Assembly: GCA_030077755.1 (NCBI GenBank)
Contig: JAQJZZ010000004.1
Coordinates: 1-64,000 of the forward strand
Direction of reading: 5' to 3'
DNA from: Filosporella fistucella
Lineage: Eukaryota > Ascomycota > Leotiomycetes > Helotiales
Length of the DNA: 64,000 bases
The notes under the pieces are model-generated. The model did no database searches, was not told the origin of the DNA, and was given only the letters and a program-made list of their open reading frames with translations. Both the position numbers and the translations under genes were made by a program. Below, in pieces: positions 1-64,000 of the stretch (the first letter of the stretch is position 1; every line of letters begins with the position of its first letter).

Positions 1-117
1 CAACCCTAACCCTAACCCTAACCCTAACCCTAACCCTAACCCTAACCCTAACCCTAACCCTAACCCTAACCCTAACCCTAACCCTAACCCTAACCCTAAC
101 CCTAAGCCTAAGCCTAG
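1..117. repeat. Telomere repeat array (CCCTAA)n
   Basis: About 17 near-perfect CCCTAA units run from the first base to about 104. Two or three variant units (CCTAAG) follow, then a CCTAGGG turn. Read outward this is TTAGGG, the usual telomere repeat of filamentous ascomycetes. The left edge of the window is therefore a natural chromosome end, and everything that follows is subtelomeric. Confidence 0.97.
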
Positions 118-3100
118 GGTTGGGTCTTTAAAAATTTATAATAACCCTAACCCTCTTAATGTCTAATAACCTAGCCTCTCCCTCCCCTATTAACTATGGG
201 TGCTCTATTATTCCCCTTAGCCTTTAATTTTTATCGGTCTTAATATATCCTCTTTATACCTATTTATCCTCCTCCTCTATTTTATTATATATCTCACATG
301 CCATCCGCCATATTTTTATCCAATTACTTTCCTAATCCTGACCAAACCCCTCTCCGACCTCCTTTAACCACTCCTAAACATTAACCGCATAATCCCCTTA
401 AAATCCCGTTGCCTCAATAATCACCTATAAATGCTATTACTAATATAATATATATATCCCGGGCAATATCACCTTAGGGTATTTATATCACCTATCATTT
501 TTTAAATACTAGCATATTTATTACGATAATCCACACTTTTAATAATGCTAAAACTCTCCTAAATTAATATTCGCTCTTTATGCTTTATATGCTATAATCC
601 CATACCCGGACGTAATTGCCTATGGATAATCCTTATATGCGTGTGCCTTGCCTCTCGCTTACTTGCGATACATTAATCCATAATATATATAATCGCCTTA
701 TAATCAATCCATAACCTTAATTATCTAGTCTTACGATGCTTATACTTCCCTTAACCTACCCTAGATAATATCTATTCCCTTAATTATTATGCTATCTTTT
801 ATAATATATATCCCGGGCTTCTCTATTAATTCTTTTCCTTTCGGGCCCCTTGCCTTATTATTTATCTTATACCGGTTATAAAATATATTATCCGTTTGGC
901 TATAACTATTCTCGTCTTAATCTCTATTTATATATTAACTTAAAACCTAACGTTAATATCCTTGCCCTTAAATAAATTCTATTATAGCATCCTCATTAAT
1001 TTGCTTAATAGAATACTCGCTTATAATTTCGCTTCGTCTTTATCCGCTATTATTCTTAACCTATATAATAATAATCGATTCACTAACCTCTCTATTCCGC
1101 CTCCTACGTCCGGATTGCTAAATAAAACTGGTTAACCCATATAATCGCTTAATATAAACCATATATATAATCCCTTTAATATTGATTCCTATCCCTAATA
1201 CCCCGGTGATAATAATCCATCCGCCGGCACCCTAAATCCACTATTATAATACCTTCCCTTTAGATTTTACTCGTGCTTGGTAAAACGGGTAATTTAATGC
1301 TTAATTAACCACTCCTCCTATCTCATAACTCTATACGTATATAACACCTCTCTTCCCTATGCCCAAATGTGCTTATTAAATAAATTTAATAGCTATGTCC
1401 AATGGCACCTCATTCTTGCTATTTCTCACCTAATATTAAATGGTCTTTCGCGCTATATTCCGCCGGAATATCTAGGCATTATTAATGCATAACCGCTCAT
1501 ATAATACATCTTCTAAATTAATTATTAACGTTACTATTAATCCGGTAAATGGGCAATTTAAATATTATAATATCCATAAATCTCGTAACTGCTCGCGGTA
1601 TAATATATTTATAAATGTAATATAAACTTTATTAAAAAATATATGGGCTAATTGCCCTTTTAATTTTAACTCCTTAGCATAATGCAAAAACTCCCCTTAG
1701 ACTGCCCGATTTGCGCTAACTATAATTAATTATTATAATTTATATCCGGATTTCTCATTAATCCATTCCTTATAATTTAAACCGGCTATTTGCCTACGCG
1801 TAATAATGTTATTTATTAATATGGTAAATGGCATTATAACGATGACCGTCTATTATTAGGTTATTACTACTATTAAAAAAAATAATGCTAACTTGCCATT
1901 GCTAATGGGTAATATAATAATTAACGGTTATATTTTAAATGGATAATGGATTAATTATAATGCTAACGCCTATCCTTTTAATCGTGGTTTGGCTTGGGAA
2001 TTATAATATATCCGCTATAATCTAATTAATATTAAATTGGATCCTTTAATCCGCTCTCTCTTAATAGGCCGATTAATTAACTGCTAGCTAGCTTTATATT
2101 AATAACCGGTTCCTCCTATATTATAACTATTACTAATGCTATTATAGCCTAACTTTCATAATCCATGCTATGCTATTAATGCTTGCTTATATGCCATGAT
2201 TAACTCGGGCCCTAATCGATATAAAAATGCCCCGTTAATGGCATAATGCGCTTGCGCTACCCTATATCCATATCCGGATTACCTATACTTTATATTAATT
2301 AAATATTTTATATATATCATTTCCCCTGCCCGGCTAGGGAAATTAAACCTATTAAACCATAATATATCGAAATATATCCAACTCTAATTCCTTATTATTA
2401 TCTCCTTTAATAAACTCTTTAATTCCATCTTTGGGCTCCTTATGCTCCTTTTTCCACGTCTTACTAGCCTGCATTAACTTCCGGGTGGCAATTCCAATTA
2501 TAATATGCCTCTATCCGGATACCTTTAAATATATTCCTAAATGCTTTTTAGTAATGCTCCCTAACGCCTAGCTTAACTCCTCCCCGGCCCATAATCCTTA
2601 CAAATCCCTAAATAAATATTCCGACTCACGATAATTTAATGCCCGGGCAAATGGTTAAACTCATATTAAATACTAGGCTATAATTTGGCTAATATCATCT
2701 AATAAATACCGTATAATATACTTTATATTCCCTCTTTTCTTCCGCGCCTTATTATATATAATTAAAAAATATATCTAACCATTTATAATATATATATTAC
2801 GTGCCGAATATATATTATTGCTTACTTTAATGGATCTTAATTCGGGTCCACGTATAGGCTAGCCTCCTAATCTAATAAATAACCGTATAATGGATAAAAT
2901 GGGCGGATATACCGGTAATATGCATATATATTATTAACTTCCGTAAAAATTAATGTTCCTTAATTAAATATAATATAACTTACGAATCTACCTACTTAAT
3001 TTTCTTAGTGGCGTGGTTTATCCTTAATAACCTCCACTAGCCCTCTCTTTTCCGTGCTCGCTCTAATAAAAACTTATAATCCCCGCCTACTTAGTCCTAA

Positions 3101-5189
3101 TTTTAGGCATAATTAATAAAACTAAAATTTTGCCGCTAAAATGCTTGGCTCCATGCTATATTATTAATAATTCGACTCAAATCGATAAGGGGCACTAGGG
3201 ATCCAAATGTTAACACTTTTATTAATTCCTGCAATTCTTTAATTAATGCGTGACACATATTCTAGACCTTAGCTAATATAATTAGCTAGCCTAAATAATT
3301 AATCATTTATTCATTATCCGACTAATGGATATTAGATAGTAACTAGTGCATTTTATTAAATTTCTTTCCTATAGCCAATTGCATTAAAATACTGGATGTG
3401 GGTAAAAATGAACCCTTACACAAATGCAATTATTATAACTTATGGATTCAATTAGGCATGGAATTAATATCGGCTTTACTATTCAATTTTAATTTTAGCT
3501 ATGGCTCATATGGGACGGCCACTTCTAATATAATTAATCGATTAATCTATAATATGCCTACTAAAATGGGCATATAAAAAAATGCGGATTATAATAACTA
3601 GCTTTGCTTATTAATACCTCGGATGGCTAAATAATGCATTATGGGTAAATAATATAATCTAATTCGGCTGATATCCTGCATTATAGTTAATATATATAAA
3701 TATATTAATGCACTAGTCAATGGTTAATCTTTTATATTATTATCTATTACTTCTTTATTTAATTCACTCCGGATTCTTTAAATGCACTTCCACTATGCGT
3801 TAATATATCTTACTCCGGTTTCTATAATCGTGGTCAAATTTTCTATTATATTTTAAAAATTATATTTAAATTATTAAAAATAATCCAATATACCTATTTC
3901 ATTTATATAATTTTCTAATGGCGCTATACGCATTATATAATAAATAAAACATATAAAAATTCCATTATATTTATTAACGCTTTTGGCATTTTATAATAAC
4001 TTAAATGGGCGCTAGTCCGCGGCTTCATTTTTAGGTAATGCCCACCACTTTAATGCGTCTTTATGGTCGGTTGCTTTTAATATATTTAAATAATGCTTTA
4101 AAATTCAATTCCATGCACGTAATAATCGCTTTAATTACGGTTCGTTTAGGTCGGGCATATGGGTATAATAAAATGTCTTAATTAAATTGTGCTTAAATTG
4201 GCTTAATACCTCATTTCACTTTATATATTATAATCACGAATCCATTTTAACGATGGGCACTTCTTTTAATATCCGTAATCGCTACTCTTAGGCCTTATCC
4301 TTCCATTTTTCGATGTCCTAGATAATCTAGTCATTAATATTATCCTGGTCGCTCTTATTATTATTAATATTATTATTATTGCTATGGTTTAAATCATTGG
4401 TTTTTTCTCTAATATCACGTGTTATGGCTCGGTGCCTTTGCCGCTCTTGCTTATATTGCTTGCTCTAATTAATAATTTAATATCGGGCTCGTCGATTATT
4501 AAACCATAATTATAACTTAACTATCTTAAATAATTCTTTATCGGAAACCCTTTTTTTGTTATAAATCTTATTCCCATGCTATCATATAACGTCTCGGTTC
4601 TAGCTTATATATGGGCAATCCTAACATAAATGGCCGTCTAAAATGGGAATAATGGGCTAAGGCGCTAATCTATTACTAGGCAATCGTACACTGGTATAAT
4701 TATACTAAAACGGAAATATTTAAACATATTTATCTAATTCTTTTTATAATTTGATTAGGGTTTTATGCTTATTACCTAAATGTCGGGAAATGGTAATAGG
4801 CGAAATTGCATATTTATATTATAAATAAATTAATATGCTAAACTTAACGTTTAACGTAATAATATGATTTAATGCTTTAGGGATGGGTTGAGCCATAGCT
4901 CCTTGGCTATCTATGGTATTTTGAAATAATTTTAGGTAATATATAGGCGGTAATAATGGGTTTGGGGTTACTTGGGGTTAACCCATTTACGCTATGACTG
5001 GGCATAGACTATACTTTAATTTCACCACTATAAAAAAACCCATTCACGGTGTGAATAATGATAACTAATGTTAGGGGCTTAGGGAAGAGATATGACATAA
5101 GTGATATTTATTTAAGGGAGAAGTAACTAATATTGGGAGAAGTAATAGTCGTGGTAATAAGATTATTTTAAGGTAAATAGGATTAAATA

Positions 5190-5265
5190 TTATATAATAT
5201 TATATATTATTAAATCGGGTAACGCTTTGCGATTAAGCTTAATATAATATTATATAATATTACGT
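5190..5265 (+). repeat. Pair of AT direct repeats
   Basis: Two copies of a roughly 22 bp motif built on TAATATTATATAATATTA lie at about 5191-5215 and 5241-5263. They flank a short GC-richer spacer (CGGGTAACGC). The repeat may be a relic of a longer duplicated element; no function is visible. Confidence 0.4.
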
Positions 5266-5415
5266 GATAAGCCTAGGTCCTTATTAAAATGAAATTAGAG
5301 AAGTTATAATTAAGATAAAGGTAAGGAATAAAGGGCATGCGATGCGCGATTAATTCCTGGCCTATTTGCATCCGATTAGCACCTAATTTGGCCCTAGATT
5401 AATTTATCTTTATTA

Positions 5416-5492
5416 TGGTCGCCGTCGAGGATCGCGGGGGCGAAGCGTGGCCGCCTCGCTTAGCCGGCCGCCGCCCGTAACCTGGACGGGTT
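5416..5492. other. GC- and CpG-rich island inside AT-rich DNA
   Basis: About 75 bases of very GC-rich sequence (GCCGTCGAGG ... GCCGGCCGCCGCCC) stand alone in the AT-rich block. The island is rich in CpG and has almost no CpA, so RIP would have had little to act on. It may be a surviving fragment of the original repeat. It does not fold into a tRNA that I can recognise. Confidence 0.45.
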
Positions 5493-5610
5493 ATTATATG
5501 GGCCGATGCTCATATAATGGTTCTGGGTAAGGGATAGGTATATCACAAAGACGTTTTGGTTTGCAATATTATTAAGTATAAAGAATATTATTTAAAGTTG
5601 AGCACGAAGC

Positions 5611-6213
5611 TCTTATTTAATGGCAGAAGTGCTAGTCTTATATAGAACCTTCGTCCTTAATTGGATCCCTAGGATCCCTTGGGGCTGGATCCGTGGATTC
5701 CCTTTTAATATCTCGCTTATGGGGATCCAGGGATCCATCACGTGATCGCTCCCTCGTGACTTCCCCTACGCGGTTCTTAGGACTATTAAGAGGCGGCGTA
5801 TTTCCTATCCTATTCTTGTGATAAACCTGTGACCATAACAATGACCTTGATTATTTAATTATATTTGGCAATTTATAGGAACTCCTTAAGCACCCCTTAA
5901 ATAGTTTAACTCTAATATTTTAAAAGGGTTAGAGTTTAGTCTTATATTAGAATATAACTTATTTTACTTATTGAATTGCTTCCCATTTATACGTCTCACA
6001 AACTATTAGCTTTTATTCTATTATTATAGTAATCCCGTAATTATAATATAATGTCTTAAATTTTATAAAAAGAATTATTATTTATATCTTTTAAGGATTA
6101 TAAAGAAATCCATTTGCCTTTAAAATAATGTTTCAAATAATTCTTAAAGTAGAGCTCTAAAGTCGCATTATTAATTCTGGTACAAAATTAAAAATATATA
6201 AAATATTACTCAT
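5611..6213. other. Transition DNA without a recognisable gene
   Basis: The stretch 5630-5800 has moderate GC with several GGATCC-type repeats and a 67-codon reading frame on the minus strand that resembles nothing I know. From 5850 to 6200 it is AT-rich and probably forms the 3' flank of the gasdermin-like gene. Confidence 0.4.
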
Positions 6214-7062
6214 TTATACCCTAAATGAATAGACCTCTCCATGGTCTTCATGACAAATAATGTTTTCCGACCCTTCTTCAAGAATATCTTTATCCATTTC
6301 ATTAGTAAGCATAGCTTCAATAAACTCTAAGTCCTCTGGTTCCTCTCCCCTTTGAACCATCAATACTTTCCAGCATTGTCGATCTGCGAGCATTGATGTC
6401 TCCACCTTTTTACTGGTGAAAAGTTTGAATTTCACTCGTCGATATTCCACCGCGTAAATAAGTCCCTCGTCCTCCAAATTGAAACTTTCATTGACTGATC
6501 TCGAGCTTTCTGTTGACCCTTTTGCTTGTATGTCAAAGATTCCTTGGGTTGAAATTGGCGTCCCTACTGCTAGCTCAGGAGCGACCGTGAATTTTCCTTC
6601 AGCAGCCGAGCGCTTCGATTCTGAAGCTACCACAGTTGCTCCTTTGATGATATGTAATCCTATGACAAAGTAGAGCCGAGGGTTGAAATTATCAGTCAAT
6701 GCGGCTTGCTCCTCAAACCATTCTCGAGCTTGCTCTGAGCGACAAGTCTTGCCGAACCAAGAAGTGGTGTTCTTCAAGCTTGACACGAATGCTTCTGCTG
6801 CCGTGATTCCAAGGGACATTTCATCGTTTCTGAATAGTCTAGTAGATAGTAATTTGGTGAAAGACAATCCAGCCTCGGCGTTACTTTCCACTTCTAATAC
6901 TTTCTTGAAACCTTCTAGCTTTACGGTTTCAATTTCTGTCTGAGGTGCAGCAGAATCTTTATAATAACCTTTCAGGGGCTCGCGCTGATCAAGAACGAGC
7001 CATCCAAGCTGAATGGCTCCGATAGGAAGGAGTCTGGATAGAATATTATTCTCGTGGCGCAT
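6214..7062 (-). CDS. Gasdermin-like pore-forming protein (fungal RCD-1/HET-Q1 type), candidate
   Basis: This is an uninterrupted 282-residue reading frame with no signal peptide. The length fits fungal gasdermin-like proteins (about 240-290 aa). It begins with a short hydrophobic strand (residues 11-25, LLPIGAIQLGWLVLD). Mixed helix follows, then a long beta-rich stretch (about 128-215) containing LYFVIGLHIIKGATVVASES and a Ser/Thr-rich loop. It closes with a 45-residue tail from residue 238 that carries 15 Asp/Glu. Known family biology: these proteins are autoinhibited, and removal of a roughly 5 kDa C-terminal piece lets the rest form membrane pores and kill the cell in allorecognition. The assignment rests on overall pattern plus the divergent CHAT protease gene next door, not on a search. 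An unrelated orphan protein is the main alternative. The ATG at 7062 has a good context and no upstream exon is evident. Confidence 0.6.
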   Translation of the reverse strand: MRHENNILSRLLPIGAIQLGWLVLDQREPLKGYYKDSAAPQTEIETVKLEGFKKVLEVESNAEAGLSFTKLLSTRLFRNDEMSLGITAAEAFVSSLKNTTSWFGKTCRSEQAREWFEEQAALTDNFNPRLYFVIGLHIIKGATVVASESKRSAAEGKFTVAPELAVGTPISTQGIFDIQAKGSTESSRSVNESFNLEDEGLIYAVEYRRVKFKLFTSKKVETSMLADRQCWKVLMVQRGEEPEDLEFIEAMLTNEMDKDILEEGSENIICHEDHGEVYSFRV

Positions 7063-7497
7063 TGTGAGTTTTTGAGATTTTGATCACAATTATCAAGTGA
7101 GCAGTGGTGTTCTAACAAATTTTTCTAAATTGACACAACAAATTTTTGCAATGGGATTCTTAAGGTGGGTTGAATTTCATCTCCAAATTGCGATTAATTT
7201 TCCAATGAATGCTTAGGGGGTAGCATCTGATCTTTCAATCAGGTGATTTTAACAGTCTTCAATGGGTGCATTCGGAACACACCGTGTGGCTTGATAGCAT
7301 GATTTTGTATCAGCTCTATGCCTCAGCTGAGAAATATACTACCTATAGGGCCTTTTAATTATAAATTCAGATGATTTTTGCCACTTGCTCAGCCCACACC
7401 TCACCTGTTTATGTAAGGTGTTAGTGGCGTGTCCTGTATTCAGGTCGGCTCATTAAGGTATTTCGGTCGCGGGGGTGCGAGTACCTGCGAAGTCTGG
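7063..7497. promoter_or_regulatory. Residual divergent promoter region
   Basis: About 435 bases lie between the ATG of the gasdermin-like gene and the left end of the transposon-like element. Composition is ordinary here, unlike the RIP-like DNA on either side, and no ORF is present. Before insertion this DNA would have been the shared upstream region of the gasdermin-like and CHAT genes. No specific factor site could be assigned. Confidence 0.45.
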
Positions 7498-8779
7498 TAT
7501 AGGCTACCCACCAATTATATTTTAGCACTCTTCCCACCTCTCTTTTGTTTATTCTGCTGCTTTAATAATTATGGATTCTAAAATTGAAGCTATTTATATA
7601 CCTGTTTCAAAGATTTATAAAGACTTCTCTTATAATAATAAGCTTAAGCTATAAACTCTTTATTATATTATAGGATAAATTATGCATAACCTCCTTTTAT
7701 AACACCCTTAATTCTCACGTTATTAAATAGATTATGCTTTATAAATATAATTTATGCTATAAAAGAAAGGCAATTATAAAAGGCCTAGGCTTTTCAATAT
7801 CCTTAAAAGAAAAGAACTTATATGCTAGGTTATTTCAAACTCATTTATATGCGAAGTATTATAAGCAAGTATTCTTAAATAGCTTAAATAAAATAAATAA
7901 TATAGAGAAAAAGCTATATAAAATGCTTTAAAGAAAGAAAGTTATTATTATAGTATAAGAAGATGCAAATTATTATTCTTTATAAAAAATTAGCGCAAAT
8001 AGCTTAAATAGGCTCTTAAGCACGAGAATCAAACCTTAAATTAATAGGATTTAATTTTTTAAAGTAATAAGAATTAGATATAACCTAGTTATTATAAATA
8101 ATAATAGGTTATAAGACTACTTAATAATAAAGAGCTTTATTATCCGGATTATATAATTTATAAATAATAAAGAAAAATTAAGTAAATATTTTAAGGGAAT
8201 ATGAATAATAAATATAATAAAGGCTTTAGAATCTTTTAAGAAAAGGAATAAAAAATAATTATAAAAGAATCCTATTCTTAAAGGATTATTCCTTAAATTA
8301 TAAAATATATGCATATGCATTTAAGCCTTGAGTTTTAATAAGATAAAAGGCTAAGGCATATTGCTATATATATTATAAATGTCTTTACTAATTATAATAT
8401 ATACCCTATTTTCTAGCTTTTCTTTTTACCGGACCTCTTACTTATAAAGAATATATAGGATAAAATAAAGGATATTTTGCAAGCTTTAAATCCATAGGTC
8501 CATAAGAATTATAGGAGGCTTAGGGCAGCAGTTTTAAAAGCATAGGAGGCAGTTATAAATGAAGAAGTAAGGGCCCTTATATATAATATGCCAGAGCGCT
8601 ATAGAGTAGTAATAGCCTCTTAAGGTGCATAGATAAAGTTCTAAATAACTTTACTTTTTATAGAATCCAAAGTGTATAAATGCAAAGGCAGTATAAAGCA
8701 GCATCCCGTAGAGTGGTGTGAAAAAGGGTGGGAATAGAGTGGCAAAGTGTCTGTGCTTTTACAATTAATAGGGCCTGTA
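7498..8779 (+). mobile_element. RIP-degraded Tc1/mariner-like DNA transposon
   Basis: A relic of about 1.28 kb. The left end (TATAGGCTACCC ... AGCACTCTTCCCACC) matches the reverse complement of the right end at about 8721-8779 (TACAGGCCCTAT ... GCCACTCTATTCCCACC), giving imperfect terminal inverted repeats of roughly 45-60 bp. The interior is very A-rich, and TpG is almost absent in several lines, as expected from C-to-T change on the minus strand. A broken transposase frame starts near 7571 (MDSKIEAIY). It ends near 8640 with a segment, interrupted by stops, that resembles the C-terminus of fungal Tc1/mariner transposases (EEVRALIYNMPERYRVVIAS). The right end lies only 37 bases before the first ATG of the CHAT gene. 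Confidence 0.6.
7571..8645 (+). pseudogene. Broken transposase of the Tc1/mariner-like element
   Basis: The reading frame opens with ATG at 7571 and holds many TAA/TAG stops, with a 65-codon open piece at 7734-7931. The clearest surviving homology-like part is the final 45 codons (about 8510-8640), where A-to-stop positions fit Trp (TGG to TAG) and Gln (CAA to TAA) codons. The DDE catalytic residues cannot be located with confidence because of decay. Confidence 0.5.
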
Positions 8780-8816
8780 TGAAGTACGCCAAATTGAGAC
8801 AATTTCCACCCGTCTT

Positions 8817-11800
8817 ATGATACACAGGCGATATTTTCCCACCATTATATCCGTCCATTCCACATCCAACGGGGTTTTACTTCATCTACACGCTGATGTT
8901 GGAACAAGATTCTCCAAAAGTTCTAAATTCTTATCATCAAACCGCTTTCAACAATACCTGTCCTTGGCTCGCGCCGTTAGTTGCGAAGTTATGGACTCTG
9001 AACATGTTTCCCCGGTGCATAATTCACCAGAAAGTTCTGTACCATCCGATGCAGAACGCCTTGACGAGCTCAGCTACAAGTCATACACCCTCTTCAGAAA
9101 AAGTGGGAACACATCGCATCTCATTGCAGCGAAAGAATTACTTGAGCAAGCTCTCCTCCTTATGGAAAAAGACCATCCTGATCGACCTCTTGCTCAAGCT
9201 AAGTTGATCGATTACCTCAACTGCATGTTCGAGAAAACATACTCGACCTCATGGCTCGTCGAAGCCCAGCGGCTTGGAGAAAAGGCTTTGCAAGAGATTT
9301 CTGCAGATTCAAACACGAAAGAGCGAGCGATCGCTCTGACACACCTTGCCAACACATGGGAATTGATGTACAATCTTACCGACGATATGAAAGATCTCAT
9401 ACGAGCTATAGACCTGTCAGAAGGAGCACTGGAGTTGATTACGCCGTCCCACGAACTCTATTTCCTCATTGCCTCAACTTTGGCGAACGAACTGGAGTCA
9501 AGATGCAGTCGCTTACGGGAACCTTCTGACATCGAAAGAGCCATAACTCTCGCTCAATCAGCCTATGATTCTACCGCTCCAGATGATGAGGAGAAGCCGT
9601 GGGCAGCGTCCAACTTATCAGTCAAGTTCTCTGTGAGATACAAAATTTTGGGGAATATCTCAGATCTTGAGAAGGCTATTGCACTTTGTAATGAAGCAAT
9701 AGATAAAACAGAAGAGGGTTCCCCTGGCAAGTCAATTCGACTTCGAAACCTTGCATCTTTGTTGTCATTGCGTTATGACGAGCAAAAAGAAATGGCTGAT
9801 TTAAGGCGCTCGATTGATTCAACGAAGTTAGCGATATTATCACTTCCCCCCAACGAGATGTCTAGGCTTTTCCTGTTGAATGACTTGGCATATCGATATG
9901 AGAAAGCTTTCGACGGAGATGTTGATATGAATGATCTGGCTGAATCAATTCGCTGGAGCAAGATAGCTTCCTACAACATTGTGAGCCTACCCTCTGAAAT
10001 CCAGGAGCGGCCAAAATATAGGGCAACTTGGAGTGAACTACAGCATCGATTGGTGAAATTGGCCCAGATTGGCTACAAAGAGACAGGAAATTCTTCCTAT
10101 TTGTCGATTGTGGAGTGGTCAAAACAACACCTTACGGGATTCAGCGAAACACAATCCAGCAACATACCCTCTGAACAAAGTGATGGACGGGACATGACAG
10201 GCAGTGATTCAAGTAGTGTGCCGCAGTTTGACGACTCGATAAACCGCGACGGCAGGGCAAACAAAGATACAGCTCCATCTTCTAGCCTGGATAGTTTGTA
10301 TGAAAACTTCGATTCAGCTCGTCGTGAGCTTCTGGCTCACCAAGCTGAAGACAATGCCAATCCATGGAGCCAAAGTCTTGCGACTGCAAAAAATCGTGTA
10401 CTTGAAGCTTCTACTACACTCCGAGATGTTGATAATTCTATCAGGCATTTCAAAGCAATAATTTTCGATTCCAAGCCAGACGACCCGACTCTTGGGGGTT
10501 TATATGACTTCCTGGGTACTCTACACATCATGCGATTCAAACTCACAGGAGAGCTAGTTTGTATCGATGAAGCTATTGCTGCGAGTACAGAAGCTGTTGT
10601 CAAGACTACCATCAATGACTACAGACGCACTTGGTTTCTCAACAATCTCGGAACACATTATATTTCAAAATTCGAAAAGATGGGTGAGACAGAGGACCTC
10701 CAGAAAGCTGTCACAGCATGTGAGGCAGCGGTTGCTGCGTGTCCCATGACTGTCGAAGACCGAGTGACATCTTGGGATAACTTAGCGGTTATGCTTTGGT
10801 CACGATTCAAAAGAATGGGATCTGTGAAAGATCTGGAGAGAGCAATATCTATCAGTGGAGAATGTGTTCCTTTCCTCAATGAAATTGAAAGCCCGGAAAC
10901 CGAAGCGAGGGTTTTGTCAAATCTCAGTAACTACCTAGCCAGTAAATTTGAGATCACGTCTGACTTGGTCGATATTGACCAAGCAATACACTTCATCCGC
11001 CGAGCGCTACAGATAGGACGAGGAAAGAACTTGGGTATTGATCCTAGATTTATGAACAACCTCTCAAACCAACTAGCCCAACGATACTACGAATCAGAGA
11101 GAGACGAAGACTTGGATGAATCGATTGAATGGGGGAAAAAAGCTCTGGATAATTCAGATGACTCAGATATCAATCTCATCGGGCGAAAACACAATCTTGC
11201 AGGCAAGCTCGGCAGTAGATTTGCGAAGAAACGAAATGATGCTGATTCGCGACTCGCCATTAAGTTGGAACGAGAAGTTCTCTCAAAAATACCCACAAAT
11301 GATCTCAACCGTACCATGTATATGAAAACATTGGCAGGTCTACTTCGCGAATCAGCTGAAGACGACCGCTCTAAACTGGACGAAGCCCTAGACTTATATA
11401 GACAGGTCGCTTTTGACACTACAGCAACCCCTTCAAGACGAATCAACGCCGCTGGACTTGCTTCCAACTATATCTTGTTGCCCCAAAAACGGTATAAAGA
11501 AACTAGCGACCTTCTTGAGGCATCTATTGAAGCCATTCAGGTCCTGAGCCCTGGCTGGCTAGAATCATCTGATAGGGAGAGGTTATTGGGTACTGTTGCT
11601 GGCATTCCGGCGGACGCAGCGGCTGCTGCCATTCTTGCTGGTAAAGGACCTCAACGAGCACTTGAGATCCTAGAATTGAGCCGTGGAGTAATCATTGGAT
11701 CTGTCATTGATACTAGAGTAGAGATATCGGGAGTCGATCAGCTTGATCACGATTTGTACCAAAACTTTGTCGAAATTTGCAAACAACTTAATGAAACGGA

Positions 11801-13076
11801 AGGAACAAATGTGGATGCCTCGATCACTTTTTCTGAAGAAACGGACGGCAATCCTGTCTCAAGACGCAAGCAGAAAGTCAATACTTGGGAAGAATTGCGC
11901 AGGAGAATTCGTTGTCTTTCCGGTTATGAACGCTTTCAATTACCCCCTACCCTGGAAGAGCTTGCAGCTATTGGGAACAAAGGCCCAGTTGTCTACATCT
12001 TCTTCAGCAAAATTATAGACAAAGGCTTTTGCATTATCGTAGAGGAACATGAAACCTCAGTGCTGGAACTTCCCTCTATGTCCTTCGAGCAGATTGTGGA
12101 ACATTTCGTTCATCTGGACGAAATTGCCTATCTGTCTAAAGGTGGCATTAAAACTTATCATGCGAGGACCTTGGCCATGATTGACATACTTCAGTGGACT
12201 TGGGATGCCGCAGTACACCCCATTCTATCAAAATTGAACCTTCTACAGCAGCCAACGGCGAACTCCCTCCAACGTGTCTGGTGGATTGGGGTCGGGCTCC
12301 TTAGCCGATTTCCTTTCCATGCTGCAGGCGACTACTCTGTGTCTCCTCCTACATGTACTTCACAATTTGTCATGTCATCATACATCCCTTCCATCAAATC
12401 TCTGCTATTTGCAAGATCAAAAGAAGCACTCAACTTCATCAAAAAAGACTTGGGATTGATGGTGATCACTATGCCACAAACACCAGGCTATGCGAATCTC
12501 AATGCTGTGGAAAAAGAAGGAGAGGAAATCAACTCTATATGTACCAATTCAGTCTCGTGCTCAAGGTTCAACAAACCAAGTTCGAAATTAGTGCTGGAGG
12601 AATTCAAAAACTGTAACCTGTTCCACTTTGCTGGCCATGGAATCATGGTACAAGCCGATCCATCTCAAAGTCACCTTCTCCTTTGCAAAAAAGATCAAAA
12701 TGGAAACGAACTAGTCGATAGGCTAACAGTCGAGAGCATTCGTAGCTCAAATGCAACTACCAATGGAATCGCATATCTTTCCGCCTGTGTTACAGCCGAA
12801 AATGCGTCGGTAGAGCTAGCTGATGAAGCTTTGCAGCTGTCATCAGCCTTTCAACTTGCGGGGTTTAGTCATGTGCTCGGTACTGTTTTCAATGCGCAGG
12901 ATCGTATATGTATTCAAGTGGCAAAGGCTTTCTATGGGAATTTATTTGACGGAACAAGAGACGAAAATGGCCATGCGAGGGTCGCCTTATCATTTCATCA
13001 GGCTGTGGAAGGAGTTAGAAGGAAGCGGCCAAGTGATCCTCTTTCTTGGGCACCATTTGTTCATATTGGTGCTTAA
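8817..13076 (+). CDS. TPR-repeat protein with C-terminal CHAT caspase-like protease domain
   Basis: This single-exon gene encodes 1,419 residues. Residues about 75-960 form a long array of TPR-like helical hairpins with repeating L..A...Y patterns and EEAI/LEKAI-type units. The C-terminal third is a CHAT domain. It has a GLLSRFPFHAAG segment, the catalytic-type His in FAGHG (His1274) and the Cys in YLSACVT (Cys1324), 50 residues apart as expected for this caspase/separase-related fold. CHAT-TPR proteins act as regulated proteases. In fungi, caspase-related proteases are commonly encoded beside gasdermin genes, and a gasdermin-like gene lies divergently upstream here. The first 58 residues look less protein-like, so translation may instead start at the ATG at 8991 (MDSEHVSP). 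Both catalytic residues are intact, so the gene looks functional. Confidence 0.85.
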   Translation: MIHRRYFPTIISVHSTSNGVLLHLHADVGTRFSKSSKFLSSNRFQQYLSLARAVSCEVMDSEHVSPVHNSPESSVPSDAERLDELSYKSYTLFRKSGNTSHLIAAKELLEQALLLMEKDHPDRPLAQAKLIDYLNCMFEKTYSTSWLVEAQRLGEKALQEISADSNTKERAIALTHLANTWELMYNLTDDMKDLIRAIDLSEGALELITPSHELYFLIASTLANELESRCSRLREPSDIERAITLAQSAYDSTAPDDEEKPWAASNLSVKFSVRYKILGNISDLEKAIALCNEAIDKTEEGSPGKSIRLRNLASLLSLRYDEQKEMADLRRSIDSTKLAILSLPPNEMSRLFLLNDLAYRYEKAFDGDVDMNDLAESIRWSKIASYNIVSLPSEIQERPKYRATWSELQHRLVKLAQIGYKETGNSSYLSIVEWSKQHLTGFSETQSSNIPSEQSDGRDMTGSDSSSVPQFDDSINRDGRANKDTAPSSSLDSLYENFDSARRELLAHQAEDNANPWSQSLATAKNRVLEASTTLRDVDNSIRHFKAIIFDSKPDDPTLGGLYDFLGTLHIMRFKLTGELVCIDEAIAASTEAVVKTTINDYRRTWFLNNLGTHYISKFEKMGETEDLQKAVTACEAAVAACPMTVEDRVTSWDNLAVMLWSRFKRMGSVKDLERAISISGECVPFLNEIESPETEARVLSNLSNYLASKFEITSDLVDIDQAIHFIRRALQIGRGKNLGIDPRFMNNLSNQLAQRYYESERDEDLDESIEWGKKALDNSDDSDINLIGRKHNLAGKLGSRFAKKRNDADSRLAIKLEREVLSKIPTNDLNRTMYMKTLAGLLRESAEDDRSKLDEALDLYRQVAFDTTATPSRRINAAGLASNYILLPQKRYKETSDLLEASIEAIQVLSPGWLESSDRERLLGTVAGIPADAAAAAILAGKGPQRALEILELSRGVIIGSVIDTRVEISGVDQLDHDLYQNFVEICKQLNETEGTNVDASITFSEETDGNPVSRRKQKVNTWEELRRRIRCLSGYERFQLPPTLEELAAIGNKGPVVYIFFSKIIDKGFCIIVEEHETSVLELPSMSFEQIVEHFVHLDEIAYLSKGGIKTYHARTLAMIDILQWTWDAAVHPILSKLNLLQQPTANSLQRVWWIGVGLLSRFPFHAAGDYSVSPPTCTSQFVMSSYIPSIKSLLFARSKEALNFIKKDLGLMVITMPQTPGYANLNAVEKEGEEINSICTNSVSCSRFNKPSSKLVLEEFKNCNLFHFAGHGIMVQADPSQSHLLLCKKDQNGNELVDRLTVESIRSSNATTNGIAYLSACVTAENASVELADEALQLSSAFQLAGFSHVLGTVFNAQDRICIQVAKAFYGNLFDGTRDENGHARVALSFHQAVEGVRRKRPSDPLSWAPFVHIGA

Positions 13077-13639
13077 ACTTTGCATTATTTTCATGAATCT
13101 GTATCTGGCTGTTTGAAATCCCGGGTTGGGTGTGATTGATACTACCAGAAATGGAGGGATCGGGGAAGAGGAGGAGTTGTCCCGTCAAGGAAGACTTTGG
13201 TCCAATTCAAATAGGACGCCTCCCCGCATAAAACTCTAGATTTCTGCGACCTATCAGTGTTTAATTGAGGACTCAGGACATAAAGTGGGGTTGGACACGT
13301 CACATGCATTCGAGTCGTCTTATTATTGTGGGAATCCAGGTTACTTACTCGAGATGCGCGTCTATACCAAGGCTTGAGTCTACAGCCGGCTAAAGTCTTC
13401 TGATAAGTGCAGAAAGCAGAGATTAGGTAGTTTTTTTGAACGTAAATACCAAGGCACATCCGACATTTCTAGCTCAAAATATTTCTTGCCCGGCGGCATC
13501 AAGCTAGGTCCAAAATATAACCATTATGGCAATGTATCAGCATCAACCTCGTCGATTCTTTCTCCTAACACATCTTCGAACCGCATCCAATCTATTAGTG
13601 CGTATGCTTGGCATCGAAAATAAACCTAGTTACTCTAGC
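13077..13639. other. Intergenic, nothing recognised
   Basis: This is the 3' flank of the CHAT gene. A 105-codon minus-strand frame at 13142-13459 has no recognisable features and an unlikely composition, so I do not call it. Confidence 0.5.
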
Positions 13640-14345
13640 TAAATTCGAAGAGGAGGAAGTTTTTTCTTTCTTCCTACTCTTCAAATGCAGATTTCAGGGG
13701 CTGGCCACGTATATCGTGACAAAAATCCTTCAAGTAGATCTTGCAATTTGCTTCCCATTCATATCCAGTATGTGAACTGATGAAACCCTTCCACTGCCGG
13801 ACCTTGAAAATATTGCATCGAATCATCTCTTTTGACTTTCCGTCGGCCCCACAAGAACCTAAGTAATATCGTGTGAAAGGGCATCCGCATTGAAGTCGAG
13901 GATCACTGTAATGAGTGCTACATGACATGTAGAAAATGCTTCACTTCCGTAGAAGATGATCAGTGCCTCTTGTAGATCTGGCGGCATGATCGAAGCATGG
14001 AAGGGGTCAGGCCAAAGTTCGAGTACTCAAGGTGGTAACCATCAACGCCATGCTGGCGAAACATAGGTATTCCTAGATCAACACTAAGCAAAGTATCTCG
14101 TAGATCATATTGCGGGCTTCGATTAGTATCATCTCCAGGAAGTGCAGCCTAAGGCCACGTCCGATTGACTCGAGAGTGCAGTGAGACACATTGGGATTTC
14201 GCCTTGGATAGACAGTGGTGTTACGCTGTATGAGATGAAGGGAGGAGATCTGAAGCCATGGGGCTCTGGAAATAAATGTATCTGTGTTTAGCTTAGAGAA
14301 AGCTGCCCTATTATCAAACAATGATGCGTCAAGTCTTGTGCGGAC
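13640..14345 (-). pseudogene. Relic of an F-box-like/conserved fungal gene
   Basis: Fragments in different frames line up like the N-terminal part of a common fungal family. They are IEARNMIYEIL (about 14080-14110), then LTPSMLRSCRQIY (about 13990-14020), then EALIIFYGSEAFS (about 13935-13975). Such families usually read LP.EIRNMIYE ... LLRTCRQIY.EALPILY. The last two fragments are split by a one-base loss and the first two by another frame change, so no full protein can be made. Recognition rests on these motifs alone. Confidence 0.45.
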
Positions 14346-16020
14346 ATCAAATACCTGCTGAGGAAAGCGTGTGGGGTCACGTTCGAGATTAATTTTGAAA
14401 TTTTGATGCCAAACATGACTTTACCAAGATTCGGTATCTGTTCGTGTGGAATTTGGGTTTGCTATCCAGGATAGAATGCTAGTCGAGAGCCTGAACGAAT
14501 CAAAATTCACGGGGAGGAATGATTGAATTCGGCTTATAGTATTAATGATCAACGCAATTCATTCAGAATTATAAAGCGATTTAAAAACTCAATGATGCTT
14601 CTCTTGTATTCACTTTCACTTCGAGTTAAATGGTACTTTCGAGATTCCTGATTGTCCCCAACGGCAGGTTTCACTTCAGCTTACCAAGCTTATGGTTCGC
14701 CATGTAATTGACTGAAGTTGATTATCACCATTGAATGTCATTAGGAGCGTTATTTCCTTCTCCAGATAAAAGCTTGATAGTCAATTGATGCTTATGCTTG
14801 ACGGTGAAGCTGTTCGATCACCATGTTAAGTCTAGTAATAGCGAAATCTGCATGCATGAATCAATGAAGGTTGTCAGATGAAGAATTTCTCCTCTCATTC
14901 TAGCAAGAAGCCCCTCGAGATATAATCAGAAGCTTGACACATATAAGGCCAAAATCTCGTTTTATCACACCGAATAATCATCTCTCATAGCGCGAATCCT
15001 TCGAGGTACGGATTGCACTCGGTATGATAGTTCCAGCACCTGCAGCATCAAATGCGCTTTTTTTCTTGGAAGAGTGCTCGATAAAAGAATATCGGAGCAT
15101 TCGGGACGGCTTATCCCAAACGGCGATGATGGTCACAAATATTCGCCCAGTACGCCGACTTCGGTATGGGAATTTGTGAATTTGTGAATTTGGAGTTATC
15201 TAGATCCCTGGGGTCGCTGACCTGTGTGTATCAGTGTGTGGCGCTTCCCTATGCAGCCTCAAATGGCGTTTGCTAGGCGCAAGCCGGCTCGCTTCGCAAG
15301 TGAAAACACCTGATAATGTAGGAAATTCTTCTCCTTTTCCGATATGGCATGATTACACCATGTTGATATCTCTGGAAGCCCGATCGTGCACCTCAATTGT
15401 TTTAATATCTCCGGAGGCCCTAGACTAAGAATAAATACTGATTCTTGATTTCTTGATTTGACATATATGTATCTGTGCCTTGCAAATGTGCCATGGTGGT
15501 TTTACACACTGTTTAATCACTCTCCACTTGTTTAAAGCCTTACATGTTTCTTGAAAATGCTTTCACGGTTTACTCCTTTCGCTAGGCCTTCTATGATATA
15601 TATGTCTGCTTTTCGGGTCACACCTGTCAGCTAAGTTCAACTAGCACGACCACGCCGGTCTATCACGACTCAAGCGCGAACGCTGGCATTGAAAAGAAAC
15701 TTTTCAATAGCAAAACCTTTCGCACGAGCAGTAGTATAGAAGAGCAGTCTTAGTACTACACGGGCTTTTGGTGTTGATTCCAAACAAGTGTTCCCAGAGG
15801 CTGCTGCTTCCGTTGCACCACACATTATCTAGACGGAGACGGTATGGAAGCATGTAGTGTAAGCACAATATCACTAATAATAAGGGTGTGCTGATTACGA
15901 TGATACTAAGCCATCTGCAGTTTTATATGGAATGAAATGGATCACGTTTAAGTTGCTTATTGTGATACACTTTCCATGTCTAATAAATTCGCATTAGGTG
16001 AGGAGGTGCATGCGCTTATT
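14346..16020. other. Gene-poor stretch
   Basis: I found no coding frame with conserved-looking sequence on either strand. A short 9 bp tandem repeat (GAATTTGTG three times) lies at 15171-15193. The rest is unremarkable intergenic DNA. Confidence 0.5.
15171..15193 (+). repeat. Short tandem repeat, 9 bp unit
   Basis: GAATTTGTG is present in two exact copies and one partial copy (GAATTTGGA). It is a microsatellite-like run without a visible role. Confidence 0.6.
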
Positions 16021-16770
16021 AAATGATTTTTCGATTAGTGTTTTAATCCTTTATATAATATTAATATTAAGTATTATAAAAGTGGTTTTAGGTATATTAT
16101 TATCCATCATCCCGTTTTATTCTTTATAAGCTACGCATATGCCTTAGCATGCCTCCGATTATCCCCGAGACACCTATAACACTTTTTAAGAATATAAATC
16201 ATATAAGCTATTTAGGCTCGGTCATAGTTAGCTTTAATATTATTTTAGCTCCTATATTTACCTTACTATTATTAGGGTGGCGATATCCTATCGCAAGATC
16301 CATTATAAAACGCAGGAAGCGACCGCTCCTTCCTTAAGCTCTATTCCTTAAGCATCTTTATATGCACTATAATTTTAGGAGCTTAAGGCGTATTCTTTAA
16401 TGCCTTTTTTCTCGCCTATATTATCTCGCTTTATACCTGTCACAGCTTTATTGGCTATCTTAAAGAAGAAGTAATTATCACTTATATCCGAGCACTTAAA
16501 GATTTGAATGCTAGGAAGCTTCCGCTCTAGAATAGACTATATGCACCTAACATTACGGCCTAATACTAGAAAATGCCGGAAGAATAGCGCACTATAAAAG
16601 ATCTCTTTTATTATATTTGTGCCAATAAAGCGAAATATAGAGAAGTTAATTATATGTTAGGGAACCTGGATTAGGGTATTAATCCTAATCCGTTTAATAG
16701 CAGTTTTAAGGACGAGAGCAAGCCACATCCGAGCAAGGGACTTACTAATATGAAGGGAGTTGGTTGGACA
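16020..16770. repeat. AT-rich degenerate repeat, RIP-like
   Basis: This is a second island of TA-rich sequence with many stops and few CpA, resembling the subtelomeric block. A 62-codon frame at 16149-16337 is part of it. It is probably a mutated transposon fragment, but no transposase or polyprotein motif survives that I can name. Confidence 0.45.
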
Positions 16771-18505
16771 CGTGGAGAGGCACTTTGAAACGTATAAATT
16801 TTCTATAGAATCGCTTTAAATATTTCAATCTTGGTTTTGTAGGGTGTGTTGGGCTTGGTAGATCTTATTGGCGTTAATAGAGCAGATTCAGCTTAATTTT
16901 ACCTTTTCCAACTACATCTTATAAATTTTTACTATTCACAATTTACTGTAAGATCTTAAACTCATATTCTAAGAGATTTCTAGATTTCATCTCCTGAGAG
17001 CATTCACTGGGTGATGATTTCCACTCACTTTCTTTCGCGCGGACTCAATGGTACAGGATCTGCTTTCTTTACAGTTTAAAGCATATTATACCTGAGTACC
17101 TGATAACCGAATGATTTAGAGCCTCACATTTCATTGCAGTCTTCATCTTCCCTGTCATTCCGTATCTCATACTTGAGGAAGAACAAATGTGCGGCCCTCA
17201 ACATGACTTCAATGGACTGAAGATGTCAGAATTCTGAGAAAATTAGGTAGTTGCTCAGTATTATCATGTTTTGCGTATCTTTCAGCAGCCTTGGAATCAT
17301 AGAAGAATTTTCAATTACTCGAATTAACTAGAACTGGAAGATGTGACAGATAACAGGAGCACCACATCAATTGCCAGCCGATATCATGCATAATAATATC
17401 TTAACCAGCCTCACCCAGCCAATGTCTACCTGTGTGCAGCTCAGAGGTCAGGATTGTGGACGATGGGTGCGTCTCGTTACAGCGGGTCTCCCGCAACAGC
17501 ACTTATGAGTCTGTTATTGCCAGATCATCCATTTATGGGATTAAGCAAGAGAATTTCCAGCGATGTTGAGTATATCAGAAGCTGTCTAATAATTAGTACT
17601 CTGAATTTAAACTTGATGATACAGAGTTTCATTCCCAGCAAAAGATGTTGCGTTGATATTACTCATAAGACATTAAGGAAAAACTTACTGGACGGCGACA
17701 TATATCCATGTTGACCGCGACAATGGAGTTCCCGGAGGACTATCAACTCAACTTACCAAGTCTCTCACTTATGGCCCGCATTTTCTTCCTCTCAGAGATA
17801 CACTTCGTGATCTGGTGTGTAGGTCTCTTGTGTACCAGATTTCTCCGTCTCCTGAATTCTCCAAGCTCTTCCGACTGGCAGTAATGTTGCTCATTGGGTG
17901 GTAAGAGGGATTTTCTTTCCACTTCCCATATTCTAATCCCATTTATACTTGATATCTGTGGTTTGGACTTGACTCACAGCGTCACTAATTTTACTCTTCC
18001 TTGAAATTTTTAGGGAAATGTGCTTGCCTGCAAAGATCTCAAAAGCTCATGATGATGGAGAGTTCATTTTTTTGAAAGAGGGACTGAATACAAATCCACA
18101 GAGGCTGTAAGTAGCTCATGTAGAAGCTGGTTACATCCTTCGAATTCCGCAAAACGTTTCATCTTAGAATCCAAGATCACCACCTGTCCTCATCCACTAC
18201 AAAAGGACTTGGTCATGATGACATATGAAAAACAAAGTAGAATTTTCACCTAGAACCGGAAGTGAAGCGCCACTTGGCCACTAATCACCAAATAAACCGT
18301 CCGTCCCTTATCCAAGAACTTCCAAGTTTTGTGCGCGTTTGAAAGACGTTGTACTGCATGATCAATTCCAGATTGAAAATTCCCCGGGATCTATGTTGAA
18401 TAGATACGAATATGAAGGGATGAAAGTTAAATTTTGCCAGTAAAAATATTGTTGAGTGGGGACAACTGTCTATGTTGACAACCTGGGCTAAGAACCAGCT
18501 CCTTA
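16771..18505. other. Gene-poor stretch with one weak coding-like frame
   Basis: A 75-codon open frame on the + strand (17677-17904) has protein-like composition (GPHFLPLRDTLRDLVCRSL) but no start codon and no family I recognise. It could be an exon relic. Otherwise I see nothing. Confidence 0.3.
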
Positions 18506-19466
18506 TTACGTGGTATCCCATTTCTCGCGTTGACGGCATACATCGTCCTCCTCCCACTCATACTCGTCCGGGCTACGTGGGTGAAGAAGCTCAGCATCGC
18601 TCATTGCCCCAGTTGCGGCTGTAATATTTTGATCGATTGCGACAAAAGATGTGTTCGTTGTATCTGCGTTGAAACTGATGGCTAATTTATGTTCGATGTC
18701 GTAGATACGAGCTTGTCTCATGGCAGCACAGAGTTCGCCCTTTCTTTGAGGAGAGGCGCAAGTCGATACTTTGGGCTGAGTAACGATAGATTTGATTTTG
18801 TCTTCTAAATTCTTTACTTGAAGCCGGAGACTCAATAGATTGAGACGATTCAACTCGAGACCGCGGATGTTGGTGATGACATGATCCATAAAGTTCTTTC
18901 CAGCCTCGCCATCTGTTGTGTATGCGAGACGAAACTCTTTGAGGCCCCGAAGAGAAACAATCTGATCATATCCTTGCGCTTGTGAGACTCTTCTGACATT
19001 GGTTTCAAAATAACACGACAGAGGAGTTAAATCCAAAGTGAGCGATTGTAAGCTGTGGCACAGAGACACCATGGCGAGAGTAGCAGCTGGCTTTCCAAAC
19101 CCCCACACTACCGAGATGTGGCGGATAGCACTGCCTCGATTTGGCGCCAATACAGTGACATACGCAAGTAAATCCCTTGTTTCTCCAAATGCGAGGTGGT
19201 TTCGTTCATAAAACGGTAAGTAGCGGATTAAGATCGTTCGAGTTTGCCGGCAGACAACCATCAAATTGACAGCAGCGTTTATCTCGTCCGAATTTCGAAT
19301 CAGGAAAACTCTTGAAACTGGAAGAGCCAGAACATTGTTGTACGGGACGGATGGAGTGGCTGCTGAGAATAGCATAGGTATAAGTTTCGAGTTGTAGCTC
19401 TGGGATGAGAGACGTGAGTCTCGGCGGTTTTCTGGAAGTGGCTGCTGAATGCATAGTGGTCTTCAT
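18506..19466 (-). pseudogene. Conserved fungal protein with a 5' frameshift
   Basis: The main frame (18506-19375, 289 codons) encodes a soluble protein of unknown function of the kind that usually starts with an F-box-like LIPELQLE.YTYA segment. That segment is present just upstream (from 19466, MKTTMHSAATSRKPP ...) but in a different frame. The switch falls in GCTATTCTCAGCAG near 19370, where no GT-AG intron fits. Either a one-base indel has broken the gene, or translation starts at the internal ATG at 19375, or the base call is wrong. The C-terminal end is acidic (YEWEEDDV). I infer recent inactivation. Confidence 0.45.
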
Positions 19467-20024
19467 AATGTCTGCAGTATTTATGAAGGTTTTAGTTGCT
19501 CTTGATTACAGGCGCTTTTACAGTAATTGTGGTTGTTGTGTGCTATCGTACAGCAAATCTAGGAGCGTCAATGATGTCAAAGTTTGGAAGACATGGAGCG
19601 GTAATAAACCTTAGAATCTATAGTTATGATAACAACGCTCCTAGACTCCAATGAGTTTGGTCGCTAAATATGGGGAAAACTAGAAATCCAATGACTAACT
19701 CCATAAATATCAGTTTCAAAAGACATTAATTTTCTCGTAGTAATGAGCTAGTGCCCCAAAGCTGTAATTTTCTCTCCAAATTCATAACATTCAACAATTC
19801 CCCTAAACCTTATGTTCTTCTGAAACGTGAGAAGCGTAAAAGAGGGAAAAAGTCGTATTTGATCTCCAACGGCATCATTACACTTGATTTTGATTCAAAT
19901 ATTTGAATAGTAGAGAGGGATAGCGACGCAACATTTTATTCAAGTATTTCAGGAGGCAGCAATGCTGATTTTCAGTCCAACGCAGATCAAGAGCAGTACT
20001 GAAATAGTTCAGATACATCATCAC
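19467..20024. other. Intergenic, nothing recognised
   Basis: No frame on either strand shows conserved-looking protein sequence. Confidence 0.5.
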
Positions 20025-20440
20025 TCAACAATTGTACTGGATTGAATTCCAGATTGAAGATTCTCCGTCATAGGTTGGAATGTATACTTTATACTGGTAA
20101 CCAGGTGACTCCCAGGGTTCTTTCGTTAGCTTCTTACCCGCTTCAGTCCACTCCACGAAGTCTGAGTCTATTGGACGCGAGGTCGCTGGCGCATTAATGT
20201 CATTGTTTGTTGTTTTAGTTGGCGATGGTGGGAGAAAACTGGCTGCTGCAATCAACTTATCTCCTCATACTCCTACTCCTGGATGGCTCATAGCGTTTTT
20301 AACCTCCTCCAAAGTCGGTTCCGAACTTCTATCTGGACTTCTGGTGACTGACAATTGAAGGACTGATTCTATACTGTCTTTGAGGGCTCGAACTTTATTC
20401 TGATTCTCAATTGTACCGTCGAGTGGCGGAATTTGGTAAT
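20025..20440 (-). other. Possible small gene or relic, unrecognised
   Basis: Two in-phase stretches, IENQNKVRALKDSIES...EVKNAMSHPG and IAAASFLPPSPTKTTNN...SIQYNC, share one frame. They are split by a TGA near 20270 that could lie in a short intron. Composition is protein-like and Ser/Thr/Pro-rich. No family is recognised and the boundaries are uncertain. Confidence 0.25.
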
Positions 20441-20679
20441 GATAGTTTGAAGAAGATCCTAATCCATTCCATCCCGTAAGTAAGGCGTAGTAATCTCAGC
20501 CCACGAAGAAACAGCTCAGAGTGGGATGGCTGCAAAGTCAGAAGAAGGATGAGCTTTAGATCAATCTTGATCGGAAGTGGCAAATGGAAAACAGCAAGCT
20601 GGGAACTGTGCCTCTTGTCAGAAGCTTTGGACTTTCCTTTAATTCGGGTCGAGGAACAAGAAGTAAGGCTGGACAAGAC

Positions 20680-21726
20680 AACGGAGAATTAAATGCGTAT
20701 ATTTTCCACTAGGAATTTGATAGTTATTGCGCTGGTGAACTCACCCTAAACAAACCAAAGGTCAAGCAAGGAATGTAAGTCGATTGAATCAGAAAGCAGG
20801 ACGGCGCAGCCAACAAACGCTCTCACGAAAAGATCTTCGCTTCCCGGGACTTCACCTCGAATCAATATACATGTGAGGCAAAAATGATGTGATAAGTACT
20901 TGCTGCGCGAACCCGACAGGTAAATGTAACAGGAGTCTGTAGTTCACTAGAATCAAATCGGGAGCTGGTCAAGAGAAAAGGATCCAAAGTGAATGTTTGT
21001 ATTGCTGAAAGAAATAACGATAAAAAATGGGGATTACATCTGCCGAAAAAGGTACGGCAGAAAGAGTCCGAATGCATACCAGAGCGGAGCAAATGACAGT
21101 AAGAAGCAGAGTCTGTTGGTGGTCATGGAAAAACACGAGCACCGCCCCCGTTATACTTTATGTGTGTGGGTTTGCATGCAGCTACGTATACTAGTATGTT
21201 CTGTGCTTGCACCTCGTATTTGTATCCATCAATTCATTGACAAGTAGACAGATAAGGGGTGGGAAGAAACGAGCTCTGAAACTGTCGGGGTTTGTTTCAA
21301 TCAGGTTAACTCCGAGCAACAATTCATGGGAGGATTTGCAATGGATTCGAGGAAGGATTGCCGTTGCGGGATTCGTACATTGGCATTCGAGGGGTTGACA
21401 ATCGATGAAATAGATAGCATCTTCTGTGACGCGTCTGCCACCCATCAAATCTTGCTCGCAGAAGTTTGTGGACATCTCATGCAGTGCACATTGCATCTCA
21501 ATGATTGATGAGGAGTTTGGGACATACATGAATCAAGATATCATCATGTTGTATTCTTTCTTCCCGAATCAACTCGGCAGCAACGCGTTATTTCATGCTT
21601 ACATAAGAATTTCTCATCTCCAAATACATCACCCGCAGTCAGCTTATTCTGCACGACTTCCAGTCCTCGAATATACCCCCGCGATAACTACTGCAAAAGA
21701 ATGTAACCCAACTGAAACTCAACTCA
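20680..21726. other. Upstream region of the HET gene, nothing recognised
   Basis: Several 60-110 codon frames overlap here on both strands, but none has recognisable sequence. The last few hundred bases presumably carry the promoter of the HET gene. Confidence 0.4.
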
Positions 21727-23880
21727 ATGGCCTACCAATATACCCCTCTTGATAGCGCTGGGTCTCAAATACGGCTGCTCACAGTTCACGTTGACATCAA
21801 GCAAGTTCTTGGAAGATCAAACGTTAAACCATTATCTGGAACGCTATCAAATTATTACCTTCCCGTTGCTACACTCTCTCGTACGCGTCGTCTTGTTTTG
21901 AGCTCCAAAATTGGCTACTATCTTGCGCTATCTTACGTTTGGGGTGACCCCACGAAGACACATGAAATCATTCTCGATGGCAAAACTCTTCGCATCACAG
22001 AAAATCTCTACAATAGACTTCGTGCAGTTCAGAAGAGTGTGCCGGCCAACTTCAACATCTGGGCTGATGCCATTTGCATCAATCAAGAGGATGATGAAGA
22101 GAAATCAGCTCAGATTCTTCTCATGAGAGAGATCTATCATTCTGCAACCTACGTTCGCATCTGGCTGGGTCCGGGATCTGATGTTGCTAAACGTTGCTTG
22201 GATTTCGTTGATAAATTAACTTGGGCACTACTCGTAACATATGAATCAGAGGATAAGGAAGACTCGGCCATGGACGAAGCTTTAGTAAAGCCATGGCTTG
22301 CAACAGGAGAGTTTCTGGGGAATACGTTCATACGGATCGGTCAAGCTGTTTCCATAGTGAATGATATCCAAGACCCCGCTGCACGAAATGATGCAAAACT
22401 CTTGACGCCAGATGAAGATCTCTCCCTCCATCAAGCTTCGATTGAAGGTGTTTCAGATTGGCGACCATCAGAGCGCCGATTGCGGAAGGTTGAATACGAA
22501 GGCGATTTTGTTGAAATAGCTCACCTATTGGGTGCTTTGTTTATACAAAATGACTGGTTCTCAAAAATGTGGGTTGTCCAGGAAGTCGGGGCAGCTGAGG
22601 ATGTTGAATTTCAAGTTGGCGGTGTGGCTGTCAACTGGCGGTATGTTGTGCGGGCTCTCTACTATCTTCACTTTACTAGGGATATACAGATACCGCATAT
22701 TACGAGGTATGTGACTTCACTTTTCATGGTTCATTTCTCACGAAATTTAGATTGACTGGACTCGAGAAAATTCGTGCTGGATGGAACATCAGGAAGCGGC
22801 AACCACTGAGAGATTTGATCCGTGAGTGTCGTTACAGGTTAGCTACGAATCCACGAGATAAAGTTTACTCTCTCATTGGTTTGATGGGAGATCAAATGAA
22901 TGAATACTTGACCCCAGATTACACGAAACCTATAGGAGAGGTTAGTTGCTCCCTCTTTAGACAGTGGTTGCTAATGTTGTCAGGTATATGCAAACACCAC
23001 ACTGCATTTCATTACTCAAGCAGGATCTATTGATCCCATATGCGGGTGGCAGACTTTGAATCGCAACGAAAGGTCCTGGGGCCTCCCCTCTTGGGCACCA
23101 GATTACTCCTTAGACCAAGATTCTGCTCCGTTCCCAATTGCTTCAATCGATGGAAGAGAGTGTGTCTTCACAGCATCGGGTTACGGTTCCTCTAGATACA
23201 CCAGAGACCAACCAGGGATGGACTGGAGGGTGCTGTCTGTGTCAGGGTTGCGCATCGATACTATTTCAGGTCTATCCGGGTTCAATAGCAGCGATGAATC
23301 ATTCGGAGTTCTCGAGGCACGCTGGCGATCTGAATTTTATGCCTCCCAGCAGGTTCCTCAATCATCGGTAACTCAATTTGGTGATTGCATGGATGACCTG
23401 GTGCATTTAGTTGAGACAGAGTCCAGGTCCTCACCCCTCGATTGGCCAAGGCTCAGCAGCTGCCTGTCACTCGAACTGTACATTCAAACCCTCCTGTCTG
23501 GTCGAATCTCTGCTAGAGAGCGGTTGAAATGGAATGACTTCCTCTCTTCGGTATGTGGCGAACTATCAAACGATCCAGAAAAAAGCGAAAAGCAAAGGCA
23601 ATATATCTCCGAGATGCGCGCAATTTTGAAAGCTCGTCTACTGCATCGAAGGCTAGCTGTCACTAAAGAAAATCACGTTGCGGCTGTGCCGGAGGAAACT
23701 CATCTTGGAGATATTATTTGTATTCTTTTTGGATGCAATATACCTGTTGTCTTGCGCGAGTTATCTGATCAGACCTATCGATTTGTTGGAGAATGTTACA
23801 TTCACAAGTTCATGGATGGGGAAGCAATTGCTATGCAAAGAAAAGGCAAGATGCAAGAGCAAGGTTTTCAATTGATGTGA
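21727..23880 (+). CDS. HET-domain (heterokaryon incompatibility) protein
   Basis: Three exons (21727-22706, 22751-22940, 22984-23880) joined by 44 and 43 nt introns with GT-AG ends give 688 residues in a continuous frame. The HET domain lies near residues 63-160. Its three signature blocks are YLALSYVWGDP (65-75), FNIWADAICINQEDD (109-123) and REIYHSATYVRIWLG (134-148). Later parts carry NPRDKVYSLIGL and the usual C-terminal FVGECYIHKFMDGEA. HET proteins trigger growth arrest and cell death when partners differ in allorecognition, and the domain is TIR-like. The ATG at 21727 is the first in frame. The gene appears intact and converges on the phytochrome-like gene. Its individual partner cannot be inferred. 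Confidence 0.9.
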
Positions 23881-24486
23881 GGTCGTTTTTGAATTTGGAG
23901 ATCTGCTCAAACCTTTCTGGAATGAAGGTGTCAGACGACCCGAAGGGTTTTATGCTCTACCAAGCCTCCTTGCATTGTGGGGCTGTAACCAAGCCTATAC
24001 ATTGGGTTACTTACTTTCGGGGTGATAAAAAGGATAGCGGATATATAGCAGTAAGACGTGCTGTCTCTGTGTATGGTAGCCTGCGTTGGGGAACTATACA
24101 ATGACATTTCTGAAATCTTGCATATTTGAAATGTAACAGCATCCGCAACATAGTTATACAGGTCGTTTTCAATATTCTATGATGGCTCTTGCTTTTGCCT
24201 CAATGAGCTTATTTGTATTTGGCTAGGGACTGTGACCCTTGTAATAGAATTGTCCTCCATCTGCACTCAAGAGCCGGCAGCCTATATTGACAAGGACGAC
24301 GGGGAGGGTCTTGTCACGTTGTAAGTTATGGTGGCCCGGATTAGCCAAGAGACTCCAAATTCCTTCTCTTTCCTCATCTATGCCATCATCACTATCCAAT
24401 ATGACCATTCCATCAATGCTGCTCCATAATTGCGCACACCTTTATTACTGAAATTATATATTTTCATGTGATGATTCCCACATATG
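23881..24486. other. Convergent intergenic region
   Basis: This is the 3' flank shared by the HET gene and the phytochrome-like gene. No gene is visible. Confidence 0.6.
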
Positions 24487-27400
24487 CTAAGCCTGAACCC
24501 CTTTAAACCAGCCACCACTCTCAAAATAGCCTCTCTTGTACAAACACGAGTCCCTGATATCATTATCGTATATTCCATTCATCAATAAACCCAGCCGTTT
24601 AAAGTCAATAGGTTTCATGATCCACCCATCAAAGCCCGTGGCCATATATTCATCACATAAATCTTCCAGTAATGATGCTGAGACAGCAAAAATCGGAATT
24701 CTTCCTAGCAATGCTGCCTTCTCGGAGAGCTTTGGTGAAGTGTATTCAAAATCCCTGATCAATCTTGTGGAGCCATGTCCATCAATGATAGGCATCTAAA
24801 AGTTCGTTAGCTATCTCCAAGAAAGTTCTCAGAGGCATCACCTGTAGATCCATCAATATGACATCAAATTCGTCAGGTCTGGACGCAAAAGTATCTGCGC
24901 AGGCTTGCCCATCTGTTGTGATTGATACCTCATGACCCATCTTGGATAGACGAAGGTTGAGAATTTTTGCATTGAGAGGATTATCTTCTGCAACAAGGAT
25001 TCGTAGACTAGCTAGAGCAGCGTGAAAATCTACCATTGAAGGAAATGGAAATCCTCTACTGTTTTGAAAATCATCTCCTGAACCGATCACGGATGCCTGT
25101 GACTGCATTGAAAGAGGGGAGGATATATATTCCGAGGGAGTTATATCAGTGACAGGTGTCTGTATTTCCCGTATCTCGGACACTTCCATCAGACATTTGT
25201 CGATGTCAGCTGCACGCTCCTCGATGTTCTGCAGCAAGTCTGCCATTGCTTGATCAGAGGAGGGAGTTTCCAAGACAGATACCTGATGAGCAGGTGAAAC
25301 ATCCATGGTCATTCGCAAGTAGACTGTCGTACCGTGCTCCGGTTTCGATCTTATTCTGAGTTGGCCTTTGTAATTCCGCACATATCGAGCCACAACTGCC
25401 AGACCCAGGCCGACAAAATCGACTTCTGCTTGCCTTTCATTACTCTGCTCACTATCATGGGCGATGTTTTCGAGACTTTGGAAGCAACTGTCTAGTTGTG
25501 CCTCGGACATTCCCTTGCCTTGATCTTCTACGGCCACTTCAACAACCACGTGACCATCCCTTTCATCAACGACTCCGAGACTTACAGTCACTTTCCCCAC
25601 TACTGTGTTCTGAATTGCGTTGCTTAAAACATTGGATATTGCCTGTCTGAGTCTTGCTGGATCTCCTCTGACAAGTGTTGGTAGTCGCTCGCATTGCAAA
25701 TTAGCTTGGAGGATCAAATCTTTGCGGAAGGCCTCTTGAGCGAAGGCTTCGACGACGCTATGTATCTCGTGCTGCAAGTCAAAAGTTTCCGCCAATAACA
25801 TCTGATTAGTTCCGTTGGCCCGGGTGAGATCAAGAAGATCGTTGATGGCAAAAATTAGTGATTTCGAGGCAGTGAGTGATTTCCCAAGTTGCTCTCGTGT
25901 AATTTCATCAACATTTCCATCTAAAATGACTTCGAGATAATTGATGATGGAATTGAGAGGGGTTCGTACTGTAAATATTAGAAGTGGACATATTGCTAAA
26001 ATAGTGAACTTACTTTCGTGTGAAGCGTTGGAGATGAGCAATTTCTTTACTCTACTACTTTCTTCGATTGCTTCTTTCTGCCTCCAAGTTTTTATAAAGG
26101 TTCCATAAAGAAGACCGATAACTGTTGCAATGTCCACTCGAAGGTGTCAGCAGGATTGATTGATGTTCAGACGGACATACATACTCTGATCATCTGTCCA
26201 CTCTCTACTTGTGTCCGTTATATGCTCAACCCACCTCAATAGTCCTGCCGTAGGTTCTGGTACCACGCCTCCGACGTATTGAAACTGCTCTTGCTCGTTC
26301 CCCGCCCAAAATATCTCCAGGAGCTGTCCCTTCCTGAACATTGTCAAAAAGTCCGCTCCAGAATCCGAGAGCGGGATTACCAGTACTCCAGCAAGAACTT
26401 TGAAACCTGGTTGGTATTCTAAATCCGGAAAATCAGTCGCAATCTTTTGCGATGAAATGACTTTCTGCGGCTTCTTCAAGCAAAAATAATGCAAGAGGGC
26501 AAGCGCTTCTTGGTACGCCTCCAATTTTCCAAGAGACCGAGCCTCTCCATTCAATGTCAGAATCCCAAACTCAGCGCCAAAAACCTGGAGAAGATTGGCA
26601 GTATCTGCCGCAAGAAATTCCGCTGGTGATTTCAACGACAATCCCGCCATTAATGATGATCTGAGCTCAACCTTCTCCTTGGAAAGTAACCTCTCAATGT
26701 GTGTCGATAATAGGCCCCCAATAGCTCTGCAGAGCTCCTTAAGTGGCGGAGAGACGACCGTGATTTCAGCGTCATAAGAATGGCACATGACTAGGCCCCA
26801 GAGTTCATGGTTAACGATGATTGAAATCGACATGGCAGAAGTGACTTGCATTCTTGAGAAATACTCGACCTGCTCGGGAGGGAAAGCTCTCAAGTAGCAG
26901 CGGGATAGATCTAGAGGGAATTTTGCTCCTTCGCGATCAACGATCGAGGAGACAGGAGAAAGCTTCTCACGCAGTAGCTGCACTCTGTCGAGTTTATGTA
27001 ATTCTCGAATAGGAACTGGCACATCTGATGAAGGGAAATGCAGACCAAGAAACACATCTTTACTGGCCTCTGGGTTCAACATTTCACCAACCACGGCACC
27101 GCACTTGCACTCATCAAACCTATATACCATAACACGATCGAAATTTGTTATCTCCGAAACGGTTCCGACAGCAACATCGTACAACTGAGGGATGGAGGTG
27201 GTGTTTGTGCACTGGCGCTGAATCTGGTTCAAAAGAGCAATCGCATCGATTCGACCTTCAGAATCCGAATTTTCTCCTCGGCGATGCCGCAATGGGTAAC
27301 TCTTTCTGGTCGTGGCATTTTTGTATTCCGCTTCGGTAGGGTTGTAGTTGAGTCTTTTGGTGGGTTTTCTGATTTTAGTTCTCTTCGTCAATCTGGGTTC

Positions 27401-27922
27401 AAGAGATGGGATGTATTTCTCAAACTCGCAAACTAATATGTTTGAATCAAGGAGTGTAGCATGAACAGAGCACCAGAATTTAGAGACCTGACCTGTGGAG
27501 GACTTAATTGATACCGGGAAAACCTCCGGGTCTGGCAAATTTGGTGCATGTGGATGTGAGGCATTTTCCAAAACAAACTGAAGGCAAGATTTGAAAGCTT
27601 CTCGGTCGTCACTGATAACTTTACTGAAGCAACTAGCGCTGAAAACATCTTCCAAAGAAAGATGGGTGATAGCGGTGATGTTGTCGCTGACGGCGAGGGC
27701 ATTGAAACCAGATTCTGATTTGCGCAGTGCTGCCAAGGCTCCGAGTGATTGAATTTCATTTACTAAGTGAGCCAGATTACTTGTCTTGAATGCTGCTTTG
27801 GCGGTTTGGTCTCCCCATACTTTGGGGCCATCGAACTTTGATCTTCTTTTGGTATGACACTTTGGAGCTTCGATATCTACACTCAGTTCTACCGGATTTG
27901 TTAGATGAAGATTCTCGTTCAA
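24487..27922 (-). CDS. Phytochrome-like hybrid histidine kinase with degenerate photosensor
   Basis: Four exons (27922-26185, 26136-26014, 25968-24842, 24795-24487) with 48, 45 and 46 nt introns give 1,098 residues. The order is PAS (about 40-170), GAF (225-415), PHY (420-580), HisKA with SHEIRTPLN (phospho-acceptor His619), HATPase (N box near 730, DQGKG near 770) and a receiver with MDLQMP (Asp994). This is the fungal phytochrome layout. Transmitter residues look intact. The photosensor does not. Lys46 sits where the bilin-binding Cys belongs (spacing to IQSLG at 57-61), and Gln351 replaces the GAF His in the SP.H.. motif. The PHY-tongue PRxSF motif reads PTAGLL. Asp300 of SDVP is kept. Two long frames are joined by an intron whose removal restores DDQMDIATV, so this is one gene. 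It probably signals without bilin. Confidence 0.85.
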
Positions 27923-29400
27923 ATCAGCTGACGAGACATGCCTTCAGGGGTAATCTGATGGCCAGGCCTAGGCTCCTCGATGGAAACTCGCAATGGGAAG
28001 ACACGTTCGACGAAATTATCCATCGCTCTCACTTGCGACAAATTTGGCATCATGCACCGCAACGAAATACGAATTGGTTGATGATATGAAGTTTGCAGAA
28101 TGACAGATTGAGGGTATCCGATCTAGCGGCTTAATGTCTAGACCATTTCGATCACCATCCACCTGGACTTCACGTTGGTAGGCAAATCATGCCACAATCT
28201 CCACCTGCCGGCCAGCTTGTGGCCGCCTTCAACAGAGTGGTGTCACGATTACTCATCATTTGCCCCAGGGAAATAGTTATTCGACTTTCTTTTTTGAGGG
28301 TTAGGTTTCCTCCGGACGGGAGTTCACTAGAGACATCCACAAACCAAGCCAAGCGATGTGAGTTTTTTATCAAATTTTATAATCAGTGACAACGAATTCC
28401 AAGAAGAAGAGTGGTAATATAAGAATGCTTCGAAGCAACTGAAGCCTGCAGGGCTACATTGGAAAACTTTGGAGATGCAAGTTCGGTGCGGACAATGCAA
28501 CTTTCAAAGATCAGGAGCTGACTTGAGCAGACAGGTCATCTTCATGTCCAGGGGCGCATTCGGTTAAATATGAAAGCCCGCCCGCTCCCACACCGCGGTT
28601 TCCAGGACGCCATATGTCCTGAGGATGTTCAGATGGGATCGGTGAATTGATCGCGCTTGAGGCACGGTTGATATTTAGCTAAATTGAGAATAGAATTTCG
28701 TGCATTAGGCAAGGCTGACCGTGACACAGTAAGTCCTTGAGTGTATATATTAATGAAAAAGTCGGGCAGCCAATAGACTCCAGAGGCGGTAGTATGCGCT
28801 TCTTCGATCGAATCTTGTAACAACCAAGGGTTGTCTAGACCTTCCGATCTTAAGCCCCAATCAGCGATTGTTGCCCATCATAACCTCCTCGGCATTGCTG
28901 CTGCTATTTCATGGAACATATTGCTGCCCGAGAGACCCGCTCTTCTTTAGCATTGTCTTAATCTTCCGGCTCCCAGTCGACTGGCACGTGTGCTTGGATC
29001 GATGTTGTACTATTGATTGAAATGCACACAACATCTTTCTCCCACTTCTATTTCTTCGAACGGCACATGAGATGTTCGGAAGAATCTCCCAACTTTCTCC
29101 AACGCATATATCTTCCCGCTTCTTGAGACTATCGAGAATGCGATTCTAAATTAACCGATCGTAGTCTGGTTCAATTTGGTATAAACAACTAATTGTCCAT
29201 CTTGGGTCATTGTTCTCAACGGCACCTTTTCCTCGTTCCCGCATGTCCCGTTTTATGAATTTCTCTGTGGCCCGGGGAAATGACAAGACCAAAAATCCGG
29301 CATAGGGGTTTCTACTGGTACGGGGTATCTTGCCAATGTCAGAAGAAACCCGGCCGTTATTTCTAGATCCTGATTGCACCTGGGATGGTGGGAAGTCGCA
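27923..29400. other. Gene-poor region upstream of the phytochrome-like gene
   Basis: Short open frames occur on both strands (28170-28389, 28629-28823, 29146-29379) but none carries recognisable sequence. The first few hundred bases presumably contain the promoter of the phytochrome-like gene. Confidence 0.45.
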
Positions 29401-30190
29401 CTATAACTTATCCTCCTCCATGTTCTCGGCCTTTCTTGATATACTTAGTGTCGAGGCTGCACTCGGACTTCTACGGCTTGAAGACAAATCAGCCCCTCCC
29501 CCAAATTCTGCTAGGTCCGCTGTCACCAAAGCATCGCCAATAGAACAGTTGATATTGGGTAGTTGTGGATAGCATAATTTCCGAAGGCGGTTCTTTGCTA
29601 GGAGGGGCATTCTAGCCCAGACAGCCACCCCAATCTTCTCTAGCTGCCTACGGATTCGTGGAGCTCAGATATGGTTGCAGTTCTTAGGATCCGCAGATTA
29701 CTCAACTTTTGCCAATTCTCTCGTTTTTTTTTCTGGTTGGAATTCGTGGCTGTTGGTCAAATATCGAGGGTCTTCTTTCGTGGCCAAGCTGGGGACTAGG
29801 TTGTTATAAGACTCGATGACCCGTGGGACACTGTTTCGACTCTGTTATCAGATCCAGATCGTGGCTGACAGCAGTGTTTCCCGTTGCCTTCATAATCGCT
29901 TCTTTTACGAACTGTTCCAATTTATTTGTTTGAACTTCTAGCAAAGTCCTAAAATACAATGCCTTGGCCTCCAGATAACCTATCAGTGCCTCGTTGACGA
30001 GCATTAGAGCTGTACATCAGGCTCTTTGTCCCTCAGTTCGAAAATGCCCCATTATTTCTTTCTTTTCGCCCCCTTCAACTCTGCAACTTATTCTTCAATC
30101 ATCGAGTCGAAGTCTGCGTAGAAAACCCTCCGTCCTGCGCCGATAAGCTCGTAGCGACGAGGAACTCTTTGGGTGTTGTTTTCTTATAGG
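29401..30190 (-). pseudogene. Unrecognised decayed gene
   Basis: From about 30160 one frame reads VPRRYELIGAGRRVFYADF and continues through two TAA stops into VAELKGAKRKK and WGIFELRDKEPDVQL. A second frame then takes over (LVNEALIGYLEAKALYF, 29804-30004), followed by PQLPNINCSIGDALVTADL at 29401-29628. The helical, charged composition is protein-like, while the stops and frame changes prevent a full product. I do not recognise the family. Confidence 0.35.
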
Positions 30191-31807
30191 CTCGGAGCGT
30201 TTAGTGCTTTCATTTAGGATAGAAGCAGTGATGTCTCTAATTATCATGATGATTGTTGCTGCGTGTAATTTCGTTTAGGTGAAGATAAATTACACAGGAT
30301 TTGAAGCAGAACAGAATGAATCTGACCTGTTATCCAATATTCATCTACAAGCAAGTTTCAGATCCATCACAACAACACAGGCCAATCTTTAGGAGCTCGC
30401 TCTGTTTCATTTTGTTGCTATAACACTATCGGAGTCGATTTGACTATGTTCTACTCATCAAGACTACCGGCAATGGCCGGTTTATTGAATACCATAACCA
30501 TGGTTTTCTCTCACTATCATTCTTACCAATGTCCGTGCAACATCTGATCTCCAGTGGAATCCAATATTGATTTTTCCAGAACTGTTGCGTACAGAGGTTC
30601 CCGAACCCTTGGTCAGAAGTGCGCAAACTATAAAGTGTTCAACACTGTGCGAATAAATCGGACGATTCGGAACAAGCTTGAAGATTCTTCGTATTCACTT
30701 AAAATCAAAATTGATTGCCTTTGGATCATCCTGCATTATTTGCGGCTGGTCTGTAAAACCTCTCCCAAGCCGGCCCCCTCAGCCAATCGCATATGTTTCT
30801 TCCACAATTGCACATTTTTGTGCCTGATGTGGAGATGGTTGGGACAGCTCGTCCGCTTTCTCCTGGGATTTAGCTTACCTACATTCCCAGGTAGTTATTG
30901 GGACTGATGTGCTTCGCTTCCGGTGCGCTTCGGTCTGAACAAACATCGCAGAAATGGTCTGACAATCACACACTTCCATGCCGTGATTGACAGACACAAT
31001 ATCGCGTGACGTTCCGACGAACGAGCCTGCCACTTTCCGTCTCGTTTCTTCGCAGAGCCCAGCCTTACTGTTGCACGTTGAAAATAGGCACCGAGTTGCC
31101 CAAATTTGAAAGCATGTGTTTCAAAAGATGCGTGTAATCATGATCTGAAATCACTTTAGTCATAACAAGAGATGCCGCTTCTTGCAAATTGCACCGCCTT
31201 GGTACCATTTTCGGGTATTGATAGTGAAACCACGCAGATTGAAATGTACAGGAAGTCTGCATCCTCAAGTCTAAATCGAGATCGCTGGGAAAGGCCGTGT
31301 CTGTGTTCGAGTGTGATATGTTGTCGGCATGACACAGTCGCTATGGATGATGTGTATCGCTACCATTGACTTCAGGTAGAGTACCTTAGAATGTGGTACT
31401 ATACGAAGCTGGGGACCTCCGGTTGACAGCCACTAGCCATGTCATTTGAATATTAAGGAGAAACAGGCTACACAAATACATTTGGAAAAAACGAACGGGC
31501 AAATAGAATATCCATAAGCCAGAAAATTAAATACGCATAGCACTCCTTCCCCACTAATCCTATGTAAGAACTCGTTTCTTACCACGGCACGGCTGACATC
31601 AAAGAGAAAACAAAACATGCTGAAAATTCCGTCAGAATGATTCAAAGGTATATGGCTTCCAGCCCATATATTCGGTGTCCTTTCGAGTGGGGAATTAATG
31701 GCACCAATGTAGAGTGGGAAAGTGACGCAGGTTCCATTAGGAGATACTACAAACCACCAAACTCCGACCCAATGCCATATACACACATATCGTACAATCA
31801 TCACTCA
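30191..31807. other. Gene-poor region
   Basis: Frames of up to 120 codons exist on both strands (30554-30907, 31442-31804), but none has protein-like conservation or motifs that I recognise. Confidence 0.45.
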
Positions 31808-32244
31808 TCACGGCCGTTGTCCTGGTCCTGGCGGCCCAATAACCCCGGGCATCTGCTGTGCTCCTTCGGCCTTCAATTTCTCTAGTTGTTTGTTTCGCTG
31901 ATACTCCATCACCCTCCTCTGCTTGAAATATGTGACCTGTAGCTATTAGTAGCTGCAGCATAAATGGCATAGTCTACAAGAGATTCCCATAGCTCTGCAG
32001 GCAATGAACATACCCAACTCGAAGCGCAATTTGCCTCAAATCCCTTCCCCTCCACTTTGCAGCTCTTGTCTGCCTTTTCCTTCTCCGTAATGCTGTCGAC
32101 TATATCATTCCTTTCGAGGCAATTAAAGTATAAATCTCGAGCTTCCCAGCATTTCGCTCGCTGTGATCGATCTGGCGCTATTGGAGCTCCATCCGAAGAA
32201 GTCTTGGGTGTGGGAAGAGAAGGGGAAGAGCTGAATAGGCCCAT
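31808..32244 (-). CDS. COA6: Cytochrome c oxidase assembly factor 6 (Coa6)
   Basis: Two exons (32244-32014 and 31936-31808, with a 77 nt intron GTATGT...ACAG) give 119 residues. The hallmark twin-cysteine pattern is present: Cys32-X9-Cys42 in KCWEARDLYFNC, and Cys62-X10-Cys73. After the intron the usual SSW-VTYFKQRRVMEYQR segment follows. Coa6 is a small mitochondrial intermembrane-space protein that helps deliver copper to the CuA site of cytochrome oxidase subunit 2. The start is set at MGLFSS (32244) because the upstream 55 in-frame codons look untranslated and the family starts here. It lies divergent to SYS1, 360 bases apart. Confidence 0.9.
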
Positions 32245-32604
32245 GATGTTGCCAGTGCCGTAATTTATTCTAGAATTCATTAGCATTCTATCTGAATATC
32301 CAAAGCTCAACTTACCTAAACAAAGACTTTGGTAAATGGGAAGATATCCAGAAAATCCCAAGAAAATTGTCAAACTGCCTTCTCGATCTAATGTCCTCAC
32401 GTTCGGCAAGCTCTAAAATCAAAGCTCAGCCGCGTCGCCCGCTTTCCTCAGAGTGGCAGAAAACTCGCCCTAAACCTAATGCGTCACTAATCTGGCCTCC
32501 TTGCAACCTACAATCAGTCAACCATAATATCCCGAATCATCGTTCCCATCATCTACAATCTCCAAATGCACGGCATCAGATAAACTCCGCAAATTTTCAA
32601 AAGA
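32245..32604. promoter_or_regulatory. Divergent promoter between COA6 and SYS1
   Basis: These 360 bases separate the two start codons, so both housekeeping genes must take their promoters from here. No factor site was assigned. Confidence 0.6.
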
Positions 32605-33286
32605 ATGGCACGCCGACGCCGCCCTCCAAGACCAGGCGCCCTGACTGAACTGCCTCCTCTCAAGATCCTGACCCAAATCCTCCTCTTACAATCGATTTGG
32701 TATCTCGCAGCCACTGTCTTGATCCTCTTCACAGTCCTTGTCGCAGGTCGTAAATTCAGCTTCGATTTGGTTTTGAGCTGGAGGAGTCTGCGAGGTGATA
32801 CAACCGTAGGATGGATGCTAGGGCTGGTATGGTTACTAAACAGTCTCGTTGGGTACGTCTCCATGCTGTGCCATAGGAAATGACGGAAACTGACAATAAA
32901 TTAGAGTCGTATCAATCCTCTTCTTCATATCTCGTAGTAAACTTGTTCCGGATTTCGCCCTCACATTACATTTCATACATCTTCTAATTGTATCCCTTTA
33001 TTCCCATTCAATACCTACAAATCTTCTTTGGTGGATCCTACAAGGCGTGTCTGCAACTATGATGACGGCCCTGGGGGTTTGGACATGTCAGTATAGAGAA
33101 CTGCGGCCCATCAACTTTGGTGGGAGTGCAGCGCCCTCGTCGAATTCGAACGCTACAGAGAATCCTCCGAATGATGGACAAGACTTGGAGCAAGGTTACG
33201 GCCGTGGGAGAGGCAGAGGAAGGGGGAGAGATGGAGCTGGAGAATACGAGATGGTAGGCTTGAAGGAGAATGGAGAAGCTTCATGA
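32605..33286 (+). CDS. SYS1: Golgi integral membrane protein Sys1
   Basis: Two exons (32605-32852, 32905-33286; 52 nt intron GTACGT...TTAG) give 209 residues. The N-terminus MARRRRPPRPGALTELPPLK, the LRGDTTVGWMLGLVWL segment and the fourth membrane helix followed by WTCQYRELRPINFG match fungal Sys1. Four membrane helices are visible (about 23-45, 66-95, 100-120, 128-150). Sys1 sits in Golgi membranes and recruits the Arl3/Arl1 GTPase system for trafficking. The C-terminal tail is unusual: residues about 188-198 form an RGRGRGRGR run before an acidic end. Recognition of the core is firm. Confidence 0.9.
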
Positions 33287-33467
33287 CATTTGATTTGGCG
33301 TATGAAGAAGGTGGCATTGGGCGGAGTTTTCTGGAACGGCTTGTAATATCACTTCTTAAGCATTGGATTACTGGTTTACATCAGTAGGTCATGGGTAGAT
33401 ACCCAATGTATTAGGTTCATTCTTCTAATCCAAACAACCTGTGCTGACAAAATCCTGAAACGGCAAT

Positions 33468-35612
33468 CTATAGGTATGTCTTCTCCCTTCTCTGTCCCTT
33501 CTCGACCCATACTTCGCTCGGTGGACCGACAGGCAATCCGTCCAGCTCCATGCCATCACTCCGAGGAGTGAAAACTTGTGTTCCACTGGTACTTGTTCTA
33601 GTCATGCTCGGTCGCTGAGCCATCAGTTGTGCCCTGAAGCCCATGGTGAACGATCCTGGTGAATCGCTACTTCTTGTCGAAGCAGTCATCCAACCTGGCC
33701 AGGTTCCTTCTTCCATTGGGCTTGCCAGTGTGCTGCCAACAGCGCTGAGAATGCTTCGATCAACCGGTTCTCCATCCGCTTCTACAATTCCACTTCTCGG
33801 GCTAGGGAAATCTTCAGGTGTGCATACTTCTGAAAGCATACTTCTTCTTCGGCGGTGGTTTGAGGTCCTCCGTGTTGAATAGGAATAAGATGATGTTGGC
33901 GAGTTGCCCTTGGAAGCGGAAGAGAATTCAAATTTCGAATGAGATGTGCCACAGGATGCTAGAATTGAGCTCGAGGGAGAAAAGCGCTGCACACGAGAAT
34001 CTAATGGAGAAGACGCGCTTGGTATACCTGAGCTGAAGTCTTTCACCGTAATACCAGTTTCAGCCGCAACCAAAGATGCTGCAGCAACCAGGGGATCAGC
34101 AAGTTGAAAAGTCGGTGTTTGCTTAGCAGAATCGATCCACTGCAGTGTATTTGCTTCGCTCTCATTTGGAGTTCGACGGCTTGCTGGCGAGTTGAAATGT
34201 TGCGTACTGTCAACACTGGAGCTGTGGATATCCCCTCTTTCTTGAGCTCTAAGACGCCTGATTTTTGCATCATGATCTGGAGTTGGACTGGATGCTCCAC
34301 TTCCACCAGAATCCGATCTCTGATCTTCAAATGTTCTCGTTGGCAATGGGGCATGCAAACTTCCACTGAACCTTCTTCTGAAGCTTTTCCATCTCTTTAC
34401 GGCCAATTCTCTGACGGGCTGCACGAACACGTGGTGAGGCTCGGATCGGATGATAGGCTGAAGAGTATAGTTGGTCTTTTGCGCGGTTGTGGATTGCAGC
34501 GTTTGGAATGTCCCAGATGCGTCCAGATCATTGGAATATGGGTGGGAAAACGAGTGTCTCTTTTTAGAGACCTTCCCACCGGAACTCCGTGATTGCTGCG
34601 GTTTGCTGCTGAAATCAGACCTCCATTGATTCCTGTACCATGCTTTGGCAACAGAAGCTGAATCGAGGACGTCGCGATTATCTTGATCCATATTGCTTGG
34701 ATACGAGGAATCTTCTGTCACGTTCAAGGCACGATGATGTCTAGATCTTCGTGAAGCCTTGTCCATGTTGAGATCTGGAGTCGATTCCTCGGGGCTTTGT
34801 AGTGGCGATGATCCTGGAGATCCATCATAAGTGCCAGGCCAAACTTGGACGGGAGAGCTGTTACGAGCTTGATGGCCAAAGCTTGGAGAATATCGAAAAT
34901 TTGTGTGCATCCTCAACGAGCTGATCATGCGAGGATCAGGGCTATGCAGTGCACCTTTACCTCCCAGAGATGTGTAGTCTGGAGAAGGTACACCGATGAC
35001 ATAATCAGGAGGAAGTGTGAAGCAAGCACCCAACAATTGTATTGCCACCAGGTGTGCGAGGTCGTGAACTGTTGTAGGGTCCGAGAGGTAGCTATCTGAT
35101 ACGGCTCTTCGACGAGCTTCATACATTGGCTGCGGCCTGTCATCGATTTCTCTCATCCATATTCGAGGGCTGGGTTCGTTCCCGAGCCTGGGTTGAATTT
35201 TCTTGAGGCGGGTATATTTTGATTCGGGAGACCACCAATATGGAAGCCCAGTCTTGCAAACATACTGCCACTCGAATATCTCGCGATCGATGATGTTTAT
35301 TGATAGTTCTTCGACTGCTGCATTGATGTCCCTAACATAAGGCTTATCATCAGAAGATCCATCCAATCTTCGACCCGATCCATTGCTGATGGAGGAGAGT
35401 GAGCGATTATATCGATTTCGGCGTTTCCGCTCGTTGGAGGCCATATAGATGATCTGGCTGTTTTCAGAGTCATTTTCGGATGCTTGAGTTGCGATAGAAT
35501 GTCTGCTGGAAGATTTTCGCGAAGTTTGTCGTCTGTGGAAGAATTTGGAGAAGTCGGTGGTTTTGGAGGTTCGTGGTAATGGCGGTAGTTCCGCAGCTTG
35601 ACAGTGATTCAT
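33468..35612 (-). CDS. Conserved Ser-rich fungal protein of unknown function
   Basis: This is a single open frame of 714 residues converging on SYS1. The N-terminal 60 residues are basic and Ser-rich. The ordered part is about 85-215. It contains INIIDREIFEWQYVCKTGLPYWWSP, then TRLKKIQPRLGNEPSPRIWM and DLAHLVAIQLLGACFTLPPDY. From 240 to the end it is low-complexity, rich in Ser/Pro/Arg, with many SP sites and few hydrophobic stretches, so mostly disordered. No catalytic motif, signal peptide or membrane helix is visible. The family looks conserved in the ordered core but I cannot name a function. The length of the intact frame argues for a real gene. Confidence 0.75.
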   Translation of the reverse strand: MNHCQAAELPPLPRTSKTTDFSKFFHRRQTSRKSSSRHSIATQASENDSENSQIIYMASNERKRRNRYNRSLSSISNGSGRRLDGSSDDKPYVRDINAAVEELSINIIDREIFEWQYVCKTGLPYWWSPESKYTRLKKIQPRLGNEPSPRIWMREIDDRPQPMYEARRRAVSDSYLSDPTTVHDLAHLVAIQLLGACFTLPPDYVIGVPSPDYTSLGGKGALHSPDPRMISSLRMHTNFRYSPSFGHQARNSSPVQVWPGTYDGSPGSSPLQSPEESTPDLNMDKASRRSRHHRALNVTEDSSYPSNMDQDNRDVLDSASVAKAWYRNQWRSDFSSKPQQSRSSGGKVSKKRHSFSHPYSNDLDASGTFQTLQSTTAQKTNYTLQPIIRSEPHHVFVQPVRELAVKRWKSFRRRFSGSLHAPLPTRTFEDQRSDSGGSGASSPTPDHDAKIRRLRAQERGDIHSSSVDSTQHFNSPASRRTPNESEANTLQWIDSAKQTPTFQLADPLVAAASLVAAETGITVKDFSSGIPSASSPLDSRVQRFSPSSSILASCGTSHSKFEFSSASKGNSPTSSYSYSTRRTSNHRRRRSMLSEVCTPEDFPSPRSGIVEADGEPVDRSILSAVGSTLASPMEEGTWPGWMTASTRSSDSPGSFTMGFRAQLMAQRPSMTRTSTSGTQVFTPRSDGMELDGLPVGPPSEVWVEKGQRREKTYL

Positions 35613-36168
35613 GGTTGAGCGAGCAGAGAGTATCGATACATTGGAGTGAAAAGATCGTAGGTAGGTTGATTTGGATTGAAGGTAAGGTATTCGAGGATGT
35701 GATGTTCGTTGTAATTATTTTTCAAGCAGAAATGATGGAAGGAACGAAGTAAAGTCAACGATTCTCTTTCATAAAATGGTGGCTACGTCGAGAAACCATA
35801 TCTATTTTGGAAGGAAGAGCGAGTGTGGATTTATCTTTTCTCTCTGAATTCAACTTCAGCTCATGTTGCTATATCCTCACAACTAAAGCGTTTCCTGGGC
35901 GCTCAACATTCGCAGCTGAGCAAGATTATCTTTAGATGAAGAAATTATTCAGGCGCTTAGTGGCATCACATAAAATTACACACGAAACGTTGAGGTACCC
36001 CTCAGATACTGTCTAGCTCATGACATCATTGCTACCCTCTTGTGCTCCTGTTATATATCTGATATGGAAGCTGCGAATCACACCCAGGCTCATTCGTGGG
36101 ATCGACCACCTCTTGTTCACCCACTAACAACGCCACAATCATCAAACTTTTAAACGGCATATCACGTC
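35613..36168. other. Upstream region of the 714-residue gene
   Basis: No coding frame is recognised. This region presumably holds the promoter of the minus-strand gene. Confidence 0.5.
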
Positions 36169-36490
36169 AAAATCTTTCGATCCACGATCATGCCTTGAGA
36201 TAATGCTCGATTAAAGTTCTCTATCATTTCATTCTTCCCATCTAACAGGATGACGAATGGTGGATTTGACTGTTTCTTGAATATGAGTCTCAGTAATTCT
36301 TGTTTCCCAATGACGGATTCGAAATATGCCCCGTCATGGGCGTTCCACCAATCCTATTTTTTCCCAGTCTCTTGGTACTCCTCATTCCCTTCTCCAATAT
36401 CGATGCGTGTTAATTTTTCCAGCTTATTCTTAAAGCCAGAATTCCGACAGCATTGATATCCGCATATAGTTTTAAGTTTCTGTCCTCACC
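36169..36490 (-). pseudogene. Decayed coding segment, unrecognised
   Basis: A minus-strand frame reads NKLEKLTRIDIGEGNEEYQE. After an in-frame TAG near 36353 it continues as DWWNAHDGAYFESVIGKQEL and FVILLDGKNEMIENF, ending at a TGA near 36169. The composition is clearly protein-like across the stop, and no GT-AG intron removes the TAG. I infer a pseudogene, or possibly the last exon of a gene whose 5' part is lost. The family is not recognised. Confidence 0.4.
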
Positions 36491-36815
36491 TGATGAAGTC
36501 AGCCCAAACATTCACGCTACCTCAACCAGTCAAGTATTCTACCTAATGTAATTTTTCTCACGTATATAACGATTAATAATTCCTCTAGATGACAATGTCA
36601 GTTCGATTCAATCTCAAAGATGGCACAGCATGGGTCAATTAAATGGCGCCTTTATTAGGTGATTTGACAGCTCTGTGGAGATATCTTTATGTCCTGTAAT
36701 TCTGCCATACCACTCCACCATTCAGACGACTCAGTTCCTTATCTCCCTGCTTAAGCCTGCTGCCTCAGGTCCCTTTTTCGCCTTCAGTGCTTATCTTCTT
36801 GAGTGGTAATGCATT

Positions 36816-37159
36816 TCAGACGACCTTCTTGCCATTTATTTTGACCTCAACGCCGCGTTGGTTGTCACTTCTAACTTCAATTCTGTATCCACCGCTGCTT
36901 GGCATTTTGTATGACATCTTCTTTCGGTTTCCGTTGTTGTTGAGCTCGATGTTAACTTTTCCTAGTCTTAGTATTAGTTTGCGGTGATCAAATTGTTAGC
37001 AATAGCTATAGGCAGCTTAAAGTGCGCACCGCTTGCTACTCTTATAATGTTTGACTGCTGTTGAACTTCGACCTTGCTGCCCTTCCTGCTTTTGTTTCGT
37101 GATGCCTTTCGTCGTTTGGTAGGTTTGTTTTTGCTGAAAAACTTTCCCACATTAAACAT
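36816..37159 (-). CDS. Small basic protein, two exons, unknown function
   Basis: Exons 37159-37030 and 36961-36816 (68 nt intron GTGCGC...CTAG) give 91 residues. The first exon encodes a Lys/Arg-rich N-terminus (KFFSKNKPTKRRKASRNKSR). The second encodes a beta-type domain (KVNIELNNNGNRKKMSYKM, GGYRIEVRSDNQRGVEVKING) ending at TGA. The join restores a smooth frame and a natural end. There is no signal peptide. The basic tail suggests nuclear location or nucleic-acid binding (inference). I do not recognise the family. Confidence 0.45.
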
Positions 37160-37613
37160 TTCGTCGTTTTCTACCGACCTGAGACGGCTTAAGTGCGATG
37201 GCGGATGCTATTCCTTAGCAGAGTCGGTATTACAATTTTCAAGCGATAAATGCTTTGAGGGAGATGAGAGATGAGAGATGTGGAAAGTAGTAGAGGGCGA
37301 GTATACCAGATCTATATAGTGGAAGGATATCAGACTATTCGAATCACGATGGGATCTGTATAGGTGTTATTACGAAGGTCTCAAAATAGGGGAATCACCA
37401 TCCAGCTCGCAGGTAACTTGCCATCGGCAAGAAAGTACTTTAGGGCATCGATGATCTGAAAAGATGGGCTGTTGTACTACATCTAGTTTGAATGCTACTA
37501 TGCACATCATGAATCTTGGGAGTCACGGCCACAGGGAGCCGAAAATGTAAGACATGCTCCATGAATCACCGTATGAGACAGAAAATTGCTAATAACTCAT
37601 CCCTAAGTCCCAA
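37160..37613. other. Intergenic, nothing recognised
   Basis: No conserved-looking frame is present. It contains the presumed promoter of the small basic gene. Confidence 0.5.
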
Positions 37614-38585
37614 TTACTCGGTCTGCTCCGTATTCTCTCCGTGCTGAAGCACTTTTGCCATGCCATGACATGCAATCTCGAGTTCATTCAGAACACCTCT
37701 AGGATCCTTCACGCAAGCCTCTATCATACCTTGACCAGGTGCTAAATCCATAAGTTTGCTTAGAGTCTCAAGTCCTGTCTCCATAGCACAGCTTACCTGA
37801 ATTGCTTTCATCGGCGCTTGCGTGACTTTAGGTTTGAGAGGTTTGTATGATGGAAGGCTGCCTTCATCATATACAGCTATTTCTGAAGTAGTCTCTCTCG
37901 CGATTGCAGCTATTTGGTTGTCAATATTTCCTTTGATCTTGGATTCTATGTCCAGAAGCTGGGAGCGTACGACCAATAGAGCGGAGTCCAATACGGATGA
38001 CCCACTTGGGGCTTGTGAGTCATCTGATTCTGTAGTCGTCGCAATTTCCATCTCGTCGACATTGTCAGCTGATAGGGCATTTTTATTAGATGTTGAAATT
38101 CTATTGTCTTCTCCAGGTTTTGTGGTTGTTGTGGCTAGACTGTCCAGTCGATTTTTTCACTCACAGTCGATGTCTGCGTCTCGTTGCAAGTTCTAGGACA
38201 GCAAATGTTCGTTTTGCAACATAGAAATATTTCATACCGCAAAATCCTCTATGTAATCTTCTCTCATGATTCTGAGATCGCGCATGTCTTCTTCGATTTT
38301 TCAAAGTGTTTAGCACGTCATCTGCGGTGGACTTGAAAGGGATAAAATTACCAGAATGTCTTCGACGACCCTATGCTTCTCGTTTCTGCGTCGATCCTCT
38401 CCTCTCATTTCGACATGAAACCGACTCAGAATATCACGCCGAACAATCTTTGCTTGAGGAAAGGACCGAGGAACCTGCGAGTCATCGAAGTTAGTGAAAT
38501 GTTAGCTCTAGCCAATACAACATACCATGGAGCCTTCCTCGCTCGGGCTGGGGTCAGATTCGTCTTGTCTTGGGGCTAACGACAT
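37614..38585 (-). pseudogene. Coiled-coil protein gene with one frameshift and one stop
   Basis: Exons can be traced from ATG at 38585. MSLAPRQDESDPSPSEEGSM is followed by a GTATGT...GCAG intron, then VPRRSFP-like sequence and a charged helix (RRDILSRFHVEMRGEDRRR). A GTAATT...CGCAG intron leads to DDVLNTLK. Here a run of five A puts the next part, EEDMRDLRIMREDYIEDFA, out of frame. After another intron, NLQRDADIDCE hits TGA before KNRLDSL. The final 145 codons (37614-38051) stay open. Two separate lesions make this a probable pseudogene. The family is an unnamed coiled-coil protein. Confidence 0.5.
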
Positions 38586-39365
38586 GGATACAGAAACTGT
38601 GCTATCTGTTGTGTGTGGTTAATCAGAGGATGTCATTACATATGATAGCTGGGTCGCCACTCGCAAATATTATAGAAATACTTTTTACGCTTACAGTTTG
38701 CGGGAGAATGTAACAGTTAAGCGCATTCAATATCAAAATTGAACTTCATATTACACATCTGGTTTATGACAAATTTTGTCAATTTCATAAATTAATTGAG
38801 ATTCAAGTCGGATAATTGGATTTTGGCTTCGATTTTATTGCACTATTTGGGTATGACGTCTTTCAACGCATATTTTCCTTGCCCTAACTTGTTCCTGAAA
38901 CTGCCAAGATATTAATATTATTGGTAACGAATTCTGACGGATCTAAACAAACAATTTATGACATTCAGATAAGCCAAGCAAAAGATTAAGCTAACATTTT
39001 CTTGTAGTATTTCTCTCCAGATGTCTCATGAATACTGTGACTGGTCAGGGAGAAGCCTAACAATCCTATCCAGCATTGCAAATCTGCCAAATATGACTAG
39101 ATTCAATCTATTCTCTCTGCACGACACAGAGTGACACAATTTCAATCAATTATCATGTTTCCCCTTATTATTCATTACGCACTGTCAACCGAATTAAAGC
39201 TTAAATTACTTGCAGCTTTCCCGAATAGCAAAAGCAGTATGAAAACATATTGGGTGAAACCATTCGTATTCAAACCGTTACCTATGCTAATTATATCAGC
39301 TCATCTCTGGCGGGAAATTTGTACTTTGCTGTCAGGACTGGCTCACTACCCAGCTCGTATGGATA
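38586..39365. other. Intergenic, AT-rich, nothing recognised
   Basis: An AT-rich spacer. The 115-codon plus-strand frame at 39131-39478 overlaps the end of the surface-protein gene and is a shadow. Confidence 0.5.
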
Positions 39366-40163
39366 CTACTGTGTCTGCTGGGCTGGCTTCAATGACCCCA
39401 GAGACCGTATCTCAAGCGATGGATAATCCGGCGGTTGCGCTTTTACGTTGCTATTCCCTTTCTTCCTTCCAAGAATAAGCCACCCTGCAAGAAGACCAAG
39501 GAGAGCCGCACCAACGACGCCAACTGCAATGCCGACCTTAGCAGAGGTACTCAAGGTAGATGTAGCAACCATAGGAGGCGACGGTAATGATATGGTCGTC
39601 GCAGAAGAAGCTATTATCGATGTCTGAGAACCACTGACAGAGATGCTGGTGCTGGAGGCCTTTGTATCACTGGAAGGGGTGGTCACGATGGATTTTGAAG
39701 TGACGTTAAAATAATGGCTATTGGTAAGGGAGGCTGTCTCTCCTTCGAGAAAGAGGTTCAAGTAAAACATGGGCGAGATCGTAAGATTTTTCCCAGTGTT
39801 CACGGTCCAGGTCGTAAATAGATTATTTGGTGCTGCGTTCTCTATACATAGGAAGTTAGCATTAATCAAACAGAGCCATGAAATATGAAGTAGCTGTTTT
39901 GAGAAAATGCACTTACGGATAAGATATTCTGGGCCGCCAAAGTAATTTGTCCCATTTAGTTGGAACATTGTGACCGAAATGCGAGCGTTGTCTGAGTTTG
40001 ACACATCCGCCCATTGAATCACTTTGAAATCCCCTTCAACCATAACAATATTGGAGCTGAAATTGGCTTTTGGCGCGAACGCTGGAGGATAAACGAAGTG
40101 GATACTTGAAATGACAGGACGAGCAACGAGTGCGAAAATAAAAATGTAGAATGGTGAGCGCAT
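39366..40163 (-). CDS. Single-pass cell-surface protein with Ser/Thr-rich stalk
   Basis: Two exons (40163-39917 and 39841-39366, 75 nt intron GTAAGT...ATAG) give 240 residues. Residues 1-21 (MRSPFYIFIFALVARPVISS) form a signal peptide. The ectodomain (about 22-140) carries several N-glycosylation sites and PAFAPKANFSSNIVMVEGD. A Ser/Thr-rich stalk (150-190) leads into one membrane helix (KVGIAVGVVGAALLGLLAGW) with a short basic anchor (RKKGN) and cytoplasmic tail. The layout is like that of Wsc/Mid2-type wall sensors or fungal adhesion-type proteins, but no WSC domain is present. The start at 40163 is chosen because it begins the signal peptide. The upstream in-frame codons do not. Confidence 0.7.
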   Translation of the reverse strand: MRSPFYIFIFALVARPVISSIHFVYPPAFAPKANFSSNIVMVEGDFKVIQWADVSNSDNARISVTMFQLNGTNYFGGPEYLIRKCIFSKQLLHISWLCLINANFLCIENAAPNNLFTTWTVNTGKNLTISPMFYLNLFLEGETASLTNSHYFNVTSKSIVTTPSSDTKASSTSISVSGSQTSIIASSATTISLPSPPMVATSTLSTSAKVGIAVGVVGAALLGLLAGWLILGRKKGNSNVKAQPPDYPSLEIRSLGSLKPAQQTQ

Positions 40164-40983
40164 TTTGGCAAGAGGCGAGCACTTGGTAGATATAGTATCT
40201 ATGAATTTCAAATAACGTTGAGATTTGAACCATACTCTAGATGAAGCATGCAGATAATAAATCAAAGGGCGAAGAAGGCGATGAACAGTGCATCTATCTC
40301 AGTGAAATTGGACTAGTTGGTGAGCATGTTGGTAAAAACCATGGCACACATTCTGGGACGATGCCAACGGCGCGCACTATGCAGCGCTTCAGCATGAGAA
40401 TTTTGTAGTCTCACAATTCTGCTGTCCACTTATCTGCTCATCTCACAAAGTTTCAAGTACACTGGAGGCTTCTGATATCTTTACCTTACCTCCACACGTA
40501 TGATCAATAGAAGCGAATCGAAAATTCTTGATACATGATGTGTAGACTGTGTACACAGCTTGAAATTAAAGTTGAAAAATCTACCTACCTCGCCTGCTTA
40601 GCCTGATCCTACCGTTGTGAGGGCTATATACGTGTGTGCTGTAAAGTACTTAAAGGTACAAGTACATATCGAGACGCTGTAAATTTGGATCTATCCTGGT
40701 CGCTTACACAGCCACACGCTTTGGCTGCACCCCATTTGAAACATCTTGACCAACACACTTTCATGTACTCCCCTGTGGCGTGATTGTTGGTGATGTCTTC
40801 GTTTGGACTTCCCTATTGAAATCCTCATTAGAAGAGCTCCAACGATCCCTTCACGCTTTATCCCAATCTTATATTTTTTCCCCCTTTACCCCTCTTACCT
40901 TTTCATGCTTTCTTCCTTCTCCGTATCGTTTCCTACCTCCCCATCTCATTATTTCGTGATTCCATATACTCAATGTGGTACTG
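40164..40983. other. Divergent intergenic region
   Basis: Shared upstream DNA of the surface-protein gene (-) and the GT32 gene (+). A C/T-rich run just before the GT32 start (about 40850-40960) is typical of fungal promoters. Confidence 0.5.
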
Positions 40984-41940
40984 ATGTTTCTCTCAAACCG
41001 GCGCTCAGCCTTGAAAGCAGCCAGTATCATGTCCATTGGCATCTTTATTATAATTTTCTTCTTGCCTTTACAAATCCAGCACATCACCGATGACGAAACC
41101 ATTCTCTTTTCAAACCCACCCTCTCCATCAGCGGCATCCACGCCGGAGTTCGCACCCTCGGCCACAGCGATACCAGAGAAGATATGGTACAAACTTGACC
41201 CTCGCGGCATGACACCGCAAGTGCGAGAATGGGTCAATACCTGCCTTGAGAAAAACCCGACTTACGAATTCGAATTCATGACCGATCTCTCCGGCGACTC
41301 TTATGTCAAAGAGAAATTCAAACACCGGCCAGATATCGTTGAAGCCTTTCATGCGCTCCCGTTCCCAATTCTCAAAGCGGATTTCCTTCGCTACCTCCTT
41401 CTTTTCGATGAAGGCGGAATTTACAGCGATCTCGATGTCTCGTGCAATGACAAACCAATCAATGACTGGATACCTGCACAATACAAGAGTTACGTGTCTG
41501 TTGTTGTGGGCTGGGGGGATAGTTTTATGCGGCAATTTGCAACGCGGACGATCATGGCTAAGCCAGGCTCACCACACTTGTTGATGGTGCTTAACGATAT
41601 CCTCGAAGGATTACGGGAGAAAACAAATGTTACGATCGCAGACATGACATGGACCATGGTTGGGGACGTTGTGGATCTGACGGGCCCGAGAAGAATGACG
41701 CGCAGTATTATGAAGAGTTTGAAAGCAACATTAGGGAGAGAATTTGATGAGGAAAGTATCGCTGCCCTTTCTGAGCCCAAGCTTGTCGGTGATGTGTTGA
41801 TTTTACCTGGGTACTCGTTCGCACTGTCATCGAATCATTATAAAGCTGAACATAAGAAAGGGCCGACCTTAGTTACGCACCATTTTGATGGCAGCTGGAA
41901 GAATGATCGTGGCGGGCAGACGGCACAAGCGGTTGTGTAA
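40984..41940 (+). CDS. GT32 (Och1/Hoc1-like) Golgi glycosyltransferase
   Basis: A 318-residue type II membrane protein with a short basic cytoplasmic end, a membrane anchor at about 13-30 (ASIMSIGIFIIIFFLPLQ), a stem, then the catalytic domain from IPEKIWYK (64). The motif FLRYLLLFDEGGIYSDLDV (134-152) contains the DXD-type Asp149/Asp151 that bind the sugar-nucleotide metal. This is the hallmark of the DXD sugar-binding region in Och1-type alpha-1,6-mannosyltransferases. It probably adds mannose to N-glycans or glycolipids in the Golgi. The exact acceptor cannot be told. The start is the ATG at 40984; the GTG nine bases upstream is not a plausible start. No introns. Confidence 0.85.
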   Translation: MFLSNRRSALKAASIMSIGIFIIIFFLPLQIQHITDDETILFSNPPSPSAASTPEFAPSATAIPEKIWYKLDPRGMTPQVREWVNTCLEKNPTYEFEFMTDLSGDSYVKEKFKHRPDIVEAFHALPFPILKADFLRYLLLFDEGGIYSDLDVSCNDKPINDWIPAQYKSYVSVVVGWGDSFMRQFATRTIMAKPGSPHLLMVLNDILEGLREKTNVTIADMTWTMVGDVVDLTGPRRMTRSIMKSLKATLGREFDEESIAALSEPKLVGDVLILPGYSFALSSNHYKAEHKKGPTLVTHHFDGSWKNDRGGQTAQAVV

Positions 41941-42582
41941 TGAAGATTGCTTTGTTATGAAATGTAGGATATATGGGATAATATAAACTAGGTCGGCAAA
42001 ATATAGGCGGAGTTCGAGGCACGATTTCTTGCCAGCTATTTCAACTGAGGAGCCCGCAGTTCAGAGCCATAGATCATATGATGAACATGAGTATGATGTA
42101 AATGCCCGTGCTGGAATATCTTAGAGAATAGATCTATGCTCTTGGGGTCACTCAATAGTTCCCGCAGTTCGTTCACATAATTGCAGATTCCAAGCGATGC
42201 CGAATGTCCCATCCAACCATCCACTCTCTATACCTTTGATATTCAATTATTTCGCTCTAGACTGGCGAGTTACTGCAAGAAAAATGAGCAATGGATCTGA
42301 TGAGCCGAAAGTGAGTGAACAGTTGTCTTAGAAATAGGCTGATAGAAATGGTATCCCGTTGGATGTTAACGTATGGCGGTAATAACGAGTAAGTCTCCAT
42401 GCTCTTTACCACCAAGCAGTAAACATATTGTCAATACATAGCAGAGGATCAAAATGCTGAGGACAACAAGATGAAAAAGATGAGCGCATCTCCAAACTGC
42501 ACAGGAAAGAAGTAAAAGAGAAGAGAGGGACCGGAGAATCAATTGAATGGTTTATCCCCAGCCTGCCGTGGTTCACAGACCA
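41941..42582. other. Intergenic, nothing recognised
   Basis: No coding frame stands out between the GT32 gene and the next relic. Confidence 0.5.
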
Positions 42583-43880
42583 TTCATCTCACGTTGGTCA
42601 ACAAATTCTCCGGCGCTTCCATCTTTTTCGCTTTCAAAGGGCGGGTTGACTTTCTCGTAGCCTCCAACCCAGCCACTCCAGTATCGAGCATTCTGATGTA
42701 GAGTTGCAAAGTTCCTGGTGCCCTCGGCTCAATTGCCAACGGTGCCTCTGACAATAAATCTCGAAATTGCCTTTAGTGACCCCTCATTTACTGGACTTTG
42801 AATTGTGTAGTTGCCACAACTTCCAGTGTTTTCATCGTATGAGCATAAAAGAATGCACATATAACCGTCTGGTTATCGAAGTCCGCCATTTGGTTCCTGT
42901 ATGAGCGAAGAAGCTATCTACAATAAGACTCCTTCAATTTCTTCTGGTCCTACTTTTCCATGTCTCTTACAGCGTGCATTGCAATGTTGGTGAGTGTGTC
43001 GCTCAGTCGAAGAAGGGTTCGAGACGCAAGCAGGCATCAACCAAGACGTTGTCTACCTGATTCTAAATGGAGTCGTTCTTGCGCAAGAATGTTGTTTGAG
43101 CTTGAATTTCCGTCGTTGTTGCTTCTTTTCCCCGCCCAATTGCCGATCCCATAAGACGCAGGATTCTTTGATACAACCGAGATTGTTTTTCATTGAGGGT
43201 ATTGATTTCAGATGAACCCCCGAGTTGATGTGGATCGTATTGTCAACGATCCGGGTCGATTTGGACTTGCCAATCCTGTAGCCTATCGATGGCCTTTTCT
43301 GAGAGAACGCTATATGTATTAAGCAGAGGCATGAGTTTCTTTCTGAAAACCTTGTTAGTTCAATCCAGAAACAAGGGATCCCAAGGGTAGCTTACCTTGG
43401 ATGGCAAGTAAATTGCGCTTAACCGAATGATCATTTTCCTGACACTATCCTCCTCAATCTGAAGGTAATATGGCAGCTCGACAACATTTGCACCAATCTT
43501 TTGCATGCTCTCGAGTTTCGCTGTATAATCGAACCCTTCATGTAGGTCATCTCGACCTATGTATAGGGTCTGTATCGGACACGGCGGCTGACATCTCGCA
43601 AGCAATGAAGGGGCGGGAAGGTCGCAGAGGGATGGATGGAATGCCCCAGTTAATATACCATGTAATCGAGACGAAAGAATAGCTGAACCAAGGTAGAGAT
43701 AGCAATGGCTTGAATGACGATGCCTATAGACCCGAGCAATAACATAGCTATTTGAAGTTCGTGTGTCTCTTGGGGGATAATTTCTGCTACAATAATATCG
43801 TTTTCGGATTTTACAATCCCATAGTAGAGCTCTTTTTAAATAATTCGGAGGTCGAAACCTAGGGTGGGCAGAGTTGGTTG
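42583..43880 (-). pseudogene. Decayed gene with several in-frame stops, family unknown
   Basis: Reading the minus strand, protein-like segments follow one another: IVAEIIPQETHELQIAMLLL (about 43740-43800), IGRDDLHEGFDYTAKLESM (43500-43560), EEDSVRKMIIRLSAIYLPSK, KKLMPLLNTYSVLSEKAIDR, then LYQRILRLMGSAIGRGKEAT and VDACLRLEPFFD. The last pieces are CAFFYAHTMKTLEVVATTQF and MEAPENLLTNVR near 42590. At least four stops (TGA, TAG, TAA) and frame changes interrupt them. The helical repeats hint at a large soluble protein. I do not recognise it. Confidence 0.45.
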
Positions 43881-44325
43881 CACTACGCTAGGTCCGAAAT
43901 ATTATCAGATTTGTCGCCTTACAATGTAAACTCCTTACTTGCGTTCTCATTGTTCGTTGGAGTCAGGATACACAAAGAATATTGAATAAATGACGGGATG
44001 AGCTCAGTTTCGACTATTGCACCTGGCCAAAGATATTCGAGGATAATCTTGACTGCATGAATGAGCCCACGAGGAGCAGCATGGTTTAAGCAAGTCAGAA
44101 TGTTGCGAGCAATTAAACAACTCTATATTCATACTCCCTCTTCCAGTGGCAACTTGCTAACTCTAGGGTGTACAGGGACGGCTTGTCTGATATAATGGGT
44201 TATCGTGGTTGAGTCAGGTATAAGGAGAAGCACAAGAAAGAATGTAGCGATCCGCTTTCGAGAGTATTCATAAAAGCCGGGAGCACACTGAAGTCTTCCA
44301 AGATATTAAACGGTAGATATGAAGG

Positions 44326-44821
44326 TTATAAGAGCTTTGCTTTTTCCAAGCCATTCGGCTTGACGGGCCGGCAAAGAAGTCGTGGAAACTTCTCACGAAA
44401 TTTTACAATTTCTATGTCATCAGAGACAACTAGCTCAACTGTGACAGATCCAGAAACACAGTGAATTGGTATACAGATGTCCGTTTTAATATGTTTTTTG
44501 GCAGTGATATCAAGAGTGAAGGCAAAAATGGTCGCAGGAGCCATTCGAAGGAGCCAGCAAATGAGACTTTCAGGGTCATAGCGGGGTAATTCAGGGTCGA
44601 TGTGGTAGAACCGGACACTGTAAACGCTGTATCTCAGCACTTGATGGAGTCAAAGGCGTGCACTGCGCGTAAAAACTTGAGACTTGAAAACGCTTCACGG
44701 CTAGCAGCCTTTCGATGAGACATAATAGTGATATCTTCACATCAGACGACAAACTTCTGCCGGAGATCGGGGTGTATGTCTTGGAGAAGTTTTGGTCATA
44801 CAAAACGCCACTCACAAACAC
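44326..44821 (-). pseudogene. Frameshifted small gene, family unknown
   Basis: Two overlapping minus-strand frames (44591-44821 and 44326-44640) look like one protein. VLYDQNFSKTYTPISGRSL ... FYAQCTPLTPS passes into VLRYSVYSVRFYHIDPELP after a one-base shift near 44640. The sequence TCAAGTGCTGAG there allows no intron. The C-terminal frame is beta-rich (IHCVSGSVTVELVV). A true N-terminus is not found. Relic or base-call error. Confidence 0.35.
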
Positions 44822-45046
44822 GGGAAGTCAGCCAAGGGCAAGCTGGGAGAAAGAGCGTAATTCTGCTCCGCGATCGCATAAGCTATCCAGAAATGGACGC
44901 TTCTGTCGCGCAAATTCTGATAGGATCATCGTATGATGGAGATGTTGATGGACATAAAGGCGCTCCGGCAGTCTGGAGAGAAAATAATTTCGCGCTACGA
45001 AGCTGAAGCTTGACCGGTCATAGCTTCAAATCCCAACAACTTCAGG

Positions 45047-46696
45047 ATGAGCAACCTTCCCATCGACGACGAGAAGAACATCTCTACAGATGCAAGCCAA
45101 CCTCCAAGCACAAGTCGAGATACAATCTCCAGCGATGGCAGAGATGTGGCTATTGCGATCGTGGGCGAGCATCGCCACGCAATTGACCCCGCAGTCGAAG
45201 CTCGAGTCATCAGAAAAATCGATTGGTTTTTGATACCCTTTATGATTGTAGGCTATGGCCTCGTATACTACGATAAGGTATGTTCTGCATCAGCTTCAAG
45301 GACATTGCTAATCTGCAAAGGCAATTCTTGGATCTGCTGTTCTATTTGGCATGACGGGAGACCTCCATCTCTCCCAGGTCGATCGTTCGAAAACTCCCCC
45401 TACCACAAACACGTCCCGTCTCAGCTGGGCCACTTCGATGTTCTACTTTGGGATGCTGGCAGGATTGTATCCAATGACATTCGCTCTGCAGCGATTCAAT
45501 ATGGGACGAATACTCGGCGGGGTTGTATGCTTTTGGGCGTTGATTTGTATGCTCACTGCCACTGTAACAAGCTGGCAGGGGCTCTACGCTCAACGATTCT
45601 TCCTTGGCTTCGTGGAGAGCATTATACCAACAGGTTTTATGTGCATTGTCAGCTCTTTCTATACGCAGCGAGAGCAGGCATTGAGGCAGAGCTGGTGGTT
45701 CTCTTCGACTGGTCTTTTCACAATCATTGGAGGGGCATTGAATTATGGATTTGGTCAAATTACGAGCGGTGCCCTCAAGCGTTGGCAATACATATACCTT
45801 TTGGCTGGATCTCTGACATTTTTATTCGGACTTGCTTCCTTCTTCGTCCCAGACTCTCCAGCTTCCGCCTGGTTCCTGACGCCGGAGGAACGAGTTGTGG
45901 CGACAGAGCGTTTGAGATATGGCCAAACTGGTGTGCGTTGCACAAAGTTCAAGTGGTCTCAGATTAAAGAGTCCGTCTTGGATGTCAAAGTATGGCTCGT
46001 TGCTTTAATGATGGCTTCTGCATATACTATCAATGGCGCCGTGAGTGGCTTTGGGCCCTTGATTGTCAGCACCTTCGGTTACTCTACTCTGCAATCGATA
46101 TTGTTCCAGTTCCCTCTTGGTGCTATATGCTTGATATTTATCTTGCTGACTGGTTATCTGTCATCTCGTATACCAAATATACGGATCATCCTGCTGGTGA
46201 TCTGTTGTCTACCAGTTATCGCCGGTTGTGCAATGATATGGAAGAGTTCCTGGGTTCATCACGCCGCTGCACCTGTTGTTGGATATACTATCATCGGATT
46301 CTTCGGGCCAGTGGTTTCCCTGGTCATATCAGTAGGTATGGCAAATGTTGCAGGGCAAACGAAGAAGTGCTTCATGGCTGCAACGATATTTGTTGCTTAT
46401 TGTGTGGGTAACATTGTCGGCCCGCAATTGATCAAATCACAAACCAAGTCAAGACATTATCCAATGCTCTGGCTTGGTCTAATCATATGGTGAGTCAATT
46501 CTTCAAATCCGATGTTGAACTCCGCTGACCAATTAGCTATTGCATAACCATTCTCTCATCAATAGCCTTATACTTTGTTCTCGCACGCGAGAATAAGGCT
46601 CGGCAAGCTCTTGAGCTCAACGATGTTGATAGAGACAAGATGGCATTTCAGGATCTGACAGACAAGGAGAACCCATACTTCATGTACATGTTGTGA
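45047..46696 (+). CDS. MFS transporter of the Dal5 (allantoate permease) family
   Basis: Three exons (45047-45277, 45321-46489, 46537-46696) with 43 and 47 nt introns give 519 residues. A hydrophilic N-terminus is followed by RKIDWFLIPFMIVGYGLVYYDK (first membrane helix), AILGSAVLFGM, and about twelve helices in all. The motifs are typical of the anion:cation symporter branch of the major facilitator superfamily: FFLGFVESIIPTGFM and SFYTQREQALRQSWWFSSTG. Members import allantoate, vitamins such as nicotinate or pantothenate, or other carboxylates. The substrate cannot be told from sequence alone. Intron removal restores YYDK-AILGS and LIIW-CYCITI. The gene looks intact. Confidence 0.88.
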
Positions 46697-47323
46697 GGCT
46701 ATCAGATGCCTTGCCAGGAGAGGGGGATGTAATGACATTTTTGTCAATCGGGGCAAATAGAGGAAGTAATGGACAATATGCATACGGAATAGATAATGGG
46801 GGCAGAATGAGCACATAGAATAGATATAGATGAGGTATACATTACATCTTGGGAATATAGGTTTAGTGATTTCCAACCAATCGTTCATGCGTACCGGTAG
46901 ATGAAATCAAGACTCTTATTAATCAAGACCATTTCCCGCAAGAAAATAAGGAGAATGTGGATGATGCGGCCGTGTAACCCGCACGCTGCAGATCCTCCGG
47001 CTTTTGATACTATCCGTGTTAAATCTGGACAACACTCCGGGACAAGTATTCGACCATCTCGTATGGAATTTGATATGCCAATCCGTATTACAAACCTGCA
47101 CCGAAACCACAAAGCGTTACAGCTGAAAAGATAGGGATGGTTCGGTGATACTGCTTAATGGGGTAATCGCCGATTGCCGAGGCACGAGTCAATGATCGAA
47201 TACACACAGCAAAGTTTCACTAAACGTTCATCAACCACGCATCATTTTGTGGAATTACCTTACAAATCCTGTTTCCAATTTTTCCACTACACTCTTCATA
47301 TATAAGACCTTGTAAACATCAAA
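46697..47323. other. Intergenic, nothing recognised
   Basis: The 3' flank of the MFS gene and the promoter of the MDR gene. Short frames at 46885-47134 lie on both strands and are not convincing. Confidence 0.5.
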
Positions 47324-48597
47324 ATGGGAAACCATATCCCAAGAAAAAAGAACATCATGGCTCAATCTACATACTCCTCGGTTGTGCTTGCTAAACGCCC
47401 CAAAGCACTCATTGTGCCAGGAGAGACCTTCACTATCAAGGAGAATCCTATGATCTCGGAGAAAGATCTCAAAGATGGACAGGTCATCGTCGAAACTTTG
47501 TATTTGTCTCTTGATCCTGCCATGAGAGGATGGCTCAATGGCATGTTGTCCCCCTCTCAGCCCGCACACGTGACTGACTTTTCCAGATACGAGATCATAT
47601 GTTCCTCCAGTACAGATCGGAGAGCAGATGCGTGGATTTGTTATTGCAAAGATCGTGGCTAGTAAATCTTCAAAGTTTACGGCTGGAGATTATGTTACCT
47701 GTACACCCGGTTGGACTGAGCTCGCCATTCTTGACGCAAAGGAGGTCACACTTCTCGAAGTTCCAGACAACGGGAAGGTTACCGATGCTCTTGGAGTTCT
47801 TGGTTTGACTGGTTTGACCGCATACTTTGGTATTCTTGATATTGGGCAAGTCAAAGCTGGTGATTTCGTGGTTGTTTCTGGTGCTGCGGGAGCAACTGGA
47901 AGTGTAGCATGCCAAATTGCCAAGTTGAAGGGAGCCAAAGTGTTAGGCTTAGCAGGAAGCGCGGATAAAGTACAATGGCTGAAGGACTTGGGATGTGATG
48001 ATGCTTTGAATTATAAAGATGCGGACTTTGCAGCCCAATTCAAGGCAAAGACCAAGGACTTGATTGATGTTTTCTTTGATAACGTTGGAGGCGAGATTCT
48101 TGAACTGGCTTTGAGCAGAGCCAAGGCTCATTCAAGATTTGTGATGTGCGGTGGTAAGTAATATTCTATTCCGGATATGATGTGGTGTTGACTGGATGAA
48201 GCTATTAGCCAATATAACTCAGCAACGCCTGTAGGCCCAAAGGTATAGACTCTCCTCTCCTTGTCGACTATACGCTAACCGCATCAGAACATTTCTATGG
48301 TAATCGCTATGAGAATCAAGCTTCAAGGTTTCATTGTTTTCGATTTTGCTGCCAGGTATCCTGAAGCACGTAAACAAATCGCTGAGTGGCTTTCGGAGGG
48401 CAAGATCCAGCGCAAAGAGACCATTATCAAGGGGGGGTTGAAGGTGGCAGAACAAGCTTTGCTAGATCTGTTCCAAGGTGTCAACACAGGTAGGTTACAT
48501 GCGGTCATGATGCTCCGAAGGCTAATATGTGATAGGAAAACTCATGGTGGAGGTGAAGGCTGACGATTCAGTGACTGGAGCTGGGTCACGGTTGTAA
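47324..48597 (+). CDS. NADP-dependent MDR oxidoreductase (prostaglandin/leukotriene reductase-like)
   Basis: Five exons (47324-47540, 47587-48153, 48223-48242, 48288-48489, 48536-48597) give 355 residues. The family landmarks are SLDPAMRGWLN-DTRSYVPPVQIGE, the nucleotide-binding loop VSGAAGATGSVACQIAKLKG, DVFFDNVGGEILE and MRIKLQGFIVFDF. These are zinc-free medium-chain reductases that reduce activated double bonds of enones or alkenals with NADPH. Intron 1 (47541-47586) begins with GC (GCATGT) rather than GT and ends TCCAG; only this cut restores WLNDTRSYVPP. Exon 3 has just 20 bases. Its acceptor (CTCAG at 48222) keeps the frame but drops a usual ISQYN segment. Start is 47324 or the in-frame ATG at 47357. 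Confidence 0.85.
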
Positions 48598-49098
48598 GAA
48601 TTTGCGTGTAGATCACGAGATGGAGTATTCAGAAAAACACAAAATATGGATGAATCTAGATATGCGTATTCCTTCTACATGTTTATATGTTGATCGCCTA
48701 CACTTTGAGAAGTACACGTCCTCTTCCTTGTCCGCTTTTCGCCCGGCTTCTCCCCGATGTTTGGTATCCAAAACTCCTCTCGACTCGTGCTCGATATGCT
48801 GCCCTTCGAAGGGAGATGTTCCATCCTATCAATGATAATTTCATCCCGAACCAAAATAGCAAGCTTCCTCATCTCCTTCAACCACAATGCCATCCCAAGA
48901 AACATTAAAGCTACAATAAAACTGTCATGAGACAGACTGAAAATGGGAGAGAATGCGATGTGTATTCTCTAAAAACATCAAAGATGTGCTAAGACTAAGA
49001 CTAACTACCTACAGGAACTAGGGCAGGCAGGTGCGGCCTGACAAAAACTATAACACATTAAAATGATATAAATCCACGTAAATGCCCTGTTGCCAGGC
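48598..49098. other. Convergent intergenic region
   Basis: Nothing recognised between the MDR gene and the following minus-strand relic. Confidence 0.5.
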
Positions 49099-49857
49099 TC
49101 ATGCACCGGCTGTCTTATCTCGGAATATATCATGGATCGAAGAATCGGTGTCCGATTCTGTCGATACCAACAAGATACAGCTGGTCGCTGCTAGGTTGAA
49201 AACTAGATCAAACCCGAATTTGGGGTGTGAAGGTTGGTCATTTGTTTGAAACACTCCGGTCTGAAAATATTTCACCAACTGGTTGAAATGGCCCTCGGGG
49301 CAAAGCAAGCATCGGGTAAATCCCTCTTTCGTGTTCCTCTTGATACAAGATAGAATAGAGCCTCTTTCTGAATCCTTTGAGATCGATGCCAGTGCTGTGC
49401 AATTTTGAAGATGTGGACCATGACCCTGACAGATCTTATATGGTATACAGAAATAGACAGTAGAGTAGTCGACGATGATGAGGCTAGCTATGGCTGAGAG
49501 TACCGGCAATAGAAAGGATAGTTTCTGAGAATCTCCGTAGTCGATTGCTGACCGGAAAAGCGGATTGCAAAATTATTGGAGTGCAAAGGTCAGAGGGAAG
49601 GAGGTGAAGATCAGAATTGTTAAAACTATTCTTGAAAGGATGTCGCGAGTGCTTTCACACGTCGACATCTCGAAAAGCATAGTGTCGACAAATTGAAAAG
49701 CAGATGTCGAAGTTGAGGAGTTTTTGAGTCTGAACTTTGGATGTTGTGTGTGTCCGTGATGTATAAACCAGGTTCCTAGTCCGAATGTGGCCAAATAACG
49801 CTTTCTCGGACCCACAGCAGGAAGACACAGGGTTTCATTTCCGCAGCTCGCGAGCAA
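49099..49857 (-). pseudogene. Membrane protein gene interrupted by one TAA
   Basis: Two open pieces, 49857-49573 (94 codons) and 49509-49099, are in the same frame. They are split by a single TAA after LTFALQ, directly followed by FCNPLFRSAIDYGDSQK. Hydrophobic segments are ILSRIVLTILIFTSFPLTFAL, SFLLPVLSAIASLIIVDYST and LVFNLAATSCILLVS, so the product would be a small multi-pass membrane protein of about 250 residues. No GT-AG intron covers the stop. A C-to-T change of CAA would explain it. The family is not recognised, and an upstream exon may be missing. Confidence 0.45.
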
Positions 49858-49984
49858 ACCTGGATCTTTTATTCCATAGATCGAAGAGTCGTCATGGAAA
49901 TATTTGGGATTTCAGAAGCTTCTCGTGAAGAAGTTGAGAGAAGCATTGAAGTGAGAGGTTTATACCACGCACGCCATCATTCCT

Positions 49985-51140
49985 TCATCCCAGATCGCCT
50001 CCAATCATGCTTTTGAGTCTTTCTCTCCAATCTCTTAGCTCTGCGTCCTTCTTCTCGACTGCTTCGCGAAGTTTCTGGTTCTGCTCTTTCAACTCTGCAT
50101 TTTCCGACTTTAGCTTCTCAGTATTTTCGCCGCCTGCTCGTGTCAGCTCCAGCCCTCTGGTGACAAGTTGGATCTGCCCATCCTTCAGCTTCAGTTCTTG
50201 CTCCAGTGCTTGTATTCGATCTCTCAAACTATCTTCACATTTGCCCCCTGTGGCTGCTGCTTCCAATTCTTTGTGGATGACAGCAAGTGCTTTGTCCACT
50301 TCAGACGAGAATGCAGAGTACTTTGATCTCTTTCTTGGAGGCGAGTATGATTTTCTCGGCCTGTTTATGGTGCTCTTGATGGCTTTACTCGTTGATTGAG
50401 GGATGGCAGCTCCAGACCCAGATGCTTGAGGATTGACTTCCTTGTCTAGCCGGGCTCGAGAAGCACTAGTATACTGTGTGGCTTTTGGCGATTTTGTGCT
50501 CACGGCCACGGAATCATTCGGCAATGTTTCCTTCGATTGCGATGGAACAGGTGAAATAGGAGATATGTACGCAGGTGTCGTTCGAGGTGGTAGGCTTGTC
50601 CGTGGAGGTGGAACTGGAGTGAAGTGGGTTTTCGGTGAGCCTCCCGGAGGCACATTCCATTCTCTATCAACACAATGCGGACAGAACCAGAACGGCGGAA
50701 CTTCCGGAGGCTTCACAGTCGGACTCATACAGGATGCATGATAACTTGTGGAACAGGTTTGACAAGGAAACAATTCCATCGTTCCACCACACACATAGCA
50801 AAAATCATCATGTTCACCTATAATTGTCAGACGGGCGATCATGGGCTTCGATTGACTACATACCATCAAAGATGTTACTGCCTCCATTCCAATAACTAGG
50901 CTCTACTTGGCGGAGGTGTTCAAGATAATACTCGCTTGTTCTGTCGCTAGGATCTCGAACCCACCACATCTCAGATACAAAATTTTGATTGTTATGGCCT
51001 GCATTGGTGGATGCTGTGATCTGAGAAGGACGTCAGAAAGCAGCAGCAATAGCGATGATGAAACTCACGCTTGAATTGGTGGCTGTGGAGTCTTCGGCAC
51101 GTGTTTGGTGTCCATTACTGGTTGAGTCCCCAGCCTCCAT
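49985..51140 (-). CDS. PHD-finger protein with C-terminal coiled coil
   Basis: Three exons (51140-51069, 51020-50864, 50817-49985; 48 and 46 nt introns) give 353 residues. Residues about 83-125 form a PHD zinc finger (C4HC3): CYVCGG, CQTC, YHASC and WFCPHC. An acidic, aromatic segment before it (SEMWWVRDPSDRTSEYYLEH) may help fold it. A Pro/Ser/Thr-rich linker with basic RKSYSPPRKRSK (a likely nuclear signal) leads to a coiled coil (about 270-345, LEQELKLKDGQIQL ... LKEQNQKLREAVEKKDAEL). PHD fingers read histone H3 tail states, so a chromatin role is likely. No catalytic domain is present. The exon joins restore TNSS-ITAST and FDG-EHDDF. Confidence 0.85.
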
Positions 51141-51648
51141 ATTGATGATGACTTATATCTTTGCCTCGCGTTTTCTCGTCATCTTTGTCCGGGGTTGCAG
51201 CAAAGGGGAAGGAGGCCAGTTGAAATAGAAATGGCATTTGATGCAGTCAGCAATTCATGGGTGCATCGGTTCCAAGGCAGGTAGCGGAAAACTTATGTCA
51301 GCACTTGAGGGCTCAAGCTTACATAATCACTCTCTATGTACTTATCAGAATTTGTCGCGATCCTCCACTATCAAAGAAGAGCCTTAGCGATCTCGATCAT
51401 CAAAATATCCTGAAGCAAGGCCTGAGATGAGTTGATTTCAGTTCAACTCCATAGTGTGGGATAGCAATATGACCTCCTCATCTCATCATTCTCAACCTCA
51501 TTGGTCACGCGATCTTGTTTCGAACTTCACGCGTTCTGATTGTATTTTAAGCGTGTTGTTTTCGTTCCTGCAAATGTATGGAAAGCTATCTTTTATATTG
51601 CTTCGCCCATCAAAATGTCTGATTCATGGGCTCTTAGTACAGTCTCCT
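51141..51648. other. Intergenic, nothing recognised
   Basis: Upstream of the PHD gene and downstream of the MFS pseudogene. No supported gene. Confidence 0.5.
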
Positions 51649-53400
51649 TCACTCAACCCACAATTCTGGCATTGGTCTCTTCCCCCACCCTTCTCTTTTA
51701 TCCTTTGGTACTCTCACCCATATGACATCAACAACCAAGGCAGCAAGTGCAAGTCCAATTCCAAGGTATAGAGCCCCTTGATATCCCCTTGATAGGCTGC
51801 GTGCCGCTGAAGTTTGTGTTTGCATCTACAGTTCCGGCAAATCCCAATCCGATGCTTGCGCCGTACAGTTGAAGCAGTGATATCAGAGACCCCGCAACTC
51901 CTTGTTCGTGTCTTCGTACCGAGTTTGTTGCAATGATCTGCGCTGCAGTGAAATTGAATCTGGACACAGTGCCATGAAGATCGTGGCTGGAAAGACTTGT
52001 GCCCAATATGTCTGGTGCGCGGGCATCGTGACAAGCAGGACGTTTGAGATAGGTACGGTGAAAGCTCCGGCAGCGAGAATCCATTGCGCTGCAATTCTTG
52101 GTACGAGCCACGCGGCAACTGGGGCGGCTATTCTTCCGCAAATTCCGTGTGGAATCAACCCGACAGCAAAATGGAGTGGAGTCCAATCTCGCTGAAGCTG
52201 GTGCCATGCCACCATGTACTACAGAGCATTTCCATACGACATGATGCTGAAGAGTACGACGACGATGAGTGGTGAAAATGAAGGAGCTGTCCAGATGTCA
52301 AGTGGCATGATAGGATGTTTTGCGAACTTATTCTCCCAAAAGCCGAAGGCATCGAAACAGCAGATGACTACAATCAGCGAGCAATCTCGTTTGCAGCTTC
52401 CCACCCTACAGTTGATGCTTGACTATGATATTGTTAGTTGAGAACTCAACGGATGGCATTTCGTACTTCCAAACGAAGTTGAATAAGATAAGCCCTGTCA
52501 AACCAAGCAAAGCTCCAACCCAGTCTATGCTACCTTTTTTATTCATATCGTTCTCTGGTGGCAAGACAAACCATAAAACGAGGAAGACGAGCGATCCCAG
52601 AATTGTTCTCTTTAATGTCAGTCTTTAATGTCAGTCTTTAGTGTCAGGTACTTCTGGCAAAAGGTCAATGCACTTACATAGAGAAAAAGAACCATCTCCA
52701 TTCACCACACTCGATGAAGATTCCAATTATTATGGTTCCAAGAGTGCCACCTACTGGAGCCCCGAATCCAAAGAAGCCAATACTTAAATTTCTCATTTTT
52801 CCAGGCGAGAAGGTAATTCCAATAATAGCGACTGTGTTTGGCATTACAAATGCTGCACCTATTCCACTGAAAGCTTTAGCAATTGTGAAAGTAATAAGAC
52901 TTTTGGTGCAGGACCCATTAATCAATGTCCAAACGATCCACCAGAGTCCACCAAGGAAGAGAATGTTCTTGTGGCCGAAGACGGCACCAATTCTTCCGCT
53001 GACAAGAACGAATGCACCTTAGGTCATGCTATATACAGTGTTAGTTTATCGCTGTGTGGCTGCGACGAAAATCTTATGGGTAGGCAGCTGCGATCCAGGC
53101 TGTGGTATTAGGGTTATAGACTCCAAAGGACTGTCCAATTGCAAATCCTCCTCCCATGCATGATCCGAAAGACATGAACTTTAGGCTGTCAGTCTTGATC
53201 TGGATTTGAAAAATTACTTACCAAGATGCTGTTGGCAAGAATAAGAAAAGTCGAGATAGCCAACTTCCGGCTTCTTGTCAAAGCTTGGTTTTCGGAGACA
53301 TCACGGCAGATCTGGTCCTCAGCATCTGCAAATGTGGTGGATGGGCCATAATCGGTTCTGCTGTGTTGATATTGGACATGGCTTGTGTTGTAATAGTTTC
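51649..53400 (-). pseudogene. MFS drug-transporter (DHA-type) pseudogene
   Basis: Membrane-helix segments of a 14-helix drug:proton antiporter appear in order on the minus strand: RKLAISTFLILANSIL, SFGSCMGGGFAIGQSFGVYN, GAFVLVSGRIGAVFGHKN, FSGIGAAFVMPNTVAIIGIT, IDWVGALLGLTGLILFN, PHGICGRIAAPVAAWLV and LISLLQLYGASIGLGFAGTV. Lesions include no ATG in the N-terminal frame, a donor reading AT instead of GT near 53086, and a TAA where GAFVL expects Gln before it (about 53013). There are also a frameshift near 52400, a TAG near 52215, a one-base loss near 51960 and a further shift near 51790. The gene cannot yield a full transporter. Confidence 0.8.
52610..52649 (+). repeat. 13 bp tandem repeat, three copies
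   Basis: TCTTTAATGTCAG occurs twice exactly and once with a single change (TCTTTAGTGTCAG). It lies inside what would be an intron of the MFS pseudogene. Recent slippage duplication is likely. Confidence 0.8.
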
Positions 53401-54450
53401 ATATACTTTGAGTGATACGTTCGAGTATTCAGGTATTCACAGATATATTTCTAGGTAGCTGAGAACTTCTTTGATTTTCTGTCTCGAAATCATTTTGTCT
53501 TTTGTCCCATTATTTTCTGCCAATCATTTCGATGATAGAAATCGAAATACTGCACGCCATCGAACTTCCAGATCGTGAGATCAGAAATTCCATAACCATC
53601 GCGAGCTCTCTTTGCGCTTTCCAGGGCGAATGTTAGAAACAACTTACCTCGCTATAAGGTAGTCGTGCTTGATCTCATCTCATCGTCTATCATCTCCTTC
53701 AGGTAGATCTCAGGTAGCAGGGGACACTTTCTGTGAATTTTGGGTTTGGTCTGGATTACATAGGGCCGACATCACAGATACTATCACCTCACCACGTTTA
53801 TGTGATTTGGCCGGTGTCTCCTGCTGAGTGTCATATTAGCTTGCCAAACACCAACCAATGTCTTGCTCGCCATATCGAATTGCTCAACCTCAAATTACTC
53901 GCCATTACCAAACCGACTGCTCTCGTTTCATCTTCCAGGAGTACAATTTTCTTCGGGTGTGGCATGGTAGCGTCTAGGATGTTTCCGTCTTTCTCAACCA
54001 TGTGGGGCTTGTATCCGTGCGACAGGAACTCCTAATGTAATTTGGTGGTCTTGTTTCTTCTGCCAAAATCAAATTTGGGGCAGGAAATATTTTAATTAAT
54101 GGTTTGATACAAGTGATGATATCCAGCTGACTTTGTTTCAATCATCGCAGATAAGCCAACGAGTAGCACTTGGAGGGTAAGTGCTGGAGGTGCAAAATGC
54201 TAAGATGTTTCCGAGGCTATATAGTCTCAATCGAGAAACAGTAGTCCAAGGTGTATGTTCAAATCTAGGATATGTTGACCTCTGGATGTTGGGGAGCGCT
54301 CTAGACCTTCCTTACATACCCGACATGCTTCGAGGATAGGTCCCCTTTGGAGCTGTCCTCCAGTTCACATGGGTACTTTTCGATCGCCAGCTTCAACTCA
54401 GTCACTTCTGCCGCTTATGCCGGGCATGGAAGCCGATATTGAAACTCAAA
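53401..54450. other. Gene-poor region
   Basis: One 100-codon plus-strand frame (53733-54035) has no recognisable sequence. Nothing else is seen. Confidence 0.45.
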
Positions 54451-54519
54451 GTTGAAAACTATGCTATCTGATTTGAAATTCGGCCTCTGTGCCGAGCAAG
54501 ATTTCCCGGCCGCCTCCTC

Positions 54520-54900
54520 AGGCGGCTTCCTTCAATTGCCAGCCCTCCCAGGTTGTTTCACTTGGCAGCTTTGTCTCGATTATTTTGCTAGGCAGCTTTG
54601 CTTTGTGTCCTTCCTCGGCAGCCTTACCCGACATTTTTGGCCCAGTATCTTTGCTCCAATATCATTGCGCCAATATCGGTGCTCCGGATCTTTGCCCCGC
54701 CGCCTTGCCCGGCATTCTCACTCATTGGTTTTGCCTGGCCCCATTACTCGGCAGCTTTGTCTAGGCAAATTTGTCAGGCAACCTCGCTCAACGCATGTGG
54801 CCAATATCTCTGTCCCGGTGAAATCTATGCCTGATAGCTATGTTCTGGCGGCTTTCTGCTCGGCAGTGTTGCCAGCATGCTTATCTAGGCAGGGTAACCT
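54520..54900 (+). repeat. Degenerate minisatellite-like repeat
   Basis: Variants of GGCAGCTTTG and ATATCTTTGCTCC recur about every 14-19 bases over 380 bp, with CGGCAGC and TTTGCCC as the best-kept cores. All three plus-strand frames stay open for 78-150 codons simply because the repeat lacks stops. Spacing is irregular and copies differ, so the array is old. Confidence 0.55.
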
Positions 54901-55337
54901 ATAGTCGACGACTATATTGTCTTACCAAACCATTTTCTGTTCATGCTTTTAAGTTTGATATTCGGGGGATAACACAGCAAGGCTCCAAACTAGGTTAGTC
55001 TATTATCTATTTTGTCCTTTAACAACTAGTGATGTAAAATTTCTGTCTTGGCTTTAAGTGGAGATGTTGAAGTTCAAACTTTTGTTCAGGTTCACGTCGA
55101 ACAGCTGCATTTGGGCTTGCAGGCAGCAGGGTTGCCGATACTTAATTCATCAAGCCTTTCCCATCTACGTTGCCATGGCCACATTGCAGACATATTCACT
55201 TCACGTAGATACGAGGTGGTTGCTGTCGAAATTCGGTTGATGTTTTGATGTGGCTACTAAAATCTCCTGCTGTCTTGGGAAAATAGATCATTTCTGGTCC
55301 CGGCATTTGCAAGCCGCCGAAAAGTCAGACTATCCTA
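54901..55337. other. Intergenic, nothing recognised
   Basis: No supported gene on either strand. Confidence 0.5.
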
Positions 55338-55757
55338 ATGGACGCCCAGAGATACAACAGAGGTGGCTTTCGCACAATTTGCAATCCTGTCTTTGACTTC
55401 CTATTTGCATTGAGTCAAAACAGTGGGGCGAGCCAGCTCAACAAGAAAGGTACAGACTGCCCGGCTGACCAGACCTGCCTTTCCTTCTTGGATTGTGAAG
55501 CGGGAGAGGCCAACAGCCTGGCTCAGACCGGTGGTAATGTCCCCATCTGTGTCCTCGGTGGGACTACCTCCATGGAGTATGTCGTCGTCCACCTCCATTC
55601 TAATACCCGTGAATATTGCCGTGACACACTCTCGCCAGTCATTCGTGGAAGGATTGAAAAAGACATCTGCGGCGCTGGCCATTTTCAGAAAGGTATTCGT
55701 TCGGTGTTAGACGGTCAGTATTCGAAAAAATTGGAGGGGGAAAGTTTTGAGAGTTGA
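55338..55757. other. Open on both strands; coding status unclear
   Basis: The plus frame (139 codons, from an ATG at 55338) has paired Cys (DCPADQTCLSFLDCE) but no signal peptide. The minus frame (55401-55682, 93 codons) starts MASAADVFFNPSTNDW. Neither matches a family I know. At most one is real. Confidence 0.25.
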
Positions 55758-56168
55758 GATCTGATGGGATTTGAAAGGAGTTGATTGGAGGATGAGGTTT
55801 CTTGATTGTAGAAGTGTTGTTGATTGCCTTGTAAATATATATCAATTTATAATCGGGAATCGCTAGCGTCAAATTGTGGTATTCACTTTCAATAATCTTA
55901 TAACATTCAATAATTCGCTCACTTAATACACCAGGGCAATGCGTTTTGATATGTAATCCAAGCGAGCTTCAAAAATGAAGTCAACAAACAAAGTCGAGTT
56001 TCGGCTTCTGTTCGAAGCCCACTCAGGGTGGCATCGAGGCTAATCACTTGGGTCCCTTCGAAAGTTGGCTATGAAAACGATTTGGGTATAAACTTGTCTC
56101 CATATCCAGATGGGGCTCTAAACAGACAGCAATAAAAACAAATATCGATCAAAAACACGGAGTCCAAG
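55758..56168. other. Intergenic, nothing recognised
   Basis: The 3' flank of the Ala-rich secreted-protein gene. I see no other gene here. Confidence 0.5.
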
Positions 56169-57283
56169 TTATGCCGTCTTGCCAGCTCGAAGCTCTTCCA
56201 CTGTTACAGTGCCTTTTGCTGCCTCAGCAACAGGTTTTGCAGCTGGCGCAGCTTCTTTGACCTTTGCCTTCCCCGCCTTCTCTGCACCCTTCACAGCAGT
56301 TGCATTCCCGGCGGGAGCCTATATCGTTAGCAGTGACAAAAAATCTCGAGATATATAAGACTTACTGCAACGACTGCACCAGCTACAACTGGAAGAAAGA
56401 TACCCCATTCTCCTTGAGCTGTCACTGCTTTATTGAGGTTGAGTGTAACCTCATTCTCTTCTGCTTCAAACTCAATTTCACCGAGATTCGCATCAATCAC
56501 GAAAGCATTTGTTTCGGTACAAAGCTTCCCTACTTGTGCTTTAGTCACATCTTTTCCTACCAAGCCAGCACCTTAAACTGTAAGTAAGCCAACAACGCGA
56601 GGCATTTTGCGGACTTACTGGCAGGATCAAAGATGTAATCAATCTTCGACAATGTCAACCCAGCGCCTTTACTTGTTGTGAGGTCCACCTTAAATGAGCT
56701 TGGTTCGATGGCTTCAAAGCCTGCGGGTGGCGCTGAGGGGGTTTTGTTCTCGGTGACTGTGAGGGTATCTCCTGCTGCAGCTTGAAACTCGTACTCGAAT
56801 GCACCAATGGCCTGTCTTTGTTAGGCCAATACCCTTACAGGAGACGGAGGACTTACTGATTTTGTGAAGAGCACATCTTGTTTCTCATCACCCTGAGAAG
56901 CTGTTAGTCTGATTCAGGTCACTGTCAAGGGTAATTCATACACCCTTCAAAGCCACTGCAGTTCCAAATACGCCGGCGACATCTGTTTCTGGTTGATGTT
57001 AACCAATGAGTGGATAAGAGACCAATAATATCTTACGAGCACCCTCAGTTTCTTCTCCAGCTTTTGCTTCACCAGCTCCAGCTGCAGGTTTGGCGGCGAC
57101 CTCTCCTGCTCCTGCTGCAGGCTTTGCTGCTACTTCTCCCGTCTTCCCGTTCCCAGCACCGGTAGAGATGCCTTGTAGTGTAGTGATGAGCTCCTCTAGT
57201 GTAAGTCTTGGTTGTAGTCTGGCGGGTGCTGAAATGACTGTTGATAGTTGAGCTAGCAGAAGAAGTCCTGGAATGAAGTGCAT
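56169..57283 (-). CDS. Secreted Ala-rich protein, six exons, unknown function
   Basis: Exons 57283-57037, 56982-56942, 56892-56857, 56811-56619, 56571-56366 and 56318-56169 join in frame to 290 residues. The signal peptide is MHFIPGLLLLAQLSTVISA. Next come two copies of an 11-residue unit (GEVAAKPAAGA) and an acidic stretch. The central domain is beta-rich (FEYEFQAAAGDTLTVTE, LSKIDYIFDPAS, KLCTETNAFVIDANLGEIEF). It ends in an Ala/Lys-rich tail (GKAKVKEAAPAAKPVAEA). One hydrophobic segment (IFLPVVAGAVVAAPAG) lies just before the tail. No enzyme motif is present. It could be a wall or matrix protein or an effector-like protein. Exons of 36 and 41 bases are unusually small, but all joins keep phase. 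Confidence 0.65.
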
Positions 57284-59028
57284 CTTGAAAAAATATATCA
57301 CGCGTTTGGAAAATGAATGGAAAGAAATATATATGATTGTAATCGGCCGGCCGGAATTGAATGAGATGAAGATCAGATAACTTCCGAAGACATCATCAAT
57401 ATATACACTACCAACAATAAGCTGCTCGTGTGCTCATTCTCCCAATATAGACATCCGTTCCATTCCAAGCAATAGGGATTAACCGCCAATACAATTTTAA
57501 ACGGCTCAAGGCGATTTTGGAACTGCCAATCTACCTGCCAACTCTCCACAACCCCTTCAAGTTGGGATGATAGATGCCAAAAGGTTCCTTCAGTGCGGAG
57601 AACCGACATCCGAATGGACGTGGACATCTTGGATGACAAATATAGCGAATGAGCATAGAGAATTCTAGTTTCGCATTTTTGTTTCTGTGGGCACAACGAA
57701 CTTTTCTTTCAGCTGCACGCGAATACCAAGAGTAAGCAGAATTCCAAGAGAGTAAAACGGAGACTGTGTGCTTCGGATGTGTGCTGGGCAGTGGCGTATG
57801 CACCTGGGCACAATTACTTGCAGCCTTCGTACCCTGGAAGGACCTGGGCAACCATTACGGGAATCATTAATAACTTGAACTTTGTGAATGCGCTGGCATT
57901 TTGAGAGCTTGATATATATCTTTTCATCTATGTTCAAAGGCAAGAAAACAAGAACTTTAGAGACGAACGACGTTTCTCGCTACACATTTTAGATAGCATC
58001 TCTGTCATCTCGTCTTTTCAAACTCAACTTCACGATATAATTTTCCACCAAGGAAAAACTCGCTTCAGAAAGGGGTTTCGGAATGTCAACCGAACGGAAG
58101 AATTGCGGGGTCGCTTCAGGGCTGACCACCCCTGAAGAGTGACTTGATACAAGCTCTGTAGGGGTCTCCTACGCCAAGCTGAAAATCTTGGTTTCAACAG
58201 ACAACTCTGTCACAATACAGACAGAAATAGGATTAGATCTCAAGGTCGTCTGAAAGTTCAGTCTCACGATGCTGAAGGCGGGTGGCGCTTCGAGCGTTTC
58301 TTGGCCCGTTTCGCTGTTCTGATGTTCGATTTGTAACACAGCTTCAAAATGATGCAAGAATCGCTCACGGTCGGCACGAGAAAGTTACGAAGCGCAATGG
58401 AAATCGTGATAAACTCTTCAAACAAAACTTATATCGGTAGCTAATATATCATCCCCACATATGAGAGAGGATCAAGCTCATTCAATATATTTAAACTCGG
58501 TCCCCTCCACAGCCGAAGAGTCAAAACTAACATCATCTCCGAAATCGTCTCGATTCAGTCATCATGTCACAGCCAAGCAAAGAAGGCCGCTGTGGCGCCA
58601 GCCAAGAAGCAACTTTTGGTACCGAAAAGTTCCATTTCAAAACATCAAATTTCTCTTGTTCTTCCAGCCAAGAACATATCGCGCTCGAGTCGTCCCATTT
58701 GGCGTAGCCAAGATAATTGGCGGTTCCAAATTCTTCGGATTGTGGTAACGTTTTCAGATCATCAGATGCACCTGCAAGATTGAGCCTCATGCATTTTCAG
58801 ATGATTCGTTTGATCTTATCCGATTTCGTTGTCTATAAGACAGACTTGAGCTGCTGGTAGATATATCTTTTTTTCTCCAGTCCATTCAATCATTAATCAC
58901 TCAATCCTACATTCTTTCTACACAGCTGTGCTGTTTGCTTCAATTCTACCTACCAGCTTCATTCATTTTATAAAATTACATCCACTCTTTCGATCATCCC
59001 AGTAATTTTCGCCGTCTAAATCATCATC
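57284..59028. other. Gene-poor region with promoter sequences
   Basis: This is upstream DNA of two divergent secreted-protein genes. Frames of 60-107 codons on both strands (57373-57943, 58461-58790) show no conserved-looking sequence. A C/T-rich leader (about 58870-59028) precedes the next ATG, as in highly expressed fungal genes. Confidence 0.45.
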
Positions 59029-59589
59029 ATGAGATTCTCAGTCGCTGTTGTCGCTGCTTTCGCCGCCTTTGCCATCGCGGCACCCACAAACCCCCACCAA
59101 AAGCGGGCTGCTGTGCTTACCACCAAGACATATGATGAGTAAGTCTTCCTCGTTCTTAAGTTTCATGTCTCTTCTAACACATTTAGAATCTCTATCTCTG
59201 GTGGTGTAGCCGGGAACGCCGAGCAAGAAGCCTTGGACGTCTTCTCTGCTCTTGACCTTACAGACATGGCCAATGTCGACCCAGCTGACATCAAGTTTCT
59301 TGGATCAGTCAACGACATCGGAAATGATGCCGAGGTTGGAGCTTTCAACAAGGCTCTTGAGACAGCAACTGGGGACGCGAAGACCGCTATTCAGAACGGC
59401 AAAATAAAGAACAAGGTTCTCAAGTTGACCGCTACCAGCTTGGAGTTGCAGATTCAGGCTGCACAAGGAAAGGACACCGCTGCGAAGTTGGCCGCCGAGA
59501 CCAAGAAGTTGAACAACAACATTGCGTTGGACAAGAAGGCAGCTGGACAACCATCGACCAAGTTGCCATTTGATGCTACTACTACTTAG
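59029..59589 (+). CDS. Small secreted protein with Kex2-type site
   Basis: Two exons (59029-59138, 59187-59589; 48 nt intron GTAAGT...TTAG) give 170 residues. Residues 1-18 (MRFSVAVVAAFAAFAIAA) are a signal peptide. A short propeptide ends at QKR (about 26), a Kex2-like cleavage site. The mature part is helical, rich in Ala, Lys and Asp, with no Cys and no membrane helix (ISISGGVAGNAEQEALDVF, LELQIQAAQGKDTAAKLAAE). The sequence looks like a family of small secreted proteins widespread in filamentous ascomycetes, function unknown. It is probably wall-associated or released. The ATG has an ideal TCATCATC leader. Confidence 0.8.
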
Positions 59590-60808
59590 AGTAGGCGAGG
59601 AGAGTGGAGGGAATGAGGAGAGTGGCGGTTGAGGCTGGTGGTGGGTGCGAAGATAATATTCGCCGGCGAAGTTTCATCAATGCATATATTTATTGGTTTA
59701 TCTGATTCCACAACTTTAATTGCGTTGCCTGACCCTTTGACTTCCGATCGAGTTTTGATACTCAAATAACCACAGTTTGCTCTTTGCAAGCTCTGCCTCT
59801 TAATTTCTAGTACTAAACTAAAGCTCGATGAGATGTCTGACAATTTTGAACAAGGAAGTTGGTGCCGTTCCCAGTATTGTTTCTTAAAACTCCAATTTGA
59901 CCGAAGATCTGGGCCCCATATGCTATTTTGCCTATGAAGTGAAATTTTTATCATATTCACTACCTATATACTATCTCTACAGGTATGATTGTGTTCGGTC
60001 CCTAAAACAGACTTCTTTAGAACTTCAGATGATATCTAACGTGCAGACAGCGGCTAGATATTCACAGAAGAGGCCACAGGAAGTAAGCCAGAGGTATTTC
60101 CCGATAACCTGGACGAATGTATTGTACTTTGCTGGCCGTTTTAAACGCTGGGATATCAGAATGCAATGAAAAGACTACTTCCTTCTAGAGATGTTGTAGG
60201 ATTAGACGCCGCTACTTTGCCTGAACAACGATAATGTATAATTATATATCTTAATGTAACCCCCCCCCCCCAGGATCTTGTCTCTTCCACCCTATGAAAA
60301 GCCTTGTACGGGGGTTTCTTCTAGACGCCCCGGCCGGCCCGTAGCGAGCTACAGTATGCATGGCACGGTGCCATCTTTCCCCCACCCTTCTGAACAGCTG
60401 TTTTTTTACTCCTCGCACCACCCTCACCTCACCTCGCTCCCATTCAATGCAACACAATTCTGCAATGCTTCTAACAAAACTTTGTTCCTATCATACTACA
60501 GTACGCGCCTTGCCGCTCGTCCCTCATCAACCATGGTGATGGAGAGCCCCCTTGTGAGAGCTCGGCCACGATGGTAGAGTAGGATGCACAGCCGTGTTGG
60601 TTCTCTCGAAAAGTCATTAACCGCTATGCTCCGTAATTAACTAGAAATGTGGTCGTATATGATCTGTTCTAAATAAGGGGCCATTAGCATTCCATACATT
60701 CTCATCGCTCAAGGTCACATTCATTCTTTCCTCTGTGACATTTGTTGCCCTCCTAGTACCTGAATAATGTCTCAGATACCCTAGAGCGATTGACCTATTG
60801 ACCTCAAA
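59590..60808. other. Gene-poor region
   Basis: It holds the 3' flank of the small secreted-protein gene and the promoter of the GT69 gene. A run of about 13 C lies at 60258-60270. Frames at 59586-60577 show no recognisable sequence. Confidence 0.5.
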
Positions 60809-62174
60809 ATGATGCAGCTAGGGTTGTGGCCGGTTAGAAAGAGGCTAAAGATCGCTGTCATCGCGTTCGTTTTAACAAGCATCATTGTTTTTACAGCCAG
60901 GTCAAATATTCAGTACCAGTCGTCCGAGACAGTTGCAAGTCTACCGCGCCTCTTTTTCAACAATAAGGTTTCGAATGGGCAGGAAACAGGTGGGCGCATC
61001 CACTCCGCGACCTGTGCTTCAATAATTGCAGCTAACCAGAGATTCAGTTGGGATTGAAACTCCACTCCAGATTCTCGCTCCTCTTTACGTTAAATCGATA
61101 TTAGACCCCGAGGACGAAGAATTCGACCGACTGCGGTGTCCGACTCCGAATTCGAAGCGTTATGATTATCTCCGAGGACGGGGTGGGAGAGTGAAGAGGG
61201 TGAAGGGGCAGCTCAAATATTTCTTTGCGCTGAACTTGCGGCAATGCGTCGGCATATTACCCCGATTGATGGGTTCGATCCTGGAAACGGTTCGATTTCT
61301 TGGCCCGGAAAATTGCGCGCTCTCGATTGTGGAGGGAGCGTCTGATGATGGAACTCTGGAGATACTGGAAGCTTTGCGTGCCGAAATGGGACACTTGGGA
61401 ATTGAATATCACCTCCAGAGGAGCGAAATAGATTCCAAGGATGGCGACAGAATCGAAGCTCTTGCAACACTTCGAAACTTGGCCCTCGAACCGCTTTTCC
61501 ACAATTCGACTCGGTACTCCCTTGATACATCAGTCATATTCGTCAACGATATTGCTTTATGTATGGAAGATATGCTGGAGTTGATCCATCAGCGCGTCTT
61601 TCAAAAAGCTGACATGACATGCGCAATGGATTGGAATGACATAGATCCAGCGCCGATCTTCTATGATATCTGGGTGGCACGAGCCATAAATGGAGATACC
61701 TTCTGGGAAATTCCCTTGGACGGAGGCTGGAGATTTTCCTCAAACCTCTTTTGGAATCATCCCTCCTCGCGTCAGCGGTACGACGAGCAAAAGGCTTTTC
61801 AAGTATATACCTGTTGGAATGGTGCTGTTGTCTTCACGGCAAAGCCTCTGATGCAGAACAAAATACGATTTAGAAGGTCGAAAGACGGGGAATGCTTCCA
61901 AGGTGAGCCGCGCTTGTTTTGTAAGGACATGTGGATGGAGGGGTATTCCAGAATAGCTGTGGTGCCATCAGTAAATGTCGCATACTCGGATAAGTCTGGC
62001 AAAAAGGTAAAGAAGTTGCATCAATATGTTTCGGAAGCAGTGCGCAGCGAGGGTGTTGATGAATCGTGGAGGATTGCATGGAATAGCACACCACCTGAGA
62101 AGGTCAAGTGCATGGCGGACTTCAACGATCATTCTTGGGTACCTTGGAATGAGGGGTTTGAAAAGAAGATGTAA
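60809..62174 (+). CDS. CAP59-family (GT69) mannosyltransferase
   Basis: Two exons (60809-60989, 61042-62174; intron GTGGGC...CCAGAG, 52 nt) give 437 residues. The N-terminus (MMQLGLWPVRKRLKIAVIAF) carries a type II membrane anchor (about 11-30). The catalytic part shows typical CAP59/CMT1 features: YFFALNLRQCVGILPRLMGS, LSIVEGASDDGTLEILEAL, VIFVNDIALCMEDMLELIHQ, ADMTCAMDW, FYDIWVARAINGD and VYTCWNGAVVF. Family members transfer alpha-1,3-mannose from GDP-mannose, in Cryptococcus for capsule-type glycans. Here it probably makes a wall or secretory glycan. The acceptor site is my choice because it alone rejoins GQET with DSVGIET in frame; its branch site is close to the acceptor. Confidence 0.85.
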
Positions 62175-62639
62175 AAGGGCCTTCGTTTACTTCTACTTTG
62201 TGGCTCGATACCAAGGATTATACTTCTCTGCCAGCTTTATGAGCCCATTGCCATCTTGGAGTGTACTAAGTCCATCCTCTGCCTTCACTGTTGTCTGTTC
62301 GAGTCAGGCGATAATCACCTCGCCAGCAGTAATGAATGCTCTTGACGTGGAGGGGTCGATGGTCCCAAAGTTGGAGGTCTTCAATGACACGCTAAAAAGC
62401 TGCTTGTATTCAGTGACACCTCTCACTAAGTCACGCAAGTGCTGACTGGCCTCATATACTGCAGTGGACGCGGACATTCTCTCGCCGCCACTCGCTGTCA
62501 AGGCAGATTAGTAGGCCTCGATCTTGAGCTTGTTTACAACCGCAACTCCCACCTCCCAAAGATCGTTTCAACAGCATCACACAGCTGCTGATATTTGATT
62601 CAATCTTCTGATCAACCTGTAGTCCTTTAGAAACATAGG
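62175..62639. other. Intergenic, nothing recognised
   Basis: The 3' flank of the GT69 gene. Overlapping frames at 62026-62501 are shadows. Confidence 0.5.
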
Positions 62640-64000
62640 ATTTCCCGTCTTGTGCCTTCTTGCGTGGAGTATATTCACAGTCACGAAGATCATCTTCCGT
62701 GTTTACCTTTATCCACTACGCCAATTTTCTGGTCTACTAGCGGCCAGATGTACCACCTGGTGGAAAACATACATTGAAGTCGTGAAGGGCGAATCCATGA
62801 CTGAGACACATTTCAGGCTTCATAATCAATGTGGAACGTCTATCCGGTTTCTAGGACGTGTTCATCACTCAGAGTTGCAGGTCACATCGTCCGAGTAGCA
62901 CCGAATGAGGGACGTCGGCCATTTTGAACCCAACTCTCCTATCAATCATCCTAACAGAGTCAGCTCCACTTTACAAATCCTGATGCATATCACGAGATAT
63001 ACAAGCGTCGCTGGGATAAAGAGAAGTCCTCGTATGAATCTTTCGGCGCGAAGATCATTCATCTTTTGGTCTTCGCACATACACTGAAACAAAGCAACAT
63101 AAAGATATCTTACAACCAATATTCTCCCGGCGTGCAGTCCTTGAAATGCAGCATCTAGTTCAAGAAAAGGTATGTGGGATCGAGTGGCACATGTTATCAC
63201 AGCTAATTTCTCCAGATCAACCACCTTGTTGATGCATTGTCTTTGCAGGATGCTGAAGGACGCTCTTCAGACATGCTACTCGTCTTCCAATGCTATTCAG
63301 TTGACCCTATCACAGCGTTTTGTTTCGGGAAGTCAATAAAGACCATCTCTGTGCCAGACTTCAGGGCGCTGATCGTTCTGGCAATTCAGAACTCCTTGCC
63401 AGCATCTCCGGTCCTCAAGCACTTTCCAATTTTTCGAAGATTGGTCTTCTCTCTCCCATCATGGTTGTCACTTATCATGTCTCCTGGCACGGCTAGATTG
63501 ACCAACCTCCCATTCATACTTCGAGAGCAGATTCGGGAGGCGATGTCACGCCCGGCTGTTCTGAAAGTATCAGATAAACAGACCATATACGATCGGCTCC
63601 TGGGCCCAATAGCCAATAGAGGATTCCCGGTGCCCGATGAGACCAGTCTATTCGAGGAGTCACAAGCAATCATATTCGCCGGAGGTTTGACAGTAGCAGA
63701 CGCTCTGAGAATTGGCCTTCCCCATCTTCTCAGAAATCCTAAACAGCGTGTGCGCGTGGAGAAATAATCCACGGAATTTGGCACAATATCAATCGGCCAC
63801 CAGGACTCGACAAGCTTGCAAGACTCCCTCTCTTGACTGCTGTCATCAAAGAATCAGTGGGATTCTCACATGGAACAATGACTCCACTCCTCCGCGTGGT
63901 GCCTGACAGTCGCTGGACAGTTTGTGGGAAGAGAATTCTGGAGGAACTGCTGTGGGTATCTCGCATGTCTTCGTACACCAGTCTGAGCACATCTTCAAAG
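62640..64000 (+). pseudogene. Cytochrome P450 pseudogene, 3' end outside the window
   Basis: P450 landmarks occur in order but in changing frames: an N-terminal anchor and Pro/Gly segment (FRVYLYPLRQFSGLLAAR), TNPDAYHEIYKRRWDKE (about 62970-63020), and a 176-codon middle (63237-63767) with an I-helix-like IIFAGGLTVADALRIGLPHL. After a stop at 63767 come LLTAVIKESVGFSHGTMTPLLRVVP (K-helix ExxR region degraded). Stops and shifts near 62897, 63080, 63180 and 63767 break it. The I-helix lacks the usual (A/G)GxD/ET core. The heme-Cys region would lie beyond base 64000. It resembles fungal secondary-metabolism P450s. Confidence 0.75.

Follow-up and report, generated by a model that had tools for sequence, protein, structure and literature searches.

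Fungal gasdermin genes are known to cluster with genes for subtilisin-like or caspase-related proteases. In Podospora anserina, the protease HET-Q2 is a subtilisin-like serine protease, and a C-terminal fragment of about 5 kDa is thought to be removed from HET-Q1. Bacterial gasdermins are pore formers with a short C-terminal inhibitory peptide, encoded beside a protease. Activation of RCD-1 is independent of cleavage; the structures of RCD-1-1 and RCD-1-2 (8jyx, 8jyy and 8jyz) are those of what we take to be the Neurospora crassa proteins. In type III-E CRISPR systems, Csx29 is a TPR-CHAT peptidase whose substrate is Csx30. Clave et al. (2022) reportedly described fungal gasdermin-protease clusters in which the partners include caspase-related and NLR-borne proteases.

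We describe here a locus of Filosporella fistucella that, from its sequence, is likely to be a two-gene cell-death module composed of a gasdermin pore former and a TPR-CHAT protease. Taken alone, the pair is probably unremarkable, belonging to a kind of fungal cell-death locus that has already been recognised. As in HET-Q1/HET-Q2, a gasdermin-like gene adjoins a protease gene and a short C-terminal piece is presumed to be removed. The partner, however, is not subtilisin-like: it is a cysteine protease with a C-terminal CHAT domain carried on a TPR array. The first-pass annotation had called this a stand-alone TPR-CHAT arrangement, which holds for the window protein; in two sister pairs of the same genome, by contrast, the CHAT domain precedes a NACHT-like NTPase, a further departure from HET-Q1/HET-Q2. 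The core of the small protein is homologous to that of RCD-1-1 and RCD-1-2. The combination of a pore former, a short C-terminal and putatively inhibitory peptide and an adjoining protease recalls the bacterial gasdermins. Csx29 and Csx30 offer another parallel, that of a TPR-CHAT protease committed to a given partner, although here the protease is fungal and its partner is a gasdermin relative.

Organization of the locus

The window is the whole 64,000-nucleotide stretch of DNA that was analysed. Two intact open reading frames of 282 and 1,419 residues, said in the first-pass annotation to stand head-to-head in a subtelomeric region, are indeed found there on divergent strands, the smaller as a single open frame, and telomere repeats occupy positions 4-105. 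The features are as follows.

6214..7062, minus strand: gasdermin-like protein, 282 residues (ORF, three direct paralogues, family profiles matching RCD-1, leave-one-out recovery)
6217..6348, minus strand: acidic C-terminal tail, residues 239-282 (44 residues, about 5.1 kDa, pI 4.05), lying beyond the RCD-1 end; candidate inhibitory peptide
6400..6789, minus strand: residues ~92-221, aligning to RCD-1-1 residues 126-244 (eight-member profile alignment, mapped by eye to window residues)
7063..8990 if translation starts at Met59, 7063..8816 if at the first ATG, no strand: divergent intergenic region, measured between the two start codons
~7502..8787, no strand: dispersed AT-rich element between the two genes, with copies elsewhere in the genome
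8817..13076, plus strand: TPR-CHAT protease, 1,419 residues, or 1,361 residues if it begins at Met59 (8991) (ORF, Pfam)
9393..11156, plus strand: TPR-like helical repeats, residues ~193-780 (Pfam TPR_10; D-L-x-x-A-I type motifs)
12189..13073, plus strand: CHAT peptidase domain, residues 1125-1419 (Pfam PF12770, E = 1.1e-26)
12636..12638, plus strand: codon of catalytic His1274 (FAGHG), by alignment and motif
12786..12788, plus strand: codon of catalytic Cys1324 (LSAC), by alignment and motif

Length and conservation rule out chance ORFs, and recurrence of the pair in the genome rules out a mere juxtaposition of unrelated neighbours. A contig-end location is seen for the window pair only: the remaining seven pairs lie at least 270 kb inward. 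An Rfam scan of positions 5000-14000 gave nothing useful.

About 1.29 kb of the intergenic region is taken up by the dispersed element, which went unmentioned in the first-pass annotation and has at least five other copies across its whole span and partial copies at at least five other places. Its presence might disturb expression of the pair. One may go further and suppose that the window pair no longer works, the element having split a shared promoter region beside a decayed chromosome end and so silenced one or both genes, even though other members of the family still function. In favor of this, GC content is 0.31 over the 5.4 kb toward the telomere, and positions 1-6213 contain no ORF of at least 80 residues. 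However, both ORFs are long and intact, and their composite RIP indices (-0.74 and -0.86) are like those of the rest of the window, with no AT shift. Such a loss of function seems improbable, and we retain the working cell-death module as the preferred reading.

A family of gasdermin-like proteins

In the 45.8 Mb of this genome, eight members of the family were detected, counting the 282-residue protein itself; three of them are its direct paralogues (E = 2.2e-14 to 1.2e-5 in a genome search). A profile of all eight (A2), compared with 177,635 PDB sequences, retrieved four rows up to E = 10, all of them RCD-1 chains (best 8jyz_A, E = 3.7e-6). RCD-1 chains were also the only PDB matches of a profile combining the window protein with four distant members (A5, best E = 5.4e-6), and a family profile (A4) reached RCD-1 at E = 1.8e-4, with unrelated matches from 0.24 upward. 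For the window protein this link is indirect, since the profile of its own four-member group alone (A1) matches nothing in PDB. That group is in turn homologous to the more RCD-1-like paralogues (hhalign probability 98.4, E = 5.9e-15). Leave-one-out profiles recovered every member (8/8, E = 6.6e-7 to 2.3e-40; best non-member 0.12) against a background of 2,040 ORFs of at least 50 residues, stop to stop, from the window and 19 other loci; the window protein itself was recovered by the profile of the other seven at E = 8.5e-35. Sequence profiles thus bear out the gasdermin-like identity first proposed and support homology of the window protein to RCD-1, a proven fungal gasdermin.

Other searches were less informative. 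Pfam yielded nothing useful for the 282-residue protein, nor for the eight members taken together (single-member matches to four families, with E no better than 0.041), and NCBIfam had no match for the four proteins submitted. The single 282-residue sequence found one chance match in PDB (E = 1), and its single-sequence AlphaFold2 model had a pLDDT of 36.7, too low to be of use. Searching the genome contigs with profile A1 produced 22 pattern matches, 0 of them confirmed. The family left only one weak trace in PADLOC, which may hold no gasdermin model: PDC-S15 at E = 0.022, for one of the eight members and not for that of the window.

The CHAT protease

The large protein is, as annotated, a TPR protein with a C-terminal CHAT domain. 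Pfam TPR_10 matches residues 171-205 (E = 1.9e-6, scoring slightly above the cut-off), and a regular expression finds D-L-x-x-A-I type motifs recurring between residues 193 and 765; in the sister proteases, TPR matches are mostly under the Pfam cut-off or absent. His1274 and Cys1324 are both present. Across the ten CHAT matches of the genome, the histidine is kept in nine (eight by alignment, C4:712k by motif), the exception being C10:336k with a tyrosine, and the cysteine in all ten (eight by alignment, two by motif). A PDB search with the protease gave no match at E <= 1. PADLOC, which may hold no Csx29 model, gave none at E <= 0.01.

Translation may begin at Met59 (8991) rather than at the first ATG, because the dispersed element stops about 30 bp before that ATG and because similarity to the three closest paralogues starts at residue 77 or later. 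Gap size is no guide here: a start at the first ATG gives 468 bp and one at Met59 gives 642 bp, and both values are within the range of the paralogues.

A putative protease-activated pore former

The two parts of the small protein differ in charge, with a pI of 7.71 for residues 1-238 versus 4.05 for residues 239-282, in agreement with the acidic tail noted at first. Its N-terminus shows no strong hydrophobicity, as expected of a protein described as signal-less: in a crude hydropathy check, made with no signal-peptide predictor, the highest 19-residue Kyte-Doolittle mean is 1.41, at residue 6, and the maxima across the eight members range from 0.87 to 1.44. By this crude test, all eight appear to be cytosolic, with neither a signal peptide nor a constitutive transmembrane helix. 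The anatomy of the tail fits proteolytic release, and the tail is a candidate inhibitory peptide that the protease would remove. The cut site is a guess, and no cut-site motif common to the eight tails was seen by eye.

We may hypothesize the following mechanism. The small gene would encode a pore former of the gasdermin family, RCD-1/HET-Q1 type, kept inactive by its short acidic C-terminal tail. On meeting a trigger, which may be a sign of non-self or of damage, the TPR region would set the CHAT domain to work on the gasdermin. The cut would fall close to residue 239, where the core gives way to the tail, and the N-terminal part thus released could oligomerise and perforate the plasma membrane. 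The sequences show intact ORFs, a core homologous to RCD-1, a protease with the His/Cys dyad and pairs that recur in corresponding classes, all in favor of a cell-death module; sensing, cleavage, inhibition by the tail and pore formation are steps that we infer.

The gasdermin might instead be triggered by an incompatible variant, like RCD-1, in which case the CHAT protein would be a regulator or antagonist degrading it. The closest solved relatives are indeed RCD-1 proteins, which act without proteolysis. However, RCD-1-1 lacks the acidic tail of about 44 residues: its 261-residue chain, from a construct that may carry a tag, ends only about 17 residues past the match (at 244), whereas members of the family extend 49-102 residues past the last matched strand, with a net negative charge in eight of eight. 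Furthermore, both protease residues are kept in 9/9 CHAT genes with a small partner gene. We thus regard cleavage-independent activation as unlikely. The small proteins might also serve the CHAT proteases as their own substrates or inhibitors, retaining a gasdermin scaffold with no pore-forming activity. This is most improbable: the members are highly diverged (12-26% identity), but the matched part is common to RCD-1, a solved gasdermin.

Recurrence of gene pairs in the genome

Activation by the CHAT partner, the reading that we favor, can be set against the distribution of the pairs. All eight detected gasdermin-like genes face a CHAT gene head-to-head, so that homologues of the two genes are neighbors repeatedly within this genome. 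This 8/8 adjacency is partly biased, because four members were found by reading beside CHAT genes; the other four came from an unbiased search. Conversely, eight of the ten CHAT matches face a gasdermin-like gene and one faces another small protein. The tenth, C10:336k, which carries the tyrosine in place of the catalytic histidine, has no detected gasdermin. The genome also contains 27 S8 matches, the nearest of which on contig C3 starts at 508,233; the partner of the window gasdermin is a CHAT protease, not a subtilisin-like S8 protease.

Gasdermins and proteases fall into the same three classes (Mantel r 0.73, 141/40,320 permutations). The co-divergence of the pairs holds between classes only: inside the window's own class, none was detected (r 0.005 between the two distance matrices). 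If the module works as we propose, this one genome would contain eight such pairs, divided into three classes whose gasdermins and types of protease correspond. It would offer a natural experiment on the specificity of gasdermin cutting by proteases, and on TPR-type and NLR-type proteases sharing one executioner. More tentatively, CHAT proteases could be committed to their own gasdermins in three co-inherited classes, with the head-to-head slot open to a second, unrelated effector family. We find this possible but rather doubtful; if true, two or more unrelated executioners would be set off by fungal cell-death proteases that can replace one another as triggers.

A second family of small proteins

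A 279-residue small protein on C6, belonging to a second family, faces a TPR-CHAT gene head-to-head. The family is not detectable as gasdermin (E = 0.66), and its PDB matches are at chance level (best E = 0.64). Should the module work as proposed, this family would add to the fungal effectors that are triggered by proteases. The only detected paralogue of the C6 protein is located on C15, beside ankyrin-repeat and S8 subtilisin ORFs.

A gasdermin-like/CHAT gene pair at a chromosome end

Two intact, divergent open reading frames (ORFs) lie 6.2 kb from the contig end, where telomere repeats are present (window 4-105):

6214-7062, minus strand: small protein, 282 aa
8817-13076, plus strand: TPR-CHAT protein, 1,419 aa

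The first-pass annotation had described this arrangement, and the ORF listing and Pfam bear it out: the larger protein ends in a CHAT domain (E 1.1e-26), with His1274 and Cys1324 both in place, and also matches TPR_10 (E 1.9e-6). No Pfam model matches the 282-aa protein. Alone against the PDB it gives one chance match only (E 1), and the 1,419-aa protein gives nothing at E<=1.

Eight gasdermin-like genes, each facing a CHAT gene

Searching the organism's own genome (45,769,958 bases, 19 contigs) with the 282-aa protein reveals three more members (E 2.2e-14 to 1.2e-5). All four small genes stand head-to-head with a CHAT gene found by an independent search, which returned at least 10 matches from 11 candidates. 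Inspection of the ORFs flanking the six remaining CHAT matches adds four further small ORFs of the same kind; follow-up queries from loci L031, L018 and L026 (L023 was left out as query) returned solely genes already known beside CHAT. The pairing proposed at first pass thus recurs within this genome, where a CHAT gene lies opposite every one of the eight distinct members detected; four of these members came to light through inspection of CHAT neighbourhoods, and the unbiased counts are the four from the direct search plus the cross-hits of the follow-up searches. Additional, more divergent gasdermins may exist elsewhere in the genome. A seven-member profile recovers the left-out eighth every time (E 6.6e-7 to 2.3e-40); among 2,040 ORFs from the window and 19 fetched loci, no non-member scores better than E 0.12.

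Catalytic His and Cys are both present in nine of the ten CHAT matches (eight by alignment; C4:712k, on contig C4, by motifs, its His lying in an upstream exon). The remaining match, a partial CHAT ORF on contig C10 (C10:336k; L028:5206-5958, minus strand), has Tyr where the catalytic His is expected, and the surrounding 18 kb (loci L028 and L029) contains no gasdermin-like ORF that we could find; this CHAT ORF is perhaps a relict. In two of the eight partners CHAT precedes a NACHT-like NTPase (C4:712k, 27.0 bits, barely above cut-off; C10:1209k, 4.3e-4, under cut-off), and in the remaining ones it is C-terminal. Pfam TPR matches are above cut-off in the window protein and C4:457k (TPR-S), under cut-off in C9 and C6:314k, and absent at E<=0.1 from the C1 and C16 ORFs.

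Pairwise identities among the eight gasdermins are correlated with those among the eight CHAT domains (Mantel r 0.73, a value equalled or exceeded in 141 of 40,320 permutations), the C4:712k CHAT region being roughly assembled from two ORF pieces. Three classes are common to both sides: window/C9/C16/C4:457k, C1/C6:314k and C10:1209k/C4:712k. Co-inheritance by class is shown; it applies between classes and not to finer co-evolution, with no correlation inside the window's class (r 0.005).

Relationship to RCD-1

We compared family profiles with 177,635 distinct PDB sequences. The eight-member profile finds four matches up to E 10, every one RCD-1: 8jyz_A (E 3.7e-6), 8jyx_A (1.9e-4), 8jyz_B (0.061) and 8jyy_A (1.3). 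The gasdermin assignment of the first-pass annotation is thereby upheld, by an indirect route: the window protein and its three direct paralogues alone match nothing in the PDB, whereas a profile of the window protein plus the four distant members (those seen beside other CHAT genes) lists RCD-1 chains only (E 5.4e-6), and a comparison of the close group with the distant one gives E 5.9e-15. We therefore consider the relationship to RCD-1, deduced from sequence, indirect but sound. The distant four by themselves reach RCD-1-1 at 1.8e-4, unrelated proteins following from 0.24 and weaker. An AlphaFold2 model of the 282-aa protein, with a single sequence as input, was unusable (pLDDT 36.7).

An acidic tail and a possible mechanism

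The alignment stops at residue 244 of the 261-residue RCD-1-1 chain, corresponding by eye to residue 221 of 282 in the window protein, which is therefore about 44 residues longer past the matched region (the RCD-1 construct may carry a tag). Residues 239-282 (5.1 kDa) have a pI of 4.05, against 7.71 for residues 1-238. All eight members carry 49-102 residues after the last matched strand, its boundary chosen by eye, with net charge -5 to -14; in C6:310k the net charge over the last 45 residues is 0. HET-Q1 loses a fragment of about 5 kDa, similar in size to this tail.

With homology, ORF integrity and pairing as its observed parts, the most likely mechanism would be the following: the TPR-CHAT protein waits in an inactive state until a trigger, sensed by its TPR part, activates the CHAT peptidase; this would cut off the acidic tail of the gasdermin, whose core would then build membrane pores, leading to cell death. 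Clusters of fungal gasdermins with caspase-related proteases have already been described, so the window pair is probably a case of a recognised type.

A dispersed element between the window genes

The shared intergenic region contains:

7502 to about 8787: dispersed AT-rich element, about 1.29 kb

At least five other full-span copies (76-80% identity) and partial copies at five or more further places were found. Base composition suggests that the element is decayed (core 7541-8700: GC 0.24, TpA/ApT 1.20), the second RIP index (1.17) giving no clear separation; both window genes resemble the rest of the window in RIP indices and composition. Imperfect inverted ends flanked by TA were seen by eye only. 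By arithmetic, taking out the element leaves a gap of 468 bp when counted to the first ATG and 642 bp when counted to Met59, the protease's possible alternative start. Gaps of paralogous pairs, taken from ORF positions alone, are:

Gap between first ATGs
C9: 324 bp
C16: 660 bp
C4:457k: 571 bp
C10: 603 bp
C4:712k: 628 bp
C6:314k: 863 bp (small ORF without N-terminal part)
C1: 1,346 bp

The element was probably inserted within the shared promoter region. To its left, 7416-7500 is probably itself a small repeat, since it is similar to a stretch of C10 (94% across 86 bases).

A second small-protein family and neighbouring features

Another small protein faces the CHAT gene C6:648k, and its sole detected paralogue (C15:2132097-2132696; E 3.0e-5, 28% identity) has different neighbours:

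L020:4015-4854, minus strand: 279-aa protein
L042:5474-6388, minus strand: C15 paralogue, on the same strand as adjoining ORFs that encode ankyrin repeats and a subtilisin (S8) domain

No similarity is detected between the 279-aa protein and the gasdermin family. The ORF directly upstream of the C6:648k CHAT ORF has weak TPR matches (8.2e-5, under cut-off). These two loci hint that two protease types, CHAT and S8, could serve a second effector family.

Behind the telomere repeats, window 1-6213 is an AT-rich chromosome end in which we found no ORFs of at least 80 aa; over 1-5400 both RIP indices are shifted relative to the genes. Inward of the pair lie:

21727-22755: HET-domain (heterokaryon incompatibility) protein (PF06985, 5.6e-27), about 9 kb from the pair
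24782-27922, minus strand: adjoining ORFs carrying phytochrome (GAF/PHY) as well as histidine kinase/response regulator domains, likely a single fungal phytochrome gene with an intron
61026-62174: CAP59-type mannosyltransferase (PF11735, 4.6e-71)
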